From positions 62,001-126,000 of the forward strand of contig NZ_QAYX01000020.1 of NCBI RefSeq assembly GCF_003054705.1: a DNA stretch of 64,000 bases, in the 5' to 3' direction. The translations under genes and the position numbers were made by a program. Every line of letters starts with the position of its first letter. The stretch's first letter is position 1. Positions 1 through 64,000 of this stretch are shown here, one piece after another. Below the pieces are notes generated by a model. The model made no database searches. It saw only the letters and a list, made by a program, of their open reading frames with translations, and was not told the origin of the DNA. Origin of the DNA: Opitutus sp. ER46. Lineage in GTDB: Bacteria; Verrucomicrobiota; Verrucomicrobiia; Opitutales; Opitutaceae.

Positions 1-89
1 TCGCCATCAATAATCTTCGTCTTGGAACGAAGGTTCGCGACCGGCTGATAGCCATCGAGCCAGATGTATTCCAGTTTGATCTTCGCCAT
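1..89 (-). CDS. glnII: Glutamine synthetase, GSII-like, N-terminus only (cut by window edge)
   Basis: Reading leftward from the ATG at 87-89, the 29 visible codons begin MAKIKLEYIWLDGY and continue with PVANLRSKTK. This is the characteristic start of eukaryotic-type (GSII) glutamine synthetases, including the beta-Grasp entry 'KLEYIWLDGYxPxxNLRSKT'. The enzyme makes glutamine from glutamate, ammonia and ATP in the cytoplasm. The gene continues beyond base 1, so catalytic residues cannot be checked. It is transcribed away from the kinase/phosphatase pair, leaving about 258 bp of divergent upstream DNA in which no clear promoter stands out. The N-terminal match is strong, but only about 30 residues are visible. 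Confidence 0.78.
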   Translation of the reverse strand, partial: MAKIKLEYIWLDGYQPVANLRSKTKIIDG

Positions 90-347
90 AGGTGTCGTGC
101 GTTGGGCAGGAGTGATTGGACCTTTACCGGGGGTGCGTGAAGCGTTTTCGAGAGAAAGCCCTCGGAAAGAAGTGAACGCAATTAAGCAGCGGGCATGCCA
201 GCCTCACGAAGAAATCGCATTCATGCTCACTTTCTTTCGCAGCAACCGGATTTCTGCTCCGGCCGAGGCCCGACGCCGACGCCAATCGCCGGCCTCCGTC
301 AACGGCCTTGCTTCCGTCCCGACCGCCGCGGACACTCGCCGCACGAC

Positions 348-767
348 ATGCAAGAGATGAAGGACACCGCCCGCGCCATGGTGCGGATCGGCTTCGACGG
401 CCGGGTCTACAAGACCTACCGCGGGCATCGTGCCCGGGAGCGGTTCGACCACGAGACCCGGGTTCTGCGGCATCTCGAAGCCCGGGGGTGCGACTTCGTC
501 CCGCGCGTTCTCGAAGCCGATCCGAAGGGCCTCCGTCTCGTCACCACCAACTGCGGCGGCCGCGTCGAACACCTGGGCGAGCAGCGCCAGGTCGAGATCT
601 TCGCCGAGTTGGAGAAATACGGCATCCGCCACGAGGACCGCGCGTTACGAAACATCACGTACCGCACCTCCGACGGCCGGTTCTGCATCATCGACTTCGA
701 ATTCGCCACGATCCTCGACGACGCCGGCAACGAGATCGCCACCCTCAAGCCCTCTCCCGACGCATGA
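348..767 (+). CDS. Compact Ser/Thr-kinase-like protein (RIO/Bud32/APH-type fold)
   Basis: About 139 residues. Kinase landmarks can be read in order: a VYKTY lysine near the N-terminus, the acidic helix FDHETRVLRHL (candidate alphaC Glu), RHEDRALRNI matching the catalytic HxDxxxxN loop, and CIIDFEFA in place of the Mg-binding DFG. There is no glycine-rich loop, and the protein ends soon after DFE, as in the minimal RIO/Bud32 kinases. Its stop overlaps the start of the PP2C gene (ATGA), so the two are translationally coupled and probably form a reversible phosphorylation pair. Start uncertain: ATG at 348, 357 or 378 are all in frame, and none has a good ribosome-binding site. The longer frame from 195 adds only low-complexity residues. 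The substrate is unknown. Confidence 0.72.
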   Translation: MQEMKDTARAMVRIGFDGRVYKTYRGHRARERFDHETRVLRHLEARGCDFVPRVLEADPKGLRLVTTNCGGRVEHLGEQRQVEIFAELEKYGIRHEDRALRNITYRTSDGRFCIIDFEFATILDDAGNEIATLKPSPDA

Positions 768-1705
768 CCCCGTCCGACCCGTCCCTCCCGCCCTCCGCGG
801 AGCCCGCGCCTGCCGCCGGTCCCGCCGGGGCTCGTCCGCCCATCCATCTGCACTGGTCCGGCATGACCCACGTGGGCAAGGTCCGCCCCAACAACGAGGA
901 CGCCTTTCTGGCCCTGACGTTCGACGGCCACGATGTCCGGTACTTGGGCAAGGTCGGCGACGCATCCCTTTGCGGTGGCGACTTCGTCTTCGCGGTCAGC
1001 GACGGCATGGGCGGCGCCAAATCCGGCGAGTTCGCCAGCCGCATCACCGTCGACCGGGTGACCAAACTCTTTCCGCGCGCCTTCCGACTAGCCGCCGCCG
1101 GCATGGGCAGCGGTTTCCCCGACCTGCTCAACGAACTCGTGATGGCGATCCACAACGACCTGCTGAAGCTCGGTTACTCGTACGAGGAATGCGCCGGCAT
1201 GGGCGCCACCCTCAGCCTGGGTTGGTTCACGCCGGAGTGGATGTACTTCGCCCACATCGGCGACAGCCGCATCTACTACCTCCCCAAGGAGGGCGGCCTC
1301 ACCCAGGTCACCCACGACCACACGCACGTCGGCTGGCTCCGCCGCCAGGGCAAGGTCAACGAACGCGAGGCCCGCACCCACCCGCGCCGCAACGCCCTCC
1401 AGCAGGTCCTCGGCGCCGGCCACCAGTTCGTCGAACCCCACATCGGCGCCGTCCACCACCATCCCGGCGATCGTTTTCTCTTCTGCTCCGACGGCCTCGT
1501 CGACGGTCTCTGGGACCGCCAACTCGAGGAGCTCATCCGCACGCCGCCGCCGGAACGCGCCGAACTCCCCCCCGCCCGCTGCCTCGTCGAGGAATCGATC
1601 GAGCGGTCCGGCCGTGACAACACCACCGCCGTCATCGTCGAGATTCGCGCCGGCAGCACTGAGGGCGGCGCTCCCGGCAACAACAGTTCGGCGCCGGCGG
1701 CCTGA
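764..1705 (+). CDS. PP2C-family (PPM) serine/threonine protein phosphatase
   Basis: 313 residues, starting at the ATG that overlaps the kinase-like gene's stop. After a Pro/Ala-rich leader of about 30 residues come all PPM motifs in order: RPNNED, SDGMGG, a GMGATLSL segment, GDSRIYYL, CSDGLVDGLWD and GRDNTTAV. These supply the metal-binding Asp residues of Mg/Mn-dependent phosphatases. No membrane segment or sensor domain is visible, so this is a soluble catalytic-domain protein. It would remove phosphate from Ser/Thr residues, most simply on targets of the adjacent kinase-like protein, or on the kinase itself. About 100 bp separate it from the next gene. Confidence 0.93.
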   Translation: MTPSDPSLPPSAEPAPAAGPAGARPPIHLHWSGMTHVGKVRPNNEDAFLALTFDGHDVRYLGKVGDASLCGGDFVFAVSDGMGGAKSGEFASRITVDRVTKLFPRAFRLAAAGMGSGFPDLLNELVMAIHNDLLKLGYSYEECAGMGATLSLGWFTPEWMYFAHIGDSRIYYLPKEGGLTQVTHDHTHVGWLRRQGKVNEREARTHPRRNALQQVLGAGHQFVEPHIGAVHHHPGDRFLFCSDGLVDGLWDRQLEELIRTPPPERAELPPARCLVEESIERSGRDNTTAVIVEIRAGSTEGGAPGNNSSAPAA

Positions 1706-1805
1706 CACCTGCTGCATCGGCGTAGCGGATGCTGGCAGCCGGGAGCACTCACTCGGAGAGGCCTCCCGCCTGCGTTCCTCGACTCTCCGCCACCCCAACC
1801 CCGCC

Positions 1806-2177
1806 ATGCCGAACGGCCCGCATCTCCTCTTCGTTTACGGCACGCTGAAACGCGGTGGCCCCAATCATCACCTGCTCGCCGCGCAGCGGTACGTCGCTCC
1901 CGCCCGGACCGTGCCGGGCCACACGCTGTACCACCTCGGCGAATACCCGGGCTTGGTCGCCGATCCCGCCGACGCCGAGGGTGTCGCCGGCGAACTTTGG
2001 TCCGTCAGCTCCGCCTGCCTCGCCGCGCTCGATCGCTTCGAGGGCGTGCCCGAGGGGCTCTATCGGCGCCAACGGCTCCCGTTACGCCCGCCCCACCACC
2101 TGCTCGAGGTCGACACCTACGTGTACCTGCTACCGGTGTCCGACTACCCCCGCCTGGGGCCGCACTGGCCGATTTGA
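1806..2177 (+). CDS. Gamma-glutamylcyclotransferase-family (AIG2/YtfP-like) protein
   Basis: 123 residues. The N-terminal FVYGTLKRGG is the family's hallmark substrate-binding loop, followed by GELW and DRFEGVPEGLYRR, which holds the usual catalytic-position Glu. Family members open gamma-glutamyl amines or dipeptides to 5-oxoproline, but bacterial YtfP-like members often have no proven substrate. The ATG at 1806 was chosen because it directly precedes the conserved core; the upstream open frame is low-complexity. It lies in the same direction as the PP2C gene (100 bp upstream) and hpf (136 bp downstream), with no visible functional link. Confidence 0.85.
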   Translation: MPNGPHLLFVYGTLKRGGPNHHLLAAQRYVAPARTVPGHTLYHLGEYPGLVADPADAEGVAGELWSVSSACLAALDRFEGVPEGLYRRQRLPLRPPHHLLEVDTYVYLLPVSDYPRLGPHWPI

Positions 2178-2313
2178 CTCCACGTTGCCGCGTTTCTCCC
2201 TACGGCCGGCGCGCTCGCGATTTACATCTCCCGCCGCGTCGGCGCGCCTGCATCCGCTGATCCGCCGTCCGGCGCCCGCGTCACCAAGCCCCCACCTCGT
2301 TGTCTGGAGCGCC

Positions 2314-2700
2314 ATGAATACCAATCCCGACGACCTCGCCTCCAAACTCATTCTCCAGGGAGTCCACGTGGAACTCACGCCGGCGATGCAGGATGTGATT
2401 CGCGACAAGTTCGGCGTCCTCCTGCGGCACAACGAGTGGATCATCCGCCTCAACATCCGGCTGAACAAGGACCAGGCCCGCGGCCGCCAGAACCACTTCA
2501 CCGCCACCGGCCACATCGAGATCGGTGGTCCCGACCTCGTGGCCCATGTCGAAAGCGACGATGCCTACAGCGCGCTCGACGGGCTTGTCGACAAGCTCGA
2601 CAAGCTGCTCCGCGACCGCCACGAGCGCCGCAAGGACAAGCGCAATCACCCCGAGGACATCGAGATCGACGCCCCGCTGCCGAAGATCCCGGGCCGCTGA
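2314..2700 (+). CDS. hpf: Ribosome hibernation factor, HPF/RaiA family
   Basis: 128 residues. The pattern LILQGVHVELTPAMQDVIRDKF, then RLNIRLNKD, then AHVESDDAYSALDGLVDKLDKLLRDRHERRKD is the beta-alpha-beta-beta-beta-alpha fold of HPF/YfiA proteins, with the conserved DxxxAID-like start of helix 2 and a basic helix end. These proteins bind the 30S decoding region and inactivate ribosomes under stress. It lacks the long C-terminal dimerisation domain, so it is a short-type factor with a brief acidic and proline tail. GGAG sits 7 nt before the ATG. It is convergent with the giant secreted-protein gene. Confidence 0.9.
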   Translation: MNTNPDDLASKLILQGVHVELTPAMQDVIRDKFGVLLRHNEWIIRLNIRLNKDQARGRQNHFTATGHIEIGGPDLVAHVESDDAYSALDGLVDKLDKLLRDRHERRKDKRNHPEDIEIDAPLPKIPGR

Positions 2701-2751
2701 CGCCCTTCATCGCCGACGCCGCGCTGACTCTTTCGCTCTCCAAATACGAAA

Positions 2752-2783
2752 GTCCCGGGCGCGCCTGGCGGCACGTCCGGGAC
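2752..2783. terminator. Weak hairpin between convergent genes
   Basis: GTCCCGG at 2752-2758 pairs perfectly with CCGGGAC at 2777-2783 across an 18-nt loop. It lies between the convergent ends of hpf and the giant gene. No T-run follows on either strand, so termination is only suggested by position. Confidence 0.28.
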
Positions 2784-2862
2784 CAACTCAATCCGTGACT
2801 GGGGCAGCCGGTGCACCCGGCGGAGCGAGCCCCTGGCTCACGATCCGCCGGGCGCCAGCTCA

Positions 2863-5800
2863 TCACGGGTTGGGAATCTCGTAGATCTCGACCATGGCCG
2901 AGCCTGTCGTCCCGTTCGCCCCCGAGACCATCGCCGTGTATGAACCCGGATCGAGGGTGATGATGACGACCGCGTCCTTGGTTCCATTGTCCAGCGGGAA
3001 CGCGCCGGTGGCCGAGAAGGCGGCGTTGATGTCCGCCACCGAGGCGGCGATCTGCGCGCTGCCGACGGTCTGCGGCGTGCCCCAATTGTCGTTCTTCGCA
3101 ATCACCTTGCCGGCGCCGTCATAGACATTGAGCACCGGATCGGCGAGCAGGTCGCCCACGTTGAACTTCGACAGCGACGGGCCCACCGCGCGGATGAGCA
3201 CCCGCTTCGGCTGGTTGCCGCTGACCACGAAGCCGCCAATCAGCACGTCGTTCCCCGTGCCCACGTAGCCGCGGGTCGAGATGTTCACGAGTTGCTTGCT
3301 CGGCACGAGCGCGTTGGAGGCAACGTCGTACACTTCGATCAGCGCGGTGCCTTCGCCGTTCGAATCGATGATCGCCGTGTACAGACCCGGCGTCAGCGTC
3401 ACCACCATCGCCGCGTCCTTGCTGCCCGTCGGCAGGTCAAACGCACCGAGGGTCTTGCCCGCAGCCGTCACATCTGCGTTGTCCGCCCAGCCATTGTTCG
3501 ACGCGATCACCACGCCGGCGGCGTTGTAGAGCTTCAGCCGGGGCTCGGGCAGCGGGTTCGTGAAGCCGAACACCGACATCGTGGGGCCGACCGCCCGGAT
3601 CAGCATCTGCTTCGGCGTCGTGCCGTTGACCACGAAGCCGACGATCGACGGGTGGCTCGGATCCTTGCTCACCTTCAGGCGCGACGAGATGTTCACCATG
3701 CGGTCGGTCGCGTTGACCGAGACGCTGATGCCCGCGAAGCGCGACTCGAAGTTGGACAGCTTCACCGTGCCGGTGAGGGCGTCCTTCTTCTCGCTCACGT
3801 TCGCCGTCATCTTGCCGCCGTCCGAGAGGTCGATCGAGACCGCGCCGTTGGCGGAGACCGTGCCCGTGCCCGCGACCGAGAACGTCGGGGTGACCACGAG
3901 GCCGTAGGCGGTGCCGTCGGCGGCGATGAAGACGTACGTCTCGCCGCGGGCCGAGCCCGGGATGGTCGCGACATACAGGCCCGCGTAGTCCGCCAGCGAA
4001 CCGCTGGCCGGCTGCACGTTGGCCGTGAAGGCGCCGAGGCCTTCGATCGTGCCGCGGATCACGCCGTCGGCGACGGTGCCGCTGACCGTGCGCCCGGCCG
4101 TCGCCTCGACGACCTGGCCTTCCATCACGTTGTCCTCCGCAGCGGGCGCCTTGCTCGGCGTCGTGGACGTCGCCTGGGCCAGGAACATGCCGAGCGCGAT
4201 ATTGAACCGCACCACGACGACCTCACCGGTGGCGCTGACGCGCAGCACGAGCGTGCCCTTGCTTCCGTCCTGCGACACCGCGGCGGCCACGTGATCCGTC
4301 CCCAGCGAGCCGAAGTAGACCTGTTGGCCGACCGCGTTGACGTGGAACGTCAGCACGACATTCGCCGCCGGCAGGTAGGAGTCGTTGCCAGCCTGGGAGG
4401 CGCGGACGATCACCACGCCATCCGCGCCGGTCGGCGTGAGCACGTTGCCGCTGAGGGTCGCGGGACCGCTCACCAGCGTGTACGTGACCGGCAGGCCGGA
4501 GGTCGCCGTCGCCGTCAGCGTGAGGCTGCTGTCGGCGTCGATCTCCCGGATGGTCGAGTTCGCCTGGATGACCTGCGCGGCCTTGTCGGCCGTCACGGTG
4601 ATCGTGGCGCTCGCGGGCGCCCAAGTGTTGTCGCCGATCTGCGTGGCGCGGACCGTGACCGGGCCGGGCCCGGTGACCGTCAGCATGTCGCCGCGCAGCG
4701 TCGCGCTGCCGCTGATCACAACATAGCTCACGGGCAGGCCGGAGCTGGCGGACGCGCCGAGGCGCACCGGCATACCGATGACGATCGAGCTCGTCGGTGC
4801 GCTGAAACTGATCGTCTGCGCCTTCTTGGGCGGCTCCTGCGAGTTGCCGATCACGAAGGTGATCGTGCCGGTGCCGCTGCCGGCCGCGTTGGTCGCGGTG
4901 ACGGTCGCGCTGAAGGTGCCCGAAGCGGTGGGCGTGCCCGAGATCACGCCGGTGGTGGCGTTGATCGAGACACCGGCCGGCTGGCCGACGATCGCATAGC
5001 CCGTGGGGCTGTTGGTCGCCACGACGCTGTGCGAGAGCGCCACGCCGACCGTGCCGTTGACCGTGGCCGCGGTGACGACCGGGATGGACGGGGCGGTGGC
5101 CGGGCTGATGGTGATCGTGAGCTGCGCCGAAGCATTGCCGTTGGCGTTGGTCGCGCGGACCGTCACCACGCTGCTGCCGGCCGCGGTCGGCGTGCCGGTG
5201 ATGAGACCGGCGGTCGACATGCTCAGGCCGCTCGGAAGCGTGCCGGCCGTGATGGCGTAGCTGGTCGCGCCCGTGGCGGAGACCTGATAGCTGAGCGCCG
5301 TCCCGACCGTGCCCGAGGCCGTCTGATTCGAGATCGTCGGCGCGCTGCCGGACGAAGCGGGGCTGACCGTAATCGTCAGCGTAACGGCGCTGCTCGTGCC
5401 GTTCGCGTTCGAGGCGCGCAGCTGCGAGGAGATCGTACCCGCGGTCGTCGGGGTGCCCGAGATCACGCCGGTGGTGGCGTTGATCGCGAGGCCGGTGCCG
5501 GTGAGGTTCGTCGCGGTGAAGCCGGTCGGCGATCCGCTTGCAGTGATCTGGTAGGTGAACGCCGTGCCCACGGTCGCCGTGGCGGTCGTGGCGCTGGTGA
5601 TCGTCGGCACCGTGCCGGTTGAGCCCGGGTCGATCGTGATCGTCAGCTGCGCCGAGGCATTGCCGTTGGCGTTGGTCGCGCGGACCGTGACGACGCTGCT
5701 GCCCGCGGCGGTCGGCGTGCCGCTGATGAGGCCGGCGGCCGACATGCTAAGCCCGGCCGGGAGCGTGCCGCTCGTGATCGAGTAGCTCGTCGCGCCGGTG

Positions 5801-7845
5801 GCGGAGACCTGGTAGCTGAAGGCGCTGCCGACCGTGCCGGTGGCGGTCTGGTTGGAGATCGTCGGCGCCGAACCGCCGCTGCCGCCCGCGATCGTGACGG
5901 AGCCCGAGGTGTTGCCCACGCCGCCGAGGTAGTTGCCAGCGGCGTCGCGAATCGCGGACGACGCGCCGCCCACGACGGTGAGCGTCACGGTGCCGCTGCC
6001 AGAGGCCGTGACCGGAACGGTGTAGGTGGTCCCGCTGCCCGAGACCGCACCGATGGTCGCGCTCGTGCCAGTGATGATGAAGTCGTTCGCATCCACGCCG
6101 GTGACGGCCTCGCTGAAGGTGACGGTGAACGTGGCATTGTTGCCCGTCGCGGCGCCCGCCGTGACCGAGGCCACCTGTGGCAACGTGGTGTCGGCCGCCG
6201 GCGCCGTGCCCGTGCCATAGACCGGAGTCGCGGTGAGACCGCTGCCCCGGAAGGCATTGCCGCCGCCGCTGATGCCCGTGCCGGAGGTGCGGATCGCAAC
6301 CTGGATGGCGCCGTTCGTATCCGTGTAGTTCATCGCGACCCGGTACGTCGTCGTGTTGACCGCCGTGACACCGGTGAGCGTCGCGGTCGCGGCGCCCTGC
6401 GTGTTGACGATGAAGTCGCCGACATCGACGCCGGTAACCGGCGTGTCGAAGACGATCTCCCACTCGGCGCTCACGCCGGGGACAACCGAAGCGAGCACCA
6501 GGTCAAATGCCGTCACCGTCGGCCCGAGCGGCGCCGCCGGAGTGCCGGGCGAGGACGCCGCGGAAACGTTGAAGGAAAGCGCAAAGGACGCGCTCGTGCC
6601 CGACGCGTTCGTCGCAGTGAGCTGCGCCGTGCTCGTGCCGGCCGTGGTCGGAATGCCCGCAATCACGCCCGTGCTCGTGTTCAGCGTCAGCCCGGCAGGC
6701 AGGCCCGTCGCCGCGTAGCTCGTCGGCGAATTGGAGGCCGTGATCTGATAGGTGAAATTCTGGCCGACGGTCGCCGTCGCGCTCGCCGCGCTGTTGATCA
6801 CCGGAGCCGAGCCGGTGCCGCCCGTGAGGCTGAAGACCACCACGCGGTCGTTGTTGTAGTCGCCGACGTACGCGCGGTTGGCCGCGGTATCCACCACGGC
6901 GTGGAAAGGCAGCGAGAGGCCGCCGGTCAGCGTCATCGACGCCGCGCCACCGGTCGTGGACATGCGGCGGACTTCCTGCGTCGCGCCCGTGCCACCGCCG
7001 CTGCTCACCGCCACCCAGAGATCGCCAGTCGAATCAATGCTCATGCCGAGCGGAAGCGTGCCGGAGCCGGTGCTGTATTCCGTGATGAAGGCTCCCGTCG
7101 TCGCGTCGAACACGCGGATCAAGGAGCTGAAGCTGTCGGTGACGAGGAGGCGGTTGCCGTCGAGCGCAACGCCGTACGGGCCGGTCACCGCGAAGGCCGT
7201 GCCGCCGCCCTCGGTACCGTTGATGCGGCCGTCGCCACCGAACGCCGTGACCAGCGCGCCGGACGCGTTCCACTTGGAAACGACGCCACCACCGTTCCCG
7301 AGGGAACCGGTGGTGTCGCCGTGCTCAGCCACGAAGAGATTGCCCGCCCCGTCCCGCACCATGCCGGTGGGGCCGTGCACCTGCCCCGTCGCGATCACGA
7401 CGGAGCCCGCTCCGCCCGTGTTCGGGATCCGGCGGACGGTGTTCGCCGCGCGGTCCGCGATGATCAGGTCACCGGAGCTGTCGACGATGATCGTGTCGGG
7501 GCTGGTGAAATCGCTCGCCACGACCGTCGCGGTCGTCGCGCCGGAGGTGAGGTTGTAGCGCAGGATGCGGCCGCCGCCGGTGTCATCGGTGTTGCCGTGT
7601 TCCGAGACGTAAAGCCAGGTGGCGTTCACTCCGCCGATCGTCCGGGTGTCCAGCGCCAGGAACGTCGGCCCGTTCAGGCTATTCGCCGCGCCAAGCGTCG
7701 TGACCACGCTTTGCGCGAAAGTCGGTAAGGCTGAAAGCAGGAGCACACAAAAGAGGGTGAGCGCCGAAGGGAGCGCGAACCCGCGATTTCGAGGAGACTG
7801 GGGCGTTCGCCCAATCCCGCCAGGGGCAGACAACATGGAGGTCAT
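2863..7845 (-). CDS. Giant secreted NHL-propeller / putative-Ig repeat protein
   Basis: 1660 residues. A signal peptide is visible (basic start, then LPSALTLFCVLLLSALPTFAQS, cleavage near residue 46). NHL-type propeller repeats follow (GRILRYN, LIIADRAANTVRRI, LFVAEHGD, LLVTDSFSSLIRVF). Then come several putative-Ig (He_PIG) modules with the 'GLPAGLTLNxxTGVIxGxPTxAGT' signature, interrupted by a Bap-like 'FDTPVTGVDVGDF' pair. The C-terminus has two copies of a roughly 140-residue module containing LIRAVGPxxSxF and LYxAxGxVIAxNNxW. No LPXTG or PEP-CTERM signal is present. It is probably exported for adhesion or extracellular binding. Start: ATG at 7845, or ATG at 7836. Two of the Ig modules are almost identical at DNA level (see repeat entry). 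Binding target not inferable. Confidence 0.88.
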   Translation of the reverse strand: MTSMLSAPGGIGRTPQSPRNRGFALPSALTLFCVLLLSALPTFAQSVVTTLGAANSLNGPTFLALDTRTIGGVNATWLYVSEHGNTDDTGGGRILRYNLTSGATTATVVASDFTSPDTIIVDSSGDLIIADRAANTVRRIPNTGGAGSVVIATGQVHGPTGMVRDGAGNLFVAEHGDTTGSLGNGGGVVSKWNASGALVTAFGGDGRINGTEGGGTAFAVTGPYGVALDGNRLLVTDSFSSLIRVFDATTGAFITEYSTGSGTLPLGMSIDSTGDLWVAVSSGGGTGATQEVRRMSTTGGAASMTLTGGLSLPFHAVVDTAANRAYVGDYNNDRVVVFSLTGGTGSAPVINSAASATATVGQNFTYQITASNSPTSYAATGLPAGLTLNTSTGVIAGIPTTAGTSTAQLTATNASGTSASFALSFNVSAASSPGTPAAPLGPTVTAFDLVLASVVPGVSAEWEIVFDTPVTGVDVGDFIVNTQGAATATLTGVTAVNTTTYRVAMNYTDTNGAIQVAIRTSGTGISGGGNAFRGSGLTATPVYGTGTAPAADTTLPQVASVTAGAATGNNATFTVTFSEAVTGVDANDFIITGTSATIGAVSGSGTTYTVPVTASGSGTVTLTVVGGASSAIRDAAGNYLGGVGNTSGSVTIAGGSGGSAPTISNQTATGTVGSAFSYQVSATGATSYSITSGTLPAGLSMSAAGLISGTPTAAGSSVVTVRATNANGNASAQLTITIDPGSTGTVPTITSATTATATVGTAFTYQITASGSPTGFTATNLTGTGLAINATTGVISGTPTTAGTISSQLRASNANGTSSAVTLTITVSPASSGSAPTISNQTASGTVGTALSYQVSATGATSYAITAGTLPSGLSMSTAGLITGTPTAAGSSVVTVRATNANGNASAQLTITISPATAPSIPVVTAATVNGTVGVALSHSVVATNSPTGYAIVGQPAGVSINATTGVISGTPTASGTFSATVTATNAAGSGTGTITFVIGNSQEPPKKAQTISFSAPTSSIVIGMPVRLGASASSGLPVSYVVISGSATLRGDMLTVTGPGPVTVRATQIGDNTWAPASATITVTADKAAQVIQANSTIREIDADSSLTLTATATSGLPVTYTLVSGPATLSGNVLTPTGADGVVIVRASQAGNDSYLPAANVVLTFHVNAVGQQVYFGSLGTDHVAAAVSQDGSKGTLVLRVSATGEVVVVRFNIALGMFLAQATSTTPSKAPAAEDNVMEGQVVEATAGRTVSGTVADGVIRGTIEGLGAFTANVQPASGSLADYAGLYVATIPGSARGETYVFIAADGTAYGLVVTPTFSVAGTGTVSANGAVSIDLSDGGKMTANVSEKKDALTGTVKLSNFESRFAGISVSVNATDRMVNISSRLKVSKDPSHPSIVGFVVNGTTPKQMLIRAVGPTMSVFGFTNPLPEPRLKLYNAAGVVIASNNGWADNADVTAAGKTLGAFDLPTGSKDAAMVVTLTPGLYTAIIDSNGEGTALIEVYDVASNALVPSKQLVNISTRGYVGTGNDVLIGGFVVSGNQPKRVLIRAVGPSLSKFNVGDLLADPVLNVYDGAGKVIAKNDNWGTPQTVGSAQIAASVADINAAFSATGAFPLDNGTKDAVVIITLDPGSYTAMVSGANGTTGSAMVEIYEIPNP
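5103..5880. repeat. Near-identical Ig-module copies inside the giant gene
   Basis: The segments around 5103-5350 and 5633-5880 are nearly the same DNA, encoding the same module (core GLSMSxAGLIxGTPTAAGSS and RATNANGNASAQLTI). They are separated by a divergent module, giving an A-B-A order. Such close identity suggests recent duplication or gene conversion within the gene. Confidence 0.75.
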
Positions 7846-8026
7846 AGTTGGTTTGGACTGAGTTGGAGTCCTTGTTTCGGCGGACGCTTTGTCCGGAGAT
7901 TCCGCGCCGATCCTAGGCCAAACCGATTGCCCCGACTGTTGGGTGGTCACCCAGCTTTGCGGTGGGTGAATCCCCACCCGACGCCCTGCCACTCTCTTTC
8001 TCTTACTCTTCCTCGTTCTCGTTCTC

Positions 8027-8056
8027 GTTCTCGGCCGGCATACGCCGGCCGAGAAC
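8027..8056. repeat. 13-bp perfect inverted repeat, 4-nt loop
   Basis: GTTCTCGGCCGGC (8027-8039) and GCCGGCCGAGAAC (8044-8056) are perfect complements around ATAC. The left arm grows out of a CTCGTT microsatellite. No T-run follows on either strand, so a factor-independent terminator is unlikely. It may act as a leader structure for the giant gene or be a small dispersed repeat. Confidence 0.6.
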
Positions 8057-8379
8057 CGACCTATCCGACCTATCCGACTGATCGGACTGATCAGACTGAT
8101 CCGGGCAGACTCATCACATCTGCCGGTCCTCCCCCCGTTCCGCCAAATTGCCCCCAATGGGCGCGCGCTTTTCGCCCTCGGCGCGCAAATCCGCGCCCCG
8201 CCGGCGCCCTTTCCGCGCCCTCGTCTTGCCCTTACCCCGCCCCAATTCCGCCCTTCTTGCGCCCCGCTTCCGTTTCCTCTCTTCGTAGTCTTCCTCCTTT
8301 CTCGGTCTTCGCGACCGCGCTTCCTTCGATCCAGAGGGTCCGAGGGCAACAATTATAAAGCGCCTAGGGCCGGCCACTT

Positions 8380-8446
8380 CCGGAATAATGTCCAGATACT
8401 CCGGAATAATGTCCAGATACTGCCCGATAATGTCCGGATAATGTCC
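8380..8446. repeat. Tandem 21-bp repeats with four ATAATGTCC cores
   Basis: A 21-bp unit beginning CCGGAATAATGTCC is perfectly repeated at 8380-8400 and 8401-8421. Two further ATAATGTCC cores follow at 8427 and 8438. Core starts are spaced 21, 21 and 11 bp apart, close to two, two and one helical turns, so all cores face the same side of the DNA. This fits iteron-like binding sites, or multiple terminal repeats of a lost transposon end. Confidence 0.7.
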
Positions 8447-8450
8447 GGAT

Positions 8451-8483
8451 CTTTTGTTTTCGCCGCCACGGCGAAAACAAAAG
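8451..8483. repeat. 15-bp perfect inverted repeat, 3-nt loop
   Basis: CTTTTGTTTTCGCCG (8451-8465) pairs perfectly with 8469-8483 around CCA. The T-rich part lies on the 5' arm and the A-rich part on the 3' arm in both readings, the reverse of a normal terminator. It directly abuts the ATAATGTCC repeats, so the two may be one element. Confidence 0.6.
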
Positions 8484-8597
8484 TCAGTCGCGCGGAATTC
8501 CCGCAGGACTGCTCGCGCGATCGCAGCGATACCAACGCCGCCTCCCGCGAAATCCGACAACAATTCTCCGCAGTCTCGGTCGTCTTGCCTCCCGAAT

Positions 8598-8638
8598 CAG
8601 TTTTCGCGTCAGCGAAAACTGCGAAAACTGCGAAAACT
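8598..8638. repeat. GCGAAAACT tandem repeat and palindrome over the dehydrogenase stop
   Basis: GCGAAAACT is repeated three times at 8612-8638 and encodes the SFR-SFR-SFR tail of the acyl-CoA dehydrogenase. The first copy also forms a 10-bp perfect inverted repeat with 8598-8607 around GTCA, and this loop contains the stop codon. The repeat therefore sets where the protein ends. Confidence 0.7.
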
Positions 8639-9970
8639 GCTGAGCAGGCTTCGACTGATCACGATCCGCTGCACTTCGCTCGAGCCTTCGCCGATTTCGC
8701 TGAGCCGCGCGTCGCGCCAGTAACGCTCCACGGGAATATCGCGCGTGTAACCGTAGCCGCCGTGAATCTGCAGCGCGCGATTGCAGATTCGCGAAGCGGC
8801 TTCGCTCGCGAAGAGTTTCGCAATCGATGATTCGCGCGTATGCCGCACTCCCAGCGTCGCGAGCCGCGCCGCTTCGAGGACCAGCAACTCCGCGGCGCGC
8901 AACTCCGTCTCGCAATCCGCGAGCATGAACTGCACGGCCTGAAAATCCGCGAGGTGCTTGCCGAATTGCTTGCGCGTCGTCGCATGCTTCAGCGCCGCAT
9001 CGAGCGCCGCGCGCGCGAGCCCGAGCGAAACCGCGGCCACACCAATGCGCCCTTTGTCGAGGCACGCGAGCGCGCCGGTGTGTCCCGATCCGCGCTCACC
9101 GAGCATCTCGGCGCGCGCATTCACCAACTTGAACTCGCTCGTCTCGCTCGCGCGCAGGCCGCACGTCGGCACTTTGCGCACGGGCCGGATCTGTGACTTC
9201 TCGACAAGAAACGCGCTGATCTCCTTCCGCCGCTCCTCCTCGCCCGCCCGTCCGCCGTCCACCTTCGCCACGCCGCCGGCGGACAGCCCCGCCGCTCGCC
9301 TCCGGCCCCCGTCCTTCGCCAGCCCTCCGGCTTCCGACTTCCGACCTCCGTCCTCCGACTTCCGGCCTCCGGCTTCTGGCTTCTGGCCTCCGGTTGCCTC
9401 CGAGTCCGACCGCGCCATCACCACGAGCACGTCCGCCTTTCGCCCGAGCGTGATGAAGCGCTTGAAGCCATTCAGCACCCAGCCGCCGTCGCCATCCGGC
9501 CGCGCCACGGTCTGCACGCCGCCCGAATCGCTCCCTGCCTCGGGCTCGGTCAGCGCCCACGCCCCGAGCCACTCGCCGTTCACCAGCTTCGGAAATACCC
9601 GCCGGTGCTGCGCCTTGCTGCCGCGCAAAAGAATGTGCCCGACCGCCAGCGCGTTGTGCGCGGCAATGTCGATCGCAAGCGCACCCTGGTAGCGCGCGAG
9701 TTCGCGGATCGCCAGCGCGTACGCCGCATAGCCGAAGCCGCGGCCGCCCAACGTCCGCGGCACCGTCACGCCGAGCAGTCCGACTTCTCCCGCGGCCTGA
9801 AACACCGAGCGCGGCAGTTCCTCCGCCTCGTCCCACGCCGCGGCATGCGGCGCGACTTCGTCCGTCGCAAAGACGGCAACGCGGTTCAGGAAGGCGCGCT
9901 CGGCGGCGCTGAGGTGGCCGCGCCAGGGTGAGTTCTGGTCGGCAACGAGGTCGATCGTGGGGTTCGTCAT
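8609..9970 (-). CDS. Acyl-CoA dehydrogenase with a low-complexity insertion
   Basis: 453 residues. Family features: TEPEAGSDSGG (flavin/substrate loop near residue 141), KRFITLG, TTRKQFGKHLADFQ, the QIHGGYGYTRD signature, and EGSSEVQR carrying the usual catalytic-position Glu (about residue 428). It would oxidise acyl-CoAs to enoyl-CoAs using FAD and ETF. Residues about 188-250, between the strand VLVVMARSD and ISAFLVEK, are a Gly/Arg/Glu/Lys-rich insertion made of degenerate repeats; typical relatives have only a short loop there. The C-terminus SSFRSFRSFR is also repeat-derived. GGGAG lies about 9 nt before the ATG at 9970. Divergent from the B12/G-protein gene at the edge of the catabolic island. 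Substrate unassigned; branched-chain acyl-CoA is inferred from context. Confidence 0.92.
   Translation of the reverse strand: MTNPTIDLVADQNSPWRGHLSAAERAFLNRVAVFATDEVAPHAAAWDEAEELPRSVFQAAGEVGLLGVTVPRTLGGRGFGYAAYALAIRELARYQGALAIDIAAHNALAVGHILLRGSKAQHRRVFPKLVNGEWLGAWALTEPEAGSDSGGVQTVARPDGDGGWVLNGFKRFITLGRKADVLVVMARSDSEATGGQKPEAGGRKSEDGGRKSEAGGLAKDGGRRRAAGLSAGGVAKVDGGRAGEEERRKEISAFLVEKSQIRPVRKVPTCGLRASETSEFKLVNARAEMLGERGSGHTGALACLDKGRIGVAAVSLGLARAALDAALKHATTRKQFGKHLADFQAVQFMLADCETELRAAELLVLEAARLATLGVRHTRESSIAKLFASEAASRICNRALQIHGGYGYTRDIPVERYWRDARLSEIGEGSSEVQRIVISRSLLSSFRSFRSFR
9325..9395. repeat. CTTCCGAC/CCTCCGG-type degenerate repeat inside the dehydrogenase gene
   Basis: A run of alternating CTTCCGA, CCTCCG, CTTCCGG and CTTCTGG units lies within the coding region, in frame, and encodes most of the GGRKSE-like insertion. 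It resembles intergenic microsatellite sequence rather than the surrounding gene. Confidence 0.7.
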
Positions 9971-10166
9971 GGGTGGGAACTCCCGGCGCGGAACGAGTGT
10001 GGGGTTGAGGGGAAACCCGCCCCGGGGCCGCGCACGTTGCCGCACTTGCCTCGACGCGCAACCGCCCGCGCCCGCCTCCTGCCGGGCTTTACGCCTAAAG
10101 GATGAAAGGCCGACCCGGCGCGGCGCCCCATTTGCCGGAACCGCAACTCTGGGTAGCGTCCCCGCC

Positions 10167-11399
10167 ATGGCTGTAGCCGTACCCCCGCGCCGCAACCGCC
10201 GTTCCCCCACCCCGCCCCGCATCCTGACCGCCGTGCCGCTTTGCGACGGACACGACAGCGCCGTCATGACCGTCAACCATGAGCTGGTCCGGCATGGCGC
10301 AGAAGTCGTGTACCTCGGCTACCACCAATCCGCGGCCGCCATCGCTCGCGCCGCCGTACAGGAGGACGTCGATGCCGTGGGCATCAGCAGTTACAACGGC
10401 GGCCACCTCGTCTTCTTCCGCGAAGTGCTCGCCGAACTCCGTGCCCGCAGCGGCGCCGACATCCCCGTTTTCGGCGGCGGGGGTGGCACGATCACCGCCG
10501 CCGACGCCCGCCTCCTGCAGCGCGCCGGCGTGGCCCGCATCTTCTTCGCCGGCACTCCCCTGGCGGCGATGGTCGACGAGCTGTTCCGCCACGCCTCCAC
10601 GCGCCGGCGTCTCGCCGCTGGCAACGGCGACCGCGCACTCGGCCGCGCCATTTCGCTCGCGGAGAACGAGTCGTCTGCCGCCGCTCGCGCCCACGCGACG
10701 AGCCGCCGCGTCGCACCTCGTTCGCCTTTCGTCCTCGGCGTCGCCGGGCCAGGCGGCGCCGGCAAATCCACGCTCATCGACGAGCTCACCGCGCGCTTTC
10801 TTCACGACCAACGCGCCGGACGTCTCGCCATCCTCGCCAACGATCCCTCCCAGCCCGGCTCCGGCGGCGCGCTCCTCGGCGACCGCGTCGCCGCCATTTA
10901 CGCGCAGAACGACCGCGTCTTCTTCCGCTCGCTCGGGACCCGCGGTGCCCAGGCCGGCCGCTCCGCCGCATTGCCGGGCGCGCTCCAGGTCCTGCGCGAG
11001 CGCGGCGGCTTCGATCTGATCATCGTCGAGTCCGTCGGCATCGGGCAGGAGAGCGATCCGTTTGGCACGCTGGGACGCGACGAGCGCGCGCTCGTCGACG
11101 CCGTGCTCTTCGTGCTGCCGCCGCACTACGGCGGGCGCATCCAGCTCGAAAAGACCGCCCTGCTCCATGGCGCCGATTTCGTCGCGCTCAACAAGTGCGA
11201 CGATCCGCGCTGCGGCACCGCGCGCGCCGAGCTCGCGGCCTCCCTCGTCCGCGACACGCCCCCGCCCGCGCTGCATCTCACCACCGCCGCGCGCCACGAC
11301 GACCCGGGCGTCGATCAGCTCTACGCCGCCATCGCCGCGCGCGCCGGGCTCTCCCCACCGGGCGGCGAGCGCCCGTGTCTGCTCTGCGTCGAGACTTGA
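10167..11399 (+). CDS. IcmF-type B12-binding domain fused to MeaB-like GTPase (mutase half split off)
   Basis: 410 residues. N-terminal cobalamin domain: CDGHDSAV contains the D-x-H of the base-off B12 motif, with an IcmF-like rather than mutase-like surround, followed by AVGISSYNGGH and IPVFGGGGGTI. From about residue 190 there is a MeaI/MeaB G-protein: P-loop GPGGAGKS, DPSQPGSGGALLGDR, ESVGIGQ and NKCDD. In known IcmF proteins these two domains are followed in the same chain by the mutase barrel. Here the chain stops, and the mutase is a separate gene 17 nt downstream. The G-protein would guard coenzyme B12 loading and rescue. ATG at 10167 begins just before the conserved region. First gene of the rightward operon. 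Confidence 0.88.
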   Translation: MAVAVPPRRNRRSPTPPRILTAVPLCDGHDSAVMTVNHELVRHGAEVVYLGYHQSAAAIARAAVQEDVDAVGISSYNGGHLVFFREVLAELRARSGADIPVFGGGGGTITAADARLLQRAGVARIFFAGTPLAAMVDELFRHASTRRRLAAGNGDRALGRAISLAENESSAAARAHATSRRVAPRSPFVLGVAGPGGAGKSTLIDELTARFLHDQRAGRLAILANDPSQPGSGGALLGDRVAAIYAQNDRVFFRSLGTRGAQAGRSAALPGALQVLRERGGFDLIIVESVGIGQESDPFGTLGRDERALVDAVLFVLPPHYGGRIQLEKTALLHGADFVALNKCDDPRCGTARAELAASLVRDTPPPALHLTTAARHDDPGVDQLYAAIAARAGLSPPGGERPCLLCVET

Positions 11400-11416
11400 G
11401 CCGCCTCCTGTTCCCC

Positions 11417-13180
11417 ATGCCCCTCCTCTCGCAAGTCGCCGATGCCGTCACCGCCTACAACCGGCACGTGGCCGCCGAGACCGATCGCGCCCGGCGTGAT
11501 CCCGTGTTCGCCGCCGAACTCGGCCAACGCTGGTCCACGCTGCGGGACAGCGTGCGCCCCACCCGCTCGCCCACCGGCACGCCGGTACCGAGGCTCGCGC
11601 TGCCGGACACCGACGAACCCGGCGCCGTTGCCCAGTACCTGCTCGGCGAGGGCGCGCCGGGCGAGTTCCCGTTCGCCAACGCCGCCTATCGCGAAATGTA
11701 CCTCGCGCCCGACGCCGCGGCCGGCGCGCCTCCGCCCGGGGAGGAGCCGATGCGGCTGTTCGCCGGCCTCGGCCTGGCGGAAGACACCAACACGCGTTTC
11801 CGCTTTCTCGCGCGGCACCAGCCAAGCCTGCGGCTCTCCACCGCGTTCGACGGCCCGACGTTGTACGGCCTCGACAGCGATCACCCCGGCGTGCTCGGCA
11901 AGGTTGGCGAAGGCGGCGTGGCGATCGACACGGTCGACGATATGGCGCGGCTCTTCGCCGGCTTCGACCTGACCGCGCCCAACGCTTCGGTCTCGATGAC
12001 GATCAACGGTCCCGGGCCCGCGATCCTCGCCATGTACGTCGCCGCGGCGCGCCGCCGCTTCGGCGAGGACTGCGTCGTGAAACTCCGCGGCACGATCCAG
12101 GCCGACATTCTCAAGGAAGTGCAGGCCCAGAACGAGGTGCTGTTTCCCGTCGAGGCCTCGCTGCGCTTCCTCGGCGATATGATCGCGTGGTGCACCACCG
12201 CGATGCCGCGGTTCTATCCGATCAGCATCAGCGGCTACCACATCGCCGAGGCGGGTGCCACGCCCGTGCAGCAGGCCGCGTTCACCCTGAGCAATGCGTT
12301 TGCCTACGTGGAGATGCTCCGCGCACGGGGCCTCGACGTGAATGCCTTCGGTCCGCGGTTGTCCTTCTTTCTGGATTGCGGACTCGACGTGGAATACGCG
12401 GTCCTCGGCCGCGTCTGCCGCCGGATCTGGGCCATTGGGATGCGTGACGCCATCGGCGCCGCCGAGCCCGCCCAGCGGCTCAAGCTGCACACGCAAACCA
12501 GCGGGCGCTCGCTCATCGCCGCCGAGTTCAAGAACAACCTCACCCGCACCGCCGTGGAGCTGTTCCTCGCGTACCTCAACGCCACCAACTCCTGCCACAG
12601 CAACAGCGCCGACGAGCCGTTCACCACGCCCACCGAGGAGTACGTGCGCCTCGCGTCCCACGCGCAGTCCATCCTGCTCGAGGAGAGCGGACTCTTCCGC
12701 CACACGATGAATCTCTTCGCGGGCGCGCCGGGATTGAAGGCGCTCGAACGAGCCGTCGAACAGGAAGTCCTGGCCGTCTTCCGCGAGATCGACGCGCTCG
12801 GCGGCGTGATCCCAGCGATGGAACAGCGTTACCAGCGCAGCCGCATCCAGGAGGCCGCGCACCACTACGAGCAGCAGGTCAACTCCGGCGCGCGCGCGAT
12901 CATCGGGCTCAACCGCTATGCCGGCGAACCATCGCTCCCGAACGTGCCGCTGGCCCGCACCTCGCCGCGGCGGCAGCGACTACAGGTCGACCGGCTGAGC
13001 GCATTCAAGCGCCGCCATGCCCGCCGCGCGCCCGACGCGCTGCAGCGACTCGAGAACGTCGCGCGCACGCCGCAGGGCAATGTCTTCGCCGAACTGCTCC
13101 GCACCGTGGAGGTCTGCTCCCTCGGCCAGATCACCGCCTGCCTGCAGTCCGTCCTCGGCCAATACCGCCCCGCCGTGTGA
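11417..13180 (+). CDS. IcmF-type acyl-CoA mutase, catalytic barrel subunit
   Basis: 587 residues. Recognisable IcmF barrel segments: FAGLGLAEDTNTRFRFL, LRLSTAFDGPTLYGLDSDHPGV, SVSMTINGPGPAIL, HTQTSGRSL, CHSNSADEPFTTPTEE and the C-terminal MEQRYQRSRIQE. No B12 domain is present, so it depends on the preceding gene product. With coenzyme B12 it should interconvert branched and linear acyl-CoAs; the 'STAFD' and 'TTPTEE' environments match IcmF (isobutyryl/butyryl or isovaleryl/pivalyl) more than methylmalonyl-CoA mutase. Substrate choice is inference. The start ATG at 11417 lies 17 nt after the previous stop. The last codons overlap the GTG of the carboxyltransferase. Confidence 0.88.
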   Translation: MPLLSQVADAVTAYNRHVAAETDRARRDPVFAAELGQRWSTLRDSVRPTRSPTGTPVPRLALPDTDEPGAVAQYLLGEGAPGEFPFANAAYREMYLAPDAAAGAPPPGEEPMRLFAGLGLAEDTNTRFRFLARHQPSLRLSTAFDGPTLYGLDSDHPGVLGKVGEGGVAIDTVDDMARLFAGFDLTAPNASVSMTINGPGPAILAMYVAAARRRFGEDCVVKLRGTIQADILKEVQAQNEVLFPVEASLRFLGDMIAWCTTAMPRFYPISISGYHIAEAGATPVQQAAFTLSNAFAYVEMLRARGLDVNAFGPRLSFFLDCGLDVEYAVLGRVCRRIWAIGMRDAIGAAEPAQRLKLHTQTSGRSLIAAEFKNNLTRTAVELFLAYLNATNSCHSNSADEPFTTPTEEYVRLASHAQSILLEESGLFRHTMNLFAGAPGLKALERAVEQEVLAVFREIDALGGVIPAMEQRYQRSRIQEAAHHYEQQVNSGARAIIGLNRYAGEPSLPNVPLARTSPRRQRLQVDRLSAFKRRHARRAPDALQRLENVARTPQGNVFAELLRTVEVCSLGQITACLQSVLGQYRPAV

Positions 13181-14934
13181 AACCGCCTCCCCTGTCCACC
13201 TCTGTCCCTAGTCCGGGTTCGCCCGCACCGGCCGCGCGAGCCGCGCGAGCAGCTTTGCCCGCCCCCGCCCGCGCGCCCTCGCCTACACCGACGGCATCGA
13301 CGTCGCGGAGGGATGCCGCGGCGTCCGGCGGCACGCCCGCCGCTTCTGCCGACTGGGACTCCCGCTGCCGCGAACTCGCCGCCGAGGAGGCCACGCTCCG
13401 CGAGGGTGGCGGCGCCTCGGGCCGCGAGCGCCAGCACAAGCTCGGCCGCCTCACCGCGCGCGAACGCATCGCCGCGCTCCTGGATTTTTCCGATGAGTTT
13501 TTGGAGCTCGGGCTCTGGGCCGCGCACGGGATGTACCGCGACTGGGGCACGTTCACCGCCGCCGGCGTGGTCACCGGCATTGGCCGCGTCTCCGACCGGC
13601 CCGTGATGCTCATTGCCAACGACGCCACCGTGAAAGCCGGCGCGTTCGTTCCCATGACCTGCAAGAAGATCATCCGCGCCCAGCGCGTGGCCTTCGAGTG
13701 CGCGCTGCCGCTGGTGTACCTCGTGGACTCGTCCGGCGTGTTCCTTCCGATGCAGGACGAGGTGTTTCCCGACGAGGACGACTTCGGCCGCATCTTTCGC
13801 AACAACGCCGTGCTCTCCGCCGCGGGGCTGCCGCAGTTCGCCGCCATCATGGGCAACTGCGTGGCCGGCGGCGCCTACCTCCCGGTCCTCTGCGACAAGA
13901 TCCTCATGACCGAAGGCAGCGGCCTGTACTTGGCCGGACCGTCGTTGGTCAAAGCCGCCATCGGTCAGGAAGTCGACAGCGAGGCGCTTGGTGGTGCGAC
14001 CATGCACGCCGAGGTGAGCGGGACCGTCGATTTCAAGGAACGCGACGATCCCGCCTGCCTCGCGCGGTTGAAATCGCTGGTCGGGCTCCTGCCGGCGTCG
14101 CCCGCCGCGCCGGAGTTCTCGTTGCGCAAACGGCCGACCGACAAGCCGGCCAACGCGGTGTACGACATCGTCAGCCTCGACGGCCGGCGCGAGTACGACG
14201 CGCGCGACCTGCTCGCGTGCATCGTCGATGCCGGCTCGATCGACGAGTACAAGGCCGACTACGGGAAGTCGCTCGTGTGCGCCTACGCGCGCATCGCAGG
14301 CCAGCCGGTCGGCATCGTCGCCAACCAGCGCAAGCGTGTGCAGTCGCCTAAATCGGGGCTGCAGATGCCAGGAGTGATTTACGCCGGCAGCGCCGAGAAG
14401 GCGGCGCGGTTCATCATGGACTGCAACCAGACGCGCGTGCCGCTCGTTTTCCTGCAGGACGTCTCGGGGTTCATGGTTGGCCGCGACGCCGAGGAGAGCG
14501 GAATCATCCGCGCCGGTGCTAAGCTGGTGAACGCGATGAGCAACTCGACGGTGCCGAAGCTTACCGTCGTCGTCGGCGGCAGCTATGGGGCCGGCAATTA
14601 TGCGCTCTGCGGGAAGGCGTTTGACCCGCGTTTCATCTTCGCCTGGCCGAGCGCGCGCTACGCGGTCATGGGCGCGGCCCAGGCCAGCGGCGTGGTGTAC
14701 AACATTCTCGCGCGCAGCGCCGGCGACCGCAGTCCCGATGAACTCGCCGCGCTCCGCGCCCAGGTGAAGAAGGACTACGTCGAGCAGGCCGACATCCGCT
14801 ACGGGGCCGCACGCGGCTGGGTCGACGCCATCATCGCCCCGCACACCACGCGCCAGGTGCTCGCCACCGCGCTCGCGTACGCGACCCGGCCCGCCGTGCG
14901 CGCCTCGTTTCACACCGGCGTCCTGCAGGTGTAG
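13177..14934 (+). CDS. Biotin-dependent acyl-CoA carboxylase, carboxyltransferase (beta) subunit
   Basis: 585 residues from a GTG that overlaps the mutase stop (GTGA). After about 60 Ala/Pro/Ser-rich residues come RERQHKLGRLTARERI, LVDSSGVFLPMQ, MGNCVAGGAYLPVLCDK, FLQDVSGFMVG, GGSYGAGNYALCGKAF and FAWPSARYAVMG, typical of methylcrotonyl-, geranyl- and propionyl-CoA carboxylase beta subunits. It transfers carboxyl from carboxybiotin to an acyl-CoA. No biotin carboxylase/biotin carrier subunit is in the window, so its partner must be encoded elsewhere. The neighbouring AtuA pair favours a methylcrotonyl- or geranyl-CoA-like substrate. The unusual N-terminal extension may mean the true start is further in. 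Confidence 0.9.
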   Translation: MKPPPLSTSVPSPGSPAPAARAARAALPAPARAPSPTPTASTSRRDAAASGGTPAASADWDSRCRELAAEEATLREGGGASGRERQHKLGRLTARERIAALLDFSDEFLELGLWAAHGMYRDWGTFTAAGVVTGIGRVSDRPVMLIANDATVKAGAFVPMTCKKIIRAQRVAFECALPLVYLVDSSGVFLPMQDEVFPDEDDFGRIFRNNAVLSAAGLPQFAAIMGNCVAGGAYLPVLCDKILMTEGSGLYLAGPSLVKAAIGQEVDSEALGGATMHAEVSGTVDFKERDDPACLARLKSLVGLLPASPAAPEFSLRKRPTDKPANAVYDIVSLDGRREYDARDLLACIVDAGSIDEYKADYGKSLVCAYARIAGQPVGIVANQRKRVQSPKSGLQMPGVIYAGSAEKAARFIMDCNQTRVPLVFLQDVSGFMVGRDAEESGIIRAGAKLVNAMSNSTVPKLTVVVGGSYGAGNYALCGKAFDPRFIFAWPSARYAVMGAAQASGVVYNILARSAGDRSPDELAALRAQVKKDYVEQADIRYGAARGWVDAIIAPHTTRQVLATALAYATRPAVRASFHTGVLQV

Positions 14935-14940
14935 CCCGCC

Positions 14941-16353
14941 ATGACCGCCCCGTTGCGCATCGCCAACGCCTCCGCCTTTTGGGGCGACCAACCCGAGGCT
15001 GCCGCCCGCCTGCTCGCGCGTGCGCCGGAGGTCGACGTGCTGACGCTCGACTACCTCGCCGAGGTTTCGCTCTCGATCATGGCGATCCAGCGCGCAAAAG
15101 ACCCGCAAGCCGGCTTCGCGCGTGACTTCCTCGATGTCCTGCGATCGTTGGCGCCGGCGTGGACTGCCGGAAGTCGCACGCGCGTGGTGACCAACGCCGG
15201 CGGCCTGGACCCGCTCGCCTGCGGCCGCGCGGCGCGCGCCGTCCTCGACGCAGCCGGGCTGCAGGGACTCCGCATCGCGGTGATCACGGGCGACGACGTG
15301 CTGCCCGCGTTGCGCGCGGAACCTGCCGCGTTCGCGAATCTCGAGACCGGTGCTTCGCTCGTGGGCGTCGCCGCGCGGCTCGTCACGGCCAACGCGTACA
15401 TCGGCGCCGCGCCGATCGCGGACGCGTTGCGCGCCGGAGCCGACATCGTCATTGCCGGCCGGGTGGCCGATCCGTCGCTGACCGTCGGGCCGTGCCTCGC
15501 GCACTTTGGTTGGCGGGCCGAACAGTACGACGAGATCGCCGGCGCGACGCTCGCCGGACACCTCATCGAATGCGGCACGCAGGCGTGCGGCGGGTTCTCC
15601 ACCGACTGGTTACAGCTGGCTGACGTGACCGACATCGGGTTCCCGATCGCCGAGGTGGTCGAGGACGGAAGCTGCGTAATCACGAAGCCCGCGGGCACCG
15701 GCGGGGCCGTCACGCGCGACACCGTGCGCGAGCAATTGCTTTACGAGATCGGCGATCCCGGCGCGTACCTCTCGCCCGATGCGCAGGTATCGCTGCTCGG
15801 CGTCACCGTGCAGGAAGTCGGGGCCGACCGGGTACGCGTTGCGGGCGCACGGGGCCGGCCACCGCCGGAGACGCTGAAGGTGTCCGCTACCTACCGCGAC
15901 GGCTTCAAGGCCCACGGCCAGCTCACGGTTTTCGGGCACGACGCCGTGACCAAAGCGCGCGCCGCGGGCGAGGCACTTCTGCGGCGGCTCGCCGCGCGCG
16001 GCTGCCTGTTTCGTGAAACGGTCATCGAGTGCCTGGGCGCCGGCGCGTGCATGCCGGGAATCGTGGCGCCGGAGACCGAGGTCCGGATGGTCGAGACGGT
16101 GCTGCGGGTGAGCGTCGCGGCTGACGAGCACGAGCCCGTCGAGCGGTTCGCACGCGAGATCGCTCCGCTGGTGACATGTGGTCCTCAAGGCACCACCGGC
16201 TACGCCAACGCCCGACCGCGCGCGCTGCCGATCTTCGGTTACTGGCCGTGCCTCATCGACCGGGAAGCAGTCCGGCCGGAAATCCACTGGTTCGACCCTC
16301 GGTCCCGGGGTGTCTCGGAGGCGTCACCGTTTCGCCATGCCGCACCTGCGTGA
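14941..16353 (+). CDS. AtuA-family protein, N-terminal main domain
   Basis: 470 residues, 6 nt after the carboxyltransferase. Conserved AtuA (DUF1446) segments are visible: IANASAFWGDQPEAA, LTLDYLAEVSLSIM, VVTNAGGLDPLACG, IVIAGRVADPSLTVGP, GHLIECGTQACGG and ITKPAGTGGAVTRDTV. AtuA proteins accompany geranyl-CoA carboxylase in acyclic terpene utilisation and related carboxyltransferases in other bacteria; the biochemical role is not settled. Longer AtuA proteins carry a C-terminal extra domain, which here is a separate, overlapping gene. Cytoplasmic, with no signal peptide. Family assignment strong, function unknown. Confidence 0.87.
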   Translation: MTAPLRIANASAFWGDQPEAAARLLARAPEVDVLTLDYLAEVSLSIMAIQRAKDPQAGFARDFLDVLRSLAPAWTAGSRTRVVTNAGGLDPLACGRAARAVLDAAGLQGLRIAVITGDDVLPALRAEPAAFANLETGASLVGVAARLVTANAYIGAAPIADALRAGADIVIAGRVADPSLTVGPCLAHFGWRAEQYDEIAGATLAGHLIECGTQACGGFSTDWLQLADVTDIGFPIAEVVEDGSCVITKPAGTGGAVTRDTVREQLLYEIGDPGAYLSPDAQVSLLGVTVQEVGADRVRVAGARGRPPPETLKVSATYRDGFKAHGQLTVFGHDAVTKARAAGEALLRRLAARGCLFRETVIECLGAGACMPGIVAPETEVRMVETVLRVSVAADEHEPVERFAREIAPLVTCGPQGTTGYANARPRALPIFGYWPCLIDREAVRPEIHWFDPRSRGVSEASPFRHAAPA

Positions 16354-16669
16354 CATCGCGTTTGCCCGCAGCGGCGACAAAGGTGACTCCGCCAACGTGG
16401 CGGTGTTCGCGCGCTCGCCGGCCGCGTACGCCTGGCTGCGCCAGCATCTGACGGCCGACGTCGTGGCGCGCCATTTTCGCGCGCTCGGCGTCGGTGAGGT
16501 CACGCGTTACGAGCTACCGAACCTGGAGGCGCTCAACTTCGTACTGCCGCACGTGCTCGGCGGCGGCGGCTCGCGCTCCCTCCGCATCGACGCGCAGGGC
16601 AAGACCCTCGGGATGGCGCTGCTGGAGATGGCGATCGAGCCGGCCGCGGTCCCGCCGCGGCTGGAGTGA
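16337..16669 (+). CDS. AtuA C-terminal-domain protein (split AtuA)
   Basis: 110 residues, overlapping the end of the AtuA gene by 17 nt in another frame. The start LRDIAFARSGDKGDSANVAVFAR is the signature of the AtuA-like C-terminal domain, followed by RYELPNLEALNFVLPHVLGGGGSRSLRID. In single-chain homologues it is joined to the preceding protein, so the two products probably form one complex. The overlap suggests coupled translation. A strong hairpin follows at 16745-16804, probably ending this transcript before the hydratase gene. Confidence 0.85.
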   Translation: MPHLRDIAFARSGDKGDSANVAVFARSPAAYAWLRQHLTADVVARHFRALGVGEVTRYELPNLEALNFVLPHVLGGGGSRSLRIDAQGKTLGMALLEMAIEPAAVPPRLE

Positions 16670-16744
16670 CAGTGAGAGTGAAAGTGAAAGTCGGCGAACG
16701 GGTGACGCCCCTTGAGTATGAACCGTCCCGACCAGCAGCGGCTT

Positions 16745-16804
16745 GTGACGCCGTGACGCTGACCCCATCCGGACGGGGTTAGGGCGTCACCGCGTCACAT
16801 TTTG
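16745..16804 (+). terminator. Long hairpin after the AtuA genes
   Basis: GTGACGCCGTGACGC (16745-16759) pairs with 16784-16798 at 14 of 15 positions. A second small stem in the loop (ACCCC with GGGGT) closes the tip. TTTT follows at 16800-16803. Placed 75 bp after the AtuA C-terminal gene, it plausibly ends the icm-AtuA transcript. Confidence 0.55.
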
Positions 16805-16891
16805 GCCGAACGTGCGGTAAGTCTGGCCCGCTTTCTGTCGGAAACGGCCGGCTTGGCCTCCAGCTAATGTTTTTCCTACCTTTCTCCTTCC

Positions 16892-17668
16892 ATGAGCGAT
16901 TCCTCCGCCCCTGTCCTGGTTGCCACCGCCGGTCCGGTCACGACCGTGACCCTAAACCGCCCCGAGAAGCGCAACGCGCTCAACGTGCCGCTGCTCGACC
17001 ACCTCATCGCCGCGGTCGGGCATGCCGAGGCAGACCCAACGCAGCGCATCCTGGTGCTCCGCGGCGCGGGCACCGTGTTCTGTTCGGGCCTCGACCTCGA
17101 GGAGATGTCCCGCGGCGAGAACGCCGCCAAATCGGCCGACTTGGTGGAAGGCGCGCTGCGGCGGCTGTCCGGCACACGGCTCATGACGATCGCCGCCGTG
17201 CAGGGCGCGGCCGTCGCCGGCGGTGCGGGCCTGATGAGCGCAACCGATTTTGCGATCGCCACCCGCGACGCCAAGTTCGGCTACCCCGAGGTGCGCCGCG
17301 GCCTGGTGCCGGCGATTATCATGACTTTCCTTCGCCGCCAGCTGCGCGAACGCGACGCGCGTGAGCTCCTCCTGCTCGGCAAGCTCTTCACCGCCGAGCA
17401 CGCCCACGACATCGGCCTCCTGAACCGGATTGTCGCCGACGCCGCCGCCCTCGACGCGGAGGTGCAGTCGATCATCAGCTCGCTCCTGCAAGGCGCCCCG
17501 CAGGCGTTGAGCGAGACCAAGCGCGAGTTGGCGGAACTCTGGCCCTCGACTTACGAAGCGGACTTCGCCCGCGCCCACTCGATCCACGTCGCCGCCCGCA
17601 CTTCCGCCGAAGCCCAGGAAGGCATCGCCGCCTTCCACGCGAAACGCCGCCCCAACTGGGCGCCGTGA
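16892..17668 (+). CDS. Enoyl-CoA hydratase/isomerase (crotonase) family protein
   Basis: 258 residues. Crotonase features: TLNRPEKRNALN, VLRGAGTVFCSGLDLEEM (oxyanion-hole segment), AVQGAAVAGGAGLMSATDFAIA (second oxyanion segment, GGAG), then FGYPEVRRGLVPAIIMTFL with the expected Glu, and SETKREL. It would hydrate an enoyl-CoA, possibly a methylglutaconyl-type substrate given the neighbouring carboxyltransferase and AtuA genes, but crotonase substrates cannot be read from these motifs. It sits 222 bp after the AtuA genes with a probable terminator between, so it may have its own promoter. Convergent with the 2-oxoacid dehydrogenase gene. Confidence 0.88.
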   Translation: MSDSSAPVLVATAGPVTTVTLNRPEKRNALNVPLLDHLIAAVGHAEADPTQRILVLRGAGTVFCSGLDLEEMSRGENAAKSADLVEGALRRLSGTRLMTIAAVQGAAVAGGAGLMSATDFAIATRDAKFGYPEVRRGLVPAIIMTFLRRQLRERDARELLLLGKLFTAEHAHDIGLLNRIVADAAALDAEVQSIISSLLQGAPQALSETKRELAELWPSTYEADFARAHSIHVAARTSAEAQEGIAAFHAKRRPNWAP

Positions 17669-17763
17669 CCTGCGCCCCTGCACGTGCCCGCTTTCTCCGG
17701 CCGCTCTACTGCGTTCCTTGTCCTGACCGCAGACTCCGCTCCGTCCCCGTCGGAAACGCTGAC

Positions 17764-17809
17764 AAAGTGACGCTGGCTCCGTCGGAATCGGGTCAGCAAC
17801 GGTCACCTT
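17764..17809. terminator. Imperfect hairpin between convergent genes
   Basis: AAAGTGAC-GCTG near 17764-17775 can pair, with bulges, with CAGC-GGTCACCTT near 17793-17809. It lies in the 292-bp gap between the convergent hydratase and 2-oxoacid dehydrogenase genes and shares GTGACGCTG with the hairpin at 16745. No strong T-run. The remaining gap holds nothing recognisable. Confidence 0.33.
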
Positions 17810-17960
17810 GTTAGTTTCAGACGGACGCGCCATGTCGGGAAGCGGACGCGCGGTGGCCGTGTCGCCCGCTCCAGGCGCCGAGATTGGGAGCTGAGGTCAG
17901 GAGGACCCAACTGGCGCGCAGACGTCTCCGTTCGGTGGCGAAAGCCTCGCCGCCGGGCCC

Positions 17961-20900
17961 CTATGCCTCAGTCTCGCCTGGCAACGTGAACGTGGCGATC
18001 CCGTCCTTGAGGGTCCGTAGGAAGGCCGCGGCACCGGCCCCATTGACCACGCGATGATCGAAGGTCAGCGAGAGCGTTACGACCTCGCTCGGATACACGA
18101 CGCCTTCGTCGTTCACCATGCGCTCGTGCGCCTTGCCGATGAAGAGCGTGCTCATCGCCGGCGGCACCACAATCGGCGTGGCAACCTCCACCCCGAACGC
18201 GCCGAGGCTCGTGATGTTCAACGGCGCCTGCACGTCCTCCACGTGGCCGGCGCGCACGTCGGCGATCGCCTGCGTGTACGTGGCAACAAAGGCATCCCAG
18301 CCGAGCTTCGCCGCCCCGTGCACCACGGCCGTCGCGAGCCGGTCGCCCTCGAGCGCCACCGCGATCCCGAGGTCGAACGTCTCGTGCTCCACGATCGTGC
18401 CGTCCTTCTGCACCAGCCGCCGGAAGGGCGCATGGCGCTGCATCGCGCGAACGACACACCAGGCGAGCAACAAGGAGGGCGAGTAATCCCGGCCCGCCGC
18501 CTTGCCGGCCTCACGCGCCGCCCGGATCGGCGGCCACGGCGCATCGAGTTGCATGTTGGCGGTGATGAGCCCCGTCAGCCGCCGCGTGATCGCCGGGGAC
18601 AGCGCCGGCGCCATGATCTGCCCCGCCGCGGGTGGCGGCGCCTCGAAGCGTGGCACCCGCGCCGTCTCCTGCAGTTTTTGCAGACTCGGTGCCTCCGCCG
18701 GCAACACCGGCGCAACCGCCACAGGCGACGGTTCACTTCCCCGGGGCGACTCCGCCGCGGACGCCGCCGCCGACTCGGCCTCGGTCGTCTCCAGCGCACC
18801 GGGCACACTGAGCCGCGCAATCTCCCGGCCGATCTCGACCAGGTCGCCCAGCTGGCAGCGCCACTCCTTGAGGACGCCCACCACCGCGGACTCGATCGGG
18901 TACACCGCCTTGTCGGTCTCCACCTCGCACAGTGCCTCATCGAGCCCAATGGGCTCACCAGGCTTCTTAAGCAGTGACACGATTCGCGCGGCGCGAATTC
19001 CCTCGCCCATCACCGGCACCACCAGCGGCACGTCCCGGCCACGCACCACCTTGACGCGGGCGCTTGGGCCGGGACCGCTCGGCGTCAGCTGCAGCGGCGC
19101 CTCCTGCTGGAGCGCGACGGGCCGCGGCGCGGCCCGGTCGGTCATCACGCGCCGCACCGCCTGCACGATGCGTTTCGCGTCGGGGAGCGCCGTGTATTCA
19201 TAGATCGGATTGTAGCCGATCATCACGTTGCCCTTGGAAACCAGCAGCGGCGGGCTCACGAGCCGGCTCCACACGTCGGCCCGGCTCGTCAGGTGCGAAA
19301 TGATCATCTGTCCCACGCTGCAGTTCTCCGTGTCCTCCTGCACCACGATCAACCGGCCGGTGCGCCGCACCGACTCCTCGATCATCTCGCGGTCCCACGG
19401 CACGATCGAACGCAGGTCGATCAGCTCCACGCTCACTGCCTCGCCCAGCTCGGCGAGGGCCTCCTGCGCCTTCTCGACCGTGTTGCCCCAGGCGACAATC
19501 GTGACGTCGCTGCCCTCGACCACGCGTTTCGCATGACCGATTGGAACCGCCGTAATCGTGCGCGCCACGTCGCGCTCCACCCAGAGCATGTGCTTCGGGA
19601 TCAGCACGAGCGTCGGATCCTCGCCGTGCATCGCGCTCCAGAGCAGGCCCGCGGCGTCCTCCGGCGTGCTTGGGATCACCACGTTCAGCCCCGGGTAATG
19701 CGCGATCACCGCCTCGTTGGCCTGCGAGTGCCACAGCGACCCGCCGGGGAGATACGCTCCGTACGGCGCGTAGATCACGGCGGGACACGTCCAGCGCCCG
19801 AACGTCCGCCAGCGCAGCGTGGCCAAATTCGTCACGAGTTGGTTCCACCCCGGATAGATGAAGTCGATGAACTGGAGCTCGAACACCGGCCGGCGCCCGT
19901 AGCTCGCGAGTCCGCAGGCGACGCCCAGGATGGTCGACTCGGCCAGCGGCGAGTTGAATACCTGCTCTGGAAAGTCCGTCGAGAGCCGCTTCGTCAGGGT
20001 GAACACGCCACCCTTCGGATCCTGCACATCCTCGCCGAAGATCATCCGCCGCGGATCAGCGTCGAGGCCGGCGCGCAGCGTGAGGTTGATGGTGTCGCCC
20101 ATGCGGTAGCGGCCGGGTTTGAAGATCTCCTCGTCGAGGTCAGGCATCGGCCGCACCACGTTGGCCTCGAGCTCGGAGGGCAGCGGGTTCTCCGCATCCT
20201 CCGCAGCGGCGTAGTCGGCGCGCACCTGCTCCTTTACCTCGTTCTCGAGCCGCGCGTACTCGGACACACTGAGGAGGTCCTCGGCGATCATCTGCTCCTT
20301 CAGCACGCGCAACGGGTCGCGTTCCTCGAGCGTGGCCAGTTCCTCCGCCGAGCGGTAGATCTTCTGGTCGTCGGAGCTGGTGTGACTCGAGAGCCGCTCC
20401 ATCCGCACCCACAGGAACACCGGGCCCTCGCCCGTACGGATCCGCGCCATGAGTTCCCCCACGACCTGGTACACGTGCTCGACATCCCAGCCGTCGACGA
20501 CGACCCATTCGTCGGGCGCGAGCACGTTCAGCGCGAGCGGGTTGGTGCGGCGCGTGGGACTCGAAATGCCATAGCCATTATCCTCGACGACGAGCAGCAG
20601 CGGGAGCCGCCGCTCCTTCGCGAACGCCACCGTCTCATAGAAGTCGCCCTGCCGCGCCGCGGCATCGCCAACCGTCGCGACGGTGAGGCTCGACTTGCCG
20701 TCGAGCTGCATGCCCCACGCCATGCCGCACGCCGGCAGGAGCTGCGAAGCGGTGGGCGTGGGCACGCTCCAGATATGCAGGTCGGGGAAGCTGTAGTGCG
20801 ACGGCATCTGCCGGCCGTGCGAGGACGACTCGCGCTTGGCCATATAGTCGAGCGCGAGTTGTCGCGTGGACACTCCTCGGCCCAGCACCAGCGCGCGGTC

Positions 20901-21104
20901 GCGATAGTACGGGCACGCGTAATCGTCGGGTTCCATCAGCAGCCCGACGGCGGCCATCGCTTCGTGGCCGCGACCCGACACATGGAAATGCCCCTTGCCC
21001 TGCCGGTTGAGACTCTCCTCGCGGAGATCGCCGTGCCGGCTCTCCAGAATCGTGAGCAGCAGACGACGCTTCAATTCCGTCGATAGCGTGGCGACAGTGG
21101 TCAT
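17961..21104 (-). CDS. Single-chain branched-chain 2-oxoacid dehydrogenase, E1alpha-E1beta-E2 fusion
   Basis: 1047 residues. E1alpha about 1-325 (HVSGRGHEAM, CPYYRDRALVL, TPP site GDAAARQGD...NGYGIS). E1beta about 335-650 (FGEDVQDPKGGVF, FNSPLAES, FIDFIYPG). Lipoyl domain about 688-768 with ETDK lysine near 732. Ala/Pro linker, then E2 acyltransferase about 830-1047 (SPAITRRLTG, LNITSLG, FDHRVVNG with His 1017). It converts branched-chain 2-oxoacids to acyl-CoAs. No E3/E1-binding (PSBD) domain is visible in the linker. The usual Asp of 'DHRxxDG' is Asn. E1alpha/E1beta and E2 are normally two or three genes. Start ATG at 21104, with weak SD. The 285 bp upstream hold no recognisable gene. E3 is not in the window. 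Confidence 0.93.
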   Translation of the reverse strand: MTTVATLSTELKRRLLLTILESRHGDLREESLNRQGKGHFHVSGRGHEAMAAVGLLMEPDDYACPYYRDRALVLGRGVSTRQLALDYMAKRESSSHGRQMPSHYSFPDLHIWSVPTPTASQLLPACGMAWGMQLDGKSSLTVATVGDAAARQGDFYETVAFAKERRLPLLLVVEDNGYGISSPTRRTNPLALNVLAPDEWVVVDGWDVEHVYQVVGELMARIRTGEGPVFLWVRMERLSSHTSSDDQKIYRSAEELATLEERDPLRVLKEQMIAEDLLSVSEYARLENEVKEQVRADYAAAEDAENPLPSELEANVVRPMPDLDEEIFKPGRYRMGDTINLTLRAGLDADPRRMIFGEDVQDPKGGVFTLTKRLSTDFPEQVFNSPLAESTILGVACGLASYGRRPVFELQFIDFIYPGWNQLVTNLATLRWRTFGRWTCPAVIYAPYGAYLPGGSLWHSQANEAVIAHYPGLNVVIPSTPEDAAGLLWSAMHGEDPTLVLIPKHMLWVERDVARTITAVPIGHAKRVVEGSDVTIVAWGNTVEKAQEALAELGEAVSVELIDLRSIVPWDREMIEESVRRTGRLIVVQEDTENCSVGQMIISHLTSRADVWSRLVSPPLLVSKGNVMIGYNPIYEYTALPDAKRIVQAVRRVMTDRAAPRPVALQQEAPLQLTPSGPGPSARVKVVRGRDVPLVVPVMGEGIRAARIVSLLKKPGEPIGLDEALCEVETDKAVYPIESAVVGVLKEWRCQLGDLVEIGREIARLSVPGALETTEAESAAASAAESPRGSEPSPVAVAPVLPAEAPSLQKLQETARVPRFEAPPPAAGQIMAPALSPAITRRLTGLITANMQLDAPWPPIRAAREAGKAAGRDYSPSLLLAWCVVRAMQRHAPFRRLVQKDGTIVEHETFDLGIAVALEGDRLATAVVHGAAKLGWDAFVATYTQAIADVRAGHVEDVQAPLNITSLGAFGVEVATPIVVPPAMSTLFIGKAHERMVNDEGVVYPSEVVTLSLTFDHRVVNGAGAAAFLRTLKDGIATFTLPGETEA

Positions 21105-21389
21105 GGGCACTCGGTGGGGGTGAGAACGAGCCGGAGTGAGACGGCCAGGTGGGCAACTGCGGACACCCTGCGCAGGCGGCTTCGGTTCGCAACGCGTTTT
21201 CCGACTCCGGCCGCGGGGGCGCCGCCCGATTACGCCGTCCGGGCTAAGGGACCAGAAGCGGAAACGTGGGCGCGAGAGCACGCGCATAAAGAGGGAGCGG
21301 ACCGGCGCCGTCGCGGTTGAGGACCGCTGGCCAGAATTCGCATCATGCAAAATGCCGCCGCGATGCGGAGAAGGGGCGCGGCTTCACCT

Positions 21390-23426
21390 TCAGCATTCAG
21401 CCATTTCTTCCTCCGCCCAGTGCAGCAGACCGCCGCGGAACGCGGGGAAGCCGGCGCCGGCAAGGAGCGCAAAATCCACGTCGTCGGCCGAGAGCACGAC
21501 GCGTTCGGCGAGGCAACGCCGCGCCTCCTCGACCATGACCTTCATGAGGGCTTGCACGATCGCATCCTCCTGCGGTTGCAGCGGGGGCAGGGGCTTGGCC
21601 GAGTCGGCAGTCGTCCGCCCGAGCGCGGCGGCTTTGGGGTTCACGGCCTCACGGCGCCCATCGTAGCGATAGAACCCCTCGCCGCTGCCATTCTTCCGTC
21701 CCTTGAGCCCCGCCGCGAGGAGCCGGTCGCACGCCGTGGTCGCGGTGAAGCGGCGTGGGAAGTAGTGCGCGAGTTCGCCAAAGATGAATGCGGTGACGTC
21801 GATGCCCACCTCGTCGATCAGCCGCAGCGGTCCCATTGGCCAGCCGAAGTTGCGCAGCGCCCGATCGATCGCGCCGGCGTCGACGCCCTGCTCCCACACC
21901 CGCACGGCCGCGTTGAGATAGAAGAAGAGCACGCGCGTCATCAAGAACCCCGGCGAGGAGCGGCAGATCACGGGCGCCTTGCCGAGCAGGCGCACGAACT
22001 CCAGCGCGCGCGCCGCCGACTCGGGGGACGTGCGCGTGCCCATGACCAGCTCGACGAGCGCCATCCGGCTCACGGGGTTGAAAAAGTGAATTCCGAGCAG
22101 GCGGTGCCGCCCCGCGACGGACGCCGCGAGTTCGTCGATCGGCAGCGCAGAGGTGTTCGAGGCCAGGAGCGTGTCGGGCCGCACGATGGCGGCCAGTTCC
22201 GCAAACAGCCGCTGCTTGGCTTCGACGCTTTCGACGATCGCCTCGATCACGAGGTCGCAGTCGGCAAGGCCCTCCCAGGTCGTGGTGGTGCGAATACGCC
22301 CGTAGACGATGCGGCCATCCTGCGGCGTGGCCTGCCCGCGCTTCACGCCGTCGTCGATCAACCCGCGGATCACGCCCAGCGCGCGCTCGACAAACTCGAG
22401 CTGCACATCGCGCAGCACGACGTCGAAGCCGCGGGTGGCGAGCCAGTGCGCGATGCCGGCGCCCATCACCCCGGCGCCGACCACGCCGACGCGGCGGACC
22501 GGCGGCCCGACCTCGGCGCAGGGCTGGTCGGTGAACCAGCCGTCGAGCGTGCGCTTGCGGGCGGCCTCCCGCAGGAGGAACGCGTGGATCATGTTGCGAC
22601 AGTCGGCTTGCGCCGTCGCCTCGCCGAAGCGCTCGGCCTCGATCGCGAATGCCCCGGGCAGCGACAGCCCGGCGGTATGCTGGACCACGTCGACCGCGTG
22701 CAGCACCGCATAGGGTCGGCCGCCGCAGCGCACGGCCAGCTCGCGACGCGTGTCGGCCCAAAGCGTCGGCTCGGGCGGCGGCGGCGTGGGACGCTTCGGC
22801 AGCCCATCGGCGGCCAGGCGCAGGGCGGTGAGCTGCGCGTGGCGCCGGAGGTCGGCCGCGGGCACGCATTCGTCGATGAGGCCCGCCGCCAGCGCCTCGC
22901 GCGCCGGCAGCAACTGACCGCGGAGGATGTGCGCGAGGGCGGCTTTCGCGCCAATCAGCCGGGGCAGCCGGACGCTGCCGCCCCAGCCGGGGATCGTCCC
23001 GATGCTTGTCTCCGGAAAACCGATCCGCGTCTCAGGGGCGTCGCTCGCGATGCGCCAGCCGCACGCCAGCGCCACCTCCAGTCCGCCGCCCGGACACGCG
23101 CCGTGGATCGCCGCGACCACCGGCACGCGGCTCCGGGCCAGCCGTTCCAGCAACTGCTGCCCGTGGCGGGAGAACGCAGCCGCGGTGGCGGCATCAGGCA
23201 GGTTCTGCAACACGCGCAGGTCGGCGCCAGCGAGGAACACCCGCTCCTTCGCACTCACCAACACCAGGGCGACCGCGGCGCTGGCCTCGGCGGCATCGAG
23301 CACGGCGGCGAACGCCTGCAGGAGCGCGGCGTTGCAGACGTTGGCCCGGGCGCCGGGGGCGTCGAAGACGATCCACCCCACTCCATCGCGGTCCACGGTG
23401 AAACGGACTGGCAGGGCGGCGGCCAT
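21390..23426 (-). CDS. FadB/FadJ-like enoyl-CoA hydratase / 3-hydroxyacyl-CoA dehydrogenase
   Basis: 678 residues. The N-terminal crotonase part (AGADLRVL, IHGACPGGGLEVALAC, GFPETSIGTIPGWGG) carries the two expected acidic residues. The central NAD domain begins VGVVGAGVMGAGIAHWLATRGF, followed by SNTSALPI and HFFNPVSRMALVELV with the catalytic His. Two C-terminal helical domains follow (GFLMTRVLFFYLNAA, GWPMGPLRLIDEVGID). It hydrates enoyl-CoA and oxidises the 3-hydroxyacyl-CoA. It starts 11 nt after the thiolase stop, so the two are one operon, the usual partnership for beta-oxidation. Slightly shorter than E. coli FadB. Confidence 0.92.
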   Translation of the reverse strand: MAAALPVRFTVDRDGVGWIVFDAPGARANVCNAALLQAFAAVLDAAEASAAVALVLVSAKERVFLAGADLRVLQNLPDAATAAAFSRHGQQLLERLARSRVPVVAAIHGACPGGGLEVALACGWRIASDAPETRIGFPETSIGTIPGWGGSVRLPRLIGAKAALAHILRGQLLPAREALAAGLIDECVPAADLRRHAQLTALRLAADGLPKRPTPPPPEPTLWADTRRELAVRCGGRPYAVLHAVDVVQHTAGLSLPGAFAIEAERFGEATAQADCRNMIHAFLLREAARKRTLDGWFTDQPCAEVGPPVRRVGVVGAGVMGAGIAHWLATRGFDVVLRDVQLEFVERALGVIRGLIDDGVKRGQATPQDGRIVYGRIRTTTTWEGLADCDLVIEAIVESVEAKQRLFAELAAIVRPDTLLASNTSALPIDELAASVAGRHRLLGIHFFNPVSRMALVELVMGTRTSPESAARALEFVRLLGKAPVICRSSPGFLMTRVLFFYLNAAVRVWEQGVDAGAIDRALRNFGWPMGPLRLIDEVGIDVTAFIFGELAHYFPRRFTATTACDRLLAAGLKGRKNGSGEGFYRYDGRREAVNPKAAALGRTTADSAKPLPPLQPQEDAIVQALMKVMVEEARRCLAERVVLSADDVDFALLAGAGFPAFRGGLLHWAEEEMAEC

Positions 23427-23437
23427 GGCAGAAGGGC

Positions 23438-24622
23438 TCACGCTTCTGAAACCCGTTCCACGCAGATCGCAAGCGCTTCGCCGCCACCGATGCAGATCAC
23501 GGCGAGGCCGCGGCGCCCGCCGCGCTCGCGCAGCGCCGCGAGAAGCGTGACGAGGATACGCGCCCCGCTGGCGCCGATTGGATGGCCCAACGCAATCGCG
23601 CCGCCGCGCACGTTGAGCCGGTCGGCCGGCACGCCCGTCTCGCGCTGGAAGACCAGCGGCACGACGGCGAAAGCCTCGTTGACCTCCCAGAGGTCGACAT
23701 CCCGGGTGGTCCAACCCGCTCGGCGCAGCGCGTTGCCCGCCGCGGAGATCGGGGCAGTCGTGAACCACACCGGGTCCTGCGCGTGCGCGCCAAACGCGAC
23801 GATGCGCGCCAGCGGCCTCACGCCGAGCGCGGTGGCCGTCTCCTCCCGCGCCAGCACCAGGGCCGCGGCGCCATCGTTCAGCGTCGAAGCATTGGCGGCC
23901 GTGATGGTGCCGCCCGGCTCGAACACCGGCTTGAGCGTGCGCAGGCGCTCGTAGTTCACGCGTCCCGGCCCCTCGTCCTGTTCCACGCGCCGCTCCGCAC
24001 GTCCGTCCGACACCACGACCGGGGTGATCTCACCCGCGAACCGACCCGCCTGTTGGGCAGCATTGGCGCGCCGGAAACTCTCGGCGGCGTAGGCGTCCTG
24101 TTCCTCGCGACTGATCGCAAATCGGCGCACGCACTCTTCAGCGCAGCCGCCCATATGCAAGTCGGCATAGGGATCCCACAAGCCGTCGTGCACCATCGAA
24201 TCGAGCACCCGCTGGTGGCCGAGCCGGAACCCCTCGCGAGCCTTGGGCAGGAGGTACGGCGCGGCGCTCATGTTCTCCATGCCGCCAGCAACGACGAGCG
24301 AGGCGTCGCCCGCGGCGAGGGCGTGGACTCCCTGCATCACGGCTTGCAGCCCCGATCCGCAGACCTTGTGCACCGTCACGCAGCGGGTGGACGCGGGCAG
24401 GTTGGCCTGCAAGGCGGCCTGCCGGGCGGGAGCCTGCCCGAGCCCGGCCTGCAGGACATTGCCCATCAGCACGTCGCTCACGTGCGCGGGAGCAAGGCCG
24501 GTCGCCGCGAGCGCGCCCTGGATGGCGACCGCGCCGAGGCGGGGCGCCGGCACCGCGGCGAGCCGGCCCTGAAAGGAGCCGATCGGGGTGCGGGTGGCAG
24601 CGAGGATCACGGCGTGGCTCAT
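23438..24622 (-). CDS. Acetyl-CoA C-acyltransferase (thiolase)
   Basis: 394 residues, the normal thiolase length. Active-site segments: VHKVCGSGLQAVM with the acyl-accepting Cys, GGMENMSAAPYLL, VNEAFAVVPL, GGAIALGHPIGASGARI with the His, and CIGGGEALAICVE with the second Cys. It cleaves 3-ketoacyl-CoA to acetyl-CoA and a shortened acyl-CoA, or runs in reverse for acetoacetyl-CoA. First gene of the leftward pair with the FadB-like enzyme. Divergent from the LuxR-type regulator across 241 bp. The ATG at 24622 gives the canonical N-terminus (AVILAATRTPIGSF). Confidence 0.94.
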   Translation of the reverse strand: MSHAVILAATRTPIGSFQGRLAAVPAPRLGAVAIQGALAATGLAPAHVSDVLMGNVLQAGLGQAPARQAALQANLPASTRCVTVHKVCGSGLQAVMQGVHALAAGDASLVVAGGMENMSAAPYLLPKAREGFRLGHQRVLDSMVHDGLWDPYADLHMGGCAEECVRRFAISREEQDAYAAESFRRANAAQQAGRFAGEITPVVVSDGRAERRVEQDEGPGRVNYERLRTLKPVFEPGGTITAANASTLNDGAAALVLAREETATALGVRPLARIVAFGAHAQDPVWFTTAPISAAGNALRRAGWTTRDVDLWEVNEAFAVVPLVFQRETGVPADRLNVRGGAIALGHPIGASGARILVTLLAALRERGGRRGLAVICIGGGEALAICVERVSEA

Positions 24623-24783
24623 GGCGTCAGCACGGCGGAGCCACGCGCCGCCCGGCGGGGAACGATTCCGGCCTGCGTGGGAGAGGCATGTGGGAGGGGT
24701 GGGCGCGCAACAAAGCAGGGTTCGGCCAGCCCGCAAGTGACCGGCGGATTTGCTGCGCCCGCCACGCGCGGGCGGCGCGCCCC

Positions 24784-24806
24784 CCGTCCGGCAATACGCC
24801 AGACGG
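24784..24806. promoter_or_regulatory. Inverted repeat between thiolase and LuxR-type genes (candidate operator)
   Basis: CCGTCCGGC (24784-24792) and GCCAGACGG (24798-24806) form a dyad with 8 of 9 matching pairs around AATAC. It lies in the divergent intergenic region, about 57 bp before the regulator's GTG. Dyads of this size suit a dimeric LuxR-type DNA-binding domain. Not tested. Confidence 0.4.
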
Positions 24807-24863
24807 AGTAAACGACGCCGCGCCGATGTTGCGCCGGCCCGGAAAATCCCCTCGACTCGCGCC

Positions 24864-26018
24864 GTGCGTCCCTCCGGTTCTCCCTCGCTCCTCATCTCCC
24901 CTGAAGTCGCGCCTCCCGCCCTGTCGGGGGACTTGCTGCGGGTGCACGCCACGCTCACGCAACGTGATCTCTGGCACGCCCTGCGCCTGCTCGGTCGGGC
25001 CGCGATGCCGAGCACCTCGGTCACGCTCGAGCTCGATCTGACCGGCGAGGGCGCAGCGCTTCGCACCTACCGGCAGGGCCATCCCGCGGCCGCCCGCGAT
25101 GCCCGGGCACTGGCGCACCCCGCCCAAGAGTGGCTGACCCGCCATGTGGGCGCGCCGGTGTTTCGGCTATCGGATTGCGTCACGCTGCGCGATTTGCGCA
25201 ATTCCGCTTACTACGAACGCGTTATGCGACGTGCAGGCTGGGACAAGCAGCTGTCGATCGTGGCGTGGCGGGGCCGGCAGGTGCTCGGAATGTGGAATTT
25301 TCACCGCAGCCCCTCGGAGTCGGACTTCTCGCAGCGTGACCAGCGGCTGGCCGAGTCGCTGCAGCCGCATTTTGCCGCCGCGCTGCGGCGGGTGCTGGAC
25401 CATGAGGAGGCGGTCTATCGCGGCGAACAGGTTTCCCGGCTGCTGGAAGACGCACCCGTGGGCTTGCTGCTGGTGGACTGGGACCTGCGTCCACTCTGGT
25501 ACAACCGCGAGGGAGCCCACGCCTGTGCTGTCTGGAATCACGGCGAACGTCGCGCTTCCGCCCTCAGCCCGAAGCGCACTTTCCGGCTGCCACCCGCGCT
25601 GGCCGAAGCGTGCAGTGAAATGCGCACGCAGTGGCTCAACGCGCCCAACTCGGCCCGCGAGTCGGCGTTGAAGCCTCGCGTGCTCAGTGACGACAACCTC
25701 GGGCTGCACGCGAACATCGTGCTCCGGCCCGTGCTGACGAACCCGCTGCTCCGGCCGGCGTTCGAGGTTCAGCTCGATTACCGGCGGCCCCGCGGCGACC
25801 GCAACCGACCGCTTTCGCCGGGCGCCGTGGCGCTCCTCGCCCGGTTGAGCGCGCGCGAACGCGAAGTGGCGATGCGCGTCCGCGAGGGCATGGGCACGCG
25901 CGAGATCGCCGGCGAACTGCATCGCAGCCCGCTGACGATCAAGACCCAGCTCGCCGCGATTTTCCGCAAGCTCGAGGTGGGGAGCCGCACCCGCGTGGCG
26001 GCATTGCTCAACCGTTAG
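24864..26018 (+). CDS. LuxR-family transcriptional regulator
   Basis: 384 residues from GTG at 24864. The C-terminus LSAREREVAMRVREGMGTREIAGELHRS...TQLAAIFRKLEV is a GerE/LuxR-type helix-turn-helix. The N-terminal 300 residues lack an obvious receiver or autoinducer domain; they include a PAS/GAF-like stretch (EDAPVGLLLVDWDLRPLWYN). It is probably a one-component regulator. It is divergent from the thiolase-FadB operon and is the natural candidate to control it or the whole island. The upstream extension of the open frame is Arg/Pro-rich and unlike protein; the GTG was chosen because it starts the plausible sequence. Confidence 0.82.
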   Translation: MRPSGSPSLLISPEVAPPALSGDLLRVHATLTQRDLWHALRLLGRAAMPSTSVTLELDLTGEGAALRTYRQGHPAAARDARALAHPAQEWLTRHVGAPVFRLSDCVTLRDLRNSAYYERVMRRAGWDKQLSIVAWRGRQVLGMWNFHRSPSESDFSQRDQRLAESLQPHFAAALRRVLDHEEAVYRGEQVSRLLEDAPVGLLLVDWDLRPLWYNREGAHACAVWNHGERRASALSPKRTFRLPPALAEACSEMRTQWLNAPNSARESALKPRVLSDDNLGLHANIVLRPVLTNPLLRPAFEVQLDYRRPRGDRNRPLSPGAVALLARLSAREREVAMRVREGMGTREIAGELHRSPLTIKTQLAAIFRKLEVGSRTRVAALLNR

Positions 26019-26142
26019 AAGATCAGCAGTTCGCGTGCGGTCGCGTCACCGCTGGCTTTAGCCCATTCGGTGTATGGTCAGCCGGGGCCGAGTCCGATAC
26101 ACTCGTTCCCGTTAGTTGCTAGTGTGTGTGTGTGGACTGTTC

Positions 26143-26177
26143 TTTTTAGGTCGTTCCCCATACCCACGACTTAAAAA
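26143..26177. repeat. 11-bp inverted repeat
   Basis: TTTTTAGGTCG (26143-26153) pairs with CGACTTAAAAA (26167-26177), with one G-T pair and a 13-nt loop. The T-run is on the 5' arm, so it is not a standard terminator, although it lies between convergent gene ends. Confidence 0.45.
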
Positions 26178-26228
26178 CGGTATGTCTGCTGACTACCCGA
26201 GCCAGTGTGCGAGTTAAGAAACTGGTTC

Positions 26229-26280
26229 GCGAACCTGGCGCGTCGCCTGGCAACAGGCGGCCCCACGCGCCCAGGTTCGC
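26229..26280. repeat. Two-level inverted repeat with GCAA tetraloop
   Basis: Outer arms GCGAACCTGGCGCGT (26229-26243) and 26265-26280 pair fully apart from one bulged C. Inside is a perfect 6-bp stem CGCCTG/CAGGCG capped by GCAA (26250-26253). The left arm is also half of the 12-bp palindrome GGTTCGCGAACC (26224-26235). This is a strongly folded element in DNA or RNA, of unknown role. Confidence 0.6.
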
Positions 26281-26391
26281 GGTCAGTTCCGCCGCCAACG
26301 CCAACACCACCAGCAACCCCCGCGGCACTTTGGGCCTCCCAGCAGGCAACAGCGCGGCAGCCAGAGCGCCAAGCACCCTACCCTGCGCGCG

Positions 26392-26658
26392 TCAGCTGTC
26401 CTCCAGCTTGACGTTGTGCTTGCGCAGGAACGGCACGAGTTCGTCGACGCCAAAATCGGCCAGGACGTCCCCCTTCCAATCGAGCGTCGGCGCCTTGGTC
26501 TGGCCTGACTTGCGGCGCATCTCCTCCATCGCCGTGGGGTCGCCCGTGACCTCGCGGAGCTTGTAGCTCACGCCATGCTGGTCGAGGAACTCGACCGCTT
26601 CGTGGCACCAGGGGCAGCCATTCTTCGTGTACAGGATGGGAAGATCGTCGGCGACCAT
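26392..26658 (-). CDS. Glutaredoxin
   Basis: 88 residues. ILYTKNGCPWCHEAVEFLDQHGVSY is the glutaredoxin fold's first beta-alpha unit with the dithiol CPWC (Cys15 and Cys18). The usual cis-proline segment appears as KAPTLDWKG, then a DELVPFL C-terminal helix. It is a small cytoplasmic thiol-disulfide oxidoreductase, probably glutathione- or thioredoxin-system linked. Divergent from galM across 234 bp in which no promoter stands out. Assignment firm; dithiol type by motif. Confidence 0.92.
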   Translation of the reverse strand: MVADDLPILYTKNGCPWCHEAVEFLDQHGVSYKLREVTGDPTAMEEMRRKSGQTKAPTLDWKGDVLADFGVDELVPFLRKHNVKLEDS

Positions 26659-26892
26659 GCGACGGCATGGTCAGGGGCGCGGGCCGGATGTTCCTCCGTC
26701 GTCCGCGCGCACCGCGCGTCGAGCACCAGGAGTCATCCGGGGACGGCACGCGCCTGGCCCCGAAGCGCGCCGCGGCGGTTTTTCCGGCCGGTCATCGGCC
26801 TCCTCCCGTGTCCCGAGGTTGGGCGTTCAAGGAATAGCACACCAGAGGCTGGATTTCGCCGGCCAACCGTCCAGACTTCCCGCCTCCCCGGC

Positions 26893-27951
26893 ATGAAAGC
26901 TTTTGGCCTGACCCCAGACGGTCGTGAAACCCACCTGTTCAGCCTGCGCCGCGACGGCGGCTTTGGCGCGGACATCTCAGATTTTGGCGGCACCCTGGTG
27001 CGGCTGTTCGCGCCTGATCGGCACGGCGAGCTGGCCGACGTCGTCCTTGGTTTCGATTCCGTCCGCGGCTACACGCAGCCGACGTGCCCCTACTTCGGCT
27101 CCACGGTGGGACGCTGCGGCAACCGCATCGCGCACGGCCGTTTCACGCTCGATGGCAAGACCTACACCCTCGCCACGAACAACGCCCCGGCGGGAATTCC
27201 CTGCCACCTGCACGGCGGCCCCGGCGGTTTCGACAAGGTGCTCTGGCAGGCGGAGCAGACCACGGTGGGCGGCGACCCGGTCCTTCGCCTCCGTTACCAG
27301 AGCCGCGAGGGCGAAGAGGGGTATCCGGGCAACCTGGACGTCACGGTCGAATTCACCGTCACGGCAGACCAGGCGCTACGGATCGACTACAGCGCCACGA
27401 CGGACAAGGCCACGCCGGTCAACCTGACCAATCACGCGTATTTCAATCTCGCCGGCGAAGGCTCGCGCTCCGTGCTGGGGCACGTCCTCACGCTCAACGC
27501 GACGCGGTACACCCCGGTGAACGCGGGGCTGATTCCGCTTGGTGAACTTGCGCCGGTGGCCGACACCCCCTTCGATTTTCGCGCCCCGCACACGGTGGGC
27601 GAGCGGATCGATCGGCCCAATGAGCAACTGCGGTTCGGTGCCGGTTACGACCACAACTTCGTCCTGGATGGCAGCGGATCCCTGGCCCTGGCGGCCACGG
27701 TGCTGGAGCCCCTCTCCGGACGCGAACTCGAGGTCCTCACGACCGAGCCCGGGGTGCAGTTCTACAGCGGCAACTTCCTCGATGGCACGCTGCCGGGAAA
27801 GAACGGGCACACCTACCCGCGTCGCAGCGGCCTCTGCCTGGAGACGCAGCATTTCCCGGATTCGCCGAACCAGCCAGGGTTTCCGTCGGTGATCCTGCGG
27901 CCGGGCCGGTCGTACCGCTCGACGACGGTCTTCCGTTTCAAGGCGCGCTGA
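26893..27951 (+). CDS. galM: Aldose 1-epimerase (galactose mutarotase)
   Basis: 352 residues. Mutarotase signatures: FGSTVGRCGNRIAHGRF, CHLHGGPGGFDKVLW (first active-site His region), VNLTNHAYFNLAG (second His), GYDHNFVLDG and CLETQHFPDSPNQPGFP with the catalytic Glu. It interconverts alpha and beta anomers of galactose, glucose or xylose. No signal peptide is seen, so it is probably cytoplasmic. It stands alone between the glutaredoxin and adhesin genes. The 135 bp after its stop are GC-rich with small palindromes but no T-run terminator. Confidence 0.94.
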   Translation: MKAFGLTPDGRETHLFSLRRDGGFGADISDFGGTLVRLFAPDRHGELADVVLGFDSVRGYTQPTCPYFGSTVGRCGNRIAHGRFTLDGKTYTLATNNAPAGIPCHLHGGPGGFDKVLWQAEQTTVGGDPVLRLRYQSREGEEGYPGNLDVTVEFTVTADQALRIDYSATTDKATPVNLTNHAYFNLAGEGSRSVLGHVLTLNATRYTPVNAGLIPLGELAPVADTPFDFRAPHTVGERIDRPNEQLRFGAGYDHNFVLDGSGSLALAATVLEPLSGRELEVLTTEPGVQFYSGNFLDGTLPGKNGHTYPRRSGLCLETQHFPDSPNQPGFPSVILRPGRSYRSTTVFRFKAR

Positions 27952-28086
27952 ACACCGCGGCGGTCTTCGCCCCCGCAGCCGACGCACGCGCGGGTGTCGC
28001 CGCCGAGCGGGGAAACGTCCTGCACCGCCGCGCCGCCACGGCGGCATTCGCCTGCCGCGCGGCACGAGCCTGATGCCACGTGCGGC

Positions 28087-31000
28087 TCAGCGAGCCGAGC
28101 GCCGCCGACGCGAAAGGACGTACGTGGCGAGGAGGCCGGTCAGCAGGAGCGCGTAGGTGGACGGCTCCGGGACCGGATCGAAGTTGAGCGTCAGCGTGTT
28201 GCCCGACAGCCCGATCGTGAACTGACCACCATGCTGGTTCGTGAAGTTGGATGCATTAACCCAGAACTGATCCGATCCCGTGAAACCAGTGATCGAAGTC
28301 GCCGAAAGGATTGTCCACGACTGCGCCTTGGTCGGGTCAAAGTTCATGGCCATCAGGCTGGCGCCATCGAGCCCGACGGAAGACAGGCTGAACACGAACG
28401 GCGTGGCGGAGGTGGCGGCGACCTGGACATCGCCGTTGACGATGATCATGTCCCATCCGCCAATCGTGACCGCATCGTTCATCCCAAACTGGTACACGCC
28501 GCCACCGCTGAGGATGAGGACGCTGGTGCTGATCAGGCTGCCGTCAAAGGTGACGCTGCCGATCCCGCCCATCCCGGGGCTGAGCACTATACCGCTCCCG
28601 ATGTTGAAGCCGGTGGTGCCGCTCGGAACCGAGAAGGTGCCGGTGCCGCCGAGAATGCCGGACGTCACGGCGATACGATTGGAGACGGTGGCGCCACTGC
28701 CGACCGCGAGAGAGCCGCCGGAAAGCGTCACGAGGTTGGACGTAGCACCAAATGCGGCACTGGAGCCGGCGACGATGTTCGCCCCCTCCAGGATCGTCGT
28801 GTTGCCCGTGTAGGTGTTGGTGCCGGTCAACTTCAGCGTCGCGCCCGAACCGGAATAGGTAAGCCCCGTCGTTTCGCCCACGATGGCGCCGGCAAACACG
28901 GCGTCAGCCCCCTGCACGACCGTCAGCGACTTGCCGGTGAGCGTGAGGGTGCCGGTGCCAAGCGCATCGGAAATTCCGTTCACGGTGCTGTGGTCGAGGA
29001 ACGTCGCGCCCACGGCGGAGTCGCCGGCAAAGACCAGCGCGCCACCGCCAACGGAGGCCGCGGTGTTGAAAATCACATTGCCCTCCTCGAGGCGCAGATC
29101 GCCCGTGCGGTCACTGTGACTGCCGAACAGACTGAGCGTACCCGCGCCGACCTTGCGGAGATCGCCGCCGGTGACGACGCCCTGGAGGATCAGGTCGTAG
29201 GCCCCACCGACCGCGACGGAGCTGCTGCCCAGGTTGATCGCGTTGCTGATGGTACGCGTCCCCCCCGCCGTGAGGATCGAGGCGCCGAGCGCGTTGACGG
29301 CCGCCGTCGAGGTCACGTTGAGGGTGCCCGTGCCGAGCGCGGTATCACTGCCGAGGTACAGCGTTCCGGCCTGCAGCGTCGTGTCCCCGGTGTAGGTGTT
29401 GTTGCCCGCCAGCGTGACGCTGGAGACGAGGCCGAGCCCGTCGCCGGAGACCGAAGTCGCGATGGACCGGGCATCACCGACGATGACGCCGAAGGCGCCG
29501 GAGAGTGGCGTGAGCACCGTGAGCTGGCCGCCCTTGTAGCCGGCGAAACGATATGCGGTGTCCGTGCCGGACAATGTGATGCTCACGTTGCCCCCGAGCG
29601 TCGCCGAGGTGGCGGTGCCGAGGAACACGGTCGCGGTGCTGTCGAAGGACGAAAGCGTGATATTGCCCGTGACGGCGAAGGATCCGGTGAACGAATCGAA
29701 GCCGATGATCGTGCTGGTCGAACTGGCGAAGCGGTTGATGAAGCTATCGGGGGTGGCGCCGAACGCAGCGACGTCCTCGGTCCCGATATAGCCGCAACCG
29801 CTGAGCAGGCCGCTCGCCGGCAGCGCGCCGGCCCCGAAGATCACGCCCGAGTTGGAGACCACGGTGCCGCCGGTGTAGGTGTTGGCGCCGACGAGCCGCA
29901 CGGTGAGCGGATTGGCTTCGGCGGAGGTGACGTCCACGCTGCGGACCGTGTTGCCGCCGTTGGCGTCGACCAGCGCGGAGGTGACCTGCAACAGGCCGCC
30001 GCCGTTGCCAAAACGATAGGTGGTATCGACCGGCGTGATCGTGCCCGTGAGGATGGCGCCCGAGGCGGAGCCGAGGCGGGCGGTGCTGGTGAAGCCGGTG
30101 AGGTTGATGTTGCCTGCAAAAGTATTGGGCGAAGCGGCGGACGCGCTATCGAACCCGATCGCGCCGGAGGTACCTTGCTTGTCGAAACGGTCGATGAACG
30201 TCGTCTGGACGTCAGCCGGCACAAACCCGATGCCGATGTAGCCGGCACTCTGGGACACGAAGGTGCCGTACGCAGGGGTGGTGGGCAGGGAGCCGGCGGT
30301 TCCGAACACGATGGCGCCGGAGGTCGACTCGACCCCACCCGTCATGCCGGAGGAGCCTCCCTTGAACACCAGGGCGGCCGTGCCCGCGCCGTAGAAGCGG
30401 CCGGGACCAGTCACGACGCCGTTGAAGAACACGGGGTCGGATCCCGTGACGAGCGAGAGGGTGTTGCTGAAGGCCACCGAGCCGGTGAACGTGAACCCGC
30501 CCTGACCGCCAAAGGTCAGCGGGACGTTGGCCGGACCGGCGAAGACGACGTTGTTCGCGATGGTGCGGGAACCGCCGAGCGTCACGAGCGACAACCCGTA
30601 AACCGGCGAGCTTTGCGGGGAAATGGTGAACGTGCCGGTGCCGAGCGCCGCATCGTTCCCGAGTGCCAGGACGCCATCATGCAGCGTCAGGCCGCCACTG
30701 AAGGTGTTCGCCTCGGTCAGGGTGGTATTGCCGTAGACGTCCAGGCTGCCGGTGCCGCTGATCAGCCCCCGGAGCACCAGGGAGTCGCCGGCCCAGCTGC
30801 TCGCCAGCCGGGCGAAGTCATTGGGCTCGTCCGCCCCCGCCTCCTTCAGCGAAACCTGGACCGCAAGGATGCCCGAGAGGACGATCGGGTTGTGCAGCGT
30901 GATGTTGCCGCTAGGTGCGACAAGCGCCTTCTTCGCATCGGTGGCGGCAACGGTCAGGGCGCCGGTGCCGAGCGAGCCACTGAGAATCGTGCCGTCGTGC

Positions 31001-34000
31001 ACCGTGCTGTCCTGGGTCACCACGAGCACTCCACTCTCGAGGGTGGTGCCGCCGCTGAACGTATTGGCGCCCACCAGACCCACGATGCCACTGGCATAGG
31101 GGGAGCCGCCGGCGCCGACGACCACGCGGTTGACATATCCATTCACCAGCGGCGACGAGATGACGAGCGTGCCGTCATCAGCCGCGAGCAGGGAAAGCGT
31201 GCCATTGGCCCCACCTTGGGTCGGAGCGTAGATGAGGCCGCTCAGCGTGGCATTCGTCGCCGTGCCGAGGTAGATCGACCCCAGATGCCGGAGATCGATC
31301 GTGTCACTGAAGGAGCGGCCACCTTGGTTGTAGCCGGACATGCGGGCGCTGATTCCGCTGGTGGAATCAATTCCCAGGACGGACGTGGCCGTGTAGGAAG
31401 TCACCCGGTTCGTCGCGAAATCACCGATACTGCCGCCGGCGAAGTTCTCCGTCAGGCCAACGTAGCCGTAAGCCCCGAGCGTTACGCTGGAACCCGCAGG
31501 TAACGCCGTCGCGGAATCGAGAATCGCGAGCGAGTTGGCGACACTGAGCCCGCCGGTATAGTCGTTGGCGCCGCGAAAGACGGTCACCAGATAATTGCCG
31601 TCGAGGCCCGGCACCGAACTCACGCTGACGTTGTTCGCGCCGGTCAGCGTGGAGCTGATGACGAGCGCCCCACCGCCGTTGCCGAATTTGTAGCCGCTCG
31701 CGTGCGGCGTGATGGTGCCGGTGAGCTGTGCGCTCGTGCTCGAGCCAAGGGTGACGTTGGCGAAATTCGTCAGGTCGATCGCATCGGCGAACGTGGTGGT
31801 CACATCGGTCGGCGAGTCGAAGCCCAGCGCCCCGGAGAAGTTGGGCGCGTCGATGAGGCCGAGGACGGAAGCCGCGCTCGCCGGCGCGGGACTGCCGAGG
31901 TTCAGGATTCCGACGTATCCATTGGTGCCCTTCAAATAGGAGGTCGCGACCGGCACCGCGGCAGCCGAGCCGAAAAGCAGACCAGCGGCGTTGAGCGTAA
32001 CGCTCGAAATGGAGCTGGTGTCGATGGAGCCGAGGATCAGGGCGTGACCAAAACGATCGGGGCTGGAGGTGAGCGTCAGCGCCGTGGTGCCACTCGCACT
32101 TCGCAGCATCCCGCCGATTTGAACCAGGTCGCCCAACTGCACCGTGGCCGTCGTCGTGGGCACGGTGACATCGCCGTTGAGCACGAGGGCGTGGGCGTTT
32201 TGGCCCATCAACGTTGCGCCGTTCGCGACGCTGACCGCATTGGTCAATCCCACGTCGGAGATCGCGTCCGGCGCGACCGCCAGAGTGGCGTTCGCACCCA
32301 CCGCCACGTTGCCAACGCCGAGAGGATTCGAGCCCTTCACGGTGAGCGTGCCGCCACTGATCGTGGTGCTGCCGGAGAACTCGGAGTTGCTGCCGACGAT
32401 GACAAAGGTCGTGTTGCCCGTGCCGGCGAGCGTGAGGTTGCCCGCGCCGCTCAGCGAGCCCGCGAAGTAACCGCCGAATGCGTTCGCGGCGGGCGCGACC
32501 GTGAGGCTCGAGGTCGGCGCGCCCAGGTTGAGGTTGGAGGCCACTGCTCCATGCAAGGCCGCGATCGTGTTGCTGGTTTCGGCCGCCAGGGTGACGCACG
32601 CGCCGCTGGCAATGATCAAGGTCGTGGCCGTCGGCAGGGTATTGCTGGCCCCGACCACGAGCGTGCCCTCGTTCACCGACGTCACGCCGGCATACGTGTT
32701 GCTTCCAGCGAGCGTCCAACTGCCGGAGCCGGACTTCACGAGACCGACGCCGGTGATCGGGCCCGCGACCACGCCGCTGGCGCCCGTCCCCGTCAGCATC
32801 AGTCCCCAGCCGGTGTTGTTGGTGATCCCACCCGCCAGCACCACCTGCCCGGAGCTATTGTTCGTCACGGGCGTCGCCGTTCCGCTCATCACGATTGGCG
32901 CCGCGACGGTCAGCGTGTCGACGCCGCTGTAATCAAACGTCAACGACACGCCGCTCAGCGTCAGGCTGGTCACACTGGCGTCGACGGGGCCGGTGAGGAC
33001 CAGCTGACTGGCGAGATTGGGCACCGCCGCGAAGGTCAGGTTGGTTGTGCTCGAGACCGCCTTGAGCCCGCCCGCGAAAGCGATCGTGCCGCCGAGGTTG
33101 ACCACGGCGTTGCCGGCCGGGACGGACACGTTGCCGCCAAAGTAGAGTCCGCTATCGCCCCCCAGCGCCTTCAACACCGCGCCCGACGCGAGCGTCACCG
33201 GGTTGTTGATGATGGGGGTTCCCGAGTTGTGCACCCCCAGCGTCGCGCCGCTGGCCACGCTCAAGGTGCCATTGCCCAGCGTAGCCCCGGCGACCAGATT
33301 GACCGTGCCGCTGGCGACAGTGATCGCGCCGGAATAGGTGGTGAAGCCATCGGTGTCGCTGGCGCCGAGAACGAACGTGGAGCCACTGCCGCCCGCGATG
33401 GTCAGGTTGCCGGCGCCCAGCAGCGTGCCGAAATACCAGCCGCCGGACGCGTCCGCGGCGGGAGCGAGCGTCAGCGCGGATCCGGGGGCGAGCGTGATCT
33501 TGGCGCCGGTGTCGCCCTCGACCACGGCGACGGTCTGCGTGCGGTTGTCGGCGAGCGTCAGCGACCCCGTCCCGCCCAGCGTGATAGTCGCAGCCGGCGT
33601 GAGCACGTTGGAGGCGCCGAGCACCAGCGTGCCCGCGTTCACCTGGAGATCGCCCGTGCTGGTCCCCGTGAGCGTCCAGGTGCCGGAACCGTCCTTGATG
33701 AGGCCAAGCGGCGAATCGATCGCGCCGCTGATCACGCTCTCGAGCCCGCTGCCGTTGAGGAGCAGTGCGGAGCCGGTGCTGTTGGTGACGCTGCCGGAGA
33801 TGACCAACCCGCCGGAACCGGCCGGGTCATCGGTGATCGGCGACGCGGTGGTGGTGAAAATGATCGGCGCCGCGATCGTCTGGGTGGCGCCGGACAGATT
33901 CTGGATTCCCCCGGCGGTGATGGTGAGGCTGCCGGCGCCGGTGAGCGTGTAATTCCCCGCCGTAGCATCAAATTTGATACCGGCGACGGTCACCGCGGTA

Positions 34001-34209
34001 TCCACGACGGGCTGCGCGAGCGCCACATTGCCAAACGCGACGGTGACGTTGGCCGAAGGGCTGGTGTTCTCGACCCAGTTGGCGGCGGTCGCGAAATCGG
34101 TTCCGCTTCCGCTCGTATTCCACCAGATCAAGGTCGGGCTCTCGGCCTGCGCGAAGGCGGCGCACGCAAATGCCGCGCAAACAGGGATAAAATGCCGGCT
34201 GGACAGCAT
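28087..34209 (-). CDS. Giant PEP-CTERM protein with autotransporter-type beta-strand repeats
   Basis: 2040 residues. A signal peptide (MLSSRHFIPVCAAFACAAFAQA) is followed by many 'autotransporter-associated beta strand' repeats. Examples are SGTWTLTGTSTGDLQVNAGTL, SGSWTLAGSNTYAGVTSVN and NTYTGDTTLQAGTLYLGSD, each with the W/L-T-G-x-NTYxG-T pattern, predicting a long beta-helix. The C-terminus VPEPSTYALLLTGLLATYVLSRRRR is a PEP-CTERM sorting signal (VPEP, membrane helix, Arg cluster), so it should be handled by an exosortase, none of which is in the window. No autotransporter barrel. Lies 190 bp after the DUF4450-like gene, same strand. A surface or matrix protein is likely; the ligand is unknown. 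Confidence 0.92.
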   Translation of the reverse strand: MLSSRHFIPVCAAFACAAFAQAESPTLIWWNTSGSGTDFATAANWVENTSPSANVTVAFGNVALAQPVVDTAVTVAGIKFDATAGNYTLTGAGSLTITAGGIQNLSGATQTIAAPIIFTTTASPITDDPAGSGGLVISGSVTNSTGSALLLNGSGLESVISGAIDSPLGLIKDGSGTWTLTGTSTGDLQVNAGTLVLGASNVLTPAATITLGGTGSLTLADNRTQTVAVVEGDTGAKITLAPGSALTLAPAADASGGWYFGTLLGAGNLTIAGGSGSTFVLGASDTDGFTTYSGAITVASGTVNLVAGATLGNGTLSVASGATLGVHNSGTPIINNPVTLASGAVLKALGGDSGLYFGGNVSVPAGNAVVNLGGTIAFAGGLKAVSSTTNLTFAAVPNLASQLVLTGPVDASVTSLTLSGVSLTFDYSGVDTLTVAAPIVMSGTATPVTNNSSGQVVLAGGITNNTGWGLMLTGTGASGVVAGPITGVGLVKSGSGSWTLAGSNTYAGVTSVNEGTLVVGASNTLPTATTLIIASGACVTLAAETSNTIAALHGAVASNLNLGAPTSSLTVAPAANAFGGYFAGSLSGAGNLTLAGTGNTTFVIVGSNSEFSGSTTISGGTLTVKGSNPLGVGNVAVGANATLAVAPDAISDVGLTNAVSVANGATLMGQNAHALVLNGDVTVPTTTATVQLGDLVQIGGMLRSASGTTALTLTSSPDRFGHALILGSIDTSSISSVTLNAAGLLFGSAAAVPVATSYLKGTNGYVGILNLGSPAPASAASVLGLIDAPNFSGALGFDSPTDVTTTFADAIDLTNFANVTLGSSTSAQLTGTITPHASGYKFGNGGGALVISSTLTGANNVSVSSVPGLDGNYLVTVFRGANDYTGGLSVANSLAILDSATALPAGSSVTLGAYGYVGLTENFAGGSIGDFATNRVTSYTATSVLGIDSTSGISARMSGYNQGGRSFSDTIDLRHLGSIYLGTATNATLSGLIYAPTQGGANGTLSLLAADDGTLVISSPLVNGYVNRVVVGAGGSPYASGIVGLVGANTFSGGTTLESGVLVVTQDSTVHDGTILSGSLGTGALTVAATDAKKALVAPSGNITLHNPIVLSGILAVQVSLKEAGADEPNDFARLASSWAGDSLVLRGLISGTGSLDVYGNTTLTEANTFSGGLTLHDGVLALGNDAALGTGTFTISPQSSPVYGLSLVTLGGSRTIANNVVFAGPANVPLTFGGQGGFTFTGSVAFSNTLSLVTGSDPVFFNGVVTGPGRFYGAGTAALVFKGGSSGMTGGVESTSGAIVFGTAGSLPTTPAYGTFVSQSAGYIGIGFVPADVQTTFIDRFDKQGTSGAIGFDSASAASPNTFAGNINLTGFTSTARLGSASGAILTGTITPVDTTYRFGNGGGLLQVTSALVDANGGNTVRSVDVTSAEANPLTVRLVGANTYTGGTVVSNSGVIFGAGALPASGLLSGCGYIGTEDVAAFGATPDSFINRFASSTSTIIGFDSFTGSFAVTGNITLSSFDSTATVFLGTATSATLGGNVSITLSGTDTAYRFAGYKGGQLTVLTPLSGAFGVIVGDARSIATSVSGDGLGLVSSVTLAGNNTYTGDTTLQAGTLYLGSDTALGTGTLNVTSTAAVNALGASILTAGGTRTISNAINLGSSSVAVGGAYDLILQGVVTGGDLRKVGAGTLSLFGSHSDRTGDLRLEEGNVIFNTAASVGGGALVFAGDSAVGATFLDHSTVNGISDALGTGTLTLTGKSLTVVQGADAVFAGAIVGETTGLTYSGSGATLKLTGTNTYTGNTTILEGANIVAGSSAAFGATSNLVTLSGGSLAVGSGATVSNRIAVTSGILGGTGTFSVPSGTTGFNIGSGIVLSPGMGGIGSVTFDGSLISTSVLILSGGGVYQFGMNDAVTIGGWDMIIVNGDVQVAATSATPFVFSLSSVGLDGASLMAMNFDPTKAQSWTILSATSITGFTGSDQFWVNASNFTNQHGGQFTIGLSGNTLTLNFDPVPEPSTYALLLTGLLATYVLSRRRRSAR

Positions 34210-34399
34210 GGTTGGTAAATGCCCGAGAGCAGTGACAGCCACAAGGTGAAAACCGGCTGCGTCGCAACCGCTCCGCCCCGCAAAACGCCGCGGCTTGCCG
34301 GGGTGCAGCGGCGATGAGCGCCCTGCCCCGCCGGCCAGATTTACCTCGGGCTTACACGCCACCCGCCCGCGCTATTTGCCGGCGGCTTGCAGCTGCGCA

Positions 34400-37300
34400 T
34401 CAGCGCACCAGCGTCGCCGCCATCAGGCCGACGACGACGTCATTCGCCACGCATCTCACCGTGAGCGACTTCAACTCCCGCCCGGCCTCAAGCGGCAGCA
34501 CCAGGACAGTCGCGGCCCCGCCGGGCACCACGGCGCCGCGGCCCTTGAATCTGGGCCGCGTCAGCTCGCGCACGATCCCGGTTTTGAGGTCCACGCGCAG
34601 CGGCAACGGTCCCTCGCTCCGGAATTGGAAGTCGTCCAGGAAGTAGTCCTGCTCGATGGGCCACCACGTCTCGGGGTTCACCAGCGGCAGCCGGGTCGTC
34701 GTGCCGTCGGCGTAGGTGACCACGACTTCACCGTTCTCGAACCGGCTTTGCATGGCGTTCGTCGAGCCGGCCAGCAGCAGAAAGATGGCGCGCGCGCGGC
34801 CCGCCAGCGGGAGGGTGGCATCGTCGGGGTAGTTGTCCCACTGGGACGTAAACAACACGTTGGGCCCCTGCGCGGGCGTCGCGAAAGGCACGCCGTTGGG
34901 CAGCGTCAAACGCCCACCCGACCGCGCGGCGAGCTCCCGCACGCCGCGATCGTCGATCTCCGCGGTTTTGTTCACCCCACCCGCCCACCCCCCCAGGCCC
35001 TGCTTGGGCAGCGCAAGCGAGACGAACGGTGAACGCGGGGAACGGTACTCGTTCCGAAAGATCTGCGTGACGCGGTCATTGAAGGCCGCGGTCAGGTCGA
35101 CGGGCTCGCAGCGCGCGTCAGCCGGCAGGGCGAACGTGGGCACCACCACGGGGGCGGTCGCGGCGCGGGGCAGCGGCGGGCGGAGCCAGCGCATCTGTCC
35201 TTGCTCCGCGGGTACGAACGTATCCGCTGAGGCGGCGGTCGGCCGGATCGCCTCGCCCGCCCAGCGAATGCACACCTCGTGGCTCGCGGCGGCCGGCGCG
35301 CGCACCTCGATCCGCGGCAAGCCCACGGCTTCCATCACCGGCGTCCAAGACGCCTCGCGCCCGTTTACCGTCACGCCCACCACGCGGTCGCGGACCGCCG
35401 CCACGACGAGCCGCAGCCCCTGCGGCGTGGTTCCGGCCGGGAAGCTCAGGCGATAGGTGTCGACCGCGTCCTGACGCGTAAAACCCAGCGCAAAGTCGGG
35501 GTGCTGGATCGCCGCCCGCGTCCAGGCGGCCGGCCACCCCGGCGTCACGCGCCACTCGCCGGCCAGCCGGTCGGGCTGCACGCCGAAGAGCCCCTCGATC
35601 AGCGCGCGCGAGAGCACCCCGCTGCCGTCGGCAAAATCGCGCTGCGATTCGCGGCGATAAACGTCGAGGTACGACATCGAGCCGACGTTGCCCGGCGAGA
35701 TGCCCATGTACATCGCGGCCAGGAGCGAACCCTTGGCGACCGCCCACGCCGCGTCGGGCCGGCCCGCCTGCCAGTAGCCCAGCGCGCCATGCACGGCCTC
35801 CGCCATCACCACGTTGTTGATCGACCAGTCGTAGGGCATCCAGTTGCTCGTGCCCAGCGTCCGCAGCCCCGCGGGCACGCCGGGGCCGCGGACCGGCAGC
35901 TGCGGCAGCCGGCTGTCGACATACTGGGAAAAGAGCCACGCCTCCCGGGCATCCGGGACGCCACAGTCCAGCGTGTGATAGAACGTCCACAAGGCCGCGC
36001 TCGGATGCACCCGCTGGAGGCCGAGCCAGTCCTTGGCCTCGGCAAACCAGCCGCCGGCTCCGGTCGCATCGTCCTTCACCCACAGCAACGCGCGCATCGC
36101 CCGCGCCAGCCTGTCCGCCTCCTGCTGATACGGCGCCGGATCCTCGCCGAGCAGTCGCGCCAGCCGCGCCGCCTGCTGGTGATGGTAGTAATTGTAGGCA
36201 GAGGCATGCATGGCCCCGCCGCCGCTGTATTGCAGGTCATCGCTCGCCCAGATCGCCGCGTACGCCTCGTAGAGGGGCAGGCGCTCCGGCCCAAACTCGC
36301 GGCGGAACAGCCGCCGCTCCCACGCCAGGTGGCGCTGGATCACCGGCCAGACCTCGCGCGCGAGCGTCAGATCCCCGGTCCATTGCAGGTGCCGGAACAC
36401 CGCGTCCACGAACCCGAGGTTCATGTCGTAGTGTGAGTTCGAGAGGTCGCCGTTGGTGTGCAGCCCCGCCTCGTTGCGCGCGAGGTTCGCCGCCTCGTCC
36501 GCCGGCGGCACCGTCGGCGGGATGGGATCGGTGTTCTGGCGACCGCACCAATAGGTGAGATTCCGGCGGGCCCGGTCGTGCCAGCCGAGCGCGTCGAGGG
36601 CGTACGGCCCGCGCCAGCCGAGCAGCTTCGTACGCCAGGCAATCGCCCCATGCATGATGGCCTGCTGGGGTTCGTCCCACACCGCGTCGGCGGCGACGTT
36701 CAATGCCCCCACGGCGGCATTCAGGAAGGGGTCCGGCGTATCCACAGCCACGCGCGTCCGCACCGCCGCGAAATGAGCGGTCGCCACGGCGAAACGCTCG
36801 GGCAACTCGTCGCGCGAGAACGGGGCCGCCAGCGTCGGCGTGCTCGCCGGCCGGTCGCCGCCCGGCCGGACCGCCGTGACTTCCCGGTAGGTCGCCAGAT
36901 CCGCGGGCACTGCGGACTGGGCCGCGACGCGCTGCAGGGAAAGGAAGAGCGTGCCGCCGGCCGTGAGGGGCACCCGCCCGACGGCGAGGGGCAGCGCCGG
37001 AGCCGCCGCGGGCGATGCCGGGGCAAAGACCGCGGCCGCGTCGGCCCAGCGCCCGGCATCCGCCACCGCGACGACCGCTCCGGCCGGCACAACGCCCACG
37101 ATCGTGGCGGGGCGCGCGCGCAGCACAAAGCCGCTGGCGGTGAGTTCAATCTGGTTGCCGCGACAGAACTCGGGCCGGAGTTGGAACCACTCGCTGATCG
37201 GGACGCTCTCGGTGCCGATGTCGCCATCGCGCTTGCCGCGCTGGCCGTTCACGCCGCCAAACGCCCAGCCCAGTTCCACGCCGGCGCCGATTCCACCCGC

Positions 37301-37762
37301 CTCGACCCGGACGAGGAGGCCCTCGGTCTCCGCGGACGCGAGGACGGCCAGGCGGATCTCGCCGCCGGCGCCGAGCAGCGGATCCTGGATGCAATAGTGC
37401 AGTTCGCCCGGCCGGTACCGGGTTTCAATCTGCGCCGCGTCATGCAGCCACTTGGCGCCCGCGGGCGTGCGCACCGCGAACCGGAGGTTACCGCCGCGGC
37501 CGGGCAGGTAGAGGACGAATTCCGGCGCGTCGCCGCCGTCGGCGCGAAACGCGGTGTTGCCGCCGTAAAGCGAACGGTTGAACCGCTCGGTGCCGTTGGT
37601 GATGACGAAATCCGCGCCATCCGGCTGATAGCGCAACGGCCGGTCGATGGCGTCCGCCAGATTGGGGGTGAGCCGGGAGGCCGCCGGCCGGATCTGCGCC
37701 GCGAGGGGCGAAACGCAGGCAGCCAGGGCGAGGGAGACGAGCGCGAGCCGGACAAAACGCAT
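34400..37762 (-). CDS. Secreted DUF4450-like, six-hairpin glycosidase-type protein
   Basis: 1120 residues. Signal peptide MRFVRLALVSLALAACVSPLAAQ. Residues about 35-250 (RPLRYQPDGADFVITNGTERFNRSLYGGNTAF and LYLPGRGGNLRF) resemble the DUF4450 domain. From about 350 to 720 there is helix-rich sequence with repeated Trp/Asp pairs (MHGAIAWRTKLLGWRGPYALDALGW, YDMNLGFVDAVFRHL, SNWMPYDWSINN) like (alpha/alpha)6 glycosidases. Beta-rich modules follow. It is likely a periplasmic or outer-membrane polysaccharide-active enzyme of unknown substrate. Starts 58 nt after the HpaI-type aldolase stop, in the same operon. GTG at 37765 directly precedes the chosen ATG. Domain identification from memory, moderate confidence. 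Confidence 0.72.
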   Translation of the reverse strand: MRFVRLALVSLALAACVSPLAAQIRPAASRLTPNLADAIDRPLRYQPDGADFVITNGTERFNRSLYGGNTAFRADGGDAPEFVLYLPGRGGNLRFAVRTPAGAKWLHDAAQIETRYRPGELHYCIQDPLLGAGGEIRLAVLASAETEGLLVRVEAGGIGAGVELGWAFGGVNGQRGKRDGDIGTESVPISEWFQLRPEFCRGNQIELTASGFVLRARPATIVGVVPAGAVVAVADAGRWADAAAVFAPASPAAAPALPLAVGRVPLTAGGTLFLSLQRVAAQSAVPADLATYREVTAVRPGGDRPASTPTLAAPFSRDELPERFAVATAHFAAVRTRVAVDTPDPFLNAAVGALNVAADAVWDEPQQAIMHGAIAWRTKLLGWRGPYALDALGWHDRARRNLTYWCGRQNTDPIPPTVPPADEAANLARNEAGLHTNGDLSNSHYDMNLGFVDAVFRHLQWTGDLTLAREVWPVIQRHLAWERRLFRREFGPERLPLYEAYAAIWASDDLQYSGGGAMHASAYNYYHHQQAARLARLLGEDPAPYQQEADRLARAMRALLWVKDDATGAGGWFAEAKDWLGLQRVHPSAALWTFYHTLDCGVPDAREAWLFSQYVDSRLPQLPVRGPGVPAGLRTLGTSNWMPYDWSINNVVMAEAVHGALGYWQAGRPDAAWAVAKGSLLAAMYMGISPGNVGSMSYLDVYRRESQRDFADGSGVLSRALIEGLFGVQPDRLAGEWRVTPGWPAAWTRAAIQHPDFALGFTRQDAVDTYRLSFPAGTTPQGLRLVVAAVRDRVVGVTVNGREASWTPVMEAVGLPRIEVRAPAAASHEVCIRWAGEAIRPTAASADTFVPAEQGQMRWLRPPLPRAATAPVVVPTFALPADARCEPVDLTAAFNDRVTQIFRNEYRSPRSPFVSLALPKQGLGGWAGGVNKTAEIDDRGVRELAARSGGRLTLPNGVPFATPAQGPNVLFTSQWDNYPDDATLPLAGRARAIFLLLAGSTNAMQSRFENGEVVVTYADGTTTRLPLVNPETWWPIEQDYFLDDFQFRSEGPLPLRVDLKTGIVRELTRPRFKGRGAVVPGGAATVLVLPLEAGRELKSLTVRCVANDVVVGLMAATLVR

Positions 37763-37819
37763 CACGGGAGACTGTCGAACGGTGCCGGCGTTTCCGCCAG
37801 CCGCAACCCGCTCAGACCG

Positions 37820-38608
37820 TCAGCGGCCCGCCGGTCCCGGGGCGCCCTGGCGCAGGGCCGCCGCGTAGGACAGAAGCGCGGCGCGCACGCCGCCGCCATC
37901 GCTGCCCAGCGCGACGAAGGTGTATCCAAGTTCCCGGCACATCGGCACCAGTTCGGGACTGTGCACGAGGATGCCGGCCGCCTTGCCGTGCCGCCGGGCC
38001 GCCGCGCACACGCGCCGCATCGCATCCTTGAACGCATCGCTCTGCAGCTGGTTCGGGATGCCCATGTTGTAGGAGAGATCGGTCGGCCCCACGAAAACGA
38101 CGTCCGCGCCGTCGACGGCGGCGATGTCATCCACCGCCGCCACCGCGGCCGGCGTCTCGATCTGGATCACCGCCAGGATGCGCTCGTGGGCGTGGGCAAA
38201 GTACTCGTCGAAATCGTTCCCGTAGGCGGCGCCGCGATTGAACTTCGCGACCCCGCGGATGCCCCGGGGCGGATAGCGCATCGCGTTGACCGCCGCCTGC
38301 GCCTCCGCGGCCGAGTTCACGTAGGGCACCATCACGCCAAACGCGCCCTGGTCGAGCACGCGCTTGAATCGCGGGGCCTCGTTGGCGGCCACGCGCACCA
38401 CCGGGAACGCCGGCGTCGAGCCGATGGCGTGCAACTGATGCAGGAGCGTGTCCTCACCCCCCGGGCCATGCTCGTGGTCGATCAGCACCCAGTCGAACCC
38501 GGCCAGTCCGGCGATCTCGGTCGTGACTGGCGAGCCCAGGTTAAGGAAGGTGCCGCAGAGCCACTCACGCGCGAGCACGCGCTGGCGAAAGTCGGAGGGA
38601 AGTTTCAT
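37820..38608 (-). CDS. HpcH/HpaI-family aldolase (2-keto-3-deoxy-acid aldolase type)
   Basis: 262 residues. Family motifs: GTFLNLGSPVTTEIAGLAGFDWVLIDHEHGP (catalytic His region), VVRVAANEAPRFKRVLDQGAFGVMVPYV, RYPPRGIRGVA, VIQIETPAAV (metal-binding Glu) and VFVGPTDLSYNMG. These class II aldolases cleave 2-keto-3-deoxyglucarate or 4-hydroxy-2-ketoheptanedioate to pyruvate plus an aldehyde. The preceding gene is a GarR-like reductase, which would reduce tartronate semialdehyde, so a sugar-acid (glucarate/galactarate-like) pathway is the simplest reading. Exact substrate unproven. Confidence 0.9.
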   Translation of the reverse strand: MKLPSDFRQRVLAREWLCGTFLNLGSPVTTEIAGLAGFDWVLIDHEHGPGGEDTLLHQLHAIGSTPAFPVVRVAANEAPRFKRVLDQGAFGVMVPYVNSAAEAQAAVNAMRYPPRGIRGVAKFNRGAAYGNDFDEYFAHAHERILAVIQIETPAAVAAVDDIAAVDGADVVFVGPTDLSYNMGIPNQLQSDAFKDAMRRVCAAARRHGKAAGILVHSPELVPMCRELGYTFVALGSDGGGVRAALLSYAAALRQGAPGPAGR

Positions 38609-38710
38609 GGGGACGCGGGAAGGACGCGGCAGGAGGCTGGGCGGATGCGGCCCGGGTGTTAAGGACGGATTGGCTGGACGGAACAGTGGCCCAAAGGAAA
38701 CGGCGCGCCG

Positions 38711-39580
38711 TCAAAGCGACACGTACAGCCGGTACAGCACCTGCGTCCCTTCCTCGGTCCAGCCTTGGCTGGCAACCTGGTCGTAGAGTCGACGGGCCAG
38801 CGCGAGCCCCGGGAGGTCGAGCTTCATCGCGGCCGCCGAATCGAGGGCGATTCCCAGGTCCTTGAGAATATGCTTCACGTAGAAGCCGGGGCCGAAATTC
38901 CCCGCCAACGCCCGCGGGGCGAGGTTCGTCATGGCCCAGCTGCCGGCGGCGCCGCCCGCGATGGCCGCCTGCACGCCGGCGGGATCGAGTCCGGCCCGGC
39001 GTGCATACGCGAGCGCCTCGCACCACGCCACCATGCCCACGGCCACGGCGATCTGGTTCGCCATCTTGCAGTGTTGGCCCGCGCCGGGACCGCCATGCCG
39101 CGCAATGCTCTTCCCCATCAGCTCAAAGATCGGCCGCGCCCGGGCGAAATCGCTCTCGGCCCCGCCCGCCATGATCACGAGACGGGCTTCCCTGGCGCCG
39201 ACATCCCCGCCGGAAACCGGCGCATCGAGCGCCCCCAGGCCTCGCTGCGCCGCGGCCTCGGCGATCCGTCGCGCGAGCACCGGGCTCGATGTGGTCATGT
39301 CGATCAGGAGCGCCCCGGCCCTGGCCCGGGCGATCACGCCATCTGCGCCCAGGTAGGTCTGCTCCACGTCTGCCGGGTAGCCGACCATCGTGATCACCAC
39401 GTCGGCCTGCGCCGCAGCGTCCCCCGCGGAGTCATGCCAGTGGGCGCCGGCCGCCAGCAGCGACTCCGCCTTGGCCTTGGTGCGGTTGTACACGTGCAGC
39501 GTATGGCCGGCCTTGAGCAGGTGCCCGGCCATGCTGCGCCCCATGACTCCGGTCCCGATGAATGCAATGGATGGCGGCAT
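38711..39580 (-). CDS. NAD(P)-dependent beta-hydroxyacid dehydrogenase (GarR/3-hydroxyisobutyrate dehydrogenase type)
   Basis: 289 residues. FIGTGVMGRSMAGHLLKAGH is the Rossmann start of the family; then LLIDMTTSSP, LDAPVSGGDVGARE (substrate-binding signature), GAGQHCKMANQIAV with the catalytic Lys, and FYVKHILKDLGIAL. It could be tartronate semialdehyde reductase (GarR/GlxR) or 3-hydroxyisobutyrate dehydrogenase. The downstream HpaI-type aldolase favours GarR. The BCAA island, 12 kb away, keeps 3-hydroxyisobutyrate possible (valine breakdown). First gene of the leftward operon; divergent from the DUF3300 lipoprotein. Confidence 0.9.
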   Translation of the reverse strand: MPPSIAFIGTGVMGRSMAGHLLKAGHTLHVYNRTKAKAESLLAAGAHWHDSAGDAAAQADVVITMVGYPADVEQTYLGADGVIARARAGALLIDMTTSSPVLARRIAEAAAQRGLGALDAPVSGGDVGAREARLVIMAGGAESDFARARPIFELMGKSIARHGGPGAGQHCKMANQIAVAVGMVAWCEALAYARRAGLDPAGVQAAIAGGAAGSWAMTNLAPRALAGNFGPGFYVKHILKDLGIALDSAAAMKLDLPGLALARRLYDQVASQGWTEEGTQVLYRLYVSL

Positions 39581-39739
39581 ATGGCGGAAATGCCGCCGAG
39601 TGAAAGCCCGGCCGCAGTGGCGCGCGATGCGAAAAAGCGGGCTGGCCGCGGCCCGCGGCGAATAATTCCTCTGGGCGTGGCGTCAAATCGTCGGCACTCT
39701 GCCGCCCATTCGAAGTCCCAACCCCAGGGTCCTGCTTTC

Positions 39740-41113
39740 ATGAAAACGCTTACCTGCCTCGCCCTGCTTGCCTTGCTCCCGGGGTGCGCCGTCGCCCCCG
39801 CGCGCACCTCCGCGACCCCGGTTGTGGCCACCACCACAACGTCGGCCGTCGCCCCGGCCGCACTCTTCACCGCCGAACAGCTCGACGTGCTGCTCGGCCC
39901 CATCGCCCTCTATCCGGATCCCCTCATCGCCCTCATCCTGCCCGCCAGCACGAATCTCTCCGATGTCGTCCTCGCCGCGCGCTATCTGGCCGCCGGCGGC
40001 GATCCCAACCAGGCGGAAGCGCAGCCGTGGGACGACAGCGTGCAGGCGCTCGCACGTTATCCGGAGGTCCTGCGGTGGATGGATGACAATCTCGCCTGGA
40101 CGAAGCAACTGGGCGACGCGTTCGCCAACCAGCCCGGGGACGTGATGGACGCCGTGCAACGCCTGCGGCGGACCGCGATCGCGACCGGCTCGCTCATCTC
40201 GACCCCGCAGCAGCAGGTGGTCTATCGCGGGACGCTGATCCTCATCCTGCCGGTCGAGCCCGAGGTCATCTACATTCCCTACTACAACCCGAACGCGGTG
40301 TACGTCCGCTCGTATTCTGAATCCTACTACGGATTCAGCCTGGGCTTCGCCGCCGGCTGGTGGCTCTCCTACGGACTCGACTGGCAGGACCACTGCCTCT
40401 GGTCGGTTCACCACGACTACCGCGAACGGCACTGGCGCGACTATCATCGCGACTGGAATCACCACGTGAGGCCGCCCTACGGTCCGCCGCCCCCGGACAT
40501 CAAGCCCTGGCGCCCGCGGCCCGATCGCCGCCCACCCCAGATCACGCCCAGTCGTCCGCATGACGTGGTCCGGCCGACGCCGCACCGCCCGGATCGCGAT
40601 CGCCCCGCGCCCCGCCCCGGGCCCGGCAGCCAGCCCGATCGGCGCGCCCCCTCACACCCCCGGGCGGAGCCGACCACCGGTCCGGCCCACATCACCCCTC
40701 CGGTCAACACCGGTGCCGCCGGGCCGAACCGGAATCCTGACGTCTCCCGCCAGTCTCCCCGCGAGAATCGTCGTCCCGACCGCCAGCCCAATCCGGCAAT
40801 GAACCCGGCTCCCCGTCCAACCACGCCTCCGCCGCAGACGACGGCACCGGCGCCAACCTCCCCGCCTCGCCCCATGCGCAACGCGGTGCCCACGAATCAC
40901 GGCAACCCCGGCCCGCGTTATGAACGCCCGGCGCCAGCGCCACGCGTGGATCGCCCGCAGCCGACGCCGTCTTCACCGCCGCCCCAACGCGCCGAGCCCG
41001 CCCCGGCCCCGCGGATGGATCACACGCCGCCGCCGGCGCCGGTTCAGAATCGCACCGAACCGCCACGCGCCGATCCGCAGCGGAACGACTCGAAGCAGAA
41101 GGACCGGGACTGA
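39740..41113 (+). CDS. DUF3300 lipoprotein with long Pro/Arg/His-rich tail
   Basis: 457 residues. Lipoprotein signal MKTLTCLALLALLPGC with Cys16 as lipid anchor. Residues about 45-200 match DUF3300: LLGPIALYPDPLIALILPAST, LAARYLAAGGDPNQAEAQPWDDSVQALARYP and VIYIPYYNPNAVYV. From about 225 on the chain is low-complexity (Pro, Arg, His, Asp) and probably disordered, reaching into the periplasm. Function unknown; DUF3300 proteins are common envelope proteins. It is divergent from the GarR-like gene and ends 22 bp before a terminator that serves the opposite strand. Confidence 0.88.
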   Translation: MKTLTCLALLALLPGCAVAPARTSATPVVATTTTSAVAPAALFTAEQLDVLLGPIALYPDPLIALILPASTNLSDVVLAARYLAAGGDPNQAEAQPWDDSVQALARYPEVLRWMDDNLAWTKQLGDAFANQPGDVMDAVQRLRRTAIATGSLISTPQQQVVYRGTLILILPVEPEVIYIPYYNPNAVYVRSYSESYYGFSLGFAAGWWLSYGLDWQDHCLWSVHHDYRERHWRDYHRDWNHHVRPPYGPPPPDIKPWRPRPDRRPPQITPSRPHDVVRPTPHRPDRDRPAPRPGPGSQPDRRAPSHPRAEPTTGPAHITPPVNTGAAGPNRNPDVSRQSPRENRRPDRQPNPAMNPAPRPTTPPPQTTAPAPTSPPRPMRNAVPTNHGNPGPRYERPAPAPRVDRPQPTPSSPPPQRAEPAPAPRMDHTPPPAPVQNRTEPPRADPQRNDSKQKDRD

Positions 41114-41135
41114 TTGTCGGCGGCTCGGCCGGAAG

Positions 41136-41165
41136 AAAAACGCCCGCGCCGTCAAGGCGCGGGCG
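41136..41165 (-). terminator. Rho-independent terminator for the malic enzyme gene
   Basis: On the minus strand a perfect 10-bp GC stem (CGCCCGCGCC/GGCGCGGGCG, 41141-41165) with 5-nt loop is followed by TTTTT (41136-41140). It lies 31 bp after the malic enzyme stop. Confidence 0.85.
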
Positions 41166-41196
41166 CAAGCATTGCCGGATCCAGCGGAGCGCTGGA

Positions 41197-42942
<1,746 letters not shown>

Positions 42943-42984
42943 GTCTCGCGGGAATATGACGCAGAATCGCGCCGACCGGTCGGG

Positions 42985-44727
42985 TTACGATGCTCCCGCC
43001 AGTTCGCCGGCCGCCTCGGGACGCGGGCGGACGCCATGCCGCTGCTGCTGCCCGAGCAGTTCCATGCGCATCTCGCGACAGCACGCGTGCGCTTGGGCTT
43101 CGAATTTTCGCAGGTCGAAACTCGGGAAAAGGCGCTGCTCCAGCACCTGCCAGGCCTCCGTAGACACGATTGGGGGACAGGAGTCGCCCGGCGTGTCGCC
43201 GCAGTGCCCCATCCGGTTGTGCAGGCAGATATGTCGCGCCAGGGCCACGATCGCCACGAGTTCAGCGTACTGCGTCGCGGCCAGCGGGGTCTCCACGGAA
43301 CGGATCACCTCAACGAGAGTGGGCGGCAGCTTCTGGTTCGTCGCGAACTGGACGGCGAGGTCGCGCGTTGTGCAGCCAAGGTACTTTCGCTCCGCATCCC
43401 GGAGGGGCACCTTGCGCTGCTGCGCATAGCGGACCGTCGCCGCAAACCCCCAGGGATGAAGCCGCAGCAGGAGCAGCTTGCCGATGTCGTGCAGCAGGCC
43501 CGCGGTGTACGCGACCGAGCGAAGGTAATCAAACTCCAGGTACTGACAGATGTACTGCGAGACCCGGGCGACGCCGACGAGGAACATCCAGTAATCCGGC
43601 CAGCTGAGCGGCGGAACCCGGAGGTACTTCTCGTTGATCATGAGCGTGGACTTCGCCAACGCGTTCAGCCGGATCTCGCCCAGCAGCGTCACCGCCGCCT
43701 TCGCGTCGTCGATCGTCGCGCCGTCGTCACGATCGAGTCGGTTGGCGGCAATCAACAGTTGGGCGCAGATTCCCGGATCGTCGTGCCCGAGCTCCATGCA
43801 CCGCGTCATGCTCGTCACCCGACCGTCCGCGGCCATGGCGAACGTGGCCGCCGCGGTATCGATCACCGGACAGCCATTCAGCCCGGCAACTTCCTTCTCG
43901 ATGAGGCCGGCGGTAAGGACGGGGCCGCTGACGTCGACATCAACGTTCATCCATCTGGGCCGTTCCGCCGCCTGGCGTGTTTCCTCGATCTCCTCGGCGG
44001 GCTTGAGCACGTCGGGAATATAATCGGGGTTGATCTGGCAGAAGATAAGCCGGCTGGCGAAATCAAGCATGGGCGCGCATTCCTTGAAGGCGTCCCAATT
44101 TCCGAGTTCCGCCTGTTCCCGCAGGCTGCGCACGTAGTCGACGCCGGCCCAAATGCCGGCCGACTCGGCGTCGTTCGCCAAGGTGTCGAGGCGGGAATAC
44201 ACCTCCGCGTTGTCCCGGGAGCGTGCCCACCCCGGGTAGATATTTACCGCCTCGTCGTACGCCAACATGACCTGCCGGCGCATCTTCGTCAGCGTATCCA
44301 GGCCAAAGCCGAGTTGGGCGCAAAACGAACGCGGCTCCTCGAAAAGGAGGCTGCGCCAGGGATTGACCGCCGCCTTGGCCACTTCGGCAAAGATCACCTG
44401 CTCGCGATAGGGCTTGATCAGGTAGTTTTGAACCTTGGCGTCCAACGCTTTGCGCACCTGCTTGGTATCGGTTTCCGCGGTATAGACGACCACGGGCAGG
44501 TTCTTGAAATAAGGATCGTCGCGGAGCCGCAGGATGAAGCCCATGCCGAGATTGCCCACCACCAGCAACTCGACGAATACCAAGTCGACCAGAACCCCCT
44601 CGCGCAGGATCCGCCAGGCATCATCGGGGTTGGTGGCAACGGCGCATCGGTGGCCCGCCTTGCCCAGTATCCCACGCATGGCTCGGCCCGCCACTTCGCT
44701 ATCATCGAGGAGGAGGATGTTGGCCAT
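42985..44727 (-). CDS. Receiver-like domain plus HDOD signal-output domain, phosphoacceptor Asp replaced by Glu
   Basis: 580 residues. Residues 1-120 form a receiver fold: acidic pair Asp8/Asp9 (LLLDDSE), T83 (VYTAET) and Lys105 (YLIKPYRE). The beta3 position that normally holds the phosphorylated Asp is Glu53 (DLVFVE), confirmed in the DNA. A helical middle follows. Residues about 300-510 form an HDOD domain (LLGEIRLNALAKSTLMINEKY, GLLHDIGKLLLLRLHP). HDOD proteins relay signals for motility, cell cycle or biofilm control. Glu may mimic the phosphorylated state. ATG at 44727 directly precedes MANILLLDD. Divergent from the small membrane protein gene. Confidence 0.88.
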   Translation of the reverse strand: MANILLLDDSEVAGRAMRGILGKAGHRCAVATNPDDAWRILREGVLVDLVFVELLVVGNLGMGFILRLRDDPYFKNLPVVVYTAETDTKQVRKALDAKVQNYLIKPYREQVIFAEVAKAAVNPWRSLLFEEPRSFCAQLGFGLDTLTKMRRQVMLAYDEAVNIYPGWARSRDNAEVYSRLDTLANDAESAGIWAGVDYVRSLREQAELGNWDAFKECAPMLDFASRLIFCQINPDYIPDVLKPAEEIEETRQAAERPRWMNVDVDVSGPVLTAGLIEKEVAGLNGCPVIDTAAATFAMAADGRVTSMTRCMELGHDDPGICAQLLIAANRLDRDDGATIDDAKAAVTLLGEIRLNALAKSTLMINEKYLRVPPLSWPDYWMFLVGVARVSQYICQYLEFDYLRSVAYTAGLLHDIGKLLLLRLHPWGFAATVRYAQQRKVPLRDAERKYLGCTTRDLAVQFATNQKLPPTLVEVIRSVETPLAATQYAELVAIVALARHICLHNRMGHCGDTPGDSCPPIVSTEAWQVLEQRLFPSFDLRKFEAQAHACCREMRMELLGQQQRHGVRPRPEAAGELAGAS

Positions 44728-44946
44728 TGCGCAGGTTTGCCGAGGGAAGGATCGCGGAGACGGCAGGGGTACCAGAGTGCCAACTGCCGGCAAAAGAATG
44801 GGATTACTACCGCCCTTCATCGGCACAATCCCGCTCAACTAGAGCCAAAGCATAGCGTCAGCGCCCCCGCCCCGCGGAACCGCGCCCCGCCAAAAATCGA
44901 GTTTCCCGTGGACAAGCCGTACCTTGTGCTTCTCCTTTTTCCTCCC

Positions 44947-45198
44947 ATGTCTCAGCCCACCCCCACACCCACCAACCGCGCCAGCCGGGTCGTCGATGCC
45001 GTGCTGGTGATCGGCTTCTTCTTCTACATGTACTCCGTGCTCGCCTCGCATGTGCCCTCGACGAACCCGTCGATGGTGCTGCTTTGGGGCGGCCTGACCT
45101 CCGCGCTGATGGCGGCATTGTTCTGGGTGGCCCTGCAGATGTTTCGCGTGGTGCTCCGTTTCCAGCGCGAGCAGCGCGCCGCGAGCCGCGAAAAATGA
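44947..45198 (+). CDS. Small two-helix membrane protein, unknown function
   Basis: 83 residues. Two hydrophobic segments are visible, about 17-36 (VDAVLVIGFFFYMYSVLA) and 43-66 (MVLLWGGLTSALMAALFWVAL), followed by a basic tail (RFQREQRAASREK). The Thr/Pro-rich N-terminus is short. No family recognised. Pyrimidine-rich DNA precedes the ATG, without a strong ribosome-binding site. It lies 223 bp before ppdK in the same direction, but a separate promoter candidate lies between, so co-transcription is uncertain. Confidence 0.68.
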   Translation: MSQPTPTPTNRASRVVDAVLVIGFFFYMYSVLASHVPSTNPSMVLLWGGLTSALMAALFWVALQMFRVVLRFQREQRAASREK

Positions 45199-45327
45199 GT
45201 CGCCGGCGGGCCGGTCCGGCCGGGACGGGCGCGCGCCTCAAACGCACTCAAGGCCGGATTTCGAGCGCAAATCCGTGTCATTTTTTGGCAATTACTGCGC
45301 GCCGGCTGACCACGCAGGGGTGTTCCG

Positions 45328-45354
45328 TTGACAGCGAAAGGCTCGCGGTATGCC
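45328..45354 (+). promoter_or_regulatory. Candidate sigma70-type promoter for ppdK
   Basis: A perfect -35 TTGACA at 45328-45333 is followed after 15 nt by TATGCC (45349-45354), a weak -10. It lies about 70 bp before the ppdK start. Confidence 0.38.
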
Positions 45355-45421
45355 CTCCATCCTTTGGCGTTGAGCCCCGTAACGCGTTTATCTCACTCCC
45401 GTAATATCTCTACCTCCCAAC

Positions 45422-48250
<2,829 letters not shown>

Positions 48251-48267
48251 TCCGGTCATTTCTCCCC

Positions 48268-48297
48268 GCCCCGCGCCTCCCGGCGCGGGGCTTTTTT
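48268..48297 (+). terminator. Rho-independent terminator of ppdK
   Basis: A perfect 10-bp stem GCCCCGCGCC/GGCGCGGGGC with 4-nt loop is followed by TTTTTT (48292-48297), 18 bp after the ppdK stop. Confidence 0.93.
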
Positions 48298-48521
48298 GCG
48301 CCCGGACGCAGCCGTCCGCCACGCCCCACCCCGGGCCGACATGCCTTCATCTCACCCCACCCGTCGTTCACCCCGTCCCACGCCGCCGTCACAGCAAACG
48401 CGCTGCCAGGCCACCGCCCGCGCGCTAGGCAATCGACTGCGATGCCGCCTGCCTCCTCCGCTTTCGTCACCACCCGCGTTCTTCCTCAGGGTCGCATGCG
48501 ATCCACCTTCGTCTACGTGCT

Positions 48522-49253
48522 GTGAATCTCCGCGCTCTGATCATCGACGACGACGCGGCCGCCCGCACCCACTTACGCACGCTCCTCTCCGACGATCCCG
48601 GAGTCGACGTGGTCGCGGAAACCGATGCGTCCTTCGCCCCGGGTTCCTTGCTGGCCGAACTGAGTCCGCAACTCGTATTCCTCGGCCCCCGCCGGAGTCC
48701 CACCGGCGACTTCTCCCTTTCCCCGTTTGACGGTCTCACCCCCGCGCCCGCGATCGTGGTGGTCTCACCTCACGCCGAACTTGCCGCGCGGGCGTTTGAG
48801 CACGACGTCGCCGGCTTCCTGCTGAAGCCGTGCCGTCCTGAACGCCTGCGCCAGATGCTCGCCCGCGTCCGCCGGCATCTGGCTTGCCGCGCAGTGCCTG
48901 CCGCCACCGCGCCCCGCGCCGCGCCCCTGCACCGCTTCGTCGTCCGCAACGAACAGCAACTCGACATTGTCCCCGCCGCGCACGTCGACTGGCTCGGGGC
49001 CGCCGGCAACTACGTCGTCCTCCACGCCGGCCACGACACTCATGTGCTCCGGGAGTCCCTCTGCGCGGTCGAGGCGCGGCTCGATGCCGCGCAGTTTGTC
49101 CGCATCAGCCGTTCCACCGTCGTCAACATCGACCGGATACGCTCGGTCACGACGCCGGCTTCCGGCGCCGTGTCCGTGGTGCTGCGCGATGGCACCCAGT
49201 TGCCCCTCACCCGCGGCACCCGCGAACTGCAGGCGCTCTTGGAGCGCGGATGA
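48522..49253 (+). CDS. LytTR-type response regulator with degenerate receiver
   Basis: 243 residues from GTG at 48522. The N-terminal receiver keeps the acidic cluster Asp9-11 (LIIDDDAAAR) and Lys102 (GFLLKPCRP). At the beta3 phosphorylation position, however, it has Gly55 (LVFLGPRRSP) instead of Asp, so it cannot be phosphorylated in the usual way. Residues about 139-240 are a LytTR DNA-binding domain (VDWLGAAGNYVVLHAG, FVRISRSTVVNIDRI, LRDGTQLPLTRG). No sensor kinase gene is adjacent. It is convergent with the EF-hand gene, with 16 bp between stops. The GTG start gives the canonical N-terminus; no clear ribosome-binding site. Confidence 0.87.
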   Translation: MNLRALIIDDDAAARTHLRTLLSDDPGVDVVAETDASFAPGSLLAELSPQLVFLGPRRSPTGDFSLSPFDGLTPAPAIVVVSPHAELAARAFEHDVAGFLLKPCRPERLRQMLARVRRHLACRAVPAATAPRAAPLHRFVVRNEQQLDIVPAAHVDWLGAAGNYVVLHAGHDTHVLRESLCAVEARLDAAQFVRISRSTVVNIDRIRSVTTPASGAVSVVLRDGTQLPLTRGTRELQALLERG

Positions 49254-49269
49254 GGGTCGTCGGACGCCG

Positions 49270-49959
49270 TCAGGCTTCCGTATCCAGCGCCACCCCCGCC
49301 ACGCCGCCGGTGGCGGTTGAAGCGCCCATGGCAGTATAGGCGGATGCGGTCGATTCCGACTCTCGCGCCGACAGCAGGCGCTGCATCAGCAGCCCAAACT
49401 CCTGCGCGGACAGCTTGCCATCGCCGTCGGTGTCGAATGTGGCCAGGGCGGTCTGCAACGCGGTGTCCGTTTCCGTTGCGGCCCCACTCGTCGTGGCCGT
49501 CGCTTCTTCGCTGCCGGATACCGCTGCAGTCGCCGTTTCGTCTCCGCCGCTCAGCGCGGCAACGATCGATTCCAGGCTCACGGCGCCGTCGCCATCCGAG
49601 TCGAGTTCGGCAAACAGGTCGTTCACGAATCCCTTCCCCTCTTCCTCGGCGGGCGGCGGGGGCGGCGGAGGATTGCCCTGGCCCCGCATGGCTTCCATGG
49701 CCGTGCGAAACTCGCTCTCACTGACCAGCCCGTCGCCGTCTTCATCCGCGGCGGAAAACGCGGACGCGGCATCGCTGGTGGTTTCGGCCGTCTTTTCAGC
49801 CTCCGGCCCGCGCCGTTTTTCCATGGCCGCCGTAAACTCCTCCGCCGTGATGGCCCCATCGCCATCCTGGTCGATGCGGGCGAAGAGCTTCTGGAGCATG
49901 GCGGAGCGGTCGTCGCTCGTGAGCGCGGTGGTGGACGAACTACTGACTGACGTGATCAT
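49270..49959 (-). CDS. Four-EF-hand calcium-binding protein
   Basis: 229 residues, with four DxDGDG calcium loops at about 30-41 (DQDGDGAITAEE), 72-83, 120-131 and 176-187. Loops 1, 2 and 4 have Glu at position 12; loop 3 has Ser, so it should bind more weakly. A run of seven prolines separates the pairs, and acidic Ala/Thr/Glu linkers fill the rest. No signal peptide or membrane helix is visible; the N-terminus is Ser/Thr-rich. The role is unknown: calmodulin-like sensor, calcium buffer, or a protein exported by a signal-independent route. It lies 161 bp downstream of the OMPLA gene, whose family needs calcium. Confidence 0.9.
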   Translation of the reverse strand: MITSVSSSSTTALTSDDRSAMLQKLFARIDQDGDGAITAEEFTAAMEKRRGPEAEKTAETTSDAASAFSAADEDGDGLVSESEFRTAMEAMRGQGNPPPPPPPAEEEGKGFVNDLFAELDSDGDGAVSLESIVAALSGGDETATAAVSGSEEATATTSGAATETDTALQTALATFDTDGDGKLSAQEFGLLMQRLLSARESESTASAYTAMGASTATGGVAGVALDTEA

Positions 49960-50120
49960 TTCATCGTTTGTGTTGCCGACTGCAGCGCCACCAGCCGAAG
50001 CCGGGGGCGCGTCTAGATGATCGACGCCGGTCCTGACGACCTGAGGAAGCCCGTCCCGCCCCCCGGCGGCTTCGTCCCGCGATCCGAACGTTCCGTCCGG
50101 TCACCACCCCGTCGCCGTCC

Positions 50121-51332
50121 TCACCGCACGAGCGAGAAGCCGGCCCGCACGGTCTCCGAATGTTCCCGATAGGAACGCAGGCTCTCCCCGTAGCCGTTGA
50201 AGTACTGGATCAGAAAATACGTCTCGAAATTCAGGAGCTGCGTCCGAATCGGCAGGGTCAGGTCGACCTGTACGCTGCCGTGGTTGAGCTTCTTGCCGGC
50301 CCACGTCGTGACCGAGACCGAGGGTCCGTCGTTCTTCCCCAGCAAGAGCGTCAGCCGACCATACCCGCGGTAATCCTTCAGGTCTGGGTTGTCCTCGAGC
50401 GAGGAGACATACGCGAACACCTCCGGAGCCACGAGCAGGTGCCACGAATCGAGGTCGCCAAAGGCCACGGCCGAACGTCCATAGACCGTGTTCAAGCTCC
50501 GCGACATCGGGCCATCCCGGCCGTTCGACTCGTGTTTCAGCGCCACCTGGAATCCCAGCCAGGTCACCCAGGTATCCCTCTGCTCCGGCGCGGGCGCGAG
50601 CGACTCGTAGATGAGTTCCGGCATGTAGCTCGTGTCGTAGAAGGGACTCGAGACGCCGGCGATGTCCCACAGCGAACGCTGCGTGAAACCAAAATGCAGG
50701 GTCCGCGCCATCCGCTGCTCCCCGACGTCGCGGAAATCGAGCAGCTTGTACTTGAAGCTGAACTGGAACTTCGCGGTCGGGTCGTCCGGCCCGTAGATGA
50801 AGTAGATCGGTTCGTGGGGCGCGAGCCGGTCGGCGAACACCCGCCGCAATCGCGCGGCGGCGGGCTTGACCCGGACGAGGCTCGTGGTCGGGCGCTGGGA
50901 CACCTCGGCGGGAGATGAAGCGGGCGACGACGGCGCGGTGACGACGATGCCGGCACGGAGGATTCCCGCCGCTCCGGCCTCAATTTCCAGGATGGCCGAT
51001 CCGGACCACCGCGGCGGGAGCGCAACCTCCAGGGTGCGTAGTTGAAAACCTCCCGCGAGCACGGCCACCGGCGTCGGCCCGGCGCCCCAGCGCACCACCA
51101 CCGGCTCACGTCGTCCGTCGATGATGAGCGCACCTGCCACCGCTCCCGGCCACGCGGGCAGCGCCTCCTCCGTGGTGCCATTCAGGGCGGCAACCTGCAC
51201 CTGGAGCACACCTCCAGGGCCAACCGCCGTGGCAGGTGGCACGACGCTGTAGGTCAATCGCACCTCACCCGCCCGCACCATCGCGGCGATGAGCAGAAGC
51301 AGGGGCAGGAAGCGGAGCAGGAAACGATGCAT
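50121..51332 (-). CDS. pldA: Outer-membrane phospholipase A (OMPLA)
   Basis: 403 residues. Signal peptide MHRFLLRFLPLLLLIAAMVRA. Residues 23-165 form a beta-rich, Pro-containing extension not found in E. coli PldA (289 residues). The barrel then begins (EPIYFIYGPDDPTAKFQFSFKYKLL). The active site is KHESNG...SLNTVYGR, giving His267, Ser269 and Asn281, the OMPLA catalytic triad. Calcium-dependent hydrolysis of membrane phospholipids at the outer membrane is known for the family. Start: GGAGGA lies 7 nt before the ATG at 51332; the ATG at 51347 would begin within that site. Follows the TolC gene, possibly in the same transcript. Confidence 0.9.
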   Translation of the reverse strand: MHRFLLRFLPLLLLIAAMVRAGEVRLTYSVVPPATAVGPGGVLQVQVAALNGTTEEALPAWPGAVAGALIIDGRREPVVVRWGAGPTPVAVLAGGFQLRTLEVALPPRWSGSAILEIEAGAAGILRAGIVVTAPSSPASSPAEVSQRPTTSLVRVKPAAARLRRVFADRLAPHEPIYFIYGPDDPTAKFQFSFKYKLLDFRDVGEQRMARTLHFGFTQRSLWDIAGVSSPFYDTSYMPELIYESLAPAPEQRDTWVTWLGFQVALKHESNGRDGPMSRSLNTVYGRSAVAFGDLDSWHLLVAPEVFAYVSSLEDNPDLKDYRGYGRLTLLLGKNDGPSVSVTTWAGKKLNHGSVQVDLTLPIRTQLLNFETYFLIQYFNGYGESLRSYREHSETVRAGFSLVR

Positions 51333-51339
51333 GCTGGGT

Positions 51340-51345
51340 TCCTCC
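51340..51345 (-). promoter_or_regulatory. Ribosome-binding site deciding the pldA start
   Basis: GGAGGA on the minus strand, 7 nt before ATG at 51330-51332. It overlaps the first codons of the alternative upstream ATG (51347), arguing against that start. Confidence 0.75.
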
Positions 51346-51414
51346 ATCGGCGTTTTGTCCGGGCGATGGAGCGGCGCCCGGACGGCAGCGATACTTACCG
51401 CAATTGACGAACGC

Positions 51415-52755
51415 TCAAGCGCCCGACGCGGCCGCCGTGGCGCCCATGGCGCGACTCAGGGTGGCCAACGCCACGGCGTAGTCGTGCTGCGCCCCGGCCA
51501 GGTTCGAACGCGCCTGGGTCAGTTGCGACTGCGCGGTCAGGACATCCAGCTGCGTGGCAGTGCCAGCCTGGAAACGCGCCTGGGAAAGGCGCAGGCTTTC
51601 ACGGGCCTGCTCCACGACTTTCTCGGATGACCGAAGCAGCTCACTCGCCTCCTCCAGCGCGGAATGGGCTCGGCGGACCTCAACGTCGACCGAAAGCTGC
51701 AGCTCCTCGACGCCGATCCGCGCCTGGTTCACGCGGGAACGCGCCTGAGTGACCCGGCCGGCCGTGGCCCGACCGTCAAAGATTGACCACGTCGCCTGCA
51801 GCCCGCCCTGCCAGCCCTCGAGATGGCTCTCGGTCGCGGTGATCAGCGGCGACTTCGTCCACTGATAGCCGGCCGAGGCCGACACGGTGGGCAGGTAGCC
51901 GCTGCGGGCGGCGGTGATCCCCTGCTCCGCCGCCTTCACCACGCGCTCCTGGCGCAACAGCTCGGGCCGCTGCGCGCGCGCGGCGGCCAAGGCGTCCGCC
52001 AGCGCGACCGAGCGAGCCGGCACCACCAGCGTGCCCTCGACGCCCAAATCCGTCGCCTCGCCGTCCGCGCCGGACGCCCCGAGCGTCGCGCGCAACTGAT
52101 CCTGCGCCGTCCGATAGGTATTGCGGGCGCGGATCAGCGCCGGCCGCGCGTTCGCGACCGCGACCTCTGCACGCAACACGTCGAAATCGGAACCGGTGCC
52201 CGCGGTCCGGCGGTGCTTCGCATTGGCGAGCTCGTTCTCGAGCACGCGCAACGCCTCCTCCTGCACGCCGATCAGTTCGCGGGCGAGCAGCACGTCGTAG
52301 AACTGGCGGCGCACGGCAAGCAGCGTGTCGTTCACCGCGGCGGTGAAAGCCAGCCGCGCTGCTTCGAGCTGTTCGCGCTGCGCCCGCACCTGGGCGCGCA
52401 CGCCGCCGCCGGCGTAAATCACCTGGCGCGCCGTCACGGCCACGGTCCAGTTGTTGTCCTCATACAGCGGCGAAGTGAGCAGGGAGTCCTCCTGCCGCGT
52501 GTATTGGGCCGACGTGCCGAGCGTCGGCAGCCGGTTCGCCGTGGCCGTGACCACGACGCCTTCCTGTTCGCGAATCTGCTCGCTGACGCGCAGCAGCGCC
52601 GGATTGCGGGCGGCAGCGAACGTGAGCGCGGACTCGAGGGTAAGCGGGCGTGGCAGTGTCGCCGGCAGGTCGGGGGAAGCCGCGAAGGCCACACTGCAGC
52701 CAATGGTTACGGTCACGCCAAGCGCGCGACGGAAAAGAGAGCGATACGGAGACAT
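51415..52755 (-). CDS. TolC-family outer-membrane efflux channel
   Basis: 446 residues. Signal peptide MSPYRSLFRRALGVTVTIGCSVAFA, then two OEP repeats of long Ala/Arg/Glu helices: LTLESALTFAAARNPALL, NELANAKHRRTAGTGSDFDVLRAEVAVANA and, in the second half, SLRLSQARFQAGTATQLDVLTAQSQLTQAR. These are the typical coiled-coil tunnel segments. It forms the outer-membrane duct for the RND pump whose gene ends 75 bp upstream. ATG at 52755 was chosen for the clean signal peptide; an in-frame ATG at 52824 would add 23 unlikely residues. Confidence 0.92.
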   Translation of the reverse strand: MSPYRSLFRRALGVTVTIGCSVAFAASPDLPATLPRPLTLESALTFAAARNPALLRVSEQIREQEGVVVTATANRLPTLGTSAQYTRQEDSLLTSPLYEDNNWTVAVTARQVIYAGGGVRAQVRAQREQLEAARLAFTAAVNDTLLAVRRQFYDVLLARELIGVQEEALRVLENELANAKHRRTAGTGSDFDVLRAEVAVANARPALIRARNTYRTAQDQLRATLGASGADGEATDLGVEGTLVVPARSVALADALAAARAQRPELLRQERVVKAAEQGITAARSGYLPTVSASAGYQWTKSPLITATESHLEGWQGGLQATWSIFDGRATAGRVTQARSRVNQARIGVEELQLSVDVEVRRAHSALEEASELLRSSEKVVEQARESLRLSQARFQAGTATQLDVLTAQSQLTQARSNLAGAQHDYAVALATLSRAMGATAAASGA

Positions 52756-52830
52756 GAAGAGCGGATTGAAACAGAAGTTGCGCCCCAACGCCGGGCCAAA
52801 AGGCACTGACCCGGCGCGGGACATTGCACC

Positions 52831-55800
52831 TCAATGCGAGGCTGGAAGCGGTGCCGCCGCGACGGTGCCGGTGCGACGGTGAGCGATCAGGATATAGAAC
52901 GCCGGCACGACGAACAGCGTGAAACAGGTGCCGATCGACATGCCGGTCGCGATGACGAGGCCCATGCTGAACCGCGCCTCGGCGCCCGCGCCGGAGGCGA
53001 AAACCAGTGGCAGGACGCCGAACACCATGGCGGCGGTGGTCATGAGGATCGGGCGCAGGCGGATGCCCGCAGCGTGCTCGATCGCCTTCCGCACATCGTG
53101 GCCCTCCTCCTGCAGCCGATTCGCAAAGTCGACCATCAGGATGCCGTGTTTCGTGATCAGCCCGACGAGGGTGATCAGACCGACCTGGGTGTAGATGTTC
53201 AGCGTCGCGGCCCCAAAGAAGAGAAACACCATCGCACCTGCCAGCGAGAGCGGCACCGCCATCATGATGATGAACGGGTCGCGCCAGCTTTCATACTGCG
53301 CCGCCAGCACGAGGAAGATCACCACCACGGCGAGCGCGAACGTGACGAGCAGCGAGCTGCCCTCCTGCACGTACTGCCGCAGTTCACCCTTGTATTCGAC
53401 GCTGTAGCCCGCGGGAAACACCTGCTTCGACTCGGCCGTGAGCCAGTCAAAGGCATCGCCCATCGACACTCCCGGCGCGGGGAGCAGGGACAGCGTCGCC
53501 GCATTAAGCTGCTGCATGCGGCGCAGGTCGCGCGGTTGCACCGACGAGACGAGGGTCGCGACGGACGACAGCGGCACGAGGCCGCCTTTCGTGGACGACA
53601 CGTAATAGTCGCCCAGTTGGTCCGGCGTGAGGCGGAAGCTGCGTTCAACCTGGGGAATGACCTTGTAGGCCCGCCCCTGGATCGAGAAGCGGTTCACATA
53701 GCCGCCGCCCAGCATGGTGCCGATGTCCGCCCCGAGTTGCTGCATGCTCAGCCCGAGGGTCGCGGCCTTGTCGCGGTCGACCTCGAGGTCGACCTGCGGC
53801 ATGTCGAATTTGAGGTCGTTGTCGCCGTAGATGAACTTGCCGCTGGCCAGAGCGCGCTTGAGCAGTTCGTTGGCCACATTGACCACGCGTTCGTGATCGT
53901 CGGTTGAGCAGACCACGAACTGCACCGGCATGCCCATGCCCGAGCCGGGCAATGCCGGCGGCAGGAAGGCCGCGGTCGAAAGACCGGCGATCCCCGACGC
54001 CTGGTAGGTCAGGAGCTGGCTCACTTCGCCCGAACCCCGCTGGCGCTCGCTCCAGGGCTTCAGCTGCAGGCCGATCAGGCCCGAGCTGGGCGCCGGCAGA
54101 TGCGAGCCCATGTCCACGCCGGCCACGGTGAAGAACGTGTTGGTCTCGGGGAACGCGGTCACCACCGTGCTGAGTTGGTTGAGCGACTGCATCGCCTGCT
54201 CGAGCGAGGCATTCGGCGCTCCCTTGGTCATCGCCACGACGAACCCGCGGTCCTCCGCCGGCGCCAGCTCCTTCTTCGTCATGAGGAAGAACGGCACGAG
54301 TGAAAGCACCAGCAACAGGGCGATCGCATACACCGCCGGCCGGGTTTCGAGCACGCGGTCGAGCAGCCGTTCATAGGCGCCGCGCAGCTTCTCGAACGCC
54401 ACGTCGAGGAAGTGTTCGATGCCCCGCGGGTTCGGATTATGCCGCAGCAGGCGCGAGGAGAGCATCGGCGACAACGTGAGCGCCACGAAGCCCGACACGA
54501 CAACCGACCCCGCGAGCGTGAACGCAAACTCGCGGAACAGCGCGCCGGTCACGCCCTGCTGGAGACCGAGCGGGGCATACACGGCGGCCAGCGTGATGGT
54601 CATCGCGATCACCGGCCCCACCAGTTCGTGCGCGCCCTTGATGGCCGCGTCAAACGGCGTGAGTCCCTCCTCGATGTGGCGGTGGATGTTCTCCACCACC
54701 ACGATCGCGTCGTCGACCACCAGGCCGATCGCGAGCACCATCGCCAGGAGCGTCAGCAGGTTGATGGAGAAGCCCATCGCCAGCATCAGGACCGCGCAGC
54801 CCACCAGCGACAGCGGGATGGCGACGATCGGGATAATGACCGAACGGAACGAGCCCAGGAAGAGGTAGATCACCAGGATGACGATGGCCATGGCCTCGAC
54901 GATCGTCTTCAGGACCTCGGTGATGGACTCGTTGATGAACTCGGTGGCGTCGTACGCGATGCCGCCCTCGATGCCCGGGGGCAGCTGGCTCGCGATCAGC
55001 GGCCACGCCGAGCGCACCCGCTTGATCACGTCGATCGAATTGGCCGTGGGCAGCACGGAGATCGAGATCATGGTCACGTCCTTGCCCTTCAGGAGGGCCT
55101 TGGTCTCGTAGTCGTCGGCGCCGAGATCGACGTCCGCGATATCGGCGACGCGCACGACCGCCCCCTGCTGTTCCCGGAGGACGAGCTGGCTGAACTGCTC
55201 GGCGTTGTGCACGTCGGTCTTGGCGTTCAGGTTCACGATCGTCATCTCGCCCTTCGTCTTGCCGACGGCGGAGAGGTAGTTCTGGGCCTTGAGCGCGTTC
55301 CAAACCTCGGCGGAGCTCAGGCCAAACGCGGCCATGCGATCCGGCTTGAGCCATACGCGCATCGCGAAGGTCCGGGCGCCCATGATCTCGGCCTTCTGCA
55401 CGCCCTCGATCGTCGAGAGCTTCGGCTGGACCACGCGGACGAGGTAGTCGGTGATCTGGTTCGCGTTCAGCGAGCTGCTCGCGAAGCTCAGGTACATCGA
55501 CGCGGTCGTCTCGCCGACCTGGATTTCGAACACCGGGTCTTCGGCGGCTTCCGGCAATTCGCTGCGCACCCGGTTCACCTTCGAGGTGATCTGCGTCAGC
55601 GCATCATTGGGATCGTAGTTGAGCCGGAGCTGGGCCCGCACGACGGAGACGTTGGGCGCGCTGACCGACTCGACGTAGTCGATGCCGTCGGCCGAGGCGA
55701 TCTCGCGTTCGAGCGGTGTGGTGATGAAGCCGCGCACCAGGTCGGCGCTCGCGCCGGGATAGGCCGTCTGGACCGTGATGATCGAGTTCTTGGTCTCGGG

Positions 55801-55911
55801 ATACTGGCGCACGGTCATCTCCTTAAGCGCGAGCCAGCCTGCGAGCAGGAGGAAGAGGTTAACGACGGTCGCCAGGACCGGTCGCTTGATGAACAGATCG
55901 GTGAATCTCAT
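52831..55911 (-). CDS. RND-family (HAE1) inner-membrane efflux pump
   Basis: 1026 residues, the usual size. FIKRPVLATVVNLFLLLAGWLAL is TM1. TM4 contains GLVVDDAIVVVENIHRHIEEG with the proton-relay Asp pair. The large periplasmic loops and duplicated second half (TM7 onwards, with LVGLITKHGILMVDFANRLQ and ILMTTAAMVFGVLPL) are intact. It exports hydrophobic drugs, bile-like or other toxic compounds using proton motive force, with the membrane-fusion protein (20 nt upstream) and TolC protein (downstream). Under the likely control of the MarR gene at the head of the operon. Substrates cannot be read from sequence. Confidence 0.95.
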   Translation of the reverse strand: MRFTDLFIKRPVLATVVNLFLLLAGWLALKEMTVRQYPETKNSIITVQTAYPGASADLVRGFITTPLEREIASADGIDYVESVSAPNVSVVRAQLRLNYDPNDALTQITSKVNRVRSELPEAAEDPVFEIQVGETTASMYLSFASSSLNANQITDYLVRVVQPKLSTIEGVQKAEIMGARTFAMRVWLKPDRMAAFGLSSAEVWNALKAQNYLSAVGKTKGEMTIVNLNAKTDVHNAEQFSQLVLREQQGAVVRVADIADVDLGADDYETKALLKGKDVTMISISVLPTANSIDVIKRVRSAWPLIASQLPPGIEGGIAYDATEFINESITEVLKTIVEAMAIVILVIYLFLGSFRSVIIPIVAIPLSLVGCAVLMLAMGFSINLLTLLAMVLAIGLVVDDAIVVVENIHRHIEEGLTPFDAAIKGAHELVGPVIAMTITLAAVYAPLGLQQGVTGALFREFAFTLAGSVVVSGFVALTLSPMLSSRLLRHNPNPRGIEHFLDVAFEKLRGAYERLLDRVLETRPAVYAIALLLVLSLVPFFLMTKKELAPAEDRGFVVAMTKGAPNASLEQAMQSLNQLSTVVTAFPETNTFFTVAGVDMGSHLPAPSSGLIGLQLKPWSERQRGSGEVSQLLTYQASGIAGLSTAAFLPPALPGSGMGMPVQFVVCSTDDHERVVNVANELLKRALASGKFIYGDNDLKFDMPQVDLEVDRDKAATLGLSMQQLGADIGTMLGGGYVNRFSIQGRAYKVIPQVERSFRLTPDQLGDYYVSSTKGGLVPLSSVATLVSSVQPRDLRRMQQLNAATLSLLPAPGVSMGDAFDWLTAESKQVFPAGYSVEYKGELRQYVQEGSSLLVTFALAVVVIFLVLAAQYESWRDPFIIMMAVPLSLAGAMVFLFFGAATLNIYTQVGLITLVGLITKHGILMVDFANRLQEEGHDVRKAIEHAAGIRLRPILMTTAAMVFGVLPLVFASGAGAEARFSMGLVIATGMSIGTCFTLFVVPAFYILIAHRRTGTVAAAPLPASH

Positions 55912-55930
55912 GGGAGCGGAATCCGGTTGA

Positions 55931-57031
55931 TCAGCCTTCCTTCGGGGCCGGCGTCGGATTGGCCGACGGCACGACCGAGTTGTCGACCCGGACCGGCGCG
56001 CCGTTGCGCAGCTTGATCTGGCCGGTGGTGACAACCTGCTCACCGGTCTTCACGCCGGACGTGACCGCAATGAGATTGCCGCGCTGCGCGCCAGTCTGGA
56101 CGAACCGCTGCACCGCAGCGCCCTGCTCCACGACGTACACGAAATTGCCATACGGGTTGTACACGATCGCAGCCGTCGGCAGCACCGTCACGTTCTCGGT
56201 TCCAGGGAGAACGACCTCGACGTTGCCAAACATGCCGGGCGCCAGGGCCTCATCCGGGTTCGGCACCAGCGCGCGGGCATTCAGCGTGCGGGTCGCGCTG
56301 TTCACGCGCGGCGCGACCGCCTCGATCACCCCTTGGAAGATCCGGCCGGCATGCGCATCCACCCGGAGGTGCACCACCCCGCCGGCGGCCACGCGGCCGT
56401 ACTCCTGCTGGGGCAGGCTGAAGTCCACGTACACGGACTCCAGCGACTCGAGTTCCACGATGGCCTCGGACTTGGCCAGCAGCTGGCCGGGGTAAATCCG
56501 GCTGATGCCGAGCCGGCCGGCAAACGGCGCCACGATCCGCTTCTTGGCGATGGTCGCCCGCAGTTGGTCGACGGCCGCCCGGGTCTGGGCCAACACCGCC
56601 TCCGCCGAATCGAGCTCGGACTGGGTGTTGGTGTTGCTGGTCCGCAGATCGCGGGCGCGGGTCACGTTGATCTCGGCCAGTTTTGCCTGGGCCTCGAGAC
56701 CACCGAGAGTGGCCGTCTCCACGGAGGTATCGAGTTCCACCAGGAGCGCCCCGGCAGGGACGGTCATGCCCGACTTGAAGGCGATGCGCTGCACCACCCC
56801 CTCGAGTTCGTTCTGCACCGTGATGCCCCGGTGGCTCGTGATCGTGCCAACGGCGCGGGCGGTGTTCGGCCAGGTGACCTGCTGCACGAGGGCCGTGCTG
56901 ACAGTGGTGGGCGGCTGGACCATTCCGGCGCGCGCCGCGAGTGCACGGCGATCTTTCGCGAACCGAACCGCGAAGATGGCGGCAAAGACTGCCAGGGCGG
57001 CAACGATCCAGATGACGTAACGAGTTTTCAT
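55931..57031 (-). CDS. Efflux periplasmic adaptor (membrane-fusion protein)
   Basis: 366 residues. N-terminal membrane anchor YVIWIVAALAVFAAIFAVRF. Lipoyl-type half (ITSHRGITVQNELEGVVQRIAFKSGMTVPAGALLVELD), coiled-coil hairpin about 100-165 (AEINVTRARDL, AEAVLAQTRAAVDQLRATIAKKRI), second lipoyl half (VAPFAGRLGISRIYPGQLLAK), then beta-barrel (VYVDFSLPQQEYGRV, ALAPGMFGNVEVVLP). It joins the RND pump to the TolC channel. Lies 31 nt after the MarR gene and 20 nt before the pump gene, clearly one operon. Confidence 0.93.
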   Translation of the reverse strand: MKTRYVIWIVAALAVFAAIFAVRFAKDRRALAARAGMVQPPTTVSTALVQQVTWPNTARAVGTITSHRGITVQNELEGVVQRIAFKSGMTVPAGALLVELDTSVETATLGGLEAQAKLAEINVTRARDLRTSNTNTQSELDSAEAVLAQTRAAVDQLRATIAKKRIVAPFAGRLGISRIYPGQLLAKSEAIVELESLESVYVDFSLPQQEYGRVAAGGVVHLRVDAHAGRIFQGVIEAVAPRVNSATRTLNARALVPNPDEALAPGMFGNVEVVLPGTENVTVLPTAAIVYNPYGNFVYVVEQGAAVQRFVQTGAQRGNLIAVTSGVKTGEQVVTTGQIKLRNGAPVRVDNSVVPSANPTPAPKEG

Positions 57032-57062
57032 GGGAAGAATGGCGGGAGGTTGAGGAAGCAGG

Positions 57063-57551
57063 TCAGGCGAGACCCCGGTTCAGCCGGTCGCAGGCGCCGA
57101 GCAACGCGTCGCCGGCGCTCGCCTCGAGGTGCTGGGCCACGCGGGCGCTCGCCTCGAGGAACCGGACTAGTGCCTTGTCCGCGAGGGTGCGGCCGGTCTC
57201 GGTCAAATGAATGTAGATCATGCGGCGGTCGCGCGTGTCGCGCTGCCGCAGCACCAGCGTCCGGGTCTCCAGCCGATCGATCACCTCGGTCATCGCGGAA
57301 CGCGTCGCGCCGGTGTGTTCGGCAAGGTCGGCCGGGGTGGACGGATCAGGATCAAGGGCAAACAGGACCACGAGCACGGCCATGCTCAGGTCGGTCAGTT
57401 CAAAATCAGCCAACTCCCGCCGCAGCGCCGCGCGCACGGCGGCGGCCGTGCTCAGGAACTCAAGCACACTGCGGCAACGGCGCTCATCGAGCCCGTGGCG
57501 CTGGTGCGCAATGGCGAGGAGCGTACGGAACGCGAGCGTGTCACGCATCAT
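57063..57551 (-). CDS. MarR-family transcriptional regulator
   Basis: 162 residues. Winged helix: ELTDLSMAVLVVLFALDPDPSTPADLAEHTGATRSAMTEVIDRLETRTLVLRQRDTRDRRMIYIHLTETGR, with the family's D-x-R-x-x-x-I/V wing. It is the first gene of the efflux operon and probably represses it, releasing DNA on binding a toxic compound. A 9-bp inverted repeat at 57653-57675 is a likely operator. GGAGGAG lies 7 nt before the ATG at 57551; a second ATG follows immediately. Confidence 0.92.
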   Translation of the reverse strand: MMRDTLAFRTLLAIAHQRHGLDERRCRSVLEFLSTAAAVRAALRRELADFELTDLSMAVLVVLFALDPDPSTPADLAEHTGATRSAMTEVIDRLETRTLVLRQRDTRDRRMIYIHLTETGRTLADKALVRFLEASARVAQHLEASAGDALLGACDRLNRGLA

Positions 57552-57558
57552 GGCGGAT

Positions 57559-57565
57559 CTCCTCC
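57559..57565 (-). promoter_or_regulatory. Ribosome-binding site of the MarR gene
   Basis: GGAGGAG on the minus strand, 7 nt before ATG at 57549-57551. It excludes the longer open frame that begins at 57626. Confidence 0.75.
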
Positions 57566-57605
57566 TTCGCAATCGGCTGGACTGATCGGGTTGGCATGGC
57601 CGGCG

Positions 57606-57611
57606 AGTATA
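57606..57611 (-). promoter_or_regulatory. Candidate -10 box of the MarR-efflux operon
   Basis: TATACT on the minus strand, about 55 nt before the MarR start. It matches the -10 consensus at five of six bases. The -35 region (about 57629-57635) is weak, which would suit a regulated promoter. Confidence 0.42.
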
Positions 57612-57652
57612 GGGATCGCCCGTCATGCCTGGAAATGCCTCCTCTCCCTAGC

Positions 57653-57675
57653 CGCTATGCCCGGCAGGCATAGCG
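57653..57675. promoter_or_regulatory. Candidate MarR operator
   Basis: CGCTATGCC and GGCATAGCG are perfect 9-bp inverted arms around CGGCA. Two further ATGCCT half-like sites lie at 57625 and 57635, across the -35 region. Size and position fit a MarR dimer site controlling the efflux operon. Confidence 0.5.
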
Positions 57676-57799
57676 CCGTCAGCCTGGTCGGACCTCTGCC
57701 GCCGGTGCATCGTCAGCGCGTTGCCGGTACCATTCGGCCCCGTGCGCTCGCCATCGGGGGATCGTGCGCGCCCCGGCGGCCCGAGGACCGATGCGGTCC

Positions 57800-58342
57800 T
57801 CAGAGAAACTCGCCCAGCCCGAACTGCCGCGGCTCGAAACCGCGCTCCTTCAGTGCGGCCGCCACCGCCTTCAGATCCAGCTGGGCCCCCGGTCGCACGC
57901 CTTTCGCGGCAAACCAGCCCTGAGGCATCTCGAGCGGAAACTTGATCTCCGTGCTGCGCGAGGCCACCGCCGCCTCGTCGAAAGGCTGGAGTGGGTAGAT
58001 TTCCCGCAACACGCCCTGCGCATCGAAGTACCCAATGTCGAGCGGCGTCGGCGTGTTCCGCATCCAGAAGCTCATCCGTTGGGTGCGGGGGTACACGAAG
58101 AGCATGCCATCGTCTGGTCCGAGATCGCGTCGGAACATCAGCCCCCGCTCCTGCTCGACATCGAGCACCGCCAGCTGCAGCCGCACCACCTTTTCCCCCA
58201 CCTTGATCGAGAAGAAGTCGGCCACCGTCTTGCGGCTCTCGACGCCGGACTTCTTCTGGGCACAGGCGGGCAGGCCCGCCGCGACGACCACTGCAGACAG
58301 CGCGAGAACGACCCGGAGCCAGGGATGCATGAACGCGCTCAT
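57800..58342 (-). CDS. DUF192 lipoprotein
   Basis: 180 residues. A short hydrophobic segment ends in LPACAQKK, a lipobox with Cys as lipid anchor. The DUF192 core follows: RLQLAVLDVEQERGLMFRRDLGPDDGMLFVYP, then MSFWMRNTPTPLDIGYFDAQGVL. This family is small, secreted or periplasmic, and of unknown function. ATG at 58342 is preferred over 58330 because GAGG lies just upstream. A 7-bp perfect hairpin (57783-57801) overlaps its stop codon but has no T-run. Divergent from the M24 peptidase across 140 bp. Confidence 0.85.
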   Translation of the reverse strand: MSAFMHPWLRVVLALSAVVVAAGLPACAQKKSGVESRKTVADFFSIKVGEKVVRLQLAVLDVEQERGLMFRRDLGPDDGMLFVYPRTQRMSFWMRNTPTPLDIGYFDAQGVLREIYPLQPFDEAAVASRSTEIKFPLEMPQGWFAAKGVRPGAQLDLKAVAAALKERGFEPRQFGLGEFL

Positions 58343-58482
58343 ACGCCTCACGCCTGACGGTGGCAAGACGCCACCCGAGGCACTGTGGACGCCGCCGCCG
58401 CGCGGCACCGGCCGCGGCCAGATTTGCGTTTGTCAGCCAGCCGGCCGCGACTCAGCTTCGGCCTTTCAACTCCTCTGCACCC

Positions 58483-59622
58483 ATGGCCCGCCCTCTCCCT
58501 CCTCCGCTGCTGTACGCCGACTCGGAACATAATGCGGACGCGCTCTACTTTGGCCGGATCAAGGTGCCGGATGCATTCATCGCCTTTGGCTGCCGCGGTC
58601 GGAAATACGCCGTGGTCAGCGCGCTGGAATTCGGGCGGGTGAAGCGAACCTCCGCTTTCGACGTCGTCCTTCCGCTCGAGGAAGGCATGCAGTCCGCGCG
58701 CGAAAAGTGGCCGCAACGCGCAGTCGGCCCCGCCGAGGTGATCGCCGTGACCGCCCGCAAGCTGAAGCAAACGAGCTTCACCATCGCCGAGGATTTTCCG
58801 GCCGCGCTCTACGCCCGGCTGACCGCGCTGGGCCTCAAGCTCACCTTCGCCCGGGGCATGCTCTTCCCCGAGCGCGAAATCAAGTCGGCCGCCGAGGCGG
58901 CGCAGATCCGCGAAGGCAACCGCTGCAGCGCCCTCGGCTTCGCGGCCGTGGAGCGCATTCTCCGCGGCAGCCGTATCAAGGGTCGCCAGCTCGTTTATCG
59001 CGGCCGGCCGGTCACCAGCGAAAGCCTCAAGTTCGCGGTGGAAGCCGCCTGCCTCGAGGCCGGCGCCATTTCCACCGGCACCATCGTCGCCGGCGGCGAT
59101 CAGGCCTGCGACCCGCACGAAACCGGTTCCGGCCCCATCCGCCCGCACGAGCTGGTGATCGTCGACATCTTTCCCCGCCTCGTGGCCACCGGATACCACG
59201 GCGACATGACCCGCACCTACCTGAAGGGCCGCGCCAGCGACGCGCAGCGCGCGCTCGTCGCCGCGGTGCGCGACGCCCAACTGGCCGCGCTTGGCCTGAT
59301 CAAGACCGGCGTCAATGGCCGCAGCGTCCACGCCAAGGTCGTCGAGCTCTTTGCCGCCCGCGGCTATGAAACCCGCCGCACGCCGCAGCGCTCCATCGGC
59401 TTCTTCCACGGGACCGGCCATGGGCTCGGTCTCGCCGTCCACGAACCCCCGCGCCTGAGCAGCGTGGTCGACTCGCCGCTCCTTCGCGGCGCGGTCGTGA
59501 CCGTCGAACCCGGGCTCTATTACCCCGGCCTCGGCGGATGCCGGATCGAGGATGTCGTCCAGGTTACCGACCGCGCGCCGCGCCTGCTCTCGAGCCACCC
59601 CTACGATTGGGAGATCCGATGA
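58483..59622 (+). CDS. M24-family metallopeptidase (Xaa-Pro aminopeptidase type)
   Basis: 379 residues. The C-terminal pita-bread domain has all five metal ligands in order: VIVDIFPR, HGDMTRTY, FFHGTGHGLG, VEPGLYY and CRIEDVV. The N-terminal creatinase-like domain is reduced (LYFGRIKVPDAFIAFG). It likely removes N-terminal residues before proline, or acts on a related small substrate. Its stop overlaps the heptose kinase start (ATGA), an unusual coupling for a peptidase and an LPS gene. ATG at 58483 starts just before the conserved region. Confidence 0.9.
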   Translation: MARPLPPPLLYADSEHNADALYFGRIKVPDAFIAFGCRGRKYAVVSALEFGRVKRTSAFDVVLPLEEGMQSAREKWPQRAVGPAEVIAVTARKLKQTSFTIAEDFPAALYARLTALGLKLTFARGMLFPEREIKSAAEAAQIREGNRCSALGFAAVERILRGSRIKGRQLVYRGRPVTSESLKFAVEAACLEAGAISTGTIVAGGDQACDPHETGSGPIRPHELVIVDIFPRLVATGYHGDMTRTYLKGRASDAQRALVAAVRDAQLAALGLIKTGVNGRSVHAKVVELFAARGYETRRTPQRSIGFFHGTGHGLGLAVHEPPRLSSVVDSPLLRGAVVTVEPGLYYPGLGGCRIEDVVQVTDRAPRLLSSHPYDWEIR

Positions 59623-60593
59623 AAGCGCTGCCCTCCTTGCTCAAGAAGATCACCGGCCTGCGCATCCTCGTCGTCGGCGATGTCATGCTCGATCACTACG
59701 TCTGGGGCGACGCCACCCGCATCTCGCCCGAGGCTCCGGTCCCGGTGGTGGACATCGCACGGGACAGCTGGACCGCCGGCGGCGCGGCCAACGTGGCACT
59801 GAACATCGCCTCGCTGGGCGCGACCTGCACCGTGGCCGGCTTCTTCGGCAACGACGAAGCAGGCGCCAAGCTCACCGCGATCCTGCACGAGCGCGCCATC
59901 ACCACCCTCCCGACGCCGGGCACAGCGGCAACCATCGTCAAGACGCGCGTACTCGTGCAGCACCAGCAGCTCTGCCGCCTCGATCGCGAGGCCGCGCCGA
60001 CTGCGTATCAACTGGGCGCGGACGCCGCCGAAAAGCTGCTCAAGCCGGCCATCGCCGCGTGCGACGCCGTCATCCTCTCCGATTACGCAAAAGGCATACT
60101 CACGGACGAGCTCGTGGCGCGCGTGACCAAGCTGGCGCGGGCCAAGGGGAAGATCGTCGCCCTGGATCCGAAGCCCAAGCGGCGCCTTGCGTTCCACGGG
60201 CTCGATCTCATCACGCCAAACAAACGCGAGTCGCTGCAGCTCGCCGGCATTGAGCCATCCCCGCACGTCCCCTTCCCCGCCGCCGAAGTCTGCGCCCGGC
60301 TGCACGAACTCTACGGCACACGGCATCTCGTCATCACGCTCGGCGAGGACGGCATGCTGCTCAGCTCGGAAGGGCGCATCGTGCAGACCATCCCGACCGC
60401 CGCGCGCGAGGTGTTCGATGTCTCCGGCGCCGGCGACACCGCGCTCGCCGGCCTCGTCCTCGCGCTCGCCGCCGGTGCGAAGCTCGAGACCGCCGCTCAT
60501 TTTGCCAACGCCGCCGCCGGCGTCGTGGTCGGAAAGCTCGGCACGGCCACCGTCACGCCCGCGGAGCTGATCGCATACGTCAACCGGCGCTGA
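59619..60593 (+). CDS. rfaE1: D-glycero-beta-D-manno-heptose-7-phosphate kinase (HldE kinase-domain protein)
   Basis: 324 residues. PfkB/ribokinase fold: ILVVGDVMLDHYVWGDATRISPEAPVPVV is the classical RfaE1 start; then GGAANVALNIASLGA, LSDYAKGIL, DPKP, TPNKRESL and DVSGAGDTALAGL with the catalytic Asp. It phosphorylates heptose-7-phosphate at C1 in ADP-heptose synthesis for the LPS core. The adenylyltransferase half found in HldE is absent and must be separate. GGAG lies 6 nt before the ATG. The next gene is the GmhB-like phosphatase that would act second. Confidence 0.93.
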   Translation: MKALPSLLKKITGLRILVVGDVMLDHYVWGDATRISPEAPVPVVDIARDSWTAGGAANVALNIASLGATCTVAGFFGNDEAGAKLTAILHERAITTLPTPGTAATIVKTRVLVQHQQLCRLDREAAPTAYQLGADAAEKLLKPAIAACDAVILSDYAKGILTDELVARVTKLARAKGKIVALDPKPKRRLAFHGLDLITPNKRESLQLAGIEPSPHVPFPAAEVCARLHELYGTRHLVITLGEDGMLLSSEGRIVQTIPTAAREVFDVSGAGDTALAGLVLALAAGAKLETAAHFANAAAGVVVGKLGTATVTPAELIAYVNRR

Positions 60594-60614
60594 CCCGCGC
60601 TGCCTTTCCTCCGC

Positions 60615-61175
60615 TTGCACCCGTCCTCCGCCTCACCCGGCCGCGCCGCGCTGTTCCTCGATCGCGACGGCACGCTGATCCTCGACAAGCACTACCTGGC
60701 CGACCCGGCCGGGGTGGAATTGATTCCCGGTGTGCCCGCCGCGCTGCAATGCGCCAAGGCGCAGGGCTACGATCTTTTCCTCTTCACGAACCAGTCCGGC
60801 ATCGGCCGCGGCATGTACACGCTCGACGACACCCTGCGCTGCAACGCGCGCATGGAGGAGCTGATTGGCCTGCCCGCCCCGTTGTTCACCGACGTCTGCA
60901 TCGCTCCGGAGGCGCCCGACCAGCCGCAGCAGTACCGCAAGCCGTCGCCGCGGTTCATCCTCGAGAGCATCGCGCGGCACGGACTCGATCCCGACCGCTG
61001 CTGGATGGTCGGCGACAATCTCGCCGACGTGCAGGCAGGCCAGAATGCCGGGATCAACCTCGCGGTCGTCTGCACCGGCAAGCTCACCGCCGACCAGTGG
61101 GCCGCGCGGGGCATTCCGAACCTGCACGTCTTCCCGACGCTCGTAGAGTTTGCCCGATCGCTCGCGGCCTCCTAG
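60615..61175 (+). CDS. gmhB: GmhB-like HAD phosphatase (heptose-1,7-bisphosphate phosphatase), zinc loop missing
   Basis: 186 residues from TTG at 60615 (no ATG or GTG lies before the conserved core). HAD motifs: FLDRDGTLILDK (nucleophile Asp), FTNQSGIGRGM, YRKPSPRFIL and MVGDNLADVQAG. E. coli GmhB binds zinc through a Cys/His loop before the KP motif; here that stretch is CIAPEAPDQPQQYRKP, with one Cys only, so the zinc site is not formed. It removes the C7 phosphate of heptose bisphosphate; position after the heptose kinase supports this. A histidinol-phosphatase-like role is the alternative. Confidence 0.85.
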   Translation: MHPSSASPGRAALFLDRDGTLILDKHYLADPAGVELIPGVPAALQCAKAQGYDLFLFTNQSGIGRGMYTLDDTLRCNARMEELIGLPAPLFTDVCIAPEAPDQPQQYRKPSPRFILESIARHGLDPDRCWMVGDNLADVQAGQNAGINLAVVCTGKLTADQWAARGIPNLHVFPTLVEFARSLAAS

Positions 61176-61190
61176 CCCGCGGCCACCGAG

Positions 61191-62093
61191 ATGCCCGAAC
61201 TCGCCGAGGTTGAATTCTATCGCAAGCGCTGGGATCTCGCCGCGCGCGGCGACCACGTGGTCAAGATTCGCCTGCACGAGGGCAAGAAGCTCCTGCGCGG
61301 TGTCGACGTGCCGGCGCTCCAGCGCGCCCTCAGCGGCGCGACCTTCGTGGGGTCCGAAGCCCGCGCCAAACAGATGCTCTTTCGCTTCCGACGCGCCTCG
61401 GGGCAGGCGGACGTCTGGCTCGGCATTCACCTCGGGATGACCGGTGAGCTCAGCGTGCAGCCTGCGGACTACCAACCTGGGCAACACGATCATCTGGTAT
61501 TGATCACCGCCCGCCCGCCCCACTCCGCCCGAAAATCGGCATCCGGCCATCACGCCCTGGTATTGAACGATCCGCGCATGTTTGGCCGGGTGCAGTTTCA
61601 CCTCGGCCGCGAGGCCCCGGCGTGGTGGACGCGCATCGCGCCCGCACTGCTCTCGAACGCGTTCACCGTCGAGGCCGTCAGCACATTCCTGCAACGCCGC
61701 CGCCGCGCCCCGATCAAGGCGGTCCTGCTGATGCAGGAGCGTTTCCCAGGTATCGGGAACTGGATGGCCGACGAGATTCTCTGGCGCGCCGGCATCCACC
61801 CCCGCCGTGCCGCCGGCACGCTCACTCCGGCCGAAGTCCGAGCGCTGTGGCGCGAATGCCGCCACGTCTGCCGGTTGGCGCTTGCGGCCATCGCCGGCCG
61901 TGGCGACACGCTGCCGCCGGATCTCAACGTGAACATCCCGCGCACGTGGCTGTTCCTTCATCGCTGGCGCCCCGGCGGTCTCGACCCCCGCTCCGGCACG
62001 CCCCTCGCGCACGCCACCATCGGCGGGCGCACCACCTGCTGGTCTCCCGCCCGACAGATTCTGCCCGCGCTTCGCCGCCGTCGCACCCGCTGA
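61191..62093 (+). CDS. Fpg/Nei-family DNA glycosylase with zincless finger
   Basis: 300 residues. PELAEVE at the N-terminus supplies catalytic Pro2 and Glu3; AKQMLFRF carries the beta-loop Lys; the helix-two-turn-helix FPGIGNWMADEILWRAGIHP is intact. The C-terminal finger normally has four zinc Cys; here it reads GLDPRSGTPLAHATIGGRTTCWSPARQ, losing all four while keeping the R-T-T hairpin. This resembles the 'zincless finger' of NEIL1-type enzymes. It should excise oxidised bases and nick abasic sites. Starts 15 nt after gmhB. Fpg versus Nei specificity is not resolved. Confidence 0.88.
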   Translation: MPELAEVEFYRKRWDLAARGDHVVKIRLHEGKKLLRGVDVPALQRALSGATFVGSEARAKQMLFRFRRASGQADVWLGIHLGMTGELSVQPADYQPGQHDHLVLITARPPHSARKSASGHHALVLNDPRMFGRVQFHLGREAPAWWTRIAPALLSNAFTVEAVSTFLQRRRRAPIKAVLLMQERFPGIGNWMADEILWRAGIHPRRAAGTLTPAEVRALWRECRHVCRLALAAIAGRGDTLPPDLNVNIPRTWLFLHRWRPGGLDPRSGTPLAHATIGGRTTCWSPARQILPALRRRRTR

Positions 62094-62162
62094 GCTCAGG
62101 GCGACCCGCACCGGCCGTTCTGCCCACTTGCCCCGCCCCGGGTCGGCGCGATACTGCCCACG

Positions 62163-62918
62163 ATGGCCGCGCCGAAGAAACAACGTCTGGATGAACTGCT
62201 GGTCGCCCGCGGGCTCGCCGAGTCGCGCGCCCAGGCGAAGGCGCTCATCATGAGCGGCCGCGTGCGCCATGGCACCGAACGACTCGACAAGCCCGGCAAG
62301 GATTTCCCGGTCGAGACCGAGATTACCGTCGACCAGCCGCCGCGCTTCGTCAGCCGCGGCGGCGAAAAGCTCCAGGGCGCGATCGATCAGTTCCATCTCG
62401 ATTTTCGCGGCGCCCATGTCCTGGACGTGGGCGCGTCCACCGGCGGGTTCACCGACTGTGCCCTGCAGGCTGGCGCCGCGGACGTGGTCTGCGTCGATGT
62501 GGGCCGCGCCCAGCTCCACGCCAAGCTGCGCGGCGATCCCCGCGTCACCAACATCGAGAAGCTCAACGCGCGCTTCATCTCGCCCGCCGACCTGCCGCGC
62601 CCCGCCTACGATGCGATCGTGATGGATCTCTCCTTCATCTCGCTCACGACCGTCTGGCCGGCGGTCTGGCCGCTCCTCCGCCCCGGCGGCACGCTCGTCG
62701 CCCTCGTGAAGCCGCAGTTCGAAGCCGGCAAGGAGGAGGTCGACAAGGGCCGCGGCGTCATCCGGGACCCGGCGGTACAGGAAGGCGTCCTGACTCGCGT
62801 CCGCGAATTCGCGCTGGCCGAACTGCCGGGCGCCGAACTCGTCGGCACGATGGACTCGCCCATCACCGGCGCCGACGGCAACCGTGAGTTTCTGCTCGGG
62901 CTGCGCAAAGCGATCTGA
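62163..62918 (+). CDS. tlyA: TlyA-family rRNA 2'-O-methyltransferase
   Basis: 251 residues. N-terminal S4 RNA-binding domain ([28 protein letters not shown]), then [13 protein letters not shown] linker ([13 protein letters not shown]), SAM site [27 protein letters not shown] and [21 protein letters not shown]. TlyA proteins methylate cytidine 2'-O positions in 16S and 23S rRNA; some are called hemolysins. The ATG at 62163 gives the canonical start. Co-directional with the glycosylase upstream and NAD kinase downstream. Confidence 0.94.
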
Positions 62919-62991
62919 GTGGCGCCGCGCGGCCTGCCGCGCAACAAGTCCCTAGACTTCCCCGGCACCCTGCGTAGTGTCCACGCCTCGA

Positions 62992-63828
62992 ATGAAACCG
63001 TTGCGCAAGCTCGCGTTCGTGGTGAACGAGGACAAGGCCGGCGCCCCCGCGCTCGGCCGCGAGCTCGCGGCGATCGCCCGCCAGATGGGCGTGCAGTTCA
63101 AGTCCACCACCCGCTTCCCCCTGCCGCGCGGGTATCTGAAAGGTTGGGACGCCTGCTGCGTGATCGGCGGCGACGGCACCCTGCTCGGCGTCGCGCGCGA
63201 ATCGGCCCAATGCCGGGTTCCGATCATCGGGGTCAACCGCGGCAGCCTCGGCTTCCTCACCACGTTTTCCTCCGACGAGGCCCGCGCGCACTTTTCCGAC
63301 CTGCTCAAGGGCAAGTTCCGGGTCGAGAACCGCACCATGCTCGATTGCTCCACCGGCACCGGGTCGCACGACCTCGCGCTGAACGACGTGGTGATCAAGG
63401 ACGAGGTAAACTCGCGCCTGGTACGGCTTGAGGTGTTTGCCGACGGCGAACTCGTGACGGACTACACCTGCGACGGCCTGATCTTCTCCACGGCCACGGG
63501 CTCAACCGCCTATAATCTTTCGGCCGGAGGGCCGATCCTGCACCCCGCCGCCAGCGTCATCGCGATGACGCCCATCTGCCCACATACGCTTAGCAACCGG
63601 TCGATCATCTTTCGCGACACCGTCCGCATCCGCGTCTTCAACCGCTCCGACAGCTCCCGGCTGCTCGTGGCGATGGACGGCCAGCGCAACCTGAAGGTCA
63701 GCGCCAACGCGGTGGAGATCTCGATGGCCAAACAGCGGCTGCCGCTCGTGCAGCGGCCTGACTACTCCCACTTCACGGTGGTGCGGACGAAGCTGAACTG
63801 GAGCGGAGCCTTCGCCGAGAAGATCTGA
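62992..63828 (+). CDS. nadK: NAD kinase
   Basis: 278 residues. VIGGDGTLLG is the GGDGT nucleotide motif; NRGSLGFLT, LNDVVI and DGLIFSTATGSTAYNLSAGGPILHP complete the family pattern. It makes NADP from NAD and ATP in the cytoplasm. An in-frame GTG at 62977 would add five residues; the ATG was chosen since neither has a clear ribosome-binding site. TlyA-NadK neighbours are common in bacteria. No terminator is visible in the 42 bp after the stop on this strand; the hairpin at 63871 serves the opposite strand. Confidence 0.95.
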   Translation: MKPLRKLAFVVNEDKAGAPALGRELAAIARQMGVQFKSTTRFPLPRGYLKGWDACCVIGGDGTLLGVARESAQCRVPIIGVNRGSLGFLTTFSSDEARAHFSDLLKGKFRVENRTMLDCSTGTGSHDLALNDVVIKDEVNSRLVRLEVFADGELVTDYTCDGLIFSTATGSTAYNLSAGGPILHPAASVIAMTPICPHTLSNRSIIFRDTVRIRVFNRSDSSRLLVAMDGQRNLKVSANAVEISMAKQRLPLVQRPDYSHFTVVRTKLNWSGAFAEKI

Positions 63829-63870
63829 TCTGCACCGCCCGGCCGGGCGTTGCTCCCTGCGGGCCCGGGG

Positions 63871-63904
63871 AAAACAAAAACCCCGGCCGGAGTTCGGCCG
63901 GGGT
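63871..63904 (-). terminator. Rho-independent terminator of the right-edge gene
   Basis: On the minus strand a perfect 10-bp GC stem (63880-63904, 5-nt loop) is followed by TTTTTGTTTT (63871-63880). It lies about 20 bp after the stop codon at 63924-63926. Confidence 0.87.
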
Positions 63905-63923
63905 CGGATGCCGCCGCTCGCGC

Positions 63924-64000
63924 CTACGATGTCGCCGGGGCCTTCTCGGCCGCCTTCGCCTTGGCGCGCTCCTCCGCCTTGCGCTTCTTGGCCTCACGGA
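63924..64000 (-). CDS. C-terminal end of a Lys/Ala/Glu-rich protein (cut by window edge)
   Basis: Reading leftward from base 64000, 24 codons encode REAKKRKAEERAKAKAAEKA followed by PATS and a TAG stop (63924-63926). The strongly basic Ala-rich tail, immediately followed by a strong terminator, is like the C-termini of several ribosomal proteins, but nothing is visible that identifies which, or excludes another basic protein. The other frames over this stretch do not look coding. Confidence 0.6.
   Translation of the reverse strand, partial: REAKKRKAEERAKAKAAEKAPATS

Follow-up and report, generated by a model that had tools for sequence, protein, structure and literature searches.

A one-chain E1alpha-E1beta-lipoyl-E2 protein of Opitutus sp. 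ER46, probably a branched-chain 2-oxoacid dehydrogenase without a recognised subunit-binding domain

The window analysed here, a stretch of 64,000 nucleotides from Opitutus sp. ER46, raises the question of how a 2-oxoacid dehydrogenase could work when its E1 and E2 components are joined in one chain and no subunit-binding domain (PSBD) is recognised in it. These complexes are the textbook case of channelling, with giant cores held by subunit-binding domains; canonical ones have separate E1 and E2 genes and an E2 core of 24 or 60 chains. The gene lies on the minus strand at positions 17961..21104 and runs uninterrupted from ATG to the stop codon (17961-17963) over 1047 residues, and the extent and frame given in the original prediction, which did not mention the strand, were correct on re-reading. 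The frame, Pfam and the homologues confirmed the predicted layout of both E1 subunits, a lipoyl domain and E2 on a single chain, in place of the separate E1alpha, E1beta and E2 chains of canonical branched-chain 2-oxoacid dehydrogenase (BCKDH). From Pfam and alignments, E1alpha comprises an E1_dh domain (residues 26-307, 20184..21029) with the BCKDH-like loop SSHTSSDD that contains His241, and E1beta a Transket_pyr domain (residues 335-506, 19587..20102) with Glu389 and His459, followed by Transketolase_C (residues 523-620, 19245..19538; Pfam). The lipoyl domain (Biotin_lipoyl, residues 695-765, 18810..19022) carries the lipoylation site Lys732 within ETDK (18909-18911), assigned by codon and conservation. 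After an Ala/Pro-rich linker (residues 770-824, 18633..18797) comes the E2 acyltransferase domain (residues 829-1047, 17964..18620; Pfam 2-oxoacid_dh at 868-1038; also fold and alignment), in which the codons of His1017 (18054-18056) and Asn1021 (18042-18044) were confirmed within HRVVN.

The five catalytic and carrier Pfam domains were all present in 46/46 family members scanned. The E1 is of the alpha/beta type, with E1_dh, Transket_pyr and Transketolase_C in each of them. His241 of the alpha part and Glu389 and His459 of the beta part, which we take to be the catalytic E1 residues, were invariant in an alignment of ten members; among the 46, His241 and Glu389 remained invariant and His459 was present in at least 90%. 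Lys732 was invariant in both sets (10/10 and 46/46), as were His1017 and Asn1021 in the 46. Values of dN/dS were 0.02-0.26 across the E1, lipoyl and E2 parts (five pairs). In the alignment the E1 loop, H(S/T)xxDD, resembled those of two alphaproteobacterial BCKDHs and one Rhodococcus BCKDH-like E1, and was unlike that of the PDH encoded in the same genome. The C-terminal part is an E2 acyltransferase by its 2-oxoacid_dh domain (46/46), by the His of DHxxx(D/N)G and by its fold, the model matching E2 catalytic domains in Foldseek with TM-scores by target of mostly 0.70-0.82. The Asn of DHRVVNG had been considered an oddity, a view that did not hold up: it is clade-wide in the fusions, Azotobacter vinelandii E2p has Asn614 at the equivalent position (PDB titles and available passages), and His316 of the OdhA E2 pairs with the amide Gln320 (available passages of PMC10415282). 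In the available passages on E. coli E2o, Asp379Ala keeps 9.5% of complex activity, Asp379 being equated with the Asn1021 position by our own count. On these three precedents we rejected the idea that the Asn marks an E2 active site that is dead or of a new kind.

From features read in the sequence, namely the architecture, its conservation, the missing recognised PSBD, the missing nearby E3 gene and an acyl-CoA catabolic context, we consider the protein to be, with good probability, a single-chain branched-chain 2-oxoacid dehydrogenase that makes acyl-CoA and uses E3 (dihydrolipoamide dehydrogenase) in trans. We infer its substrate, CoA as the acceptor, E3 in trans and the oligomer as follows. 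The fused E1alpha-E1beta would catalyse the thiamine diphosphate-dependent decarboxylation of the 2-oxoacids of valine, isoleucine and leucine and reductively acylate the lipoyl group on Lys732 of its own or a neighbouring chain. Flexible linkers would then let the lipoyl domain swing across to the E2 domain at the C-terminus, where the acyl group would be handed to CoA, and free E3, common to the other complexes of the cell, would re-oxidise the lipoyl group without a PSBD. E1 pairs and E2 trimers would together close into an assembly of roughly six chains like that of OdhA, with no 24- or 60-mer core.

Between the lipoyl and catalytic domains, where a canonical E2 has its PSBD, neither Pfam nor structure prediction recognised one, as originally predicted. 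E3_binding was detected in 0/46 members at E<=10 and was absent from the Pfam families matched by the window protein up to E=10, with the HMMER filters discarding most matches above about E 0.1 despite this limit. The search itself works, since it readily gave E3_binding matches in two ordinary E2 proteins of the same genome. At 36 positions the PSBD is a small target, and a degenerate copy could lie below Pfam detection, as for the PSBD-like stretch of a Streptomyces polyketide synthase (PKS). The predicted structure had very low confidence in the linker (pLDDT <50 at 770-824, block means of 32-38 for residues 771-820). By itself a low pLDDT does not prove that the linker is disordered; the full-length model had a pTM of 0.63, and the conserved E1beta segments 359-386 and 452-469, the latter including His459, were also below 50.

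An unlikely though still appreciable alternative is a canonical complex in disguise, in which E2 still assembles into a cubic or dodecahedral core and E3 docks on a part of the linker that has diverged strongly. The linker is 42-92 residues long in 77 members (rough borders). A seven-residue helix is predicted in it at 808-814 of the window protein, and regular expressions found an SLQxLQ-type motif in 16/77 members and a DQF-like motif in 24 (strict) or 33 (loose). Both motifs are lineage-limited, and 28 (loose) to 37 (strict) of the 77 members have neither, which speaks against a docked E3, as does the absence of E3_binding; we rejected a universal docking motif on the same counts. The E2 C-terminus bears indirectly on the proposed core. 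Hydrophobic counts at tail positions 17-22 of the fusions (2 in 71, 3 in 12 and 4 in 1; n=84) overlap those of canonical E2s (2-4, n=6), and the E2 fold is otherwise ordinary, but three hydrophobic residues in a row close to the C-terminus occurred in 5/6 canonical E2s and only 3/83 fusions. Since this run is missing in 80/83 fusions, we infer, by analogy, E2 trimers rather than a 24- or 60-mer core; trimers would remove the problem of packing E1 on every E2 chain.

The neighbouring genes suggest branched-chain acyl-CoA degradation and lend contextual support to the predicted branched-chain assignment. Upstream of the fusion on the minus strand are a FadB/FadJ-like enoyl-CoA hydratase/3-hydroxyacyl-CoA dehydrogenase (21390..23768; models matched below cut-offs) and an acetyl-CoA C-acyltransferase (thiolase; 23438..25066; TIGR01930 over cut-off). 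The plus strand encodes an enoyl-CoA hydratase family protein (16892..17668), an acyl-CoA carboxylase carboxyltransferase-like protein (13177..14934; mmdA subfamily model below cut-off) and an IcmF-like mutase split over two genes (9957..13180; B12 domain and GTPase 9957-11399, mutase 11195-13180), and an acyl-CoA dehydrogenase-like protein (8609..10276; models matched below cut-offs) is on the minus strand. Genes of this branched-chain type are near only part of 81 loci (29, 15 and 13): the FadB/FadJ-like gene is near the fusion in 29 and immediately upstream in 24, the enoyl-CoA hydratase family gene is near in 15, and both IcmF-like halves occur as separate genes in four, the window included. 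The most frequent neighbour was a threonine synthase-like pyridoxal-phosphate enzyme (Pfam PALP; 34/81 loci), which is no gene of branched-chain amino acid degradation. The substrate assignment rests on the neighbours and one E1 loop, since no NCBIfam score of the fusion reached its curated cut-off and the highest-scoring models carry PDH names. The genome encodes two further 2-oxoacid_dh proteins, which adjoin a PDH-type E1 pair and a 2-oxoglutarate dehydrogenase (OGDH) E1, respectively, which leaves the fusion as the sole evident BCKDH E2 candidate. As for the acceptor, it is rather improbable that the E2 domain acylates an acyl carrier protein (ACP) instead of CoA, to prime the synthesis of branched fatty acids. 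The sister E2 domain in Streptomyces PKSs directly precedes an ACP and the E1alpha-beta-lipoyl relatives end in KAS III, but the neighbours in the window act on acyl-CoAs, and nothing ACP- or KAS-like was seen among the 45 largest neighbour clusters (inspected by eye at the start of one representative each).

The proposed supply of E3 in trans fits a setting in which no E3 homologue was found near the fusion in 80 loci, whereas lpdA followed E2 in 4/4 ordinary operons retrieved. Two E3 genes over cut-off are present elsewhere in the same genome (at G000:C17 and C20), and in glycine cleavage E3 acts on the H-protein without a PSBD. Delivery of E3 by a separate lipoyl-PSBD protein is very unlikely: a 159-residue protein (G000:C23:686050-686526) does carry lipoyl and E3_binding domains, but a KAS III gene lies within about 50 bases downstream of its gene and the fusion is not nearby; membership of a KAS III system is the simpler explanation.

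Among known systems OdhA/KGD, the actinobacterial 2-oxoglutarate dehydrogenase, combines the E1 and E2 activities in a single chain and has an E2 His paired with an amide, like the fusion, and uses E3 in trans, which is only proposed for the fusion (available passages of PMC10415282). According to the same passages its E2 precedes a large OGDH-type E1 and its lipoyl groups come in trans from E2p, whereas the fusion has the order E1-lipoyl-E2, an alpha/beta-type E1 and a lipoyl domain in cis, with no OGDH-type E1 C-terminal to E2. OdhA/KGD is thus the closest characterised relative in plan, with a different E1 class and reversed order; as a characterised E1/E2 fusion it had been missed by the original prediction. 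If the reading as a single-chain enzyme is true, the giant-core plan would have been left behind twice: in OdhA, whose chain presumably also lacks a PSBD, and in a widespread single-chain form that has its lipoyl arm in cis and no PSBD. The latter would make testable whether efficient turnover needs a large core and docked E3, and would offer a compact target for structural work, with E1, lipoyl domain and E2 within one protein.

The BCKDH complex BkdA1-BkdA2-BkdB-Lpd has the same catalytic domains, in an operon order that equals the order in the fusion, and shares the BCKDH-like E1 loop and the catabolic context. The fusion differs in joining three genes, in having no recognised PSBD and no adjacent E3 gene, and in the trees, where neither its E1 nor its E2 shares a clade with the canonical rows used. 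Streptomyces PKS/NRPS clusters (L144-L147), the closest to the fusion by identity among the plasmid matches listed (25 of 745), encode E1alpha-beta in a gene of its own, ahead of one for a lipoyl-E2-ACP-KS protein. They share DHTV(L/F)NG with the fusion; unlike it, they show a PSBD-like stretch and an ACP after E2. Other Verrucomicrobiota (L018, L153-L158) have an E1alpha-beta-lipoyl-KAS III fusion, with KAS III last instead of E2 and the lipoyl domain retained. The E1 of both fusions fell in the same clade with 100/100 support in an E1 tree built without nine further Verrucomicrobiota E1 loci (L019-L027), and the other members of this clade precede a KAS III domain or the loading part of a Streptomyces PKS. 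We tentatively suggest, at somewhat less than even chance, that the window protein represents one line within an E1alpha-beta-lipoyl acyl-delivery family without a PSBD-organised core, in which the acceptors vary: E2 and CoA in catabolism, KAS III and malonyl-ACP in direct fatty-acid priming from 2-oxoacids, and E2 and ACP in polyketide synthase loading. No genome was found to have both the CoA (E2) and the KAS III version, but with about 1.8 joint genomes expected by chance, and a probability of none of 0.14, their separation by genome is only a hint.

The same architecture was found in one frame in 10/57 genomes, its own counted (ten frames read), and at 78/80 loci (the best 80 of 410 relatives in a scan of genome contigs). 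Within Verrucomicrobiota it occurred in 21/288 genomes, in one frame in 21/21, three of which are single-contig genomes (G070, G169 and G320); viral contigs contained no relatives. The original prediction had allowed that the fusion might be already common and characterised: it is common in Verrucomicrobiota, but a characterised version was not found, and no paper describing such a fusion appeared by title or abstract start in the open-licence PMC literature. Third-position GC was 0.81-0.93 in ten slices along the gene (0.57 in a short last slice) and, staying high, gave no sign of a frame switch. A sequencing error merging separate genes, also envisaged originally, has practically no chance of being the explanation, since the one-frame architecture recurs in independent genomes, and nothing speaks for it in the fusion itself. 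One of the 80 loci (L110) does not have the architecture in a single frame. A seemingly split form in G049, a 337-aa lipoyl-E2 protein beside E1 genes, has DHRVADG and was judged from its sequence to be another type of E2.

The gene at window 17961-21104 on the minus strand encodes 1047 residues in one frame, with largely even third-position GC along its length. Pfam placed five domains in the protein: E1_dh at residues 26-307, Transket_pyr at 335-506, Transketolase_C at 523-620, Biotin_lipoyl at 695-765 and 2-oxoacid_dh at 868-1038, the last matching its profile from position 53 of 232. The same five domains were present in all 46 fusion members scanned with Pfam, a subset of the 77 usable sequences from the window and the fetched loci. 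This domain order in one frame, together with one-frame homologues in other genomes, confirmed the original prediction that E1alpha, E1beta, lipoyl and E2 parts form a single chain. In five sequence pairs dN/dS was 0.02-0.26 within E1, lipoyl domain and E2, compared with 0.15-0.42 for the linker, with domain borders taken in window numbering and therefore approximate for the three pairs that do not include the window. The fusion is real and conserved.

The fusion was found in 10 of 57 genomes (that of Opitutus sp. ER46, 5.7 Mb in 25 contigs, and 56 relatives), and all ten frames were read; a genome with just a 66-residue piece (G019, 73% identity, inside an 84-residue frame) was left out of this count. 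When the GTDB species collection was scanned, the best 80 of 410 relatives were all labelled Verrucomicrobiota. Open frames carrying the E1 motif and reaching 984 aa or more were detected in 79 of these 80 loci, the exception being locus L110, and 78 of the 79 frames, including that of L124, which starts at a contig end, also contained the E2 motif DH(R/K)xxNG; the frame in L109 was without it. Sampling of the phylum gave matches at E<=1e-150 in 21 of 288 genomes, all within the window's class or nearer. Frames were read in all 21 (own, G056, G046 and 18 others), and the E1 motif, the lipoyl motif and DH(R/K)xxNG occurred in each of the 18 others. No description of the fusion was found by title or start of abstract in literature mostly outside subscription journals, and as far as searched it is previously uncharacterised.

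The absence of a recognisable subunit-binding domain (PSBD) between lipoyl and E2 domains, also predicted originally, was upheld. The window protein gave no E3_binding among the Pfam families listed up to E=10, and none of the 46 members matched it at E<=10, while the PDH E2 and OGDH E2 of the same genome did so at 2.1e-15 and 2.3e-13, respectively. The linker measured 42-92 residues (median 58, n = 77, borders rough). AlphaFold modelling of the full chain (mean pLDDT 77.8, pTM 0.63) gave pLDDT <50 for residues 770-824, with a 7-residue helix (808-814) inside, and likewise for E1beta stretches 359-386 and 452-469; in a second model, of residues 690-1047 (mean pLDDT 85.8), residues 771-802 were below 50. 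A tblastn search at 1e-5 with both E3 proteins of the genome detected no E3 homologue near the fusion in any of 80 loci (1.25 Mb in total, median 15.8 kb), and the same queries recovered lpdA in both ordinary operons that served as controls, L148 and L151. In 4 of 4 annotated operons, selected from plasmid matches, lpdA came after E2. The two E3 genes of the genome scored above the family cut-off; one adjoins OGDH E1/E2 genes and the other stands alone.

The modelled E2 domain matched E2 catalytic domains in structure comparison, and the nearest solved E2 by sequence varied, being Corynebacterium AceF with residues 830-1047 and E. coli E2p with the family profile. Asn1021 was invariant (46/46). 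Asn in place of Asp had been regarded as an oddity, which it is not: in the passages used for comparison (from PMC10415282, PMC8421416 and PMC5986005) the catalytic pair of A. vinelandii E2p is His and Asn, with PDB titles to the same effect, and OdhA has His316/Gln320 at its E2 active site (PMC10415282). In the tail after DH(R/K)xxNG, a run of three hydrophobic residues, counted by a regular expression in a fixed window, occurred in 5 of 6 canonical E2s versus 3 of 83 fusions (one duplicate genome removed; 3 of 84 with it); a plain hydrophobic-residue count gave a weaker separation of the two. According to the same passages, OdhA and AceF lost high-order assembly via an altered C-terminus with a structurally conserved Phe, for which F1039, invariant in 46 of 46 members, is a candidate counterpart. 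By analogy, we infer that the fusion E2 would form trimers and that the particle would be small.

The E1 tree (26 rows) grouped the fusions, four Streptomyces proteins and the chain from locus L018 apart from canonical rows with support 100/100, with a subgroup of fusions and Streptomyces at 88/88, and the E2 tree (21 rows) grouped fusions with Streptomyces at 100/99; both trees were unrooted, with long branches flagged and few canonical rows. The Streptomyces system differs in that E1 is a separate gene and the next protein begins lipoyl-E2-ACP-KS, an order established by Pfam on two of the four loci (L144, L147). This N-terminus, apparently a 2-oxoacid-driven loading part, belongs to a PKS/NRPS protein encoded behind the E1alpha-beta gene on Streptomyces plasmids (L144:11941-17574, L145, L146, L147). 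The segment between its lipoyl and E2 domains aligned with PSBDs, and Pfam at E<=0.001 made no call on it. The product of these clusters may be a streptogramin-like compound.

At L018, from the same taxonomic order as the window (L018:1405-4788, genome G055), Pfam detected a single E1alpha-beta-lipoyl-KAS III chain, and further such loci were L153-L158. The L018 query matched 25 of 240 phylum genomes at E<=1e-120, 23 of the matches spanning nearly the whole query and those in G166 and G108 being partial. The KAS III fusion suggests direct transfer of a 2-oxoacid-derived acyl group into fatty acid synthesis without CoA. None of these 25 genomes was among the 21 with the E2 fusion; mutual exclusion of the CoA and KAS III versions is weakened because chance alone gives zero overlap with probability 0.14, assuming unrelated draws. 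In the Opitutus genome, the gene for a small lipoyl-PSBD protein precedes a KAS III gene by no more than about 50 bases (contig C23, L041:6051-7560), and a separate fused E1alpha-beta on contig C19 (L043:5151-7247) could, as a guess, be its E1.

Near the fusion in the window lie genes resembling acyl-CoA dehydrogenase, carboxyltransferase, thiolase and enoyl-CoA hydratase, besides one for a FadB/J-like protein and the two-gene IcmF-like mutase described below; most equivalog models matched below their cut-offs. Among 81 loci (the 80 and the window, many short), a FadB/J-like gene was present in 29, immediately upstream of the fusion in 24, enoyl-CoA hydratase in 15, carboxyltransferase in 13 (PF01039 in one representative; the window's copy lies outside that cluster), a threonine-synthase-like gene in 34 (PALP in the one representative scanned) and a putative HMG-CoA lyase gene, named by eye, in 10, a 136-residue fragment of which had no Pfam match. 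Among NCBIfam models, those scoring highest on the fusion carried PDH names, with scores below cut-off. The H(S/T)xxDD loop of its E1 is common to branched-chain 2-oxoacid dehydrogenase but not the PDH of the same genome, and this loop together with the acyl-CoA gene neighbours favours branched-chain 2-oxoacids as substrates. Judged from sequence, the most likely identity of the fusion is a branched-chain 2-oxoacid dehydrogenase on one chain that has no PSBD.

Within the acyl-CoA gene cluster, two genes at window 14941-16669 that we take to be AtuA-like had no NCBIfam match at 1e-20. An IcmF-like isobutyryl-CoA mutase at window 9957-13180 is encoded as two overlapping frames (B12+GTPase; mutase), both of which score under the cut-off of the model for fused IcmF; in 4 of 81 loci, the window among them, such halves are found as separate genes. 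Elsewhere, window 28087-34362 holds an open frame of 2091 aa whose tail is presumably a PEP-CTERM-like motif.
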